Of a stretch of DNA of 64,000 nt, positions 1 through 64,000 are shown in pieces. The stretch lies in contig NC_090698.1 of NCBI RefSeq assembly GCF_040954835.1, forward strand, positions 4,028,501 to 4,092,500. Reading direction: 5' to 3'. The notes under the pieces were generated by a model, which saw only the letters and a program-made list of their open reading frames with translations, was not told the DNA's origin and made no database searches. The position numbers and the translations under genes were made by a program. This DNA is from Lepisosteus oculatus. Its lineage: Eukaryota > Chordata > Actinopteri > Semionotiformes > Lepisosteidae. The number at the start of each line of letters is the position of its first letter. Position 1 is the stretch's first letter.

Positions 1-2500
1 CAGCAACTTTGCACATTAGATGAACTTAAAAATACACAGAACATCATCATGTGGGCAGATTAAGCCCTGGTCTGGGGCTTCTGGTCTGAAGACAAACATG
101 GGAGATACACATTTAAATTTAGACTTCAGTTTTCACGATTTTATATATTTATATCATAACTGTGAAACACCGCCCTGATGGGTTGTTAAAACATTGTTAA
201 AGTGATCTGCATGGAGTCTGAGGCTACTTAGGAGATACACATACAAAATGTGCTGCAACAGCTTATAATGCAGGGTACTTTTTAGGTTTAGGGCCATACT
301 AAAAAGGGCAAAATGTCTGACATATAGTCACTTATATTCAGGTTTCAGATAACCAAAATCGTTAATCAAATGTGCAATAATGAAAAGCTAACTGTTCTAT
401 TGTGTTTTTTGTTTTAGCTTATTTGAGCTTGAAAAAGAACTTCAGGGTGTTAAAAATGACGGGTGTTTCTTCAGAGCAGACAGCAGCAATATTCACAGGT
501 GCGGTTCACTGAGAACAGTGCTCTTTACACCTCCCTCCAACCTCACTGAGTCACATGTTCCCTGGAAAACATTGTGCAACTTGTACCCTGTATTGGGTTT
601 TAGAAGCCTTCTGAAGTGCCCCAAGTAAAAAAAACAGTTAAATGGCTTAAATAAAAAAAGGTCTCCGAAAAAAAAATGGTTCCTTGTTACTGCTTGTTGC
701 ACAACATGAAGATAATAATAAAATGGGCTTCTGATTTGTTAAGTGCAGTTTGCTCTCTTCTTGTGGATTTGTGTTAGTTGATACCTGCTCCAATGATATG
801 TCAAGACAGAAGTCTTTCTTTTCTCTATTCTTAACTAAAAAGCTTTTGGAGAGATTCAATAAAGGTGTTTGTTTGATGCAAATAATGATATTCTAGTTTT
901 ATTTTGTTTCAGGACTTGGCGTAAAAAATCAATACATTTCTTTTTCCATTTCCCTGTGCAGTGCTTCAGCTAGACAACTGAGATTTATATTTCTCAAATA
1001 TATGTTTCTGCCTAGGCAAGATAATTACATTGTCACACAGCCAATAACTAAAACAGCTAGAACTCACACAATATCAAAAAAGCTTCCATAGTATAGCTCT
1101 TTAGTCCAAATAATTGATGGCCAGCAAATTAAAGTAGATCCCATGTCCAATGCAATTTAAGTCAAACTGTTACAAAGAGTGTTATATAAAGCTATATGAT
1201 TTACTGTAACATGCGCACTTGACCACAGAGTGGCGCCCCTGTAACACACTTAAAATGAGTGTCCACTACTGATCACAGAGAACTATAGCCCTGCAGGTCT
1301 TTATGCGGCATTAAATGGTAGTCATCAGCTGGAAATACTAACTCCTTCTAGCTAAGCAACTGACTGATATAATGAAGTCAGTCCAAGCTTAGCTGGAATC
1401 AAAACCAAAAACCACTACTGCATTCTCCTGATGAGGAGTGGACAGCCCTACCTTCACACTCTTCTGAATTGTGATGAATGACTAGAACAATAATTTCTGT
1501 TCCATTCACAGCATTTCATATTTTAGAGAATCAGTGCATGTGTGACCCCACCCACTGTAACATAATAATCTAAAACTGGAGTTTGCAAACTGCTGATTAG
1601 AAGTGCAATAATTCCATCAAAACCTCAGTCTGAGTCTAAGTCTTCTCTGCTTAAGGGAAAGCAAGACTCCTCAACCACTTAACAACTGGAAAAATTAAGA
1701 CCAACGGACTGAATTCTATCAATTTTAAAGAAATTAACAGGTCCCCAAAGACCAAACTGAGAATGGAAATTTCGTTGTATTCTCAGTACACACTAGGGCT
1801 CATGAACAGATTAAAAACAATGCCTCAGCATTCTTCTTATTGGAGCAAATCTATAAGCAACAAAACGTACCTTTTCTTCACATTTATCATAGAAGTGTTT
1901 TTCTTAAATAATACTAAACTGTTCTGAAGCACTTATTTACAAGCCTTCTGTAAATCATAAACGCAGCTGTTACAAGATTGCCTTTTACAATATTTGATGT
2001 CTGTTGAGTTTTTAGAATAGCCGTTGTGTGATAATTTTTTAATGTTTTGCATATTCTTGCTTAACTACACAAGACGTGAACTCTTTAGCACCATACTTGA
2101 AGTGTTCAATAAAAGGAAAATTAGTGTAACCTTTATTCGAGTCACAGAAAATGGTGCTCTATTTTTGGTGCACATAAACCGGCAATACTAATTAAAAACA
2201 CTTGGCAAACCAATGCCAACCTAACGTATCTTTGCAATGAATATACACGTTATAATATTTGAATAACTCTGAATTTTATGTGGATTTATCTTAAGTACTT
2301 GAAAAAATGCTAATTAAATGGGTATCAGGACAATCCACCAGTTTACAGCATCGAAATGAATAATTCCCGTAACATTTAATCTACGTTTAGAATTTTTTCT
2401 ATCATTCTACAAAATGTTATTAGCGTTTGTTTAAGTGCGCTGGTCGGTCACATCTACATTTTATCCTAAAGTGGGGCCAGTATAGTAAACTCCCATAATT
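1..2500. other. AT-rich noncoding stretch, no gene recognised
   Basis: No reading frame here exceeds about 70 codons and none resembles a known protein. The sequence is AT-rich without long tandem repeats. It could be intron or intergenic DNA of a gene that starts at the promoter-like cluster near 2.5-2.8 kb and runs off the left edge, but no exon could be recognised. Confidence 0.5.
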
Positions 2501-2519
2501 TGAAAACACCGACTTGGAT

Positions 2520-2850
2520 TTACAACCCGGGTCACTCATTTCGGCTCCGTCGTGTCACGTGACAGAAAAAAGCCCGCCAAATTTCCTGAGCCACACATTT
2601 CGGCAAAATCGCTGACTTCCTCATCACCAATCAGGAAAAAATCGGGGAGAAAGCAGGCAAACAGTAACGTAAGTTACCAACACAGTACATTAAGGGCTCT
2701 GAAAATTTAGAACCAAAAGTGGGTTTCTTCCGGAAAATTACCGGGAGCGCTAACACATTTTGAAGAGAAACAAATGGAGCAGATCCAACATCGAAACATC
2801 GATCAACGCCATCTTGACCAACAAGTCAAACCCGCTGCGGCAGATACTCT
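2520..2850. promoter_or_regulatory. Promoter-like cluster: E-box palindrome, CCAAT, ETS and YY1 motifs
   Basis: Within about 300 bases lie a 12-bp palindrome containing GTCACGTGAC (2553-2564), an ACCAATCAG CCAAT box (about 2627), a CTTCCGGAAA ETS-type site (about 2728) and GCCATCTTG (about 2810), which read on the minus strand is the YY1 element CAAGATGGC. CpGs are denser than in the flanks. The YY1 element overlaps an ATG in good context on the minus strand, giving a short open frame of 20 codons (MALIDVSML...). A GTAAGT donor-like site lies on the plus strand at about 2669. This looks like a core promoter, possibly bidirectional, for a gene whose body is not recognised in the window. Confidence 0.45.
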
Positions 2851-3007
2851 AGGTTGTCGCTTATCTGACGCAAACTACACCTTCGGGAGTAGGCATTTTT
2901 CTCGGTTTACCTTACTGTGCGGTTTTAAATGAGACTTTAATTAGAATTAAATTAGACCACTTCATGATAAACTAAGAAAGACCTGTTGCAGAACAACGTA
3001 GTGTAAC

Positions 3008-3250
3008 GCATACAGCTGCCATTGCTGGTGAGAGCCGGCTTACCAGAGCGGTGACGTCACCGCCCTTCCCTGTAATACAGGACTACAGCCGCTGGGTTAA
3101 GGGGAGATTTCTTTAGCTCAACAGGCTGGGTCGCTGTTGAGTGACGGTGGAGGCCTGGGTTCGAGTCCCCGATGGTGGGGGGCTGACCTGATGCGGCAAT
3201 GGCGCGCAAGCACCCACCTGAACCCCGGATCGTTATAGTATCGTAAGATA
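3008..3250 (+). repeat. tRNA-like SINE, copy 1
   Basis: About 240 bases recur, diverged, at 61703-61940. The repeat contains a Pol III A-box-like motif TAGCTCAACAGG (3114-3125) and a perfect B box GGTTCGAGTCC (3158-3168) with tRNA-like spacing, so it is probably a tRNA-derived short interspersed element. Upstream of the boxes both copies keep an identical palindrome GGTGACGTCACC (3050-3061), a full cAMP-response element. No target duplication was identified. The family name is not known to me. Confidence 0.7.
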
Positions 3251-6200
3251 AAACCAGATTACAATTATGTCAAATGCTACAGTTAATTGCCAAATTGTGC
3301 AAGACACTTAATAATTGATCATTTCAAAGAAAGTAGTCACCGATTTTAACGTGTGAAGTCTACCACTATTATAGTATTCTCCCATGACATTTTCTGCTAA
3401 ACAGCACCTCTCATGCAATATTGCAGTCGCCGGTCCATGCTCGGGAATTGGAATAGCTTTACTGCCCTCTTGTGGTAAAAAACAAACAAACAAACACTTT
3501 ACACTTTATGACACTGATTAACCTCCCGTCGAAGATTTGTATCGTCCAGTTTGCGGATTTTGAATACTTGTATCAGGTCTTTGCGTAGTCATCTCTGTTC
3601 AAATAAAAAAAAGGGTTCAGTACTTTCAGTACTTTCAGTCAACGTGACATTCGTGTAAACATAGGAGGTTATTCGGCGGCTCGTCCCTGGATTGATTCCA
3701 GAGTGATTTGGTCAAATTCTACACAATATTGTAAACGTGGCATCATTCGAACATTATACAACTTTAACATAAAATCCCTGGGAAATGTCTACCCCTTTGA
3801 CTATATATCCTCTCCTTGTTTGCCTTGTTATTTGCTTCCCATGTTGAATGAATAAATGAATGAATAAAATGAATAAATAAAAATTAATATTGAGTGAATG
3901 ATGAGTCAAGATAAACACCCAAGTCTTTTTTTTTTTCCACAGGTAGCCTCTTCTAGCTCAGTGTTTCCCAATTTGGTATCTCTGTGCTTGGGATCTTCTG
4001 ATAGTGGCAGATTGGCCTTTATCCTGTGTAGTGGACTGAACAGAGCTGATGAAAACGTGTCATATTGCGCGTACTGTCGACACACTTTTCAGCCTCTAGT
4101 TAATGACAAACAGCTCGCCTCACTCTCCAGGAAAGCAATAACAACAAAATTTAACTTTCGTTTCGGTAACACTGGAAAGTGGGCTCGTTTCACGGATTGC
4201 CGTGTGCTTGGAAGACCACGTGTGTAATAACGCGTTTTGTTTAGAAGCGACGCGGCGACATTTCTGCTCGCTTGTACAACTGACTCCCACTTGTGCAATA
4301 AGGCATCACAGACGCCCTACAGTACACTGCAACCACACGCCCCGGGACCTGCTGTATCCCGTTTCAAGCTGGGACTGTCGTTGCTGTCGGTAGTTTTTGT
4401 GTTCATCGGGGACCAACTGTATGATTTGGCGGGGAGCGAAAGCACTGGTTTCTCTGCTCTTTCTCCTTGCGCTTAGGAAATATTTTGAATTCGTACAGTA
4501 CGCGGCAGTGCAAATGCAGCTCTCTGCTGCCTTTTTTTTTTAAAAAAAATAAGGAGACCTCTTTCTTCAACGGCCATATGCCCGCAACCCGCTGTCTCGA
4601 TGAATGCAACCATCTGCTCCGGTTTCAAAGGAGACTGCCTGGGAGAAAGCGGCCCGTCTTTTGTAAAGGCTCTCGGAGCGATGCGAGAGAATCTCTTTTG
4701 ACTCACAATGATGAACTGTTGGCGAATTTTAACTCTTTTAAATCCGCGACGTAAATTCAAAACAGCCTTTTTCCCCCCCCGTAAAAGATTAATTTAGGAG
4801 TTTAACGAAGAGCGTGTGCGTTCAGGTGGTTAATTTATGTTTATACCTCCGCCTAGGGGAGGGGGGGTTAATGACTCGGGTAATTAAACGACTTGGAGGC
4901 GATCAAAAAGTGAGGGTATTATTTTTTTTGGCGCGCTTGAACTCGCCAAGTAAGGGGGTCACATTCCTCCGAACAGCTGCTTAAGTTACATCATGTTAAA
5001 TAGTGTTAATTACAGCGACAGAAACAGCCTTTGAGTCGGACTCGCATTTAATGGTATCAGGTGTGGGTTTTTTTTTTTATAAATGGTGAAAACCGAAAAC
5101 CCCACGTAGGTCCGTTGTCCCCGATCCTTTCTCAGGGTAACTTCTCGGAGGCACGCTGTTAGCCTGCGAACAGACGTGCTTGTAACTCCTTCCGAAATGA
5201 TATTGTGTTTTACAAAATTCCGGCATGGATAAAATGCAAAGCTGCCAATTCCCAACTTCACTCATTCTTTTAGGGTGTTACACCGATACTTATTTTCAGC
5301 ATGCGGTGTGCATGTTAGGGGAAGCTGTTTGTAATGTAATGGTCCGCTTGTTTGCAGTTTTTTTTTCCCCTCAGCTAAGCTTCCTTTGGCATTACAGTTT
5401 ATATAGAGCAAAACCGAATATAAATCCATCCCGTCGGTACATCCATTAGAACAGCAAAGGTTTCCTATTTCAATACCCCAACCCCCTTCCACAGCAGTCT
5501 GGAGGAGGGGGTAGCATCTGAAACCCGATTTCACATGGAAGCACCAAATCATCTTGGGCCTCATGTTTCAGTGGTTCTACATGAGCACTGTAACGTGAAT
5601 GAACCAGCACTGCACCAAAAGGAACTTAAGGGCTCCAAATGGCTCAGGAAATCTGCCTCTGAACTACCATTCTCACCAGTAAAGAAAAAGCACACAAAAC
5701 TTGACCGAACGCGGAGATGATGCAGAAGGGGAGGGTTTTGTTGAAGCGCAAGCGAAGACGCTGGAGTGCAAACTGTTGCTGGTCCGCTCATCAGCGTGCC
5801 GCACTGTTCTAGATGGAGGCCTCAGATACTGCATGGTTCAGCTCATGCACAGCTCCCCCTGCCATTCATATTCACAGTTGTTCCAAGAGCCTCGAACACC
5901 TTCAGGAGCAGAGCAAAGACCCCTCCCTGTAAAAGGAGGGAGCACAAGCTTTATCCACACCCTGCAGTGGCCCCAGCCTCAGGCAGAATGGACCTCCGCA
6001 TTCAGGTCATAGACAGTACTCACGCATGTTTACCACTCCGAGTGTTCAAACCTCTGTATTTAGATATATGGCTCACCTCTGTGCGTCTTCACAGCTTCTG
6101 GGAAAATGACGAACACTGCATTTATCAATGCCAATTAAGGGATGTTTTAACAGAGATTGCCAAGGTCTTCTCAGTTAACACGAGACAGTTAAAACTTTTT

Positions 6201-6320
6201 TGTTTGAAAATAATTGCTCAGGTATCAAAACTACTAATGAATCATAGTTTTTAAATTAGTAGCTTGAACAAGATGCGTCTTGCACGACAAAAAAAAAAAA
6301 AAGATTTAGCCACATACAAT
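3251..6320. other. Noncoding stretch with unsupported open frames
   Basis: Open frames of up to 162 codons (5766-6254, plus) occur but show no family resemblance, no splice context and no conserved motif. They are most likely chance frames. Short poly-A and poly-T runs are scattered through the stretch. I see no gene or repeat that I can name. Confidence 0.4.
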
Positions 6321-6351
6321 TTCTGTGTGCACGTTTAGGCTTATAAAAAAG

Positions 6352-6357
6352 TTTATT
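6352..6357 (-). terminator. Poly(A) signal of the ZFP36-family gene
   Basis: AATAAA on the minus strand, 1.4 kb downstream of the stop codon at 7780. A T-rich run follows on the minus strand (A-run at 6288-6303 on the plus strand), as expected downstream of a cleavage site. This puts the transcript end at about 6320-6340. Confidence 0.6.
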
Positions 6358-6437
6358 TGCAGTACAAAAACAAATGCAAAAAAACAAATATATTAACTTA
6401 GTACAAACTTGACCAAACATCTATAAATACATATTAT

Positions 6438-6447
6438 AATAAATAAA
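6438..6447 (-). promoter_or_regulatory. AU-rich element in the ZFP36-family 3' UTR
   Basis: On the minus strand this reads TTTATTTATT, overlapping AUUUA pentamers of the kind bound by ZFP36-family proteins. A further TATTTA lies close by (about 6423-6428). ZFP36 mRNAs are known to be unstable and bound by their own product, so this is a plausible autoregulatory site just upstream of the poly(A) signal. Confidence 0.45.
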
Positions 6448-7779
6448 AAACTAATTAAGTTACTACAACTCTTTAACGCTACACTAAAGTAACTATACAA
6501 ATAGCAACGTTCATACATCACATTGTATAGAAATCAACAACATGGGTGTTTGTAATTTAAAATTACTGAAGCTCACATCAAGTCTTGTGGGATGTAGCTT
6601 TGCAGTTAGGACATTCAGGCAAATATTAGAAAGCCTACAGTTAACCAGCAGGTAAAACTTTTAAACAAAAATTAGCACCACAAAAATCACATCAGGCACT
6701 TTATCTTCTCTTAGAAGTTACAAAATAATTGACAGCGGTGTGCCATACCTAATGACAGCTCAGCACACAGCATTTATTTTCCTTTTCATCTCTCGGCATT
6801 TTTCTATTTACATGCAACACAATACTCTTTTAAAATGCTTGACTCATCATAATAAAAACATGGCACACTCACTAGTCAACCAGACCAACAGCCACCCCCC
6901 TCCAAATTAAAACTGATTCAAGAGCCTGCAGACTGACGGACTTCTGGGGTTTGGTTTCACAGAGAGCAATCTTATCTCTGCTGCGTCACTGCAGCGAGAG
7001 AGAAGCGCAACAAAAACTAACCTCTCTTTCGGTGCGGCAGGCTCTTATACATTCAATTCAGCCCGTCTCACAATATGGTTGTGGACTAGCAGAGTCAGCT
7101 GGGCATTTTGGAACAGTTTCAAACACCTCAGACCACAGCTTTCAAGGCAACAGGACTTTGGCGAACACACTTAAAGTTTAAGAAACAGAAAAATTCATAA
7201 AAATAACTTGTTTTTCCCCCTGAAACGTATAACTTACAAATTTATAGGGAAAATGTTACAAACAAAGGAAAGTCAATTCCTAATAAAGCTGCAGAAAAGG
7301 CAGCAGAAAGAGGAGGACTTTTTTTTTTTCTCTTTGGTTCTCCCACCCAACGCCCTCACAGAGGATTCAAACCATTTTCCACTCCCCTCACTCCAGCTAC
7401 ACGATCTGCTTCAGCTTAACAAGGCACCGAGTTACATCCAGGAAATGATCACTCGTTACAGTGGCTTTCGCAAGGCAGCAGGGGTGATCAAGAAGGATCC
7501 CCGTGGAAGAACGCGCTCCCTAGCGCTGCCCGTGCTAATCGCAGAAGGTCAGTTTCTCAGAGTCTGAATGAGCCCCATGAAACAATCCCTTTGCACAACA
7601 TTAACTCGAAGTCAAGCATTAAGCTGAAGCAGTGTTAACCGAGATGTGAAGCACCTCACAGTACAGAACGGTCGGTATACAACAGTATACAACCCAACGT
7701 TTAATATGTGGGGAAAAAAAACATTGCTTTTGCTAGCAAACTGGACCGCGCTTGGCGATCGAAGGAGGAAAGGCAGGAG

Positions 7780-10231
7780 CTAGATGACAAAGCCTGGGCT
7801 CGAGAGCCGCTCGTCCGGGACCGACAGCTGGCTGAATATGGGCAGCCTGCGGCCGAAGCACTCGAAGACCGAGGTGTCCGAGCCACTGAGGCTGCTGGCC
7901 GAGCTGCCCGAGCCCCCCTCGTGGTCGGACAGGGAGGTGGCCGACATGCTCCTCGAGCCCGGGGCCAGGCCGGCGAACGGGGGCTGGCGCGGGAACCCGT
8001 CGTCCGACGCCGCGGAGCCGCCGCGGCCCGCCCCGCGGAAGGCGCCGTCGGCGGAGGGCAGGAAGTGCAGGCCCAGGTCGCTGAAGACGGGGAAGGCCTC
8101 GTGTTCCGGGAAGGTGGGGGAGAGCAGCTCGGGCACCCCGCACGACCCGGGAGGAGAGGCGGAGCCCCCCCTGGGTAGGAGGGCGGGGGTCTCGTGGGGC
8201 TGGAACGCGGAGGGGAACCCGGCGAAGCTGACGCTCTGTGTCAGCGGGGGGGGCCGGCGCCGGCTGGCCGCCTGGTCTCGCGCCTGGCGCTGCTGCTGCT
8301 GCTCCTCCTCCGCGTTGTGCACGAAGTGACACCGCGTCCCATACGGGCAGATGCCAACCGTGTGGAAGGTCCGGCAGCGCTCCGTCTTGTATTTGGGGTG
8401 GCGGCTGAGGTCGCGCAGCTCCTCGGCGCCGTGGGCGAACTGGCACTTGGCGCCGTACTTGCAGACGCCGCCGCTCTCCTCGAAGGTGCGGCACAGCTCC
8501 GTTTTGTAGCGGGACGAGAGGAGGCAGCCGGGCGCAGCTGGCGGGCGCTTGGCGGGGGCGGCGTCGGGGCACGGCCACCCCAGACCGCCGCCGTCCGCGC
8601 GGTCCCCCCAGAAGGACGCGTGGCCCCAGCCGGCGGATGGGGGCCCCTCTGGGATCTTACCCCACGGGCCGGCTCTCGGAAACGGGCTGGCCGACTCCTC
8701 CGCAGAGAGGGGGCCTGGGACAGGTGACAGACAGGCCGCCTGGGCACGCCTGAAGCCCACTGCTTTCACGTCTGGCGCCAAGCCCCCGGGGTGATCTCGG
8801 AGGTCCAGGCTGCAGAACGTCTGGAAGAGAGCAGCACAGAGACCGTCCGCCATTAGCAGCGTTAGAGTGGCCCGGTGCGTCCAGCAGCCAGAAACGGGAC
8901 CCCCCCAGCTCTACATCATGCAATCACATGGACGGAGGAGGAAAAAGGGGGCTGATCAGCAACAAACTTGAACCGTGATCAAGTTCGCTGCAAGTCCTGT
9001 ATTCCGATTTACAAAGGGCTAAAAAAAAACAAAAAAAACGATGTGCCAGAACACCGTCCACCCTGCTTAAAGGAATGATACTCCCCCTCATTTGGACTCA
9101 CAGCTGGAACTTGAAGACTGAAAACGGAAGTTTAAAAATTCTACAAGAGGTCTGAAAAAGACTAAATAGTGCGTTCGAGGTTTTGGTAGCGCGGGGGAGG
9201 GGGGGTGTTACACAGCTCAGAAAATCCGGATGCAGTACAAAGATATCATATAAACAACGGCTCCGTGAACTTTAACCCCGACACTCGCTAAGTCTCACGT
9301 TATTGGTGGGTGGGGCGCAGAGCTCACGACACCTCCAGCAGCCTCCTGGAGCGGGGGAGTGCGACAACTGCAGACAAACCTGAGTGGGGTTTTTTTACAG
9401 TTCTGGCTCAAACTTTGGTCACACACCGGAGACACTAAAGCTTTTCAATACATTGCCTGTCCGCGCCGGGCCTTAATATTAAGGCGTGTGCAGAAGTGAT
9501 CGCATCTACAAACCTTAATAATATATTTTATGTACAGTGCACTGGAACTTTTTTTTCCTGTTGGGAACTGTTCTGTAAAAATGCAACAGTGACTCATGAC
9601 CGCGGTCGATCAGATAACGACAGACGAGTCACACGTCAGCGGTGTACAGTGCACAAGCTTTCAGCGGAGAATGAGAGAAAAAGATGTTTCGATAAGAAAC
9701 CGTGCCGCAGTTACTTTTTTGTATCAACCTTTTAGAGTAATTCAACCACGACGAAATACGACAGCCCAAGGATCTGGAGTTTCGAACAAGTCGAAGAACG
9801 TTTCCATCCCCTACACAAAGCACTGACGAAATAGGACGGAATTCGGACACATCGTGCCAAATGGTGAGAAGTCGGAAATATTTTCAGCAACGCAACCCGT
9901 CTCTCACCAATCTCTCTAAACTTCTAACCTGTCCTCACGCCTTTTGTTAACTGTATCAGTTTGTTTACCGGGGACAAGCTGACCGACTACCGGCATTTCC
10001 ACACGCCTCGGGAAACGCCGTTAACAAACACGACACCGGTCACACACCTGCACACGGGCATATGCTGTAACTGCACTACCACCGCCTCGGTGCTCACCAG
10101 TCTTCTATCTCTACACTCACTCCGGAGGACAGACGGATGAACGTCGAATACGGGGGGGAGGGGATAAGCATTCCCACCTTGCTCAAAACTTCGTCGCGCT
10201 CAAAAGTCTGGGCGAACACGTACGACGGCAT
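7780..10231 (-). CDS. zfp36: ZFP36/tristetraprolin-family CCCH zinc-finger mRNA decay factor
   Basis: Two coding exons: 10178-10231 (18 codons, MPSYVFAQ...EVLSK, donor GTGGGA) and 7780-8820 (346 codons, acceptor CTCTTCCAG), joined in phase 0 to about 364 residues. The family binds AU-rich elements in cytoplasmic mRNAs and recruits the CCR4-NOT deadenylase. Two tandem CCCH fingers are visible: C128, C138, C144, H148 and C167, C176, C182, H186, each after an (R/K)YKTE lead-in. A C-terminal [13 protein letters not shown] (about 342-354) is the family's CNOT1-binding motif, preceded by a serine-rich stretch. The one-intron layout, with a tiny first exon ending EVL-x-K, is typical of the family. 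Oddities: finger 1 is CX9CX5CX3H rather than CX8, and the second lead-in is KTER rather than KTEL. The family is certain. The paralogue is not: ZFP36 is favoured by the 19q13-like neighbours, while the SLSDHEG stretch looks like ZFP36L1. Confidence 0.9.
10178..10231 (-). CDS. zfp36: Coding exon 1 of the ZFP36-family gene
   Basis: The minus strand reads ATG CCG TCG TAC ... GTT TTG AGC AAG followed by GTGGGA. The 18 codons ([18 protein letters not shown]) match in length and ending the first exon of ZFP36L1-type genes (…SEVLCK). The phase agrees with the exon 2 acceptor at 8821-8822. A more usual-looking ATG inside the intron (about 8853) is rejected because it precedes the acceptor. Confidence 0.75.
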
Positions 10232-10309
10232 CCTAGCCAGTCCGCTGCCGCTCTCTCGGTCGCCAAACCCTCTCCGCTTTGCCGTGGCCCCGCCGTCCCC
10301 TCGGCGTGC

Positions 10310-10390
10310 AGCTTCTGACAGCGCCGAGCCACACGTGTGGTTTTAACCGTGTGCGCCCGCTCGCGGGGCCACGCCCCCGTCCCCACTCCA
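10310..10390 (-). promoter_or_regulatory. Promoter of the ZFP36-family gene
   Basis: About 100 bases upstream of the ATG at 10231, the minus strand carries a TTAAAA TATA-like box (10341-10346). Immediately next to it is a 12-bp palindromic E-box CCACACGTGTGG (10329-10340), and a GGGGCGTGGCC KLF/SP1-type site lies upstream (about 10365-10375). The region is GC- and CpG-rich. This fits an inducible early-response promoter with transcription starting near 10.31 kb. Confidence 0.5.
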
Positions 10391-10420
10391 CCGGAAATGC
10401 CTGCAGTCCCGCACCTAAAC

Positions 10421-13400
10421 ATCCGCCCTCCCCCTCCGCGGCTAAACCGAGTTCACCCCCTTACCCGGGATCCCCCCTGCACCTGCCGGCTTTCCCGGCA
10501 GGCGAGCCCCCTCCTGCATTTATTAAATCCCGAAATGAACGAATTATGATGCTTGACTGCCACTTTTGCAAGTTTTTCCCCCTTATTAAACAGTCGGACA
10601 TATTCATTTACTAAAGAAACGTAAGAGTTAAGAGCCGACCTCCGCCTGTTTAACAACTGAACACAACCGATTAGTTCGAATTAGTCCCTATTCATCCTCT
10701 TTCGACTAAGGGTTCAGTTATACTAAACGACACCTCAGCCAACGGGTGTGGGGGTCCCCATAACCAAGACTGGGAGCCCCTATGTAGAGGTAAAGGGCAT
10801 GAACATACTACTGTGGGCACAACGTACCATAACAAATATAAAATTGACATGCAAAAAATGCTAACGACACAGCCGCTGTCCGGAAACCAGAATTGCACGC
10901 CAGTGTACAGCAGAGACCCGCGCAGTGCGCTGTGGAGGAACTTCTAACAGTCACTTAGGAAGTGCGGTACAGCAGGAATGTGGAGCCTGACGCTCAATCA
11001 GTTGTTGAAAATACAACTACTAATACTGAAAGTCAAAATGCAAGCTCGAAGATCCAGCTGTTGACACAACCTTTACGATCCGTAGGAAGGACTTTTAAGA
11101 TGCCGGTTGCCGCAAACCGACCCCTTGTTTCAGATTTGTGAAAGACAGTTACAGCAAGTGACGATATTCTTCAGTTTGGTATGTGCGTCTTCACCGCCGC
11201 AGGTGTGAAAAAGGCTCCTATTAAAGGTCCCCAGATTATTGTTAAGGTGGGTCTTTTTTAGGAAACCGCCCCCTGTCCCCAACCCGCGTGGTGAGCGGAT
11301 GCTCGCCCCGGAGAAAACTGAAACAGTGAAAAACCGTGTCGGGCGACCTGCTCTCCACAGCCACTGTGCCGGCGCCCCCTCACTCAGGAAATGTACGCCG
11401 TCACACTAGACAAGGGTTTAAAATCACTGCGGATGGCTGCTTCGCTCGTCCTGTGTTTAACAACGAAAACTTGTCTCGGAAGCTTGGGCAAACGATAAGA
11501 GTGAGGTATTGGCATTGTAAACAGAGAAATCCATGAAACTTCAGTTTTCTAAGATTGAAAAAAAAAATGGAGACTAGAAACACACTGCAAGATAAGACCT
11601 CTATGCTTTCCGCGGCTAAAATGATAATTATGTGTTTAAAAGTGTAAAAGAGAAAAGCTGAGATGTGCTTAAAACCATGATACTGAAGAACTGTTGTTTC
11701 AAGCCACCATGTGCTGCATTAGTTTCACAAGAGATATCAAGCACTTAAGTGCACAAGTTACTATTTAAGACCAATGCAACATATACTGCTGTTACTATTT
11801 TTTTCTGGCTGAAGCTTTAATCCAAATCTTTAATCCAGTTGCACTAACACAGCTGGGAATTTCACCAGAGCTGTTGGGGCGAAGCTGCTTGCTCAGGGGT
11901 ACCGCAGCACTGTCTCACCCGGGATTTACAAGTCTCCAGTTCCGGGTCCAGAACCCTGAGCCCTGCTCCACATGGCTGCCCCTCCACACATCTACAGACA
12001 GATGGGTTTTGTCAGAATGGCAGGAACCGGCCCAGCTGGTCTCAATAATTAATCAGAAACGCAGTGTTACTAAATAGTGCATAAAAGCAGGGAATGTCCC
12101 AGTGACCAGTCATCCTGAAACCCTGTGTTACTTTCTCAGGCTTTAACTTCCCCGGCCCAGACCTCTTCTTACTTTTAACCCCACAGCGTCATCTCTCCGC
12201 CTGTCTCCGTCTGACTTGTCACTCTCTAACTGTCTGAGCACATGTGTTGGAAATCTAACACAAAGAGCTGCCTAGCCTTTTTACTCTCACTCTCAGAGTT
12301 TGTGCTGATGAAGAGTCAGATGGGGAAACAGTGCACATCGGACCAAAAATCAGAGAGAGCTCAGCACGCCACTTTGAAGTCAAGTACAGGCAAATGTATG
12401 GCATTTTTAAGTCTCTTAAAATACTACATTAATTAAATCTTCAACTGATAAAATAAGATATCTCTCTATTAAGTCTCACCTAGCATTTTTGTTAGGGCCA
12501 CACTCACATCCTGCCCACCTGAAACAATAAATTTTGTGTATTTATCTTCGTGTTGCCAGCCCTCCACGATCTTTCTGAAGGCCCCTGGAATGACACTGTG
12601 ATCTTGGGGTACAGGACTGTGCGCAATTCAGCAGGAACAGACTGTGAGTAAGCAACCCCTCCCCCCCCAAAACCATATGAATGTAATATCAGGTTTGCCT
12701 CCTAACAGCAGCCTCTGCATAGGCATCATGACATTCAAACACTGTACTATGGAGACAGACATTCCACTTCAAAAACAGCATGAGTGAAACTGTCCGGTCT
12801 CACAATATCTTATGACGGCTACAGACATATCGTCCTCATGCATGGATGTTTTGATGCATGATACACAAATGCTCTGGCTGCATCAGACAACAGTGTTTGA
12901 AACTTGTTCACAGGCACAGAGATGGGGTTTTGTGTCCCTTCATAACACTGGACAGAAAACAGCAAGAAGAGCCTTTCCTCTTATCACAGTGGTGCTGACA
13001 CCCGAGTACAGCAGAGCAGATGTGTCTGACAACTCACAGGTACAGCAGGAGAGCCACGGTGTCAGACGCTCTGCTGTGGGCCACATGTGTGATCAGCACC
13101 GAGAGCCGCAAACAGCCAGGATTTCCTGGGTACGAGGCCTTTGATGGAGAGCAGAGGTGCTGACAGAACCCATGAAACATTCAAATGGCTTGTGATTGAC
13201 GGGCAGTTGGACGTGCTCTGCTTTGAGCTGGCTGAAGAGTGAGAAGACAAACACACATCATTAAGCCATCAACAGGGGCAAACTGTGAACATGTGACGCC
13301 TGTGGCCGTGTTTTTGCAGGGCCCCGTTTGGTGACATTGCCCAGACGTGAGACGTGAGAGAGCTGTCCAGTGTGTGAAGTGCAGAGGCTTTGATGTCAAG

Positions 13401-16400
13401 GTGATGGAGGTCGCACCAGTGACCAGTGAATACTCAGTGCCAATACTTCAGTGCCATATTATTCATATCAAGCCAGCATCTCAACACTAGCCGGAGAATG
13501 ATAGAAGAATAGAGATTTAATTCTGCCAAATATCGCAACATGTTAAGAACCTGCAAACTACAATACAAAATGCTAATGGTAGACCCGTTTTTTATGTTAC
13601 ACTTTAAAAGCATCCATTGTTATAAAATATCTCACTATTTGAAAGGAAGGCATTTACAAAGAAAAGTGACCGGAACAACAAAAACAAAGTTTTACTTTAA
13701 AAAGCCTCCACAGTACCCAGAAATATATCCTCTCCAGCACCAGGTTACTACTGCTAACGGAAGCCTATTGTGCTGTGTTGTAAATGTGTGACCTGTGGGA
13801 GTGTCAAAGTTTGTATATTCAGACTACTGCAAAATAGACCCAGGTAAGTGCAGACTAAATGAACAGTCATAATTCTAGTTCTAAGTAGAATCGAGAGGAA
13901 GATATGTCAGGGGATTCCTAGGTAACTCACTAAGTAAAAGCCTACATGCCAGATGTCAGTCATGAGGTTCCACTCTCAGCCAGGACATTGGGTAACTGAT
14001 TCTCGACGTGATGGTATACAGCTGTCTGGGCAACACCACAGCACCAGTCCACCAGGGCTTTCTTAATTTTCCAGCAATCAGAGACTCCCTTGTCTAGTGG
14101 GCGACTTCAGCGAGACGTGTGCCTCTCCTCAAGGCATTGCTTCTCTGGAAGGGCATAGTGGAGGGAGTTAGCAGCATGCCAAATGTCAAATGGCTCTGCA
14201 AGCAGGCACACCAGAGGAGCATGTCTGCGTGACTCACTCTCTCCCAGTCGGGTGCACATTTAAACTGGGGAAACAAAGAAAAATCACAAAGTCTAAAATT
14301 AAAAAATAAAGCAAAACCAACGCCATTTATCCAAAAAGATCTAAAGACACACCATATGACTTTCAGCAAAGGATTCTTGAACAGGAAATAAAAGAGGGTA
14401 AATCTAAAATACTTAAAAATACTACCTAGTAAACATGAGAGTGGTCTTCTGGGTTAAGAGAAGTCCGCACTATACTTTGAACTTCTGCTTCTACCCGAAA
14501 TAGAGTAATTTCATTACCAGCAGCAGAAGGAGCTTGTTAGTGCATTGAGGGTTTGTTTTTTTCAATTCCACAGTAAGCTGAGCCCTAACAAGGTACCTTC
14601 CTTTGTTGCAGAAAAAAATAAAGTCCTAAAGAGAGGGAGAAGAGGCCAGGGAGCAAAATGTCATCACACTAAGAGGCTTGTCGTGACACAAGAGCACTCA
14701 AGGAGTAGCTGACATAAGCGTTTGTATTGTAGACCTCAACAATTAGCAGCTACACAAACTTACAAAGAAGAATGAAGGAAAAGAGGGGAAAAAAGTCCCT
14801 TGGTTTTGTCATTTGACCGATTGTTGGAGCAGAGCTCTAAAACTTGGAAAATAATTAAAGTACTTTGTGGTTGGGGAGGTAGCCAGGACTTGTGAAGCAG
14901 AAAGACTTAGTTCAAGACTGCTTTTCAAGCTTTCCAATAATACAGAACCTGAATATCATGCACACACATACCGGCTCATTGATTTGACCACTGATATCTT
15001 AACAAGCAGAGCAGCCTTTGAAAAGAACGGCCACCCAAAGCTTACTTAATGGGACCTGCTATATGTGTGGTAGACGATTTGATACATGGGTATGCTTTAT
15101 GCAGCGTTGTTCATTTTAAAATGAACCGTAGTCAAATTTCTTTTCTCCTCCCTCGTCTCGTGCATCTGGAGGACACGATTCAAATTTCACCTTTCTGCTA
15201 CAAAGTCAAAGGTGAGCACGTGAGCCCAAAGCCCGAATATGGTTGGGATTCTGTTTTCAAGACCTGTAAATTACGTCGCAGACAGTTGGAAAAAAAGTTA
15301 CACCTCATGCAATTAGAGTAACAATTAGAGTAACAAGAATGTTTAGGATGCCTTCAATATCAAACAGAAAACAGTAAAAAACAAACTCAATATAAACACC
15401 CCAAGAATTACTGAATCTCTCGAGCGATCGCCTTTTTGAGGCAGCGCCTTGTACTTTTTAATAACCCAGATATTCACACTTTTACTGACAGCTTTCAGTC
15501 AGAAGGAGAGGCTCCGGGTGCTCCTAGGGTGCATCTCTCATAATACATGCTGACCTCGCCCCCTCAGTCTCTGAAAACGTGCCTGTGCTCGGGAGACCCA
15601 AGGGCTGTTTACTTAAAGGCGATTAGAGTGTGGTAAACAGACTTTTGGCAGGTTGTTTTGGAAAAGCTGAGAGGGTCTCAGCAGACTGTTCTAACGTGAT
15701 GTTTCAGAAGAGAGGAGTTTGTGGGTGAGTGTTGGCGGTTGGGGAGGGGTGGGGGAGTTAGATTTCCTGGGTTGTCTTACCTACTTAGCTTTGCCTGGGG
15801 AAAAGGGTTTTACACACACAATAACAAAAGTTCTGCCCTTCCCCCAACACCTCACCTCCCCACCCCCATCCTAAATGGGAAGTTTCGGACTGTTTGACTG
15901 TTTGGAAAACAAAGTGTTAGCTGAAGCCCTTCCCAAATCCAGAATCGTAACAAAGGTAGGAGTTCCTGAGAAGCAGGGCGACCGGAGCTACACTCTCAGT
16001 TAGGCAGAACCCATGTAAAATGGAGCATCACAGCACCCTGGAAAAAACAGAAAGCAGCGTTCTTGACAGACAGAAAGAGGGAGATGCTTTCACTCAGTTT
16101 TGTGGTCAATGACGTAAAACCGAAAGGCGCAAATCTTATTTTCTCCTTGGCTGATAAAAGGCCACAGACATGCTTTCGCAGAGAAACATGGATGCTGCAA
16201 CTGCACTCAGAGCCTCTTTCTGACTCCTGCAAAAACCACATCAGTCAGATTTCGCCAGCGAATACATTTTAAACGTCATCTCATGTGGAGCTTAAAAGAC
16301 TGCTCGCAAATGCTGAACGAGACAAAGACCTGAAAATTACAACACTATTTCTGATTGGCGTTTTGTTTTTTATAACATAGCACACCTTATGAAAGGTTCA

Positions 16401-19400
16401 TGATGTACCAAGCATCGCCTACTGTTTTAATACCTGATAAAAAGAGATAAAAAGACACTCAGTGACTTAAAAACTAAAAATGGTAGGGAGTTGTTATAAG
16501 TTAAGTCAATACTGATGCGGTTAGGCAGGTTTTCCTTTTTAGCCAATTACTTGAAAATCACATTCTAAGAACATCACTAAATGGCCATGGTTGTAATTAC
16601 TGCCGAAGCACAAGTCTTTCTAAACCTGGTCCTGGTGAAGTCTCAGTCCAGATGTTTTTATAGACAGCCTTTAAAAAAATAATTTTCTGAAGGCCTGGAA
16701 CAAATGAACTATGATCCTTAATTGAACCTGTGGTGTGTTAAATAAAGTAGAGATCATTTGAAACAAAAATCAGAATATCTTTGAGCCCTCAAAGACTAGT
16801 GTTCCTTTAATGAAAGGCTACTGGCCTAATTGACTGTTTAAACACATTTTCCCCATTTTTAAATAACAGGTGATTTAGTGTGACCCGTAAGGACATCCAG
16901 ATTAGTGCTCTCTAGGATCAGGGTTGGAAAAATCTGGCCTAAAGGCAGAACATAAATGCTTGTAGTTCTGCTGAAGCCAGCTACAAGAAAGAGAAACACA
17001 TGTTTTGCCCGCCTCTGGCACTCAGATATTTGCTTGACTTGACAAGGGCTTAAATCTCAGCAGATGATGTGTTTGGAAAATGTCAGGAAAATCTTGAACG
17101 GGAACAATAGTTTGTCAGATGTATTCCCTGGTGTTCTCCCAGGGAAGTAAATGTTAGGTGGTAATTTGCTAAGATCCAGGAGACAACTTCCGGTTTCATT
17201 CCAGTTTCCTAGTTGGTTTTCTCTTGTTTGTGGAAAACAACAGGGCATCCACAGTTGCTGTTCATGGAATTGCTCACTTACTTAATAAGTCCAGAAGGAG
17301 TTTCTTGGAAAAAATGAACCAGAAAATCGAACAGCAACTCAAAGCCAAAGCACAACATCCTGAAAGACCAAAACCAAAGGACACTAGAGTCTTGGAAGTG
17401 AAAAGATCTCTGCCGGGAATGTGGGATGACACAGGGTTGGGAGATCAAAGGTTCAAACCCAGACTGGCCAAACCAAGCAGCTAATACCTCACTTCCTGAA
17501 GTGTCTCACTAGTCATCTTCCCGTAGTCAGAATATCTCAAAATCCATCAGAAAACAATGACCTCTGGGGTTAAAGCTGAAGGACCAAAAAAGCTAAGGGT
17601 TCATTGGCTAGAACTGCAAATTCGAATGCACTGGATTTTCAAACAGGTCAGCATGATGCCACTCCAATGCATGTTGCAGGGAACTGCAGCAGAAGGGTGG
17701 AACAAATATAGAATAAGCAGTATCACTGAAGGCTGCACCAGGCCATAGACTGTCTCATAACACTGCCCATGGTTCTGTACTCACTGGGGACAAAGGAAGG
17801 GATTGTGCTAGTTTTAAAGGTTCCTTATCACAGCGATCAAATGATCTTTTTATCAGCTATACCACCAGGCAAACAAGTCAGCAGAACTGAACACAACTGC
17901 ACACTGCAGCTTGTGCATCATGCTGACAGACCGATTAATGGCTTTGGTTCCGGGGGAAATCTACTTACATGCAGAAGCTGCGTCAGTGCACCTCCCTGAC
18001 TTGGCAAATTCATCCATGTTGGCAGAAAGTATAAAGAAAAAAAAATCGAGAAAAAAAAGTAAATAGTGCCCTTTATGGTCTGGACTTCGAAAAGGAATGG
18101 TTTCATTAAGACCTGGGAACTGGTGATATTTTCTTTTGAGCGCGATTGGGAAAGAAATGAATTCCAGATACAGCCTGGACGCATTAGGAGGCACCGTGGC
18201 AAAAAATTCCTTCGGAGGTGATCGGTTGCTTCCAGGAACATATTGGAAAAAGGAGGGGAGGGGATTGTCTGTCCGGAAGCACCGCCAGAGCAGCTGCTCA
18301 GACTGAAAGTGTTAGACACACTGCGTGTCTGCTCTTGTCCTTAACACCACCAGCTTGACCACAGTGCAGGCTGCTTCACACTGCAGCTGTGGTTATTACA
18401 AAAGAGTTCAGCTCCTTGGAATTCAGATCTAGTTACCGCTGCAAATGCAGGATAAATTAAAGTAACTTTCTCCTGCAGTTTTTAAGTCTCAGTGTGAATG
18501 CAGCCGTTTTCAAAGTAAATGCAATGTGTTTAAAATGAAAAAAAAACAACAACATTTTTTAAACCCTGGTGTTTAGATATTCTGTTTAGTCCTATTTTCA
18601 CTAATGTGTCATAAAAACCCAGTGAATTTATTGCAAAGGAAGACATTTCTCCTGCTTTATCCAATAATGTTCCGGACATGAGGGTTTATAATTATGCCGA
18701 AGGGGTGCACCTTCCTGTTCATCCTGTGTTCTTGGTGCAATCCTAGATTAAAGTTTTTCTTTTTTTTTAGTTCCAAAAGAAGTGTAACTAAAAGGATTAT
18801 TAGAGCTCAGAAAGCCACAATGGCCAGGTTCCCCGAGCGACGAGCTAGCGCCCATTTGGGGGCTGCTTTGGAGGTTATTAACATTTTCAGTTTAGCTGAA
18901 AGGAGCTAAAGTTGTTTAGAAGTTCATGCAATGCAAAAAAAAAAACAAGAGGAGATACAGAAGAATACAACTAAAGCAGAGGTAAGAACATGATCTCTGA
19001 AGCCTTTTTCCAGGCACAAGGAACAAAGCCACGTTGTTGACAACTTTAGTCAACTTGCAGGAATGCTTTACTTTCTTTCTGGCTTCTGCTGCAGAGTCTC
19101 CATGAGGCCTCTCTATTAATTATCCCTAATGAGGACAAATAGGCATTAGCATGGAAATAAAAACGTGCTCCACCTCCTGCCCCACGCCACTGCACACCCT
19201 CCCCTGCGGTGAGACAACACAGAGGGGTGTGCAGTCCCTCACCTGCAAACGAATTTAAAACAGACCTGCCACCGGGAGGCCAAACAAACAGTCTCAGCAA
19301 ATGGAAGCATGAAATCAGGGAGCAGCAGCCAGTAAGACAAACAGCGCTGGCACAGTCCTGCACATCAATGTCACATGACCTCTCATGAAACGTCTGTCTC

Positions 19401-22240
19401 AAAATGAGTATGATTCACATTTCCCGGCAATGGCGGTGTCTTGAACATGTAAAATATTAGGGAAGAAATCTCAATTTACCAGGCGAGGGTTGGTACTATT
19501 TCTACTATTTCTACAAGCACCCACTTAGCGCAGCAGACATACAGATGCATAAGACAATTTAAGAAGTGTTGATAAAATAAGTTTGAGTTCATAAAAAATG
19601 AAAACAAAAGAAGATTCATTCTTCACAAGCAGTAGCAAGAATTCCAAATAAAATGTGCCATCTTTTTGAAGCACTATCAAAAGCATTAATGCCTTTCCTC
19701 TCTCCAATATTCAGAGAAAGAGCCGTGGCTTATTTCTTTTTGAAGTGATTTGGCGCTCCTCCTAGACAAGTCTGCATTGTTCGCAATGAATAAAAGTGCT
19801 GAAGCTGTAACAGAGATTGCATTGATCCAAGAATCCCCTCTCTCGCTCACAGTTCCACTTCCTACATTTTCAACGTCTCACCGTTTTAATCGTGCCGTTA
19901 ACAATCACCAGCAGCTCACAACAGCCAACAAACCAAAAAAGGCAATACGGAGATAATTCCACAATTGAGTTTTTACTTTTGCAAATAGAAAAATGCTTAA
20001 CTCAAGAAGCGTACCCTTTCTGTCCTGACCCACCGTGACTTTGGAGCTAATGAAAATTATTACAATAGTTGAAACTGGAGGAGAAATTCGAACACTGGAA
20101 TCATAAAGAGAACATAAACCATCTACCCTCTCTGTAAACAATACCCTTGCCCCAGAGCAGTGGAAAATTACCCAGGCGACACCAGGCCATCAGACATTAG
20201 GAAATAATGCTTTTCACCATTGTAGTAGTTATTACATATGTTCAATAACTGCTATAGTATTGCCAGCCTATAGGCCTGTAGGCTTTGTCCTCGTGCTTGA
20301 ATGGACAGCAGAGACAGCCCTGTTATATGATATTATTTCATTTGAGGGGAAGAAAAATGACAACCTGGATTCTGGCACATTTCTTCTCCCCGAAGCACCA
20401 GCAGCTGTAATCTGGTACTTATTATGATTCCCTCATGTCTACGTCCGTGGGTGACAGTTAAAGGCTTAAAAAACTCGCAAGAGCAACCCATCATAAAAAT
20501 ATCGTATCATCTGTCCGGCTGCAGCAGCAGCACTGGTCTGTATGCCCTCGTACCTCGTGGGGGCATCTTGGGGTTGGCTGGCACGTACAGCCTGGCACCC
20601 AGACCGTATCTGATGTGGCAGCGGTTCTCATCTCCACTGATCAGAGCTACCTGGAACGTCCCAGCAGGCACTCCCAAAGTCTGGGGCTGGAACAAGTGTG
20701 CAGGCTTAAGAGGCAGGAGACTTCGCAAACCAGTTTACCCCAAGAAGGGTCCCTGCTGAATACTTCTGTCAAAATATTGAAGGAGAGACGGGAAGAGCAT
20801 AGTTAAGCAGCAATTATAATAAATAAGAAATTATTTTTTTTATCCTGACAAGCTAACACAACAGATAGTGCAGTTGTGTTTATCTTTTCTATTTTTCACT
20901 GTGGAATTACCCTTTACACATTCACATGGAGTGATGCACTGCCGTTCACGATAATCAAGAATCTATAAGTTTAACTTTCCTTCTAGTACATGTAAAACTG
21001 AGGGATTTTTACAAAAGATTTTTTGTTTAAAAAAATGGCAATAACTTCACCAACCGGCTTGAAATGTCAAGCCCTCTGTGCCCAAACATCTGCTCAACGA
21101 CAGCAAGGTTGGCAACTTGTCTGTGATTTTGGGAATATCTGAGCCAGGCACAGATTTAAAAACTTCTATTGGAACTAAAGCATTCATAGCAGCCCCACAG
21201 TTCGGCACAGGTACAATCAGAGCTGTAGCTGAGCTATAACAGGGCTATTCCAGTTTCTACTGCAACCATCTGGCTCTTAACAAATGTGAAAAAAAACTCT
21301 GCTATTCTCTTCATCCAAGCAGCACTGAACCAAAAGCCTGCTTCTCTTCCAGCCCTCCTAGGGCAGTTTTATTTTTCTAGTTTGCCTCACAGGAAGGCTC
21401 TTTTAGCAGTGCGTCAAGCTCCCCGTGGGGAGAGGGCTATCTCACTTCACATCAGGCAGATAAGTTTTCAAAGGCTACCCTGCCTGTCTCCTTCATGGTT
21501 CGCCTTTAATAGCTATTCAAAAGCATGGAAATGTGCGTGCAGAAAAAAAAAAACACTACATGCACACAAAACCCCATTCAACCTGCTTAAGACACAGAAC
21601 AGTTCCGGCAGTAAAGGATTTGCTAAGTGCCTTGAGTTGTGAGGCTCCAGCTAAACATCTGCTCTGCAAAAGCAGTCAAGGCACCCCCAGCTCTTCCTGT
21701 TCATTATGGCTAGCCAATCATAATAAACACTGGGAGCTGCTAATGGGATTCTGCCAATCCAAGATGGCGACGTCAGCTCTCTCGACTGCCAGGATCTGAA
21801 TTCTGTTCTCTGTGCTAATCAAAGAGGACTCAGCAGGTTTAAGAAGAGCTGAAAGAGAAGACAGGCACAACTGGTATCCCAGTTTAAAAGGCATGACTTT
21901 ACCAGGACAGGGTGGAAGACCAGGAGTCTAAATCCTACGTGGAGTCTCACCTGCTGTACCCCCAAGCAGTGTGGCCCCTCCCAGATTGCTCCAGCCAACC
22001 CAACTGTATAAAAATACCAACATTTGTATATCAAAATTGCTTGAAGTAAAAGCATCACCTTAAAGGGCAGTTAAACCTCAGCAAGAAAGCAGGTAGATTC
22101 CATATTCACAAAGCATCACCTTGAGTTGTGCAATAGTTCCTCATAATCAGATTTATGGTGCTCCAGATTAAAATGGTATGTCAAAACATGAAATGCAGCT
22201 ACAATGACACAACTCCATTTAAAAAGAGCTGCAGCCTGAC
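10421..22240. other. Long noncoding stretch upstream of the ZFP36-family gene
   Basis: About 12 kb without a recognisable coding exon on either strand. Open frames stay under about 135 codons and show no family motifs. A stretch at 19.08-19.17 kb contains clustered homeodomain-type cores (ATTAATTA, CTAATGAG, CATTAGCAT). A CCAAT/YY1/CRE group lies at about 21.71-21.78 kb. I recognise no transposon in this stretch. Confidence 0.45.
21710..21785 (+). promoter_or_regulatory. Possible small promoter: two CCAAT boxes, YY1 and CRE half-site
   Basis: AGCCAATCATAA and TGCCAATCC are followed directly by CAAGATGGCGACGTCAGC, which overlaps a YY1 initiator-type element and a CRE core (ACGTCA). The ATG in the YY1 motif opens only 11 codons (MATSALSTARI). 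The spacing resembles a core promoter, perhaps of a noncoding transcript, but CpG density is low and no exon follows that I can identify. Confidence 0.25.
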
Positions 22241-22245
22241 AGCGT

Positions 22246-22520
22246 AATAATAATAATAATGTATTTATTTAGCTTCTTTCCAAACCCAAGGTCACTGTTC
22301 ATAGTGATAAAGAAAAAGACAAGAAAAAAACAGTAAAAAGAAATAAAAATATAAACGCATAAACAAATGAATACAAAGAACGTACAGGTTCATACAGATA
22401 GAATGTAGGGCAATAAGATATTGGTCCTGGTAAAAAGGCAGGTTTTGAGTTTGGAATTGAAAGGAGTAAAAGAATTGGTCTCGAGTGTGAGGAAGGTCTT
22501 CCATAAGGTCTTCCAAAGTC
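22246..22520. repeat. Interspersed-repeat fragment beginning with an AAT tract
   Basis: It starts with (TAA)n, then TTTATTTAGCTTCTTTCC and a CCAAACCCAAGGTCACT stretch, then an A-rich body and a 3' part ending in GGAAGGTCTTCCA. This wording and order resemble a dispersed repeat common in fish genomes. The family cannot be named from this copy alone. Confidence 0.4.
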
Positions 22521-23075
22521 AGCAACAAGTTCTTGTACTGAATACGTGACTATAGGCAACCAATGTACAGACTTAAGTATTGGAAAACTTAAAGATTTCA
22601 GAGCAAAATCTCTTTTGTTTTACAGATCCCTCTGCAAGTAACCTATGCTTTCAGTTTATTGCAGGCACAAGCAGACGCCTGCTGGAAAAGCTCTTTCTTC
22701 AGAGAAGGGCAGATAAGACTGGGATCAGCTATCTGTTGATCATCATATAGCCTGCTGTGTTTTAAGGCAGGGCTAGCGTTGTTTTTTTAAGCTGGGCAGA
22801 ATGAAGGGTGATTGATTAGCGGAGGTTTTCGTGATAGGAAAGGAGGAGGTTCTCTTGAGGCTCCAGGTCAGTAGAAGGCTGATCTCTTGCTGCCCTGGGC
22901 TGGTCCTGTCATCTTTAATAATCTCCTGATGCTTCAGCCCAAGAAAAGAACAGCTAGAAAGAGGGAGATGGGAGATGGGATCACCCTGTAATCACTGAAA
23001 GCAGTGCCTTCAGGTGAGGTACGGGAGAAGGAATTAGATTTCAATGCCAGAAGAGAAGGAACCTATTCTCAACCT

Positions 23076-23222
23076 GTGCAAAGGGAAAGAGAATGCCGTG
23101 TTGCTTAAGCAAAGCGTTATGGGAGGATGGAACAAACCACCCAGCCATGTTGTTGAAGCTGATACCCTGACTTCTTTCAAAAAACACCTGGATGAGACTC
23201 GTAGATCTATTACCATTCGCCA
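23076..23222 (+). repeat. LINE 3'-end fragment (reverse-transcriptase ORF tail)
   Basis: A plus-strand frame reads GGWNKPPSHVVEADTLTSF followed by KKHLDE, the usual ending of CR1/Rex-like LINE reverse-transcriptase frames (WNxLPxHVVxAxxLxxFKxxLD). Related DNA recurs at about 29690-29835. The 5S-derived SINE follows with almost no gap, so one element may have landed in or beside the other. Only the extreme 3' coding end remains. Confidence 0.5.
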
Positions 23223-23495
23223 GCAGCCATATCACCCTGCAACTCACAACTGGCAGCCCACTGAAGCTCAGTAGGTGTGAGCCTGGTCAGTACCTGGATG
23301 GGAAACTCCTGGGAAAATTAAGGTTGCTGCTAGAAGAGGTGTAAGTGGGGCCAACAGGGGGCGCTCATCCTGCAGTCCATGTGGGTCCTAATGCCCCAGT
23401 ATAGTGATGGGGACATCTTACTGTATACAGGTGCAGTCCTTCGGATGAGATGTAACAGTGAGGTCCTGACTCTCTGTGGTCATTAAAAAATGTTT
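23216..23495 (+). repeat. 5S-rRNA-derived SINE (SINE3/DeuSINE-like), copy 1
   Basis: The 5' part matches 5S rRNA: AGCCATATCACCCTG, GAAGCTCAGTAGG, then GCCTGGTCAGTACCTGGATG and GGAAACTCCTGGGAA, which cover the internal Pol III promoter region of 5S genes. The body continues with CAGGGGGCGCTCATCCTGCA, CCTTCGGATGAGATGTAACA and CCTGACTCTCTGTGGTCATT. That last part is shared with the copy at about 50.1-50.47 kb on the other strand. This copy ends in an A-rich run and lacks the tail domain seen in the other copy. Confidence 0.75.
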
Positions 23496-23499
23496 AGTT

Positions 23500-26400
23500 C
23501 ACAAAAAACAGAAAACTGTCATGTTGTGGAAGTTCGTTTTCTTTTAATGGTATGAGAGAGAGAGAATAAAAGAGAAAAAAAAAGTTTTGTTTGCAGGAAA
23601 CCACAAAGCGTTCGTGTTTACATTAACATTGGAAAACATGCAGATCCTGATATCTCATCTTCCTACAAACCCGTCCAATAATTCAAACAGAAAAACCAAA
23701 AGGTTAATGATTAATCACTGCCAATGATTACTGCAGCCCGAAAAGAAAACCATCTCTAAGTAAAAGATTTTCTTGATTCTTCAAAATCTACCATCCTCAT
23801 TTCCTAGAAAAGTTGTGACTATCACACTTATTAACAGAAGAACTGGAGAAGAAGGAAAAGGGACTCACTGGAAACACCAATTCTACTGGGGATTGTTATT
23901 TTAACAATAAGAATAAGAAGAATGGAATAAATCCATTCTTCAGTACCTGAAACACAAAGTGGGAATCTGCAGCTTGATTTTTTATTCAAACAAAAATCAA
24001 GCTCTTACCAAGTTACACAAGAAAAACAATTGAAATGAACTTTAAAGAGCAATGAAATAAAACATATTATACTTTCCGCAGTCAATGTTTGACTTTTCAT
24101 TTTCTCGGTAGGTTGAATCATGATGTTTCTTGCTGGTGTTCAAAAACAAGTGCAGCCAGAAAGTTTTAAAACGTTTCAAGTGTGGGAAATGACCATATTT
24201 ATCATTTGTCAATTTTGCCAAACATATTTATTGTAGTTTGTCTTCATGCCATTTTGTCGGGAGACAATGTAATACACCTTAAGAATACTTTTTGTGGACC
24301 TTTAAAAGCTGAAAATCTGAAAAATAAGAGCTCAAGTTTATTCAAAGATTCCTCATACATCTGTGTGAATTTCCAAGAGTTAAAATACTATTTTTTATTT
24401 CACTTTCAACAGCAGCAAAGTGGTAAAAATTAGGAGGTCTTCTGCTATGTCCAACTATTTACCTTTTCACTGGACTTCCCCTAATGAACCTCAATTAGGA
24501 GCCTCACAAATTTAAACTCGAAAAGTGTTTCCAACTACAGCTGTTAAACAATCTGTTTACAATGGGCTGCGGATGTTTACTAAACGGGGACTCGGCTTAT
24601 TTAAAAATCTTCATAATTGCTCGTAATTATTGCAGAGCCTTTAATAAGGTGCTAACCCCCACCACTGCCACCACCCGCTAGACTGTGAATTGCTGTCTGA
24701 ACAGCTTCAATATCCAAACCAGGCCCCAGCTCTAATCCCCAGGCTCTATTTTTATTCCACCCCCAAGACACTTCACTGATAATCGGGTTCTTACTTTGAT
24801 ATGTGGGCCCTGAGGGGAGGAGGGAAGGGAGGGGGTTGCTGGATTCACAGCAGTACACTCCACCCAGCACCCCCCCCATCCCCTCCAACCCTGAGGTAAG
24901 GCAGATGGGACATAGGTCCAGGCATGTGGCAGTAATTACAGATCAACAAAAACTGCCTGCGTGCCATTCCCGTCTTGAACTTTATCAGGCTCGCTTTCAG
25001 CTCATGGAAGGAAATCTTGATTGCCGTTCGGTGTAGTTTTTTTTTTGTTGTGCTTTTAATTGTTCCCAACACAAACCACAACCCTGGTTTGGACGTCTTT
25101 TTCTTTAGCCTCACTGCTCAAGGAACAGACCAAATTCTTGCACTAAAACTTTAGGGCCTAGCAGGCAATACCCAAGCAGACAGATATGATTCATCTATTG
25201 ACTCTTACATCTAAAAAGATCAGCTGGATACGTTGTTTCTGTTGTTCCAGTAAGGGTACACAGAGTACCTTAAAGCTTGCGCAATAAGAATCACCACATT
25301 TTCGCAATGGTTTTCAACAAAAAAAACCTTTAACAATAATCCACCTCTAAGTTTGCTCAGTTCCTTCCATCTTTATGAAGAAGCTATAAAGCAAGATAGA
25401 CCTGAAAGACAAGAATTAGTGCTGAGGTAATACTATCTCAATTAATTACAAGAGTCAGCCACACAGGACAGAGTAGGCTGTTCAATACTGTCTCAAAACA
25501 CAATGGGGCAGTTATTGTAGAATAATAACTCATCCTCCACTTCTCAAAAGACACGCATCATGACCATGCCATTTGTTTTATAGTCATTCCTAAAACAGTG
25601 GCCCTACAGTACATACAAAATGTTATTTAGAAACTGAGGATAAAGTCATTTTCTTAACTAGTGCAGTATTCACATTGGCTAGGTATGTCAACATTGTTTT
25701 TCTATTTTGCAGCACTCGGTAATTTCCACTGACTTTTTACAACAAACGCTTTCGTATTTTCCTGTTTGTGCTCTGGTTCATATAGCGTCACTCATTTTGT
25801 TTCTGAAGCTCAACGCTTCCTGTCAGTTTCAGAGCAATGCACAAACTGCAGTGCCATAACACCATGATGTATGTGCTGCTGCTAATGTAAACTGCTGGAT
25901 AAAGTCAAACCCATTATTCATGCTTACATATAAGGTAACATTCTGATTAGCTGAATCACAAGGATAAAGGACCAGCACAGGACACAGATCTTTTGCTGAC
26001 AGTAGATGACGTTCCTTGTACTGCAGCACACTTAGCAACAGTAATCCACATCAACCTACAAGCCAAGGAAATAAGACATACCTTTTTAGGAATGTATAAA
26101 CAATGCTTCTCACTCAAACAAAAACAGCCAATAGCCACAACCGATTATAACTGAAATAGCAGTCCACCAATTATTTGTCCTCATTTGTCTTCTTTTGACT
26201 ATATGCTAGACTTTAAAATGGAAAACCAAGCTTTGGATTCATGCAACACTGATTCTGATTAAAAGAGAAGCTGTTATTGTTATTGTCCATGTCGCCTTTA
26301 ATGAAAATTGCAATCCTCTTTTCCAGCTGTCTCTCATTACAGCTAACAAAATACACATAATCTTAACAACCCAAAGCGTACTGGAGCTATCACCTACAGA

Positions 26401-27856
26401 GCATGCCCAGCAGGTATTGGCAAAGGGTCAGGGGTGATGACCTTTAGCTTGACCCCCTACCTGCCCCCCCCAAACCCTCTACAAAAACAGGGATCCTGTT
26501 GATTCAATTAAACAGAAAAATAAACGGCAATGATCAAGCACAATAGAGCGAAGCTGAAAGGGGGAGACAGGGGGTGGTGGGGGTCAGGGGGAAAGGGATC
26601 ACAGTACAGGGCAAGGCACAAAGACAGCAAAAGAGAAAGAAAAATTGCAGTTGCTGTGGAGGAGAGACAATGGGGGCATTCTTGCAGACAAGCACATCTC
26701 AGTAGATCTCAGCAGCTGACTGAGGAAATCAGCTGGGCTGGAGAGCTCTAAAAGAGCTGTGTGTGTAAGGTCTTCAAGGGTTTCTGGACTAAAGCGTAGT
26801 GATGGGTAAAGCCGTAACCTGGGAGTGAATCCCTTTCATATCTATCAGCAAATTGAGAAAATGAAATCTGCTTTGAGTTAAGAGATCGAAACTCTTTTAG
26901 TGTCCTTGTTTTGACATTATCAGTGAGCAGCTTTGCAAAAGATCAACGCTCAAGTCAGTATGCAACTTTTTTTCTACTGATGTGGGGATCAGATTTAAAT
27001 TTTATGCTCAGATTCAAGAAAAACTTTCTTTTGTGTCCTACGGTTACTTACAGACATACATTACAGTTTACCTGCCTAGTCCTGAAAGAAGAAAAGCTGT
27101 CAACCTAGTTTACTGTGATATTAAGTAAAACAGAAGTGTTTTATTTAAGCAGTGTTTTTTCTCAAATAAAGTCACACACAGAACTGCACAATACCATACT
27201 CTAAAACAGGTTAAAGATGTTGCTGGGGGACTTTTAGTTGAAATCGTCAACATTTTCAAAAATAAAAAAAGAATGAAAATCAAAAGAACAACTTTGTTGT
27301 CACATGTTTTATTTTGAGTATGAATGTGATCTTTGGGACACTGACCCTAGAGGTATTATCGGCCAATGTGTAAACTATCTTCTGTTTGGTTTTTAAAAAA
27401 TGTTTAGCTCAAGGTATTTCTCTTTCTCAGGTATGATGGTTTCCAGATCTGGAGTGATGGAGGCTACAAAATCTATGAATTCTATTAAATAACAGACTTT
27501 TCCACATCAGAAGATGACTCAAGCGAAACACAATAATTTGAAGAAGGAAAGTAAAAGCAGAATAATGAAAATCCAGTTTTAGTTTTGGGTCCAACCATTA
27601 CTCTTTTAAAAAGCATGTGTATATAAAAACACTCAGTTCTTACTTTTTACAATGTTTTTCGGCAATTCAGTTGTAAATCTCTGATTGGATCTGTCAGTTA
27701 GCACTGTCATCGTAACACTCTGCCACAATATAGTTAGTTAGTTCAGCACTGTTGGCACACTGCTATCTCAACCAGTGCAGAAGCGAAGCACATTTATTGG
27801 AAAAAGAAAATAACCTTCTGTTTTAACTGAGGTGATTTCTTTCGTTTAACACCAAC
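23500..27856. other. Noncoding stretch with an enhancer-like segment
   Basis: No coding exon or nameable repeat is seen. The segment at about 24.44-24.80 kb is rich in homeodomain (GTAATTATT, CAATTAGG), forkhead-like (GTTTAC, TGTTAAACA) and E-box (CAGCTG) cores and looks less degenerate than its flanks. It is a candidate conserved noncoding element, but this cannot be shown from one sequence. Confidence 0.35.
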
Positions 27857-28179
27857 ATCTGAACACAGATGGAAAGGGGGAAGAACTGAAATGAGGATGT
27901 TGAGATGGATTCTACAGATTTCAATGAAGGATAAGATCAGAAATGAAGAAATCTGTAGACGATGTAGGGTGGTGGATGTGGCTGAGGTGGAAGGTAACAG
28001 AGGAAGAGGCAGGCCTAGAAAGAGATGGATAGATTGTGTGAGAAAAGATATGGAGGTATGTGAAGTGAGTGAGGAAGATGTGCTCGACAGAGACAAGTGG
28101 AGAAGAGCAACCAAAGCAGCTGACCCCAGGACAGTCTGGGACTAAGGCTGTGGCAAAGAAGAAGATCTGAACACAGATG
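27857..28179 (+). mobile_element. 5'-truncated RTE-like LINE fragment with target duplications
   Basis: An open frame of 84 codons (27891-28145) reads RMLRWI...KDKIRNEEI...GRGRPRKRWIDCVRKDMEV and ends KWRRATKAADPRTVWD. This is the C-terminal tail of fish endonuclease-reverse-transcriptase LINEs of the RTE kind. It ends in a short GAAGAAGA tail. The insertion is bounded by the direct repeat ATCTGAACACAGATG (27857-27871 and 28165-28179), so about 293 bases were inserted. Compared with the usual tail, about 25 residues between the RNEEI and GRGRP parts are missing in frame. The intact duplication and open frame point to a fairly recent event. Confidence 0.75.
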
Positions 28180-28990
28180 AAGACAAATGTGCACATTTTG
28201 GCTGCCAGATCTGGCTGCTTAAGAAAACTTTAAAGGTAACAGGGAGAGTGTTTAATTAACCCCCCTCTCCCCAGCCAAACAATAATCAAGGCAAACCAGG
28301 ATACAGCATACAGGCGGGGAGGGGGAGTGGGGGGCTTTAGAAAGATCAAAGATGTTACTGTTTATTTAATGGCCAGCATTAAAAAGGAGGAAAGCCAGGT
28401 CCCATCTCTGACAGCCAGCTCCAGAAATCTAGATGGTGGCTGCAAGTTGGCTTGTGTTTGGAAGTGACCAGTGGTGGATCTTTAACAGCCTGTTCTGCTC
28501 CTCCTGCTGACAGAAGCATACAGAGCTGAGCAGGCCCAGCTAACAGGTGTCTGTCTGTTATTCAGTGGCTCTGTTGATGGAAAGCCACAGCTTTTAAATA
28601 AAGTCAAATGAAGTCTGGCTCAAGGGACCAGACAGGAGCGCAACTGTTGCAGCACGCAGAAACATAACACACACTACACAGAAACAGGCCACGCTCTCTT
28701 TGCCAGGAACCTCCTTCCTAACAAACTGCCTTACAAAGGACAAATGAGCCTGACGAGATATTAAATGTACATGAACAAGTTCTAAAATAAGTGCAGAGAA
28801 CATAGAGCATTAGCATTTCCAAAATGGGATAGGGAGCATCTTTGCTGCTTTTTCAAGCGAGTTTGAGTTCACTGCAAGGTGCATCTCTTTCCCATTTCAG
28901 AGGTTAATATCCTGTGATTATACTTCTTGCACCGCTTATGTGTCCTCTCATTAACCTCCATGCAATCACCAATGTTGCAAATTAAATAGT
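28180..28990. other. Noncoding stretch
   Basis: No gene seen. G-rich and C-rich tracts at about 28.26-28.33 kb flank an AGATCAAAGATG TCF/LEF-like core. Nothing here can be assigned. Confidence 0.35.
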
Positions 28991-28997
28991 TTAACAA

Positions 28998-29250
28998 GTG
29001 TCCCAGGTAATTTGTGCAATAGTATGTAGCAAATTCAGTTTTTTTTCAGTCTGTATAAACCTATGCACATTTTGCACATACATTATTGTTTCTACAGTTA
29101 TTTATTTATTTTTTAATATTTATTTTGTTGTCTTCTGTTTTTATAACTATTCTGATGTCTGTTTTTGCTTGTCTTGGGCTAGACTGCTGTAACACATCAA
29201 TTTCCCTATGGGATTAATAATCTTAATAATTAATAATCTTCTCTCTCTCT
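28998..29250 (+). repeat. Repeat with LINE-type 3' terminus
   Basis: The segment ends GACTGCTGTAACACATCAAT, then TTTCCCTATGGGATTAATAA and a short AATCTT repeat. That is close to the TTTCCCTGTGGGATCAATAA-type 3' terminus of fish LINE-related repeats. The T-rich upstream part would then be its untranslated region. No coding frame remains. Confidence 0.45.
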
Positions 29251-29689
29251 TTTTTCCCCAAATGCAGTCCTGAGCTAGAACAAAATATAAACCCCATTCC
29301 ACAAAGGGTTTATGCTTAGCAACACGTAAGCAACAGTATGAAAATGATGACATGCATGACAAGTTTAGATCTTCTGTATATCACGTAACAACAGGAAGCA
29401 TTTTCTTTTGCTGTAAAAATAGATGCAGATAGTATGAGTCAATCACATATACAAAGTAAAAGGTACACGGTGTTCTCTGTTTGGGTTAATGTTCACTGTG
29501 AAACTTTTTTCAGGCCTCTGAAAGTTTTGCAAACGTCATGCTGGGGCCTAAATCATAAGGTCACTTGAGAAATTTGCTCTCTGGAAAAAATCAAAGCAGT
29601 TCTGCACAGCCAGGTTTTTTTCTTGCTCCTGATAAAACTGGGTTTTGAAAATGCTGCGGTAAGACCTTACCACTACAGCAAAAAAAAAA

Positions 29690-29835
29690 AAATCTACCCA
29701 ACTATGTTGCTGATACTCTGGCTTCTTTCACAAACTGACTGGATGAGATCGCTGGATCAATTAACTACTGACTCCCAAACAAGCCAGATGGGTTGAACAC
29801 TCTCTTCTCTTTTGCAACCTTTGTGATGTTTTCCA
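29690..29835 (+). repeat. LINE 3'-end fragment, related to the one at 23.1 kb
   Basis: GTTGCTGATACTCTGGCTTC, TTTCACAAACTGACTGGATG and AGATCGCTGGATCAATTAAC parallel the 23.15-23.2 kb copy and continue with AGCCAGATGGGTTGAA and a CTCTTCTCTTTTGCAACC tail, the usual ending of this fish repeat. The reading frame is broken, so it is older or more damaged than the 23.1 kb copy. Confidence 0.5.
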
Positions 29836-32800
29836 CAAATTCAGACGACAGGCTCGTTTGAGATGTTATAAGACGCAAACAGCACTGACATCAACAATCG
29901 CCAAGAAAAAAAACCCCTCCAAGCAAGAACTGTCTTGAAACAAACGTATTCCAAAAAAGCTTTGGCAGAACATTTCCTTCAGCACAGTGATTACAACATA
30001 TCTGAACAACACAGAATTTAGTACACAACGTAATCAAGCTGGGTTCAATATATCCTACATTCCTTGCTCCTGCTTTGCAATGGTTTTTGGAAAACAAAGA
30101 AAGCTGATGGTGAAAGACTGCAGGGATGAAGGGGGAGGGCAGGAGTTTCAAAAAGGTGGGAAAACAGCAGCCAGTTATTTTAAAGGCAGAACAAAACCCA
30201 CACCATCCAAAGCACTGGTTCTCTTCCTAGCAGATACAAGAGTTTTAACTAGAAAATGCAAGGACATGCTCACAATGTACATTCACAGTTAAAGACATGT
30301 TTGGCACCATTGACCTGAAACAAGGTTATTTGTTACATAAACTTTATTTTTATAGAAAGGATTTACTAGTCAGCCACGCTTCATCTAATGTCAATAAAGT
30401 TACTTAACCAGTTCGTTTTCTAGAATGTTCACTGCTGTAAGAGAATGCATCATTGATAGATAAGTATAGTATGAATTAACATGGATTGTCAACATTTCAC
30501 AAAGCAAATGTCAAATTCAGAGTGTCAAAACTTTGGTCTGCCACTGTACTTGAAACTAGAAGTTACTTCTAAGATAAGTCATCTTAAAAAGAAAAAGAGT
30601 CCGTAAAGCTGAAGCATCCTCTTGATAATGGCATTCAGGAGACACACAGAAAAAACACACACCTTTTATTGCATGCTAGGTGCTGCTGAGAGCAAGAATG
30701 GTTCAGTTTCATCAAACAACCAACAGGAAAACTAGTGCAGATGCTGTGCACTAGACCCTACCCCAAGACTGACTTGCCACCCCCCACCTCAGTTTCTCCA
30801 GACCTCCTCCTTTCCTGTACCATGAAGCTCATTTATCCAGGGGAAGTGATTAGGTGCAGTTCATTTTTTTTAATTCTTTCACATAAAAAGTTCTTTTGCA
30901 AAAGCCATGCTGTGATTGATCTGGCTTGTGTTTTCCCAGAGTGAACTGTACGGGTCCACCGGGGTGCAAAACCTGAAACGTAACCCAGGTCATGTAAACA
31001 ACGCGGCTCGTACTTGCAAAACATCTGAGACACAGATTTCTCTTTCATTCTCGTTTGGAAAAAGAGGAAACAAAACATGGGCTTTTCAAAAACTAAGGAC
31101 CACTAGGGAATGAGCAACATTTTAAGAAAAGCTGGTTTTCTGCGTATCAGAGAGAGGAAAAAAAAACTTCTACCACTGAAGAAGAGAATATCAGTTCTTC
31201 ACCTCATCTGCTGTTTGAACTATACCCAGCATTACGTTTTGACAATTTAATATATTCATTATAAAATCTGTGGAGGAAAGGAGCACATCATACAGTATGT
31301 GCATTGTAACAGGGGCTAGCAGTAGTCCAGCCAGCAGGGCCTCCCATCACACAATCTTCATGCATGGAAAGTAGCATGAAAAGAGATCTCCTCTGGAATT
31401 AAAAATAATACATGATTAATAACAAACAAGGGAAACAAAGGGCTTTTAACACAGCCAGTGTTGTATTCATTCCACCCACAATGTGAAACAGCATTTTAAA
31501 TAGGTTATGGTTCCCCGATTCCCATGGCATGAGTTCCCATGATTAACCACAGATTAGACTCCAGGGCACAGGGGAAATGCACAGGGACTCCATTCTATTA
31601 ACTGGACCAATGACTGGCTTTGGTATAGGGGCCAATAATGGCCAAATCCAAATAAACCCCCAAGTTTATTGATCACATTGTGGAAGAAGCAAGTGGCCGG
31701 ACAGGCATGGGAATGCAGTCCCATTGCCCTGCTGCTCCACAGCTGTCCCTCCAGCACGCTGGCCGTCAGAGTTTGGGGGAGGGGGCGGGTACCTTCTAAG
31801 GCACAAAGCAAAAAGGAGAGCACGAAGTGGTGAAGCTGCTGTACTCTCCCCTCCTTCAGTGAGATTGTGAGATTCCCTCATCCGAGGCTTTGTTGTGCAA
31901 ATGGAAGACACAGACAATGTCAGTGGCCACTCTGTAAACTCTGCCCCACATTTACCCCTTTCACCCAGAGAACAATTCTCTGCACCTTCTATAGCAGCAT
32001 CAAGTTCCCCCTTTTTTTCCCTTCGTGTCGGTTGAAGGTAACACTGCATGCAGCCCTTGTCAAGCAATAACAAAACAGAAAGAAGACAGAAAAAAAGCCA
32101 AGGCTACGTTCTGCTGAGAGACAACTTGCCTTAATTCTTCCACAGGACTTCGAGCCTCTGCTTAGCATCCTCTTGCCACTGCTGTGAAAGAGGGGATCTG
32201 AGAGAGGTCTGCATTTCAAGACCAAACATCTCTGTCAGCTCATCCAGTAACACACATTCATTCTCTCATTTACTCACAAGCACAGCTGCATTTTAGAGAA
32301 GTGAAATCTACCCTTCAGTCACTGGATGTCCCAATTTGAGGAGATTCATAAATGTAGAAAAAAATATTTTCAGCACTTGGGAAATTCACAAATCCATGCT
32401 TCAACAATCACAACACACCAGCACACACGAAGATAAAGGCCACACACTTCACATAAAATGAAATTTATTTGTTAGAAAAACATAAAAAGCCCTCTGTATT
32501 TCCAGAACCTGCAGGAGTTTAAAGGGACTATAACAAGGTTGTTTGTCATTGCCTGTCTAAGCCACCACAGGCAACAGAAGGGAAAAAAGAAATCACATGG
32601 TTCTTCCTACAGAAACAAGTCACAACACTCAAAAGAATGTATCCTCAGATATTCTTCTCTAAAGCATTAACTACACCCCATTTATTTTTATTTTAAAGGA
32701 CAAATGTATGGAGAGGGACAACAACAAAGATTTCTGAGACTTCAGGTTTCTCAATTACACAGCTAACTGCCGCCTGGCTGAGTAACCCATAATGCACTGC

Positions 32801-35510
32801 AGGTCACATATGGTTCATATTAGTCCACTTAAAGAGGCAGATGTGCTCATAACGAAGGGGATGAATATGAAAACGAGGCTAGTAAGAGAGATAGGCTGCC
32901 TGACGAGACAAGAAGCTCACTTTTTTTACACAACAGGCTAGCGAAGCTTTTCCCAGAACCTGTGTAGTTTCCACTTTCAAAGAGACGCTGCTGAGTTGGC
33001 TGTTAACACAAAGAGAGAAGTTTTGTATTGTTTTTAAATAAAAACCGTATTCTCCCACAAGGTTGCCTTGGAAGTTTATTATTATTTCCACTAACGTTAA
33101 GTTAACGTGCTACTATTGCTACAACTAATAATAATTGTAATGTAAGTCACCAGCTGTACTCAACAGGGTAATGTTTATGACCCCCCTGCTGAAAAGAAAG
33201 CAAGAGTGAAACAGCTGGAGGTCTGAGTTTAATCACTAAGTCAAAAGGGCTCCCTGTGGTTTGTTCTTTGCCATAAAACAGCAGCACTGTTACTTGGAAA
33301 ATAGTGTAGATATATTCTCAAGTATGTGTTGTGCTCCAATACTAAATATTTCCAGAATTTCTTAATCATTTTAGCTAAACAGCATAGATCTTACTTTGCA
33401 GCTTTAGAAACATAAGCTCTTGTGTTCACATGGGTCCATTCCTAAACTGATCATTTTAATCTGTAATATCAAATGATTTGAGAGTCTGATATTAAGATAT
33501 TTGCTTTTTGTAAATTAAATATATTGATATATTGGTTAGACTTCAAGTATTAAAAACACAATTGATAGCCACTAAACCAATTATCTTCCTTTTTACTTGA
33601 AACTTAAGCAGCAGTTTTCAAATCAGAAACACAGGGCACAACGACCAACTACAGTAGCACAGAAGTCAATTTAATGTGACTGCTTTCTTTGTGCTGTGTT
33701 CAAAAAGACTGGAAAGAGAGTAATCAGGTACTACTTTTTATAGGGCTGCACGGTGTAATTGAAACTGCCCCTTTAAAATCAGCATCCCAAGAAGTGAAAT
33801 GCCTTCCCAATTATCCACACAGCACTCCAGGACCTGTGGCAAAGACATAAACCTTCTACAACACAACCTGCAGTAGGCCATATGTAACACACAAGGCCAG
33901 GCAACGACAGATACCACTGTGCTTACGTTTTCTCCTTTTAGAGCTTGGTGTTGTCTCACATATAGTCATACACATATGGGACTGATGAAACACAGTTATT
34001 GATAGCCATTTCTTTTGATCATCTCTACATGCAACCAATTATTTGTTTTTTTTGTATTCCTACTGAACACAATAAGACATTTTGTTGTGAACAGTCAGGT
34101 TTTCAGCAATAACATGTCTTTCACAAGTGAGAACAGCATAAATAATGCTGTCAATGCTATTAATGCTCAGCATAAATAAGGCTCTGTAAGAACTCCAAGT
34201 ATTCAATTAATGCGTGCACATACTTTCACCTTTACACAATCCTGCCACCTTGTGACCAAAGAAGATCATTACTCCAAATAAACCAGTTCCTCTGCAGCCT
34301 TCAAATTAGTTTTTTTTGTAACAGAGTACAATAAGGAAAGATGCAATTTTAAAAAATGGTATCCATTTAAGAATAACTGGGATCTGTGTATTAACTCTCA
34401 AAGTATGTTAGAGAAGTTCAATACCAGAAAAAAACATGACAAAGGAAAGCTTGCAAATGCAATGGGGGTATTCAATGCAAACCAGCATTAACATTTAGTT
34501 AGTAATTTCTGTAAAAGTATTTATCACAAATAATGCGGAGACAGAGGAAATAACTTGTTATGCCACTCTACATTATAAAGATGTTCAATGAGAAACAGTT
34601 ACAATCCTTGCTACTAAGAAAAGATGAGTTACTCAAGCCCCAGCACAAATGGCTTTTACTGAACACAGAAACAAATCTTGGTTGAGTAACTACGAGATAC
34701 AGTCCTAAATTTCCACAAGCCACCCTTCTGTGTGCAATAAATGATAAAATGAACTGATCAGGTTTGCTTCAATCCTTTACACCAGTGATATCAAATACAG
34801 AACTGTTTTTTGTTGTTTATAAAACTGGACTGGTCAGACCACAAATGAAACCTGCTGTATACTGTAATGATTTTATATCCCAACAAATGACTATAAAACA
34901 GGTACTGGAGCCTTTTCACTTTCTATAGTGAAAGAAATCCAAAAATTACACAATGCATAGAAAGCACAAAGTGACAGAATGAAAAACAAAGTCTTACAAC
35001 CAAAAGAAAAAAAATCCCCTTGTCAAAATAAAAAAAGCACATCATCATGAAACACAGACCTATTCTATTAAGATGTAACAAAGAGCTTTTCAAAAACCTA
35101 CAATTCCCTAAGTCCCACTTTTTATCAAAGTTCTGAAAAAAAAAATGAATACGGAAAATAAATAATACACCTCTTCCTAGATTTTAATTTTGACATACAA
35201 AAAACTAAAAAACAGCAGCAGATGTGTATTTGATCTTGAGGACAAAAATAACCACTGGTACTGTCCTTAGCTCGGATCTCTGTCCAGGCATCTGCATGCA
35301 GGTTCATTGTCAAACGGGTTTAACTGTGTCTGCTCAAGACACAAATCTGCATACACCTACAGTGGTTAATTGCATATACCTCTTATTCAGAAAGCCCTTC
35401 TCTCAGACATTCTTCCATGATTTGTGTTTCTGCTTTTGGGTTGCAAAAGACTTCCCACACATTCTGCTTCGTTAAGACAACTCCAGTGCCACATGAACAG
35501 AATGTCTTCT
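29836..35510. other. Noncoding stretch including the probable TRAPPC6A 3' UTR
   Basis: No coding exons were recognised. The part next to 35510 is presumably TRAPPC6A 3' UTR, but no poly(A) signal could be assigned with confidence. The rest is AT-rich with short homopolymer runs. Confidence 0.35.
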
Positions 35511-37700
35511 CTAAGTCTTCTGGATCACAACCTGAAATTTACCTGCCAGAAAACAAACAGAAAATGGTTTAAAAAACACAAGATCTTCCAGCCTTCTGGT
35601 TGGCTCAGCAAGTAAAGGCGGTCTCAACATATTCCCATAGTCAGAATCACTGTTTCTAGCCAGCTGTGGATAGGATTTCTTAAGTGGCTTTTTTGCAACT
35701 GCTGAAGGGACACCTGGCTAGGCTGGGCATTCATCAGCCTGAGGCCTCTTAACGTTTGGCACAACTGTGACCCCTGAAACTTAGTGGATGTCTGAATGCT
35801 TACACTTAAAGACACCCTGGTCATCCAGTTGGTGCTAACTCTGTCTTAAGATACATTGGAGCTTGCAAAGTGTCAAAGAATGGCTCTGATTGCAAGACAT
35901 GTCACAAGTATACCTGCAGGATTGCTTTCTCCCTGTGTGGGGACAGGAACTATAGCCAAATAGTGCTAATTCCAAATTGAGTAGTAATACAAGGAAGAAT
36001 ACAGGTGGTTCTGATTTAAATAGAAAAACATACAAACATCCTTGAAGAGTGTATTGTTCAATACACAGTTACCAGAAGGCTCCCCAGTGGATTCTAGTCG
36101 ACAATCGATTTGAAAGTTCTTTTCCACTGCTACCTGCGTTTCGCACCTGGTCAGCTAGATGATATAATTTCAGCTAGATGAGATCAATTAGCTAATAGCA
36201 GCCACATAAGCTACATGAACTGAATGCTCTTCCCTTACTTTCTACCTTGCCTGTTATAAATGCATTACTTTAAAATCTGTTTACACCCTCTTAATTTAAT
36301 CTGGGGACTAGTGACAGCATAAAACAGTGTGAGCAAAAATAAACCATGAATGACCGTGGAACAGACCTGGTCTCACTGTGGCATATATAGAGTTTTTAAT
36401 GTAAAATGTTAGATCAGGGGAAACTTACAGGATGGCAGAGAGGAGACCTCTGCTGTCACCACGCTCTCGACCCCAAGGTTGGACAGGGCTCCCCTCACCA
36501 TTCCGCAGGTGTAGGCCAGGTACTGTACAGAGAACCAACAAATAACCACACAGAACAACTTGGCCCAGTTGGACCCACTGCACTAAGACACAAGCATTAA
36601 GGTACTTGCTGGTTTTTGAACGGCAAAACAATCCTATCTCCTCTTTTTTCTTAAGACTTTACAATTTTCATTTTTACTGCTTTATTTGAAAATACGAACT
36701 ACACAATTAGTAAAGCATACCGCACATTAATATCAGTGTGGTGCAGAGCGAAAAACAATACAACACACGCATCCTTCAGAATGTGCACTTTGCTTATTTT
36801 CAGACTCCATGGCGGAGCTAAGGATGTATGATGGGGGTGCTCCTGAAAATCAGGGGTTCAGACAGGAGCTATTACATAAATGATATATATCAAAGGAACA
36901 AATACAGAAATGAAATGAGTATATTACATTTGAAAATCCAGTAAACTGAAGGCAATGCAGAAACATTAGGTGGCTGATTAATATCCCAATTATTGAAAAT
37001 GATTATACAGCAAGCAATTTGACCAAATTACTAATCATAACATTTTACTGTATGCAAATAAAACATTTTGATGTCTATGCGTTTCTAGTTCCTGTCTCTC
37101 TAAATGGCACTGTTATAAGGCTGCAGGGTTTAGACAAGAAATAGTTTTAATTCTGTTTCGTAAGTGTCTGTGTGTGAAATCAAACACCTACCTTAGGGGC
37201 CTCCTCCAAATACTGCTTGCCATTGGAGAGCTGTGTCAGAAGGCGAAATTTGTTGTCTTGTAGGACATATGTCCCCTGTCAGAGCAATAAAAGCAAAGCT
37301 TTTACCATGAGATTCAGCAAAGCGGCTGCTCTGTGCTCCTGTGAGACAGCAGGGGGGAGCTCTGCTTCAGTAATTGCTGTTCCCATGTAGGATTACCAGC
37401 AACAGGATATATCCACTCTAATTCATTTCAGTAGTTCCAGGCTCTCCCAGCACATCTATAACAAACACTGGCTATATGTCTATACTCCACTGGCAACTGA
37501 CCCATCACATTTATTTTCTGTTAAAACTATATTGAAAAGACTTAGACTGCTCAAATCTCAGCTTCCTTCAAGGCAAAAGAACACAGATGGAACCTGATCT
37601 AGAAAACACATTGTCAATAAAAGCTACAGAGGTCCAGGTGTTAGCACAATTGACAGTATGACAGGAGTCATACTGATGTCACATAATCTACTGTTAATCT

Positions 37701-37761
<61 letters not shown>

Positions 37762-39557
37762 TGTTAATCTAGTAACCACTAAACTATCAGTGCAACTACC
37801 ACAATAGCTTAATTTCCAAGAAATAGTTAATTGAGATCGCAATATAAAAATTGTCACAATTTTCCCACTGCTGTACCTGATGGTTAGTCCTCAGGTTATC
37901 AATCTGTTTCCGGAAAACATATATCCAGAAATCTTTGCAGAGAAACTTCATAAGGTCCAGGTCATCTTTGAAAGAAGGGGTATCCTTGGTAAACCTTAAA
38001 GACAGTAAGATAACATCAAACATTAAAGAGCCAAGAGCAAAGGTCCTCAATTATCTTTCTTAAATGAAATGTTCTCACTTTTTCATAAAAGCATATTCCA
38101 GAGAGGACTGGCTAAGTAAAATCTATATACAGTATAGTTGAAATATTTTTAGAAAAGTATATCCAGTGCAGAATTTTGTAAATGAAACCAACCTGTTTAC
38201 CTGAATATAGTATTGTTGTTTTTCATAAAACAGCAAAACATTTGAAAGATAACTGCGCATATGACAGAAGATGTCAAACATTTTGATTAATATTTCATAG
38301 TGCCATGATGTGCTTTTTCTTGCCTCTATGTTTAGTTCTCTTTCATATGGCTTCAGTATTGCTGCTGGAATGTTATACCTAATTTCCTTCCGACTCCCTG
38401 GACTCAGACGGACCTGTTTTGGGGACTTTCTAGAGTCCATTCAGGCAGTTCACATGGCACATGAGTGCCCTTTAGCTAGACCATCTGTACATTTACATCA
38501 CCATCATGCCTTAAACAGACAAAATATCTAAAACTGAAAACAAATACAGTACCCTATGTATATACTCTGAGGCTAAAACTACAGCCTAATGCAAGTCCTA
38601 TGATGGTAATGTGCTTCTTTCACCAACGTTTAAAGTTTATGCAACAGGAACAGTGTGTCAAACTAATTACAGAACTGGAAAACATCTCTCAGGCTAATGT
38701 CCAGTGATGAATGGCAGGAGAGAACACAGCTCATGTGTGGTCTCACTCAGCCTTCTCTCTCTCATACCACAAGTATGATCCTGTGACATCCTGACATTTT
38801 CTACCGGTAGTCAAAAAAATCAAACGGGATCTGAGTAAATTTTTCAAAAGTGACTCGTGTATAATGAGGCCAGTATTCTGCAAGTTGGCCATCTTGAAGC
38901 AACATCAAATTGTATCAGGACAAAATCACTTTTCCTTCTGCCTAAAAATCACCAAACATCACGTGTGTACTTAAGTCCTGTGCTTTTTCACTAAAGCCAA
39001 TAATACCTTTCAATAAGTCCCTGTCCAACCCTGAATCCCATCCTTTCCAAAACGGAGATGCACTTTCCCCTTTCCTGCAGAAAAATGACAACAACAAAAA
39101 CAGCATAAAGCAATCAGAATTACAACATCTCTCTGAAGAGAGTAGGAATATGGTTTCCAGACTTCTAATTAGTAGTTTGAGGATTCAGATTTGCTCTGTA
39201 TGGTGCTGTCATACTCTGCAGCTACAGTAGGTACTAAACTGTATTGCTCCAGTGCACCCATCTACATAACCTGCACAGTCAAGGGTAAAACTGTGATGGA
39301 CAAGTGTCGCATCCAGGGGGAAATTCAATCTCACCCCACTTAGTGTTACAGAAACCAGGCGTTAAACAGTTCAACTGTAGACTAATTTTCAACACAACAT
39401 TTACGAGGGTCAGTCCGATCACAGCACTACTAAGGACTTGAACGGTCCTGTGCTTTGACTACAGTACCTGTTCTGTCTCCTCCCTGGATGTGTGTTTTTT
39501 GTACACATGGGCCACCATCTCCATATGGAGGAATTCAAAAAGGGCTTCATCCTCCAT
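35511..39557 (-). CDS. trappc6a: TRAPP complex subunit 6A
   Basis: Six coding exons join in phase to 161 residues: 39468-39557, 39007-39074, 37877-37994, 37192-37275, 36429-36522 and 35511-35542, all with GT donors and AG acceptors. The protein is a Bet3-family small subunit of the TRAPP tethering complexes, which act on Rab GTPases in ER-Golgi and Golgi traffic. Recognisable stretches are MEDEALFEFLHMEMV, MGFRVGQGLIER, MKFLCKDFW, QIDNLRTNHQGTYVLQDNKF, KQYLEEAPKYLAYTCG and the C-terminal CKFQVVIQKT. Length matches human TRAPPC6A/B (about 158-159). Sequence is often closer to TRAPPC6B (YVLQDNKFRLLTQ, VTAEVSSLP), but the neighbours BLOC1S3 and NKPD1 are those of human TRAPPC6A. An acceptor (TGTTTTGCAG) lies just upstream of the ATG, so the 5' UTR is spliced. 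Confidence 0.93.
37690..37771. repeat. ATT/AAT microsatellite flanked by 12-bp direct repeats
   Basis: A 58-bp run of TAA then ATT triplets (37702-37759) lies between two copies of ACTGTTAATCTA (37690-37701 and 37760-37771) in an intron of TRAPPC6A. The direct repeats look like a target-site duplication, so the tract may be the tail of a retroelement that was truncated almost completely on insertion. Simple tandem expansion is the alternative. Confidence 0.6.
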
Positions 39558-40287
39558 AGTTGAAACTGCAAAACATTTTCATTGGCATTGTGAACATTAT
39601 TACTGTAACAGCACTTCTTTAAACAATCTACAGACAGTGCAGGAGTACCTTACAAAGCTGTAATAATATAAAAAATGCAAATGTATGGTACATCTGTATC
39701 AACCAATTAAAGTTAGCCATCTGTAATTATTCAGTAGTGGGGGAAGTCAGTGTAATTGAATGGCACCTCCATGACCTGCTAGGCTGTGTAGTGGGGCTAC
39801 ACTTCAGAAGTAGGTAAAGTGGAGTCTCCTGTATGGGAAGCACTTTGACATTCCTTGAAATCAAAACTGATGTACAGAAAACATGCAACTAATTAATTCA
39901 ACTTCAATGATGGGGCAGCATCAAGGAAAGTAAATTATTACAAACCTGTCTTTCTACGTTTCTAGCAACACTTCCCTCGGAATACTGGAAGACATAATTA
40001 TTTGCACGACTGTCATTTTTACTCGCAGCAGAATTATTGAAAGCCTTCCTGTATGTAATGGTTAAAAAACACAATTCATGTCGGAATTACGAAAAACTAA
40101 AATGACACTTTCAGAGATTTATTTTCACTTCGTAACGCTTTATACATACGTAGATTTAAAAAAGATACAAAAATGGACAACTGATTAACACACAATACGA
40201 AAACAACCGAAGCGTATTAATATTTATCTCACGATCTCTAGTTTCAGAAATTAAATGAAAATGACTGCTAAACATACTGATACTTAT

Positions 40288-40414
40288 GAAGCTTATTAGC
40301 GCCACGAACAAGATTATCTCGTATAAACGCAATACGTATCGCGTTTACACGCAAAACCCTTCTCGTTTAAACGCCAAAAATTATTATTTTTTCTCTGTGG
40401 CGCTAATAAGCTTC
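40288..40414. repeat. Inverted-repeat hairpin in the first TRAPPC6A intron
   Basis: GAAGCTTATTAGCGCCAC (40288-40305) is matched exactly by its reverse complement at 40397-40414, with 91 bases between. Inside, CGTATAAACGC and GCGTTTACACG (about 40319-40350) form a second, nearly perfect inverted repeat around ATACGTAT. No clear flanking duplication is visible. It could be a tiny non-autonomous DNA element, a replication or transcription structure, or chance. The 18-bp perfect arms make chance unlikely. Confidence 0.65.
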
Positions 40415-40691
40415 CGTAGATACTACATACAATTTTCAGAATTTTTGAAGTTGAGAGATTTTTTTCTAAACACCATATATGAGCTTAGTAAACGTCCAAA
40501 CTATAATACTCTTTAAAGTAACTTAATAAAAACTCGAAAGAAGCAGCAAAACTTAACCGGGCAACACGTTAAATTCACAAATCTTTCGTAAAACCTTAGA
40601 TTGATTTAATAACGCTGGATATCAAATTAAAATCAAAAGAGGAAGTCAAAGTTGTTTTGTTTAAAAATATGTTTTTATCTTTTTTTTTTAC

Positions 40692-40850
40692 CTGTATTGA
40701 AACAAGTAACTAAAAAACACAAACAAACCGTCACCTCCTCAGTCGACCACAACGCTAACTTCCTGTTTACGGATACCGTCGAGGGCCAAACCTCACGTAG
40801 CGCACCGACGGCTGCAATGCGCTCGCCGCAAATTCGGCATCAGTATTCTA
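40692..40850 (-). promoter_or_regulatory. Probable noncoding first exon and promoter of TRAPPC6A
   Basis: On the minus strand CAATACAG is followed by GTAAAAA (donor after 40692), and an acceptor sits just before the ATG at 39557, so a noncoding exon probably ends at 40692. Around it are an ACAGGAAG ETS-type site and a CpG-containing stretch (about 40740-40835). The exact start is not visible. Confidence 0.45.
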
Positions 40851-40929
40851 CAATCACAAAACGTATAAAAACAAATTTGCCACGATCCACTCCATTTCTA
40901 AAAGAAATAAAATGAAGATAAAAACGAAA

Positions 40930-43580
40930 CCCCAGCTATTTCCCAACATCACAAGTGGTTTGTTCCTTGACGTTGTGTCGTTAAGTCATTTTTTAATCGT
41001 ATGATTGCGACGAGTACAGCTTCAGGATCACTGAATCCGGTCAACATACAGTAGGCCACTAGTCTATTTGTATAATCATCTGTCCGAAACTCCTGCTACA
41101 AAACCTATATTATCAGAAAAGGGTGTAGATGAGGCAGACAGAACTTGGTTCCAGAACTAAGGTTTTACGTTTTCTGAGGGCACAGTACTGTTTCTAACTC
41201 ACCATAGCACCAGTTACGTCAGAAATATATCACGCTTACTATATTGTTAGCAATTCAATACTGTTCATTTCAAAATTGTCATATTGCAGTTTCTGTTGCT
41301 TTAAAAATATACTTGACAGAAACAGTTAAAGTTAAGAAGCGGTAAAGGTGTAACAGATCAAATTGCAATTCTCTTGGTATACTGTTGCTTCCTACAGTAA
41401 TTAACCAGATCTAATAATGAATAATTAACCAGGCCAAGGGGTTTGCCCATTCCTGCACCTCCCAGCAGACAGATCCCGAAGTTCAGATCAAGAGACACTG
41501 TCAGCAACAGAAAAATAATTTGATTTATGGCTTCATGTTCTCACACAGCACAGTGCACTTGTTTCTCGAAGACAGGGAGAGAAGCAAGAGGGGTTCACTT
41601 ATTATAGCTCACTGCACTGTATCAGTTATTGATTGAGGTGAACAAATTAAATGCCATTTCCAGGTTTTAAAGTGACTGGTAACTAAAACATACTTACATA
41701 CCCTGCTGAGCTACAAGTTTTGGAATATGGCCACACAAGGATTATTATTTAAGCGTCCTCTGACTGCTTTATTCTGTCACTGAACAAAAGGAAAAAAATT
41801 AAGGGTGCGCAGTGTTTGTGCTGTAAACAGAGGCATAAGCTGGTTCTACATCTCATTATTCTGATGTCACTGAAGCAACACAACCTGGTTTATTTCACGC
41901 ATATATATTAAACTGTGGAAAGCCACTGAATTTCAATGCCAAATAAAACCCAACTAACTCAAACTGTATTTCTTGAAGGAGCTGAACAACTGTACCCAGA
42001 ACCACACTGATGGGAAGCGAACACACACACACATTTGTTTTGAAACAAAAACGTATCTCTCTGAGAAAGAGATGCATTTCACAATTATCCTGAAAGGCTC
42101 TGAAAATCATCGGTTTGCCACACTAGAATTCCTGTTATCCTCAACGCTACACAAAGAAAAAAAAGAAGAAATAATAAAAACAAGGAAACGCGAAAGCTAC
42201 TTATGCTTTTAATTAAAAAAATTGGAAGGTGCAACTCATCACAAATTAAATTAATATTCCATTCTCCTTTGCTCACAGAATATCCATGTTTTTTGCTTTT
42301 GATACTATGTGCTGAAATTCTTGAAATGCCAAAGACACTCACTGGAAGGATCTAAGGATGTTACTTCCTTTCATGACTATAGAAAATTCAGTCCTGTGGC
42401 TGAAAGCAGAGTATTGTCCACGGTACCCCTACAGCAGAAAACATAACTAAATATCAGCATAATGACTGAAAATGAGCAAGAAACACTTGAACATCTTTGT
42501 TGCGCAAAAAACACAAACAAGTGGAAAAACTATTAGCTGTAAAGCTGGTCAAACAGGTTTCCCAACATGGTGAATTAGCTCGACTTGCTCTGGGATTCAA
42601 GCTTAGAAGTCGCACGGCCAGACAGGATTCCACTGGGCTGGGCCGAGTGCAATGAGCCCTGGTCTTGTGCTGCGAACAAAATTCAACTCCGTTCTGCAAG
42701 GCAGCGCCGTTGAGCCATGCTATATATGTCCTGAAGAGATCCAATCCGGGTTAAACAGAATGACAGACTTGACCTGCGAAGCAGCCGACTCGAGTTCAGT
42801 GTTCCCTGGTTGGTAGAGGAGTGTGTGTTTCCATCATTAACACAAACAGCCTCCTCTCAGCCTGCTGTTGGCTTGGGTTGATTGGAAAGACAGTTACTTC
42901 ACTGTAGAGTTACTTACAGTGTGCACAATCCATTAGGCTCTGAGGGAGTCTGTGTGCTGGTGCTCAGTAGGAGTCTGCAGATTCTTTCTTGCCCAAAACA
43001 ACACTCTCTCAGTTAAAGAGACATATCTGTATATCTTTCTGAAGAGTTCGGGTCCCCCTGTGCCATAGTGATTTAGTTCTTTGACGTCTCAGACCCCTTC
43101 TACTCCATTTTCAAAAGCAAAAACTAGGAAGGAACTATCTGATTCTGCGGTTCTGATGAAGCATACAAAAAACATGTTAAATGTGGTCCTTCCTTACAGG
43201 CTGTTCAGTGGCAAAAGGCCAAGAACTGTGACACCCCCCTAGGTCTGCCAGCTCTCAGGAGCACCAGTGAAGATCACATCCTGCAGAGGTGGATACTGAA
43301 GTCAGCATAGCGTGCTGTGGTGTGCTGGTGGTGAATGGGAAAGGTCAAACTCGGAGTGCCCTACGAGCCAAGCCTGGCAGCAGCCACAGTAGGAGAAGCC
43401 TTCTGAATGACTAACGAACAGAGGTTGGCCAGGAATTTCTGGATACTAACGTTATGATCCCCAACAATCGAAAAAAGCATCAATTTTCTCCCCTTTCCCA
43501 ATTGAAAGCTTTTCTTCTTCTCCGCGTTGCTTCTTGGAATTCCCAGTGTGGCTGGCTGGCTGGCCGGCTCTGGCCTCCGG
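40930..43580. other. Noncoding stretch between TRAPPC6A and the Myb/SANT-like gene
   Basis: No exon or nameable repeat was recognised. The part next to 43581 is presumably 3' UTR of the Myb/SANT-like gene. A short CA run lies at about 42022-42034. Confidence 0.35.
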
Positions 43581-43581
43581 C

Positions 43582-46476
43582 TCACTTGTTCTGGCAGCTG
43601 ATGGAGAGCCCCTTAAGCAGCACCCCGCGGCGGGGGGAAGGTGGCGGCTGCTCGGGGAGGGGGGCCCCAGGCGGGTCTGGCCGGCCCTCGTGCTGGGGCT
43701 GCGGTGCTGGAGCCGCTGCGCCGGCCGAGTTCTCGCTGGCGGGGGGCAAGCCCTGGTGCACCTCGAGGAGCGAGACCGTCCAGGAGGGGAGGGCGGACTC
43801 GGGCTCTGGGGTTTTGGAGGGGCTGGGCACCAGGCCCTGGGCCCGGGCCTGCTCCACGCCCCGCAGGATGTGCACCAGGGCGTCGTGGACCTGCTGGCTG
43901 GTGGAGGAGTCCCTCTCCCTCTCTCCCTCCTTGGCGGAGGGCCGGGTGGCGTTGGAGAGCTGCTGCAGGACCTCGATCTGGCGGTCCATCAGCCCCAGCA
44001 TGCTGCAGTGAAAGGCCCTCTGCTCAGCCAGCTGCTCCCCCAGCCGGTGGTTGAGAATGGTGAGCTGCTGCAGAATCAGAGTGCTGATGTCCTCACAGGT
44101 CCCTGCAGGGATACCGACAGAGACAGGAGCAGGGAGCAGTGAAGCCCTCAGTCTTAGAGTTACTTTAGAAGAGCAGCCTAAGTTACTCAGCTTTCAGTTT
44201 TGCTTAGGAAGTAATGCAGAATGCTGTGAAGCCTAGAGGAACGTGTGGTGAAACCCTTCTACTTATTTCATCATAAAGATCTTTCTGCAATACACTCTAG
44301 AACATGAAAAACATATTAAAGGAACAGTTAGGGGAGATTTTCAGATCAACAAGGTAGGAGCAATCCAGTTAAAGTACCCATGATACAAAGCACACTGAAT
44401 TTCCCGTGGCGTTTCATAGCAAATATGGAAGGCCCTCCTGCTGTGACTACTGAATCAGAAACAAACAGCTCCATTCATTAAACTGTCCAGCTTTACACGA
44501 TACAGACACCTGGCACTTGTTCAAGCTTTTATATTTGTGACTTGGATTATCTACAAATTCAATCTCATTCTTCCACAAAAACACAGGCAGGGGCATATGG
44601 GCATCTTGGAAGTCTGTTTGCCTCAAGACTGCAAATTACCCATCAGCACGTCCACCTGGGTGCAATGCAGGTGACCCGACACTTACAACTGAACCTGTAT
44701 TTTTTTAGATGCTTCTCCGAAACTCACCACAGTGAATCACACAGAACACAAAATGTCCAAGGGCTGGCGGCACATCTCCATGAAGCCGGCCTGGAACTCA
44801 CCCGGAGAGGCTCTGGGACAGGTAGGATCTCCGGTGGGATCTCGGCTATGCGCAGAAGGCAGTGAGTGTGGTTCGGTTTTCACTGGATACAGGTACTCCC
44901 CCGACAGCCCCAAGGTCACCACCTCCTCTCCCGTGTCCCAGGGGGCAGGGGCAAAGTCCGTGGGCTCTCCCCGATGCTCCTTGCTATCCTCACTGTCCCC
45001 CTCCATCCTGCTGGTAAAGTTTTCCCAGGCGACTGCAGAGCAGGGGTGAGGAACATCACCTGGGAGAACAGAGATAACCAAAGACACAGCTTCATCGGGA
45101 AACCCTGCCCTGAGCATGGCACGGGATTAGAGACCTTCAAGAATACAGTTCTGCAACTTTTAGAGGGATACATGGATTTCAACTCTATCCTTTCAACTGC
45201 AGAATTAAAGATCAATGTGACCTGCTTTCCCAAAAGAAGGTCTTTCTAGACTGATTCTCAAAAACTACAAAGGGTTTAAAGATGCAAAAACCTTGCTTTC
45301 AAAGATTGTCAATATATTAAAATCTTCATTTTGCAAGGCTTAGTTTTGGATGGGCAAAAGGAGAACCGGGTGCATGAATGTTTAGCTGGAAAATGTAAGC
45401 TGGTAATCACTGCTAAAGGATGGCTCTACAAAAAGCGCTTCTCAGATTTCAGCTGCATGGTAATGAGGTAGGTAAGTTATTTAGGCCCACACACAGGAAG
45501 TACAGGGGTCAGAACAACACTGCCTGACTCCACAGCTTCCGAGTCGAGGTTCTGAGATATTGTTTTGAGTCTCTCTATTTCCGACTCATGAGTATCTTAC
45601 GAGTAACTTTAGTACAGAGCAGTAAACCTGGGAGCGAAAGGGGAATCCCAGATGATGCAGCAGCAGCAACACAGAAGAGGAAAAGATCTTCCCAATCTTT
45701 AATACATCATTTAGAAGGGTAGGAGAATTGAACATGGTAATATTGAATCGTGATTCTCAAAATTCTATTTTGAGGATGAAAGCGTAGTCCAGAATTGCAA
45801 TATTTTAATTAGCCATTTATTTGATCTGCCAAAATCGCAACACCTTTTCCAGGTCTTAAACTGCTTAAATCTGGAGGACCCCCGCCCTTAAAGACCACAT
45901 GTGGACGCCCCTGGCACGGAATTATGGGACACTCTAGCCAGTCTGAACAAACTGCCCCTTTCTGAGTGGGGGAGCAGTTAGCTGACAGTGAAGGCCGGGA
46001 CCGGTGTTGCGAATTTTGGATGGCCAGAGGGGGTCGGGTTGGTCAGAAGAGGAAGAGGCGGCAGTACTGTCGGTGTGATCCTCCAGCTCGGACGTAGACA
46101 GCACCACCAGATTTCCATCCCCCACTCCGTCCAGCTGGCCGGGCCCCTTGGGCCTCCTGGCCAGCATGCGGTCCAGCTTCTTGAAGTAGCGGAAGGACTC
46201 GATGGCCGAGAGCCTGGCGGCGGCGCTGCGGTAGCCGGCCGTCTTGATCTTGCGGTACTTGTGCTTGAGGCTCTTCCAGCGGTTGCGGATCTGGTTGACG
46301 GTGAAGTGGATGTTGCGCTTGGCCAGGCTGTGGCGCAGGCGGCGGAAGTGCGAGTCGTTGCGCTGGCGCTTCTTGTCCAGCTCGCGCACGAGGTCCAGCT
46401 CCTCGATGAGGGCCAGCATGGTGAAGGTGTCCGTCTCGGTCCACCACTTGTTGGGCCTCCTCTCGCTCAGGTCCAT
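43582..46476 (-). CDS. Myb/SANT-like (trihelix-type) DNA-binding protein, unrecognised family member
   Basis: The modelled exons are about 46002-46476, 44802-45059 and 43582-44102. All junctions are phase 1 and the total is about 417 residues. Exon 1 carries a Myb/SANT-like domain (about residues 9-95): KWWTETDTFTMLALIEEL, FRRLRHSLAKRNIHFTVNQI, then RNRWKSLKHKYRKIK, with tryptophans placed as in Myb_DNA-bind_4 proteins. A basic linker and an acidic/serine stretch follow. The middle exon is acidic. The last exon has a leucine-rich helix (LILQQLTILNHRLGEQL, MLGLMDRQIEVLQQL) that may dimerise, then a proline-rich end. This suggests a nuclear sequence-specific regulator. The exon 1 donor (G|GTCCCG) is weak. 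If it is not used, the frame stops at 45934 as a one-exon protein. An upstream in-frame ATG (46587) has poorer context. I cannot assign a known gene name. Confidence 0.65.
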
Positions 46477-46599
46477 GGTCTCCACTCTCCCGCCCGCCAG
46501 CCTGCCCACCCTCCTTCTCCTCCTCCTCCTCCGGTCGTCGCCTCCGCAAGCAAGCCCTCTGGGCAGCGGGGGCCGGGTGGGCTTCAATGCAAACAGAAA

Positions 46600-48200
46600 C
46601 AGGCCTGGTGAGGTGCGCCTTGCTCTCTGTCTCCCATCTGCACTGAGCTCGAGGGTCCTCTACCTGCACTCTATTACCTCTGCAGAGCAGACCTCACACC
46701 TTTTCCCACCATGTTCCCTACAGCAGAGAACATGGAAAGCAATACACTGCGCTACCGTCACCTTCTCCTGATGTGATGCTGGCTGAAGCGATCGTGTGAA
46801 CAGGCAGAGGACCAATCCTGCCCCCCCCCCCCCTTTTTTTTAACCTGCAACTGCAGTGCAATGCCTTTAACACCTGCTGCTTTTATTTTCACAGACAAGA
46901 CAAACAGACAAGGCCGAGCGGTAGCGCTTCCCCAAAAGCGCAGGGGAGCTACCACGGGGCGAGTGGACTTCCCAAAGTCTCTTCCAAACGAAAGGCTAAG
47001 CCCGCTGTCCTGCGAGTGACGAACAACAGGCTTCTGATGCTCCTGTGCAATTTGAGAGGTAAGACAGAAGGCAGGCAGAGTTACAGGACGTGAAGGCGCT
47101 TTCATTATTTATAGCATTATCGGCACAAGGCGTCCGAACTCTAGGGGTTTCGTCAGATCATTTAACAGCACAGTTTGCCTGAGTTACTGCATGCGTTGCC
47201 GACATCAAAAGAGACATCTCACACGCCACAGTTTTTACACACAATAAGCCGTCTCAAAACAGAAATAAGCAGCAAAACAGCTCTAGAACCTAAAGCCGTT
47301 TCTAGTGTAGAGAACAACAAGATTCGGTAAAGGAGACTGTGCAGGAGTAAAGTCAAACAGAGTTGCAGGCTGAGTCACACATCAGCAATACTACATAGAT
47401 ACTACACAGCAGAGCAGGCTATGTTAATTGCAGCACTGCTGAAGAACGTGTATGCAGTGAACAAAGAATAATTATGAGCTTGAGGCAACATTTCTACAGT
47501 TTATCCAGGTACATATCTAGTCAGCTCAATTAAAGGTAATGCTTATGACCCGCACGTTGATTCAGAAATGTCCATACTTACCCTATCGTTATGTTTAAGG
47601 ATTTAGAATTAATATCAAATTTTAGAAATACGCTCACCTGCATAGTGTACAGGCAGGCACGACTGTGCAATTACAAAAACACTCTGTTCCTTATGCTGCC
47701 TAATTTAGTGCTCGGTTACCCTTCCGGAAAGTTAGACCTCAATCATTCAGATGGCAATACACTAATAATGTCAGGCCAATTAAATATATCCCATATTCCA
47801 GTTATGGCGATAAAATCACGCATAGAAAAAACTGACCCCGAACACAACCTTCCTAAGATTATCTCTTCGCTAGATGTGGGCATTCTTCATCATAAAACAC
47901 ATTACAGTTTTGGTTTCCATACAAATACAAACTCACGATACATGATCATTTTTTCCTAATGTTATATTTAACTGAACTGTCAAGACGTAAAACGCTCCAG
48001 TGACCGTATTAGATAAATATAGAATAGGTGTTTATAACGTAGCCATGGAAAAAAAAAATACATGCACAAAACACAGCATTAAAGGGCCTCCTCTCTCCGT
48101 ATTGCTTTTTAGTGGTTAAGAAAGTGAAAACGCTTACAGTTATAAATAATACTTCATCCCTTCACTGGAACTTACGCAGCGTCTAGGTTTCGTCTGCGTC
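46600..48200. other. Intergenic stretch before BLOC1S3
   Basis: It contains a C14/T8 run at about 46820-46841 and an open frame of 122 codons (47591-47959, plus) with no recognised family, codon signal or splice context. It probably includes the promoter of the Myb/SANT-like gene, but no clear elements were identified. Confidence 0.35.
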
Positions 48201-48224
48201 AAGGTAGCTTCATGTTCACGCTCT

Positions 48225-48376
48225 GGTCATATGACAGGAGTTTGTTTACACCTCCCCCACGTGCTCCCTCCTACGCCCTTTGATTGGCTACTGAGGCACC
48301 GCTGTGACCATGCGACGTCACGTGGGTGGCTCCCATTTCATGTGATTCCGCTCAGCTGTAGCTCTGAAGAAAAAGG
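48225..48376 (+). promoter_or_regulatory. BLOC1S3 promoter with CLEAR-type E-boxes
   Basis: In 120 bases there are GGTCATATGAC (about 48226), CCCACGTGC (about 48258), TGATTGGCT (an inverted CCAAT box, about 48281), GACGTCACGTGGG (48314-48326), which combines a CRE and a CACGTG E-box, and TTCATGTGATT (about 48338). Repeated GTCACGTG/TCATGTGA-type sites are the coordinated lysosomal expression (CLEAR) elements bound by TFEB/MITF-family factors. A GTATAG donor-like site after GAAAAAG (about 48375) may end a noncoding first exon. Confidence 0.6.
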
Positions 48377-49044
48377 TATAGTACCTACAGATACATTTTT
48401 TTTATTTTAAGCTTGCTTTATTTATGTTTTCGATATTTTGTAAGCTTGGATTCTTTCAGCCTTCTTAAATAGTTCCTACCGCTAGATCTGAAATAGGGCA
48501 TTTTGAAAGTTAGCAGTTGGTGACGATACAGCAGGCTTGCAGTTGAAATCAAACTTTTAAAAGGTGCTTCGCATTTGCACTAAGCGCAAATACTGGAAAC
48601 ACGTAGCGTTTGCAAATGCGAATCTCCAGAAGCATTGCATCTTTAAAAGTCTCTTTTAATTGGCACCCACGACTAGCATGTCGCTGTTTTAGGATATTGA
48701 TTGAAGGCATTCTGTTCATTTCCAGAGGAAGGGCCGGTGCGTAAAAACTTAAACCGACATTGCCTTTTTGTATTATGCATCAGGCAACAGAGCTCGGATT
48801 CTGCTACCTCCTCTTGCTCGTCACTAGAGTTTCAATGCAAATAGATTATTTTGGTGAGGAAACACGGGAAGCGCCATCACCACTGACTGCTAGTTAAAAC
48901 ATGGTACAGTAACGCGCCACTCGGCTGGAACGCAGCGCGCTGTGGCATTGCAGCTTCTTTCTGCTCTGGTGACAGTTCTGTGTGAACCTCTCGACGCTGT
49001 TTATATACTGTATGTTTGCATACTACCAGGTGCAGGCAGAGGTA

Positions 49045-49638
49045 ATGGCCAGTAACAAATACCAGACGGTCGTGCAGGGCGAGGCTTCTGAGACGGACTC
49101 GGACGAAGAGGCTTACATTACCTCCCTGTCTTCCTCCTACCCCGTCGCGGCCGGGGTTAAAGTGCTCGGCGAGGCTTCGGAAACGGACAGCGAGGACGAG
49201 GCCGGGGGCGCGACGAGACCCATCGAGGTGCGGGCGGCCACCGAGGACGTGCAGAAGGACCTGCCCCCGCTGATAGTGATCAGAAACCCCCCCGACAGTC
49301 CGGTTTCGGCCGCGGAGGAGAAACCGGTGCTCAGGCTGCGGCAGGGCGGGCGCTACAGCACGTTACTGCAGCAGAAACTGCAGGAGAGCAACGCCCGCCT
49401 GTGCGGCGACGTGACCCAGACGGTGAGGCAGGTGTACCAGAACGCCACCAAAGAGATTCGCCTGGCCACTGCTCACCTGAACAATTCCCAGAACGGCATC
49501 ATCAACGCCTCGCACAGCATCCGCCTTGTCCTGGAGGACCTGAAGTCCGTGTCGGAAAAGATCGACATCATCACGAGTTGTAACCTGCTACCCGACATCA
49601 GAATAAGCACTCCCCAGCTCGGACTTAAGGAGTGCTGA
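49045..49638 (+). CDS. bloc1s3: BLOC-1 subunit 3
   Basis: 197 codons in one exon (human protein 202). BLOC1S3 is a subunit of BLOC-1, the cytosolic complex needed for lysosome-related organelles such as melanosomes and platelet dense granules. The N-terminus has two near-identical acidic motifs, GEASETDSDEEA (12-23) and GEASETDSEDEA (42-53), matching GEATETDS/GEAAETDS in the human protein. Then come KDLPPLIVIRNPP (71-83) and a long helical, coiled-coil-like region (about 98-180), with RLCGDVTQTVRQVY and ASHSIRLVLEDLKSV, ending SCNLLPDIRIS as in the human protein. The start is set at 49045 because the protein then begins MASNKYQ as the family does (human MASQ). An in-frame ATG at 48982 lies upstream of an acceptor-like TACTACCAG and is probably not used. 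The neighbours TRAPPC6A and NKPD1 match the human locus. Confidence 0.93.
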   Translation: MASNKYQTVVQGEASETDSDEEAYITSLSSSYPVAAGVKVLGEASETDSEDEAGGATRPIEVRAATEDVQKDLPPLIVIRNPPDSPVSAAEEKPVLRLRQGGRYSTLLQQKLQESNARLCGDVTQTVRQVYQNATKEIRLATAHLNNSQNGIINASHSIRLVLEDLKSVSEKIDIITSCNLLPDIRISTPQLGLKEC

Positions 49639-49769
49639 CTTCAGTGCCATTAACGCTGCAGCGAGCCACACGCACACACTGCACACTGGCCCCCGGCTCC
49701 CGGCTCCCTCTTCTTGTGACGGTATTACAGAACGGACAGCATTGTCGTGCTTTGCAGGATCATGCTGTG

Positions 49770-49775
49770 AATAAA
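49770..49775 (+). terminator. Poly(A) signal of BLOC1S3
   Basis: AATAAA 132 bases after the BLOC1S3 stop codon, followed within 20 bases by a GAGAAAGTGAC stretch. This is the first canonical signal downstream of the gene and gives a short 3' UTR. Confidence 0.6.
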
Positions 49776-50115
49776 ACTTGAAATGAGAAAGTGACTAAAA
49801 GATATTGCACAGTCATCTAGAGTTTGTATTAGTAAAAGTACTTCAACTCTGCGGGCATAGTTGTACTTTCCTCTGTACAATTTACAATGATCTAAATTCC
49901 AGTATAAATTATCCAGGATAGTGGGAGAAAGGCTACATTGTTCCAGACGTGTCTTTGTATGACCCAGTCTACAGTCACTTTGGCACAGTATGTCTGTGCT
50001 TGAAGCCCTGTGTCATGCCTCAGAAAATCACAAAGAGTTAAGGTAGTGTTTTTCACTTTGTCACACAACTGCTTCCATTCCACCCTTATGCAGGGAGAAA
50101 GAGGGATAAGCCATA

Positions 50116-50470
50116 TTAATAATAATAAAAATTGCTTACATTCACATAGCGCTTTTCTGGACACTCCACTCAAAGCGCTTTACAGGTAATGGGGATCCCC
50201 TCCACCACCACCAATGTGCAGCATCCACCTGGATGATGCAACGACAGCCATAGTGCACCAGAACACTCACCACACATCAGCTATCAGTAGGGAGGTGAGC
50301 AGATTGATGAAACCAATTCATAGATGGGGATTATTAGGAAGCCATGAATGGTAAGGGCCAATGGGAAATTTGGCCAGGACGCTGGGTTTACACCCCTACT
50401 CTTTACGAGAAACGCCCTGGGATTTTTAATGACCACAGAGAGTCAGGACCTTCGGATGAGACGTAAAATT
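50116..50470 (-). repeat. 5S-SINE family (SINE3/DeuSINE-like), copy 2, body and tail
   Basis: Read on the minus strand: CCTGACTCTCTGTGGTCATT (shared with the 23.4 kb copy), a body of about 240 bases with CATCCAGGTGGATGCTGCAC, then a tail CTGTAAAGCGCTTTGAGTGG, GTCCAGAAAAGCGCTATGTG and an ATT-rich end. The tail is that of fish DeuSINE-type elements. The 5S head is absent. At the 5' edge, 20 bases (CCTTCGGATGAGACGTAAAA) lie in the opposite orientation to the rest, as if inverted during insertion. Confidence 0.7.
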
Positions 50471-50682
50471 AGATATTAGATTGTAATATTAGATCACAAC
50501 TTCCTCTGCTTTGGATTGTGATGTTACTGTGGTTTGGGCTGTCAACCAATTAGCTCAACAGTAGTGACAGAGTAAAATGACACAAGAACACACCTTTCCA
50601 GTGAGTTAATTCCATGGCAAAGTGTGCAAGGACACATTCATACTGTTCTTCCCAAGGATACAGTGAGCCCTGGTTATAATAT

Positions 50683-50900
50683 AATAATAGGAAAAAAACT
50701 TTTATGTAGAGCCTTTTAAAGTAGCTTCTCGAGGTGCTTTACAGTAAGAAAAAAATGACAGGAGATAACAGTTATTAGAATCAAGGGTCTTGAGAACAGT
50801 AGAAAACACAAAGAGGCAGTTAAGTGAAAGACCAGGAGGGTGCTGTAAGGAGGTGTGTTTTTTGTGAAGGTGGTGGCTCTTTTCCAAGAGGAGCTAAACA
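50683..50900 (+). repeat. Interspersed-repeat fragment with an AAT-rich start
   Basis: TAATATAATAATAGG, then a TTTATGTAGAGCCTTTTAA to TCTCGAGGTGCTTTACAGTA segment. This resembles the opening of a dispersed fish repeat with a (TAA)n TTTATATAGCGCCTTT start and GGCGCTTTACAGTA. The downstream border is not clear. Confidence 0.4.
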
Positions 50901-51029
50901 GAACGACAGTAAAGCTGAGGCCTAAGAGCTTTATGGTATACAATGAATATTTTCCTATAAAAAAAGCCATGTTCCTACCTGGTCAGAAAAGATGGGTATG
51001 CTCTAATCGTGTTCTGATGGGGCCGACGC

Positions 51030-53455
51030 TGCTCTGACTGCCAGGTGGTGTAGGAAGCTGGGAGGTCTGCAGTGGGTATTGTACACTGGCTTTCTGTTGC
51101 TGTTGTTTTCATGATTGCAAACTGCGCTTCTGCTGTCGAGGTGTTTTTGTGAGTAAATGAGGATTTGGCAATAAAAGACTCACTACTGGTTAGAATTTGA
51201 AAATAAATACCCCCACTCCTGTTCTAAAAAGTGCATTATGGGAATTCTATTCACTCCTGTCCCCAGCACACTACCAGCCAGATGGACCCAGTGTGAAGAC
51301 GACAGGTTTTCCACACATCATGCAACTGGCTGACAGGGGACAAACCAGTCAGGTCGGCCATATGTGCTGTGCAGTATGTGCCCACCGCAGTCTCCAGCAG
51401 CCAGAGGAACACATTTGTGATGACAGGCGTAGCCTTTCTCCAGAATAGCTGGATAAAAGGAGATCGGAAGACTAAAGCCCATTCTGAATGGAGTCAGAGG
51501 AAGGGAAGGCTTATTCATAATTGATTTTCTCAAATGTTTTCACCAGCACTCTGGGACATGCCAAAAAAATGACCTCGGTTAGTCACCCTTTAAGCTTCGA
51601 CTCCTGTTTGCAGTAAACAGGTTTTATTCAAGCCCAGCTTCCTGAGGCTTCATCTTGCGGAGAAGAGCACAGGACAAGGGGAGGGACTTTCCTCGGCAGA
51701 GGAACAGGATGTGTTTGTGCTGGGGTCATTGGAAATGCAGCGTCCATCCAGCTTTTTTCGAACGGCTTCATCCAGTTCAAGGTCGCAGGGGAGCTGGAGC
51801 CTGTCCCAGCAAGCAGAAATGCATCATTTTGTCTTTAAAAATTTTAGTCTGGTCTTGTTTTATATGTATGTTTTAACAAATACTCATCTTTATTTTTCTC
51901 TTCAGTTCTATTGTCTCCCAGAGCATGAAATCAGTTTCAATCTGTGAATATTTTTCAGAGTGCGCCAAAGTTTTTTTTTCCAAAACAGTACCCCGAATTG
52001 TACCCGAAGTACCCCAAACCCCAAATTGACTAAATCAGTAACATTTTTGAGAGTACCTAATACTGTCTGAACTCATAGATTACATTGAAATGCTAAGTAA
52101 TCCTTGAGAGTGTAATGCGCACAGGTGAAGCTTGTGAATAGACTGCTTTGTTACCGTGCTCAGATGAGGCTTCGAAATCTGGCAGTGATTGAGTTGCCAT
52201 CTGTTCCTGCAAGCTGCTGCCACTTTTGCAGTGGGCATGACTCATGTTTCCAGAGGACTGTAAAGGTATAGCGGACCAGGCCTTTTCCTCAGTGTGATGT
52301 GAGATGGGAAGGAAGACCTTCGGTGCATTGCTGAAGGCAACAGCAGACCTGGCTAATACAGACTGTGTTACTGCAGTCACCGCTGGAGCTCCGCCACTGC
52401 TGGGCACATGTGATACATTCCAGAACACTGTATCGGATGCAGCTCGCTATTAATCAGATCACATGCAGGATTTGGGCAGCTACTGTGGGCAGAGAAGTAC
52501 CATATCTCTGCAGACACCTGCAAACACTTATTGGAATCGACACCTTGACATGCAACTGTAATTGCCACTGAAGGTAGACTCATCTGCAATTACTAGTAAA
52601 TTCCTTTATTAGTAATTTTTAGTAGTATGTATATATAAGTACTGCCACATAAAACTGAAGCCCAGGTGCAAAACTGAGAAACTACAGAAATGATTAATGG
52701 AGAGGCATATGGTCAGAATAACAAGGGAACATGAAAAAATGTAAACTGGAGCTTGTGAGTATACTGGAAGACTGAAAAAGACAACTTTTTATTAAAAAAA
52801 GCTTAGTTAATTTCAGGTTCAAAATTTTATGGAGTGAAATGTTGCATTCAATATAAGCATATTGCAGCTCAACAACTTGCCCAGGACAACACCAAGTAAT
52901 ACAGCCTGTAAATGCTTTGGACTGTCGCAATGTTTCATGCGATTTTGACAGAAAAACAATTTCCAAGAGACCCAACTGAGTGTGATGTGGACTGCAGTTT
53001 GTGTGAGCACATAAGCACTGAGCTTTTTTTTTCTCTTTAAATAAAAAAAAATGGCAGTTCAAAGCACTAATCAAATTTCATCTGTGGCCAGACACAGCGA
53101 TCGATCATTTTATGGCTGATTCTCATGAAATCAATCAAATGGATGAGCGCCAATCTCCCTGACACTGGCAGGCGAGGTCAGGGGGAAGGACCGAAACTAT
53201 ACAGTTTAAACTCCTGAGTATTCAATTGGGAGGCCTCAGATTGACCATTTTTATGTCAGCCCTGTCCCCCCTCAAAAAAAAATCCCATTTCAATTTTGGG
53301 CATGCTTGGATTTAAAATATAAATCTAAGAGACAATGCTTGTATTTATTAAACTGTTTGTCCGTATTTACCACCTGTGTATGACATTTGTTGCTTTGCAC
53401 AATTTCAATCTCGTTTGCTTGCACATTCATTATTCTCATTTTGGTGTCGTTTACC
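51030..53455. other. Intergenic stretch between BLOC1S3 and NKPD1
   Basis: No exon was recognised. It contains one short dispersed-repeat piece (51741-51830) and AT-rich unique-looking DNA. Open frames up to about 126 codons show no family resemblance. Confidence 0.35.
51741..51830 (+). repeat. Dispersed-repeat fragment (CCATCCA...GGAGCTGGAGCCT type)
   Basis: CGTCCATCCAGCTTTTTTCG, then CAAGGTCGCAGGGGAGCTGG and AGCCTGTCCCAGCAAGCA, the start of a very common fish repeat (TCCATCCATTTTC...GGTCACGGGG...GGAGCCTATCCCAGC). A longer but diverged piece of the same repeat lies at 61418-61640. Confidence 0.55.
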
Positions 53456-53457
53456 TC

Positions 53458-53549
53458 TTATACTGCAATGTCAGTGGATGAATGCAGTTTCAGTGTGCTT
53501 GCGCTGTGTTGCCCAGGCAGATTCTCCTTGGAACTAACCGGGAATTTAG
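53458..53549 (-). pseudogene. Likely displaced 3' coding end of NKPD1 beyond the insertion
   Basis: Immediately on the far side of the LTR-like insertion, the minus strand stays open for 30 codons in the phase that the NKPD1 last exon had before the insertion point, then ends in TAA (53458-53460). This is host DNA now separated from the gene by about 2 kb of transposon sequence. It probably was the original C-terminus of NKPD1. That it was translated is an inference from phase and position only. Confidence 0.4.
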
Positions 53550-53788
53550 GTTGATTGTCACGGACGTCCAAAGGGACTAACCGTGGGGAGCAGGAGAGCA
53601 GAAAAAGACCCGTATGCGTAGCGGCGAGACGGGAAAAAGGCCCGGGCTCATTAGTGCAAAGAGTTCAGGAATGCCGTATAGAAACCTATGCCCTCAGGGA
53701 GCGGACGTGGGGCGCCCTGGTGCTAGGCGGGTCTCAAGACATCCGAACGTCAATACTGAGCGAGGACAGAGTGCAAGACCCGGAAATA

Positions 53789-55418
53789 CAGTGCCTTGCG
53801 AAAGTATTCGGCCCCCTTGAACTTTTCAACCTTTTGCCACATTTCAGGCTTCAAACATAAAGATATAATTTTTTTATTTTATGTGAAGAATCACCAACAA
53901 GTGGGACACAATTGTGAAGTGGAACGAAATCTATTGGATTTTTGAAACTTTTTTAACTAATAAAAAAATGAAAAGTGGGGCGTGCAAAATTATTCGGCCC
54001 CTTTACTTTCAGTGCAGCAAACTCACTCCAGAAGTTCAGCGAGGATCTCTGAATGATCCAATGTTGTCTTAAATGACTGATAGTGATAAATAGAATCCAC
54101 CTGTGTGTAATCAAGTCTCTGTATAAATGCACCTGCTCTGTGATAGTCTCAAGGTTCTGTTGAAAGCGCAGAGAGCATCATGAAGACCAAGGAACACACC
54201 AGGCAGGTCCGTAATACTGTTGTGGAGAAGTTTAAAGCCGGATTTGGATACAAAAAGATTTCCAAAGCTTCAAACATCCCAAGGAGCACTGTGCAAGCGA
54301 TCATCTTGAAATGGAAGGAGTATCAGACCACTGCAAATCTACCAAGACCTGGCCGTCCCTCTAAACTTTCAGCTCAGACAAGGAGAAGACTGATCAGAGA
54401 TGCAGCCAAGAGGCCCATGATTACTCTGGATGAACTGCAGAGAACTACAGCTGAGGTGGGAAAGTCTGTCCATAGGACAACAATCAGTCTTACACTGCAC
54501 AAATCTGGCCTTTATGGAAGAGTGGCAAGAAGAAAGCCATTTCTCAAAGATATCCATAAAAAGTCTTGTCTAAAGTTTGCCACAATCCACCTGGGAGACA
54601 CCCCAAACATGTGGAAGAAGGTGCTCTGGTCAGATGAAACCAAAATCGAACTTTTTGGCCACAATGCAAAACGATATGTTTGGCGTAAAAGCAACACAGC
54701 TCATCACCCTCAACACACCATCCCCACTGTCAAACATGGTGGTGGCAGCATCATGGTTTGGGCCTGCTTTTCTTCAGCAGGGACAGGGAAGATGGTTAAA
54801 ATTGAGGGGAAGATGGATGCAGCCAAATACAGGACCACTCTGGATGAAAACCTGTTGGAGTCTGCAAAAGACCTGAAACTGGGACGGAGATTTATCTTCC
54901 AACAAGACAATGATCCCAAACATACAGCAAAATCTACAAAGGAATGGTTCACAAATAAACGTATCCAGGTGTTTGAATGGCCAAGTCAAAGTCCAGACCT
55001 GAATCCAATCGAGAATTTGTGGAAAGAGCTGAAAACTGCTGTTCACAAACGCTCTCCATCCAACCTCACTGAGCTCGAGCTGTTTTGCAAGGAAGAATGG
55101 GCAAGAATTTCAGTCTCTCGATGTGCAAAACTGATAGAGACATACCCCAAGCGACTTGCAGCTGTAATCGCAGCAAAAGGTGGCTCTACAAAGTATTAAC
55201 GCAAGGGGGCCGAATAATTTTGCACGCCCCACTTTTCATTTTTTTATTAGTTAAAAAAGTTTCAAAAATCCATTAGATTTCGTTCCACTTCACAATTGTG
55301 TCCCACTTGTTGGTGATTCTTCACATAAAATAAAAAATTTATATCTTTATGTTTGAAGCCTGAAATGTGGCAAAAGGTTGAAAAGTTCAAGGGGGCCGAA
55401 TACTTTCGCAAGGCACTG
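53789..55418 (+). mobile_element. Full-length Tc1/mariner-family transposon
   Basis: 1630 bases flanked by the TA target duplication (53787-53788 and 55419-55420). Terminal inverted repeats of 213 bases (53789-54001 and 55206-55418), beginning CAGTGCCTTGCGAAAGTATT, differ by only two bases, about 99% identity. CGGCCCC-type repeats at the inner ends of the inverted repeats echo the outer ends, giving the inverted-repeat/direct-repeat layout known in fish Tc1 elements. It encloses one uninterrupted transposase gene. Near-identical ends and an open gene indicate recent insertion. Confidence 0.95.
54180..55199 (+). CDS. Tc1-family transposase, DD34E, open frame
   Basis: 339 codons, the usual length for Tc1 transposases, uninterrupted. 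The enzyme cuts and pastes the element at TA dinucleotides in the nucleus. The N-terminal bipartite DNA-binding region has a first helix-turn-helix (about 8-48, KKISKASNIPRSTVQ), a GRPSKLS AT-hook-like linker (58-64) and a second helix-turn-helix (about 65-115). The catalytic core shows D152 in SDETKIEL, D243 in QQDNDPKHTA and E278 in DLNPIENLWKEL, with 34 residues between the last two, defining DD34E. The glycine-rich HGGGSIMVW box is present (186-194). The start codon lies about 180 bases inside the left inverted repeat's inner end, as usual. Activity cannot be judged from sequence alone. Confidence 0.95.
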   Translation: MKTKEHTRQVRNTVVEKFKAGFGYKKISKASNIPRSTVQAIILKWKEYQTTANLPRPGRPSKLSAQTRRRLIRDAAKRPMITLDELQRTTAEVGKSVHRTTISLTLHKSGLYGRVARRKPFLKDIHKKSCLKFATIHLGDTPNMWKKVLWSDETKIELFGHNAKRYVWRKSNTAHHPQHTIPTVKHGGGSIMVWACFSSAGTGKMVKIEGKMDAAKYRTTLDENLLESAKDLKLGRRFIFQQDNDPKHTAKSTKEWFTNKRIQVFEWPSQSPDLNPIENLWKELKTAVHKRSPSNLTELELFCKEEWARISVSRCAKLIETYPKRLAAVIAAKGGSTKY

Positions 55419-55467
55419 TATATAGCTCAAGGGAAAGAGAGGGACAGGAAGGACAGCAGACCGGAAA

Positions 55468-58400
55468 CTAGGGACAGGACAGAGAAGGAGCGCCCTCTGG
55501 CTGCAGAGGGCGTGACAGTTGATGGCCCAGCGGTGTGACACTGTCGGTAGTTGCGGACACAGGCGGTGGTTTCACACCCAAGAAGTGAATGCTGAAAACA
55601 GTCCACTCTCCCAGAGACATACGCAACACTTCCTTGATCTCGCTATTGTTGCTGTAGATCAGCGCCTCGCCGTCCAACTTATTCTGCTTGATGGTCTCAG
55701 CATAGGAATCATGGAGGTTTAGTTTTTTTATCTGGAAAAAACAAAAGCAGAAACACATTCATCATGGCCCTAATATGCAGTCTCTGCCACCTTCGAATGG
55801 AGTATTAGTGCATGGATCTGAAAAATTAAAACTGTGTAGTTAGATGAAATAAATCCATTCGATCTACCCTTCCTAAAGGCTTTTTTTTTATTAACTGTTT
55901 AAATACATAAGTAATAGCAGCAAAAAATACTAGGTAAATAACTATTTGATGTCACATCATCTGTAAATTTAAGTTACGCGGACAGCTGATAAATAAGGAA
56001 AGACCCCTTATGTCACATACTCACATTGGGCCCCAAATGTAAAAGCAAATCTCACCTATGATTGACTCAAGCCTGAATGTGCATCAGGCCATAATACAAT
56101 GTTGTATTCGCCTTATCTTTGTACAAAGTGTCATGATTATATTCTGACACGGGTCTGCATTTGGTGTAAATTATACGTGCAGTATGTACGGTCAGACTCC
56201 TGTTTCAAATGACTGTACCAGGTACCTTCCACCATCCAACCTGCACAGCCCGGACTAGAGTGGTACACACGCCGTCAAAAGGCCAGACCCCTGCCACAGG
56301 GGTCTCAGATGTTCTTGCAAATCCCACAGAGTGATAACAGAATCTTCATGTGCTAGTGGACCTGTTACACACGTAGGGTTGTCATCTACAGCAATAAATT
56401 CTGTATGTAATCAGCCCTTTACACAGGCTAGATGTGAAATGCCTTATTCGTAGTTTCTGTGCATGAATATCGGAATCCCAGCCTTCATCATTCGGACCAA
56501 CTAATAAGACTCAGAGGAGTTTTAGAATGAAAACTGGTATCAGAACTAAGGATTCAGAAATTACTGTTTGGATAAAAAGCGAATGGTATGTTATATGTCT
56601 ATAGTTTGTCCCCTCTATGTCGGCTGTGTCTGTGAGAGGTTTTGCTATTTACCTCTTTGCACACATCGTCCATGTCCATCTTCAGCACCGATCTCAGTGG
56701 CAGAGGGGCGTGGCCCGTCTTCTTCATGGTATCCTTCAGGCTGGCGCTCCCTCGATAGATGGCCAGCTCCTTCCTGATGGAATGGTCGAGGTTGACGGTG
56801 AAACACCTGAACTTGTTAGCGACCCTGATGGTGAGGGGGAAGTCGACCTTGAGAAACCTCTCAAACAGCTCGGGGTCTCCGTCCTGCTCCAGGAGGCTGG
56901 CGATCTCCTTTCGGATCATGTGCAGCTCGATCCGTGACTCGCTGAAGACCTCCCACAGCGTCTTGCCGTCGTCGATGCCCCCGCCCTGGTCAATCTCTGC
57001 TCTCTGCTCGTCATCCTCCACGCACTGCAAGATCCAGCTCAGGCGACAAGGCCACTGGTTTGCCAGGACCACCCAGGCTGCAATGGTGTCTGGAGAAGAC
57101 AGCTCGGCTTCTACTGCCACCATAATGGTGGCCGACACCCTAACGGAGTTGATTATTCTCCTCATGCTTATGCTATTATCCCCGATGCATTCACAAAGGC
57201 TTCTCTTATTGCAGATGGCATTCATAGCTTTCTCAAAGACACTTTCAATCATCTCCAACCTGTCAGCATCAATGTGGTATTTGTCACATTGCGAAGTGCT
57301 ACTGCTCAAAAGATTCTGGAGTTCATTTTGCGAGCCACTTTCTACAGACGAGTCATCCTTGGGGCATGGAGTTTCTGCTATACTAATTTCCATTCTTTCA
57401 TTCTCATCCGGAATGCAATCTTCCGGGTTGTCTGACTGGCCCCTGACGAGATTTTTAAAAACGTTCAGTTTGGAAGTGTCGCAGAGTTCAGGTACGGTGA
57501 AGGGCAAAGTCACAATGCGATTTAGGAACGCGTAGCCATTCTCCTCCGAGCTGTGATAGCAGCCAGCACTTTCCACACACTTCACAATGATCCGAGGATT
57601 GACAGCCAGCAGGGAAATGAATGGGCTTTCCTCATCGGAAAGTAAGATGTTTAGGGCGTCTAAGACCCCCACGATTTTCTCCGGAGTGCACCGCTCCAGG
57701 TTGGTGATCTGCAGGACCACGCGGATCTTCCTCCTCTCATAGACTTCCATGAAACGGATGAAGCTGGAGAGGACCTCCATCTCCTTCTTCACTTCGTTCA
57801 TGAAGCCCAGCTGGCTGCTCATTTTGGAGCTGTCCATCGCCTTCCTGATGTTGATGTCCTGGTTAAACATGAGGTTCTTCCCCAGCAGAATGGTGAAGCG
57901 GATGGCGCCTGCGGCTGGGAGCCCCAGTGTGGCGATGGCGAGAGACTCTACCACGGCAATACCATCTTCCCCTGGTTTCCCAGCGGGCAACCCGACCACT
58001 AACATGAGACCAAGTAACGCGATGACCCCAGAGAGCACAGCAAGGCAAACCAACCAGAGAGGAACGCAGCAGACCCTTTTAGCTCTCCACTCTCCCACAC
58101 TCTCCTGGATGACCTTCCTTCTTACATTTTCTGTGTGTTGAGCTACACGATACACACTGAGGACCAGCCTCCCAAAGCTCTTCTGGAAAGCTTCACAGAG
58201 TCTGATTGCCAGCCCTGCCCACAGCAGGTCACTCCCTGCAAAGTGCCAGGCGCTGAACTCCACAAAGATATAACGGACATTCTTCCTCTGCTGGTGCGCC
58301 GTGGTCCACACAGGCCAATAGAAAATCATCTTCACCAAAACATTCAGCAGACTTTGGATGGAGGGCTGATGCGATCTCGGTGGGGGTTGTGCCCTATAGT

Positions 58401-59340
58401 CCTGCTCTCTCTTCTTGGCTTCTTTGTTCACGTGAGCTACGCGGAAGATAAAAGCCATATCATCATTTGAGGTGCATTAGCAGACATCAAGCAAAGGCTT
58501 TGTTCTATCTCATTGGACACCAGTCCCATTTATGACTTGCCATGCCAACTCCAGAACAGCAGCAATTCAGTTTATTGGCAGCATGAATCTGCACAGCTCT
58601 GACAATGCAGCAGGCAACAGTTACTAGAGCTCTTCCACTGCCTAAGATTAATTAACTATAACTTGAGGTCTTCAGGGATACTGATGGAAACAGTACTTTC
58701 CAGTATCAGAGAAATATTTTTTTAAGCAGAAGACAAAAGCAGAGTTTCTATTAAGAAAGCAGGTGATGCACAAGCATGCAGAAGGACATGAGGCGGAAGT
58801 TTTGAGGACTTATTGTCTGCCACACATTTTGAGATTTTAAAGAAAATTCATTTACAATCTTCCTGAATTATAAGTCCGACAATTCATCTATCAACACAGA
58901 ACTTGACAACGCAAACAAGGATGATCCACGTTAACATGTTTTGGCTTGAAGTGACTGTAACAGGTCTGGGTCTTTGTGCTTAGTAACAGTAAGTTACCAA
59001 ATCATTCCTGTTAGGTTTTTAGCTCTAAATCGAAATAATTTAATTAGACCTTTTTAATTAAACATAGTTGAGCATTAGGGGTGCAATTAAATTATAAAAG
59101 TAACTGACAGCTGAGTCAGAAAGTGCCAGTTAGGAGTCTTGAGTGGTCCTGCACGCCCTTAACTGAGAAGCCTGATGGAACAGGAAGGCCCTGGCTAACA
59201 AGGGGACGCACTTTCAATACTTCTCCTGAGCAGGCGGAGGCGGGTTCGACAGGACGAGTACAGGCCTATAGTCGCAGGGGGAGCCACTTTTGTCAGGGCC
59301 TGGGAGAGGCTGTAGGCATAGACTGCATCTGAAAGCTGAC
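55468..59340 (-). CDS. nkpd1: NTPase KAP family P-loop domain-containing protein 1 (partial, N-terminal exon missing)
   Basis: The exons seen are 59212-59340, 56653-58436 and 55468-55731, joining in phase 1 then phase 0 to at least 724 residues. The KAP family are membrane-associated P-loop proteins, and NKPD1's own role is poorly known. The first visible exon has ALTKVAPPATIGLYSSCRT, the position of the P-loop but without a GKT. The main exon has FSAWHFAGSDLLWAGL (about 103-118), two membrane segments inside the NTPase fold (about 164-192 and 205-229), and VVLQITNLERC (about 281-291) at the Walker B position. The last exon gives a SAM-like domain (IKKLNLHDSYAETI, VLRMSLGEWTVFSIHFLG). The final 16 codons and the stop come from the LTR-like insertion. 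Human NKPD1 lies beside TRAPPC6A and BLOC1S3, as here. The exon with the start codon was not found. Confidence 0.88.
55732..56652 (-). other. NKPD1 last intron
   Basis: Bounded by donor GTAAAT after CAAAGAG and acceptor TTTTTCCAG. AT-rich; no repeat or RNA gene recognised inside. Confidence 0.6.
59212..59340 (-). CDS. nkpd1: NKPD1 exon with the degenerate P-loop
   Basis: 129 bases, phase 1 at both ends, acceptor GTACCCGCAG and donor GTGCGT. Translation gives AYSLSQALTKVAPPATIGLY followed by SSCRTRLRLLRRSIE. The segment aligns with the start of KAP NTPase domains, where canonical members have GxxGxGKT. Joining to the main exon gives ...RSIETHVNKEAKKRE without a phase break. Confidence 0.75.
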
Positions 59341-61400
59341 CTGCGGGTACAAGACAGAAATGAGAACACAGCCTCCTGAAACTGCATGGAGAATAAAAAC
59401 ATCTGCCTCACTGCGCCGACGATGAGCGCAACATTTCAACCAGGGGGTCAAATCCAAATCGTGCAGTGCCAGAATGGGCGCTTTTTAAAGATTTATCACC
59501 AGCTACAGACAAAGATTATGGCCAGTTACACACAGAGTAACTCCACTTGAAATCTTAGATTCTTTTTGTTCACAAATGTATTAGGGGAATAATCGCCTTA
59601 CACACACAAACTAAACACAAAAAATGTGCATTCCATGTCTATAGTAATCACGGAGAAGAACACCTTCTTAACATGTGGGATTGTCCCACAGATTGTCAAC
59701 CAGAAAACTACTACTGGTTGTTAAAAACTAGTTATTTTAAAAAAAAAACCACACACACAACAACATAACATCACAGCGATCCAATCGGGGACAGGTGTGT
59801 CAGTATTCAAACACTGGAGGTAGATGCAGTTACTACAACACTTCAGCGGTTTCAAGAATGTTTCAGAAAAAGGAAAGTGAAAGAAGCACAATTTTCTGAC
59901 TTGCAAGAGACTTGTAAGAACGGTAGGTGAAATTTCATTTCCAGGCTTGTAGCTAGGAAAGCTAATTAACACAATAGCTAATACACTCTTTTTATTATCT
60001 AAGTACAGTAGCAATAGGTATTCACCATCTGTGCCTAGTGTGTGCTCACAAAGTGTTTGTGTTACCAGAAGAACCGAATTAGGGTTACATGATGGAATAG
60101 TGCAAGATGATACCTTTAGTATTCATTCTCAGGGCAGTCGTGTGACTGGTTTACAGTGTCCCAGTTTCTCCGTCGAAGTCCTGCGAAGCACATACACTTC
60201 AGACCCCTGTTACAGCTAGAAGTACTAACACTTACAAGAATGCACAGAGAAAAATTATCACATTATATTTAACGAAACAAAGGAATATATGCCACACCCT
60301 GCAAGACAACCTATGGTAAAGGTAAAAATGTACTAACGTACTTTTATGCGCCACTTAAAGTTTCATTCCATATCGAAAGGTAAAGAAAATAAAAGAAACA
60401 CTACAAATTGGCTGTATAGCCTCTTCAGGTATGAGTCTTACTTACACCTGAAGAAGACTCCACAGCTGAAACACTGTGTCTCTTTTTTTTTCCTTTCCGC
60501 AGGGAATAAATGTTTATCTGTAGCCAATGCATGCTGACGCAGCTCCCTACTCAAACAAATTCATTTTATATCCAGGATCAATTTTGAATTGATTCTCTCC
60601 TCAAGGTCTGCTGGGATTCAGCAACATGAGGCGAAAGAAAGGACCGAAGTCTAGGCAGATCATTTTGTTTTCTGGAAGAAAAACATGTAGACGGTGATGG
60701 AATTCCCTTCTAAAGTACTCCCTTCCTAAAGGCTATGACATGCACCCAAAAATCTCTTACGAGTTCAGAATTACCTGAAGTACCGCAGGAAACAGGAGCC
60801 ACGTTTCAGTGGAGGAAAACCAAAGCCTGAGTGATCTGAAACAACCCTGAGCTCAACAGGCTTCATTCACAGAACTTTGGACAAGCAGGTGTGGCGCTGC
60901 AATAAAAAGACCAAACAGTCATAAACCTTCTATATTCCACCAATAATGGCAAACCGGGGAATGACTTCTGAATAATCTAATTTACTCCTTTTATGACTCT
61001 TTTATGATAGATGAACCAACATTTAAGTATTGGAACGACCTTGAGAATATTCTAGTTGAATCAGAAATAATACAAGATGCAAGATGGCGATGGGCGAATT
61101 AAAAAGCTGGCACAGTCTGGGGCATCCTTGTCCTGGGATAAAGGAAACAAGCTTTTAGGCTGGATTCTATCCATTTACTACGAGTGCAGCCTCTCACAAG
61201 AGCTTACAAATGTACAGAAACTCCAGTTCCAGTGCATGGAGGGTTGCCACATGGTCAGTGTCCAAATGACATGGCTTTTTGTACGGTATGGTGAACTTGC
61301 CAGCTGCGCTAGACCTCTTACTAGCGCTTTCTCATTGTATCTCTCAGCTACAGATCCTGCTTAAGTATGACCACTTACCCAGTCCGAGTGACAGCGGATC
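59341..61400. other. Probable NKPD1 upstream region, nothing assigned
   Basis: The NKPD1 5' exon and promoter should lie here or further right. No ATG-bearing exon ending in phase 1 could be recognised. A minus-strand acceptor-like TTTTTCTTCCAG at about 60685 opens about 30 codons, but without family resemblance. Confidence 0.35.
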
Positions 61401-61417
61401 CAAATATGGAATACATT

Positions 61418-61640
61418 GTCCATCCACCCATTTTCCCAACCTCGTCATCGGGGCAGCCGGAGCCTCAAGCAATGGGGAAAGTGAGGTTCACCCTGGACAG
61501 GTCGCCAGTCCATTGCAGGGCACACACTGACACACTGACACACACACACACACACACGGGACAATTTTCTCAGATGCCAATTAACCTTCTTGCATGTCTT
61601 TGGAGTGTGGGAGGAAATCCGGGCACAGTGTCATGTGAGG
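61418..61640 (+). repeat. Dispersed fish repeat with internal CA microsatellite
   Basis: TCCATCCACCCATTTTCCCA, CGGGGCAGCCGGAGCCTCAA, GGACAGGTCGCCAGTCCATT, a TGACACAC/CA run (61524-61558), then GCCAATTAACCTTCTTGCAT and GTCTTTGGAGTGTGGGAGGA. This ordered string is a very common repeat in fish genomes. The family name is not certain. It is related to the piece at 51741-51830. Confidence 0.65.
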
Positions 61641-61702
61641 CTGCACTGTTCGCTGTGCCACTGTGCTTCCCAGTATACATTGTCACTGATGCATATTGTA
61701 AG

Positions 61703-61940
61703 GCATACGGCCTCCATTGATTGTGAGAGCCGGCTTACCAGAGCGGTGACGTCACCGCCCTTCCCTGTGGATGGCAGGGACCGCAGCCGCCAGGCTGAAG
61801 GGAGACTTCCCTTTGGCTCAAGAGGCTGGGTCCCTGCTGAGTGATGCCGGAGGCCTGGGTTTGAGTCCCCGACGGTGGAGGGCCGACCTGATGTGGCAGT
61901 GGTGAGGGCGCCCATGTGAACCCCCGAAGTGTTACAATAT
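61703..61940 (+). repeat. tRNA-like SINE, copy 2
   Basis: Matches the 3008-3250 repeat over its whole length with roughly 15% difference. The A-box-like motif is TGGCTCAAGAGG (61814-61825) and the B box GGTTTGAGTCC (61859-61869). The GGTGACGTCACC palindrome (61745-61756) is unchanged between copies. It follows the dispersed repeat at 61418-61640 closely. Confidence 0.7.
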
Positions 61941-61949
61941 TATAACTGG

Positions 61950-63480
61950 GATCACACAGAGGGGTTAAGAAGCATGGGTTAGTGGTAATATATTTTTATT
62001 TGGGGGCTAAGGGGTGGTGGGACATTGTGCAGTGGGTGGCTGACTTGACCATTCAGATGGAGTCAACATATCCAGCTTACAGACACCATGCATTGCCCCA
62101 TCATATGCTGGGATTTCAGGGATCTGTGAAAAGGAAATGGGTGTTTTACATCTAGAGGGGAGAGAGAGAGAGAACACTGAAGTATATGTCCACCTCGACA
62201 CACACGCTTATTTAAATCAAAAACAAGGTCAGGTTTCTGAAAGCTCGCTAACGATTTCGACTCGGTCCCTAACAGCTGCGCTCTTTCCTCAGAATCCAGG
62301 AAGTCAGCTGGTCTCGGCATTTGAAGGTGGTCTCTGGTGATTCTGATCATGGACTCCCTCATCTCGCCATACTAATGAAAAAGTCTAAAAAAAGCCAGGT
62401 AAGACAGAACACAGAGGTCATAAACGAAGGAAATCACCGCCTATTTACGTCACTTAAAAAAAAGAAGCCCGTATATCGCGGTTCTTACTTTCAATTTGGT
62501 TTTATGAAAAACCCCAACATGTTTTATATTTGAGGAGCTTATCGGTTGCGAACAAATGAATAACGTTTTCTAACATATAGATATATATTTAAAAAGTATG
62601 TAATAACGGATGGAGTGGAATAAACTCGATAATTATTAAGTCTTTTCCTTTAAATGACACGCTACGCGCAGTTCGGCATAGCAGCTGTAGTTTCATTTTT
62701 AAAACACTTTAAGTGCATTTTCACACTCCCTAAAGAAGTATTTTTAATTTTAAAACAGACAACATAGAAATAGTTCGCGGTGATAACGTCGAACACAGCA
62801 CAGTGTTAAAGTAGGTTTTTGTCAAAAGCAGAAATTACAACATATACAAAACATTTGGGGCCACTATAGCTAGGAGGAATTTGAACGGAAAATAGACTAT
62901 AAACTGTACTATAAACACTGAATGTGTAGCTGACCATCTGAAGGGACTGTGTAAAAATTCTCAAGATAGTAACTTACATCCAAAAATGTCGTGACGCAGT
63001 TGAGGCCAACCATAACTATTAACGTGCTCTTTAAAACACAGGTACAACTAAAATCTTGGATTAAAAACACAGAAAACCGGGGTCTGAAGAAAGCCAGCTG
63101 CTTAAATGCTATACAGAAGCTTTTACCGCTTCACTGTAAATTACAGTAGTCCAGAGATCGTTGCTCAATCGGTTTTAACAAAGTAGTAAAATTCTAAAAA
63201 TAGCAACAAAAAATTACAAAAGCTCATTAAAATGAGGTTGTGAATTTAGTTCCTGGAGTGTACTAAACAGCAGTATATATGCTTGAACTCTCAATATCTT
63301 TTGAGGGAGGAGACTTGCCTCTCCATGCATCACGTGAAGTTATGAATTAGATCACAGACGTAACCTTTTTCATTTCTCCAGAGCTCGACTCAGTAATGAT
63401 GGGTTCAGTAATGAAATGCATGCAGCTTAGATTGGGTGCTGCACATTAAGGTGTCTGAAGTGGGTCCCCTTCTGTATATA
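61950..63480. other. Noncoding stretch
   Basis: AT-rich with a short GA run (about 62158-62172). A minus-strand open frame of 99 codons (62063-62362) starts MRESMIRITRDHLQMPRP. It has no recognised family and is left uncalled. Confidence 0.35.
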
Positions 63481-63499
63481 AAGGAAATATTTGGGGTCT

Positions 63500-64000
63500 G
63501 CTGCAAGAGACAGAGATAGAGGAGTTCATTAGCCATAGTGTGTGTACATACAGTATACAGTACAATGGGAATCTTATTCGTGCTGTTCTCTCAGGACATG
63601 CACAGCAGACAACGCCACACAATGTCGACAGTACACTACAGAACAGAACATAATAAACAGTGACAGTATGTACAGACAGTAAAGAAACAGAACAATCAAT
63701 ACGTGGTAGCTAAGTCAGAAGTGCAGAGGTGCATTGAATTCTGAGGCATTGCACAGGTAGCTGTTCTTAAGGGTAGAAGGGTGCAGTAGGGTAGAAGCCG
63801 TTCTTAAGCCTAGTGGTCCCTGCTTTAATAGCGTGGTACTGCTTGCCAGAACACATGGGGCAGCACAGTACAGTACGTGCTGAGGTATCCTGAGTGATGG
63901 ATTGGGCTTTATTGCACCAGCGGATGGTGTGAATATCATTGTTTGATGGTAAGGCATTGCCAGGTCATGAAACTAGAGTGCGGACTGTTTAATCCTGTGT
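63500..64000. repeat. Dispersed fish repeat running off the right edge
   Basis: TACAATGGGAATCTTATTCG, TGCTGTTCTCTCAGGACATG, GTAGAAGCCGTTCTTAAGCC and TAGTGGTCCCTGCTTTAATA, then GATTGGGCTTTATTGCACCA. This string resembles a dispersed repeat frequent in fish (…GTTCTTAAGCCTGGTGGTCC…). No coding frame was recognised and the 3' border lies outside the window. Confidence 0.45.

Follow-up and report, generated by a model that had tools for sequence, protein, structure and literature searches.

Introduction

In KIDINS220 (ARMS), a KAP-NTPase domain and a SAM domain are followed by a C-terminus that carries a PDZ ligand (PMC4632323). For human TAF8, a short isoform is described that ends on the border of an Alu element (PMC12871804). 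NKPD1 appears to be little studied, and its name was not in a title or abstract among the matches listed. Nor did the matches listed from the literature on precedents, NKPD1, fish Tc1 and KIDINS220/KAP include a description of the nested insertion in NKPD1 that we analyse here.

In this work we examined a 64-kb stretch of DNA, probably from a fish, referred to below as the window. Our preferred reading, to which we give a probability of roughly 0.7, is that a 330-bp LTR-like element entered the last exon of NKPD1 and was later hit by a Tc1 transposon, and that 16 codons of the element now stand in for a native tail some 30 codons long.

Results

The large exon that precedes the last coding exon (56653..58458, minus strand) is open for 602 codons and contains a KAP P-loop domain (KAP_NTPase, PF07693, E=3.7e-18, model positions 47-241 of 293). 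Its 5' limit is set provisionally at 58458, an in-frame ATG, and it ends at the donor GAG/GTAAAT with a donor score of 8.36. A SAM-like domain begins at the 3' end of this exon and continues in the last coding exon, for which the acceptor CAG immediately before 55731 (55732/55731) was judged by eye on the sequence. The host part of the last exon (55518..55731, minus strand, duplication included) is an open frame that carries the second SAM-like part and then GVKPPPVSATTDSVTPLGHQ. The last exon plus the element tail alone matches PF23307 (SAM_KIDINS220) with E=4.5e-8; spliced to the last part of the large exon, it gives E=4.7e-10 and 3.6e-10 (39.6 and 40.0 bits, the cut-off being 27 bits). The neighbouring gene is BLOC1S3 (48973-49635, PF15753 E=2.6e-67), near which human NKPD1 also lies. 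The KAP and SAM_KIDINS220 domains together with the adjoining BLOC1S3 support an assignment of the gene to NKPD1.

Other searches added little to this picture. The spliced SAM-like region gave seven weak matches in the PDB (best E=0.071), and for the KAP exon NCBIfam gave QatA with 19 bits, where the cut-off is 600. The large exon had no pattern match in the viral contigs collection and 24 in prokaryotic and viral genome contigs, none of them confirmed, and such collections say little here. Rfam returned no match at gathering scores. We considered whether the locus could be a decayed pseudogene remnant; the 602 open codons of the preceding exon, its scored donor and the acceptor seen by eye rule this out.

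The last exon runs into 1962 bp (53556-55517) with the ends TGTCACG...CGTGACA, flanked by two exact copies of the 6-bp target-site duplication GTTGAT at 53550-53555 and 55518-55523. Most of this DNA, 1630 bp, is a full-length Tc1/mariner transposon (53789-55418, plus strand) between TA duplications at 53787-53788 and 55419-55420. This nested and complete transposon is absent from the first-pass annotation. Its inverted repeats of about 220 bp have inner and outer repeats 186 bp apart and mismatch at 3 of 216 positions (98.6% alike). The transposase (54180..55199, plus strand) is open over 339 amino acids and has the Pfam domains HTH_SB, HTH_Tnp_Tc3_2 and DDE_3; NCBIfam places it in IS630. Its triad D152, D243 and E278 leaves 34 residues between the second D and the E, so that the triad, the TA duplication and the terminal inverted repeats are those of a DD34E Tc1 element, and it aligns over 228 residues with the SB100X catalytic domain (5cr4, E=7.6e-88). 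Twelve pattern matches to the transposase in viral contigs were all unconfirmed, and a 23-letter Tc1 end was in none of the papers text-searched, while one shorter Tc1 word occurred in three. The nesting of Tc1 at a TA and the close likeness of its repeats favour our preferred reading, in which it inserted later than the 330 bp around it. We find nothing unusual in the Tc1 element itself.

When Tc1 is taken out, 330 bp remain. Their 7-bp inverted TG...CA ends and 6-bp duplication are as expected for a solo LTR, where duplications are of 4-6 bp, and TGTCAC...GTGACA-like ends are common among fish LTRs. The 330 bp have 57% GC and a CpG o/e of 0.82, as against 39% and 0.39 in the 330 bp of host sequence to the left, and a TATATA is found at position 232. 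We base the putative LTR identity on these ends, the duplication and the composition. The signals AATAAA and ATTAAA are absent from both strands of the 330 bp, and we find neither a second copy nor a paired LTR with an internal region within the window; both observations count against the LTR reading. Exact pieces of the LTR ends were unmatched in viral contigs (two pieces) and in prokaryotic and viral genome contigs (one of them), where none would be expected. One short LTR word occurs in a foot-and-mouth disease paper, which we take as chance.

The chief alternative is that the 330 bp are host sequence, that NKPD1 always ended in LSRPLQPEGAPSLSCP and that Tc1 alone inserted, into the 3'UTR, the duplication and inverted ends being coincidental. 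For this we counted how often a 6-bp duplication, combined with 7-bp inverted TG/CA ends, arises 100-1000 bp apart once Tc1 is removed. Dinucleotide shuffling of the 2.33-kb neighbourhood produced it just 3 times in 1000, which speaks for an insertion, but shuffling of the whole window produced it 8 times in 60, which speaks for coincidence. The raw window likewise contains two further pairs of equal quality, at the 7-bp level and up to 12 kb apart, as well as one 7-bp-level pair within Tc1's own inverted repeats. Composition also points both ways. The best CpG segment begins at 53539, 17 bp from the called left end, and such a jump in GC and CpG argues against host sequence; on the right, CpG richness is continuous from the exon into the 330 bp, and the edge cannot be told apart from the exon. 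The lack of another copy in the window and the codon usage of the 16 codons, equal to that of the SAM part (see below), would suit host sequence as well, whereas the familiar form of the ends and the open host frame on the far side would not. Overall we consider this alternative rather unlikely.

From the acceptor, the minus-strand frame reads ...SATTDSVTPLGHQ in the host part and then LSRPLQPEGAPSLSCP, 16 element codons whose first shares one base (55518) with the duplication. This C-terminus and its stop occupy 55468..55517, with the TAG at 55470-55468. When the flanks are joined in silico, the frame continues from ...GHQ into PKFPVSSKENLPGQHSASTLKLHSSTDIAV, open for 30 codons, and stops at a TAA (53460-53458); this candidate native C-terminus lies at 53458..53549 on the minus strand. 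The duplication, the 16 codons, the stop and the far-side frame are all as the first-pass annotation had placed them. Its claim that the conserved domain was kept also holds: the PF23307 match reaches model position 71 of 90, ends 22 residues before the insertion and, in favour of our reading, covers identical model positions with either tail.

The native tail that the same annotation proposed is less secure. An open far-side frame favours it, as does an AATAAA at 53344..53349 (minus strand), a candidate native poly(A) signal 109 nt beyond the far-side stop. We dismissed the open frame as proof of native coding, since 17,386 of 79,060 30-codon windows (22%) are open in the stretches 9500-42000, 50200-53000 and 59500-64000, which were assumed to be noncoding without proof. 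The far-side tail scores -0.37 per codon in codon usage against a coding median of 0.55, under every window of the three training genes, the coding windows being the same ones used to train the codon table. This test is poorly calibrated here because the SAM part of the last exon, known to be coding, scores only 0.08 per codon; the 16 element codons score 0.08 too.

A native tail of about 30 residues also presupposes that the ancestral exon was the last one. Four codons into the far-side tail there is a donor-like CCG/GTTAGT (donor G at 53538), and the ancestral exon might have been spliced there to a further 3' exon, in which case the insertion is real and the lost native end differs and may exceed 30 residues. 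The site scores 6.44, where the donor of the large exon reaches 8.36, and 6.6% of 2080 minus-strand GTs (9500-42000) score at least 5, on a matrix not trained on fish. The codon usage of the tail, which is not coding-like, would agree with such splicing. Against it, just four acceptor-like sites (at least 80% pyrimidines) occur between this donor and 49636; of the phase-0 frames that follow these sites, the two longest run for 65 and 36 codons and have no Pfam match, and the other two have 16 and 3 codons. We regard a lost 3' exon as quite improbable.

Discussion

Our preferred reading can be set out as a sequence of events. An LTR-like element of 330 bp, most probably a solo LTR, would have entered the terminal coding exon just past the SAM-like domain, duplicating GTTGAT, and Tc1 would afterwards have inserted at a TA within it. 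The ribosome would then read 71 host codons of the exon and 16 element codons before the stop, and the native tail of about 30 codons would be displaced. The mRNA should escape nonsense-mediated decay because the stop sits in an exon inferred to be terminal. The 3' end of the mRNA may be set by a poly(A) signal within the inverted repeat of Tc1 (55243..55248, minus strand), 220 nt beyond the element-supplied stop: on the transcript strand this is the first AATAAA past that stop (55248-55243), with a variant TATAAA earlier, at 55343.

The first-pass annotation had described an LTR-like insertion that supplies the C-terminus, and called this, if fixed, exonisation of a stop codon and 3' end. An insertion that brings a stop and 16 residues is still the best reading, with the LTR identity taken as far as ends, duplication and composition suggest. 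The stop does lie in the element, but 'exonisation' is a loose word because the insertion lies within an existing exon and no new one was made. As for the 3' end, it is the nested Tc1, not the LTR-like part, that makes up the bulk of the insertion and contains the first AATAAA beyond the stop.

The insertion might instead be a rare or heterozygous allele, or be skipped in splicing, and leave the protein without lasting change. A young insertion would fit the 98.6% alike Tc1 repeats, the open transposase, the unmutated duplication and the intact far-side frame and stop; splicing around it has little to draw on, the best donor-like site within the occupied exon being weak (3.74). This overlaps with our preferred reading, and as the whole story it seems very improbable.

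Hydrophobic-x-hydrophobic ends form a class of PDZ ligand, which the far-side end ...DIAV would fit, judging from four residues. A fuller version of our reading is that a fixed and expressed NKPD1 has exchanged a PDZ-ligand-like native tail (...TDIAV) for a 16-residue LTR-encoded end, with an mRNA 3' end from the Tc1 inverted repeat; we think this unlikely. If the insertion is fixed and expressed, two nested transposons would have given a conserved gene a new stop codon and a new 3' end with its domains untouched, an example of the freedom of C-terminal tails to change. Failing that, it simply adds to the exonic transposon insertions already known. We see a tidy but ordinary kind of event, in which the last 16 residues of the protein are probably of transposon origin.

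Compared with known systems, the nested transposon resembles the fish Tc1/mariner DD34E elements Sleeping Beauty, Passport/PPTN and those of rainbow trout in its SB-type HTH and DDE domains, the DD34E triad, the TA duplication and the inner and outer repeats. By eye, its outer end differs at 1 base in 24 from a primer for rainbow trout Tc1-like transposases (PMC1192797), and it has TACAGTGCCTTGC in common with the PPTN primers (PMC1939997). With vertebrate solo LTRs the element shares TG...CA ends, a short terminal inverted repeat, the 6-bp duplication, its length and the TATATA; it differs in having neither poly(A) hexamer, and no second copy or internal region accompanies it in the window. 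The order of KAP and SAM domains in KIDINS220 (PMC4632323) is alike in NKPD1, where only a short tail follows the SAM-like domain. In TAF8, as probably in NKPD1, a coding sequence gains a new end from a transposable element; in TAF8, however, an intronic element with intronic polyadenylation yields an extra isoform (PMC12871804), whereas the element in NKPD1 is within the last coding exon and would take the place of the one end known.

Results

On re-reading, every coordinate that the first-pass annotation had given for the last coding exon of NKPD1, the duplication and the stops proved correct. The exon is read on the minus strand from 55731 downward, and its frame ...SATTDSVTPLGHQ continues for 16 codons of an insertion (53556-55517) as LSRPLQPEGAPSLSCP, to a TAG at 55470-55468. 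Copies of the 6-bp duplication GTTGAT lie at 53550-53555 and 55518-55523, and the DNA between them starts with TGTCACG and ends with CGTGACA. When the two flanks are joined, the host frame reads ...GHQ and then PKFPVSSKENLPGQHSASTLKLHSSTDIAV, open for 30 codons to a TAA at 53460-53458. By eye, a perfect 9-bp hairpin (CGCCCTCTG-GCTG-CAGAGGGCG) can be made out at 55491-55512, in the right end of the LTR-like part.

The gene name NKPD1 is likely, given a KAP domain, a SAM_KIDINS220 domain and BLOC1S3 as neighbour. The part of the preceding exon examined (56653-58458, minus strand) has 602 open codons and contains a KAP NTPase domain in Pfam (PF07693, E=3.7e-18). SAM_KIDINS220 (PF23307), assembled from the end of that exon and the last exon, scores 39.6 bits with the far-side tail and 40.0 bits with the element tail, and whichever tail is used it is matched over model positions 8-71 of 90. 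Within the last exon the match stops at residue 49, 22 residues short of the insertion, which comes after residue 71. Extending the domain by the 19 model positions left unmatched would lead to about the start of the insertion, which is thus placed at or just past the end of the SAM-like domain. BLOC1S3 lies at 48973-49635 (plus strand; PF15753, E=2.6e-67), and in human, too, NKPD1 is located near BLOC1S3. By eye, a minus-strand frame at 59198-59407, ...YSLSQALTKVAPPATIGLYSSCRTRLRLLRRSIE, resembles the N-terminal exon of the KAP domain, its Walker A motif lacking the usual GK[ST]; it has no Pfam match, and G-x(2,4)-GK[ST] is absent from minus-strand frames of at least 25 codons in 58477-64000.

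Elsewhere in the window, domain matches identify a Myb/SANT-domain gene (45937-46656, minus), presumably MYPOP-like, and a two-finger CCCH gene (7783-8910, minus), presumably ZFP36-like. A plus-strand frame at 27831-28142 containing RGRPRKRWIDCVRKDME has no Pfam match but looks similar to the terminal part of a LINE-type polymerase.

The insertion consists of two elements, one inside the other. A complete Tc1 transposon (53789-55418) accounts for 1630 of its 1962 bp and is flanked on both sides by TA duplications. Its inverted repeats of about 220 bp differ at 3 of 216 positions (5 of 220 in a longer comparison), and inner and outer repeats are separated by 186 bp, as in the IR/DR layout that is a feature of Sleeping Beauty. 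The transposase, antisense to NKPD1, is open over 339 residues with D152, D243 and E278, and over 228 residues it aligns with the SB100X catalytic domain of known structure (E=7.6e-88). Since the transposase is uninterrupted and the two inverted repeats share 98.6% identity, this Tc1 is probably young. By eye, its outer end differs at 1 of 24 bases from a rainbow trout Tc1-like primer; that study describes complete reading frames in seven of nine cloned products (PMC1192797).

Without Tc1 the remainder is 330 bp long, with 57% GC and a CpG observed/expected ratio of 0.82, against 39% and 0.39 in the 330 bp adjoining on the left. It has no second copy within the 64-kb window and contains neither AATAAA nor ATTAAA. 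Judged from its ends and the duplication, it is most likely a solo LTR. In dinucleotide shuffles, a pair of TG...CA ends 100-1000 bp apart, inverted over 7 bp and flanked by a 6-bp direct repeat, arose in 3 of 1000 shuffles of the local 2.33 kb and in 8 of 60 whole-window shuffles. Among pairs up to 12 kb apart, the unshuffled window holds two other, unrelated pairs of equal level, and one longer pair falls within the Tc1 inverted repeats. At this locus the arrangement is persuasive, yet alone it is no proof, because all 64 kb had been scanned for the first-pass annotation. When a composition shift was sought independently of the element ends, the best-fitting CpG-rich segment started at 53539, 17 bp off the left end as called. 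On the right, the segment stops at 55672, inside the exon, so the right boundary is without independent support. The 330 bp could instead be ordinary host DNA, with NKPD1 always ending at the 16-codon tail, a 3'UTR beginning at 55467 and only Tc1 inserted; an AATAAA is present 109 nt beyond the far-side stop and would be usable in that case too.

Discussion

The observation, an NKPD1 frame that enters the duplication-flanked DNA and stops there after 16 codons while the host frame stays open on the far side, is confirmed. Its interpretation, that a transposon supplied the C-terminus in place of a native tail of about 30 residues, is partly supported. The far-side frame is open to a stop, but 17,386 of 79,060 30-codon windows (22%) in presumed noncoding DNA are stop-free too, and its codon score of -0.37 per codon is equalled or exceeded by 37% of those open windows. 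None of the 30-codon windows of the training genes (three genes, 979 codons in total, scored on themselves) falls as low. These genes are a poor yardstick for the last exon, since its SAM part, coding according to the Pfam match, scores 0.08 and its post-SAM part -0.21. The case for the native tail comes mainly by deduction: a terminal ancestral exon would have required the host frame to extend as far as 53460-53458. The weak point is that the ancestral exon may have been spliced onward to a further 3' exon. A donor-like CCG|GTTAGT (G at 53538) lies four codons past the insertion, scoring 6.44 with a matrix not trained on fish that gives 8.36 for the donor of the preceding exon; yet the four acceptor-like sites found between it and BLOC1S3 open phase-0 frames of only 65, 36, 16 and 3 codons, and a Pfam scan of the longest two gave no match. 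A further donor-like site, GAG|GTAAAC at 53454 (minus; 6.71 with the same matrix), comes immediately after the far-side TAA, and hence splicing may also have occurred within the native 3'UTR.

Most likely, the LTR-like element inserted first and Tc1 later, within it. On the occupied allele, ribosomes would terminate after 16 element codons. Along the transcript strand, the nearest AATAAA beyond this stop (55248-55243) comes 220 nt on, in the Tc1 inverted repeat, and is followed by GTGGGGCGTGC; a variant TATAAA lies nearer, at 55343. We infer that the mRNA may end at the inverted-repeat AATAAA and that, with no intron known downstream, nonsense-mediated decay would not be expected.

The last residues of the putative native tail, ...DIAV, would suit a PDZ ligand of the hydrophobic-x-hydrophobic class, no more than a lead from four residues. 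KIDINS220, which has KAP and SAM domains in common with NKPD1, terminates in a PDZ ligand (PMC4632323). This kind of event is already known, for example in a TAF8 isoform that arises at an Alu edge (PMC12871804).
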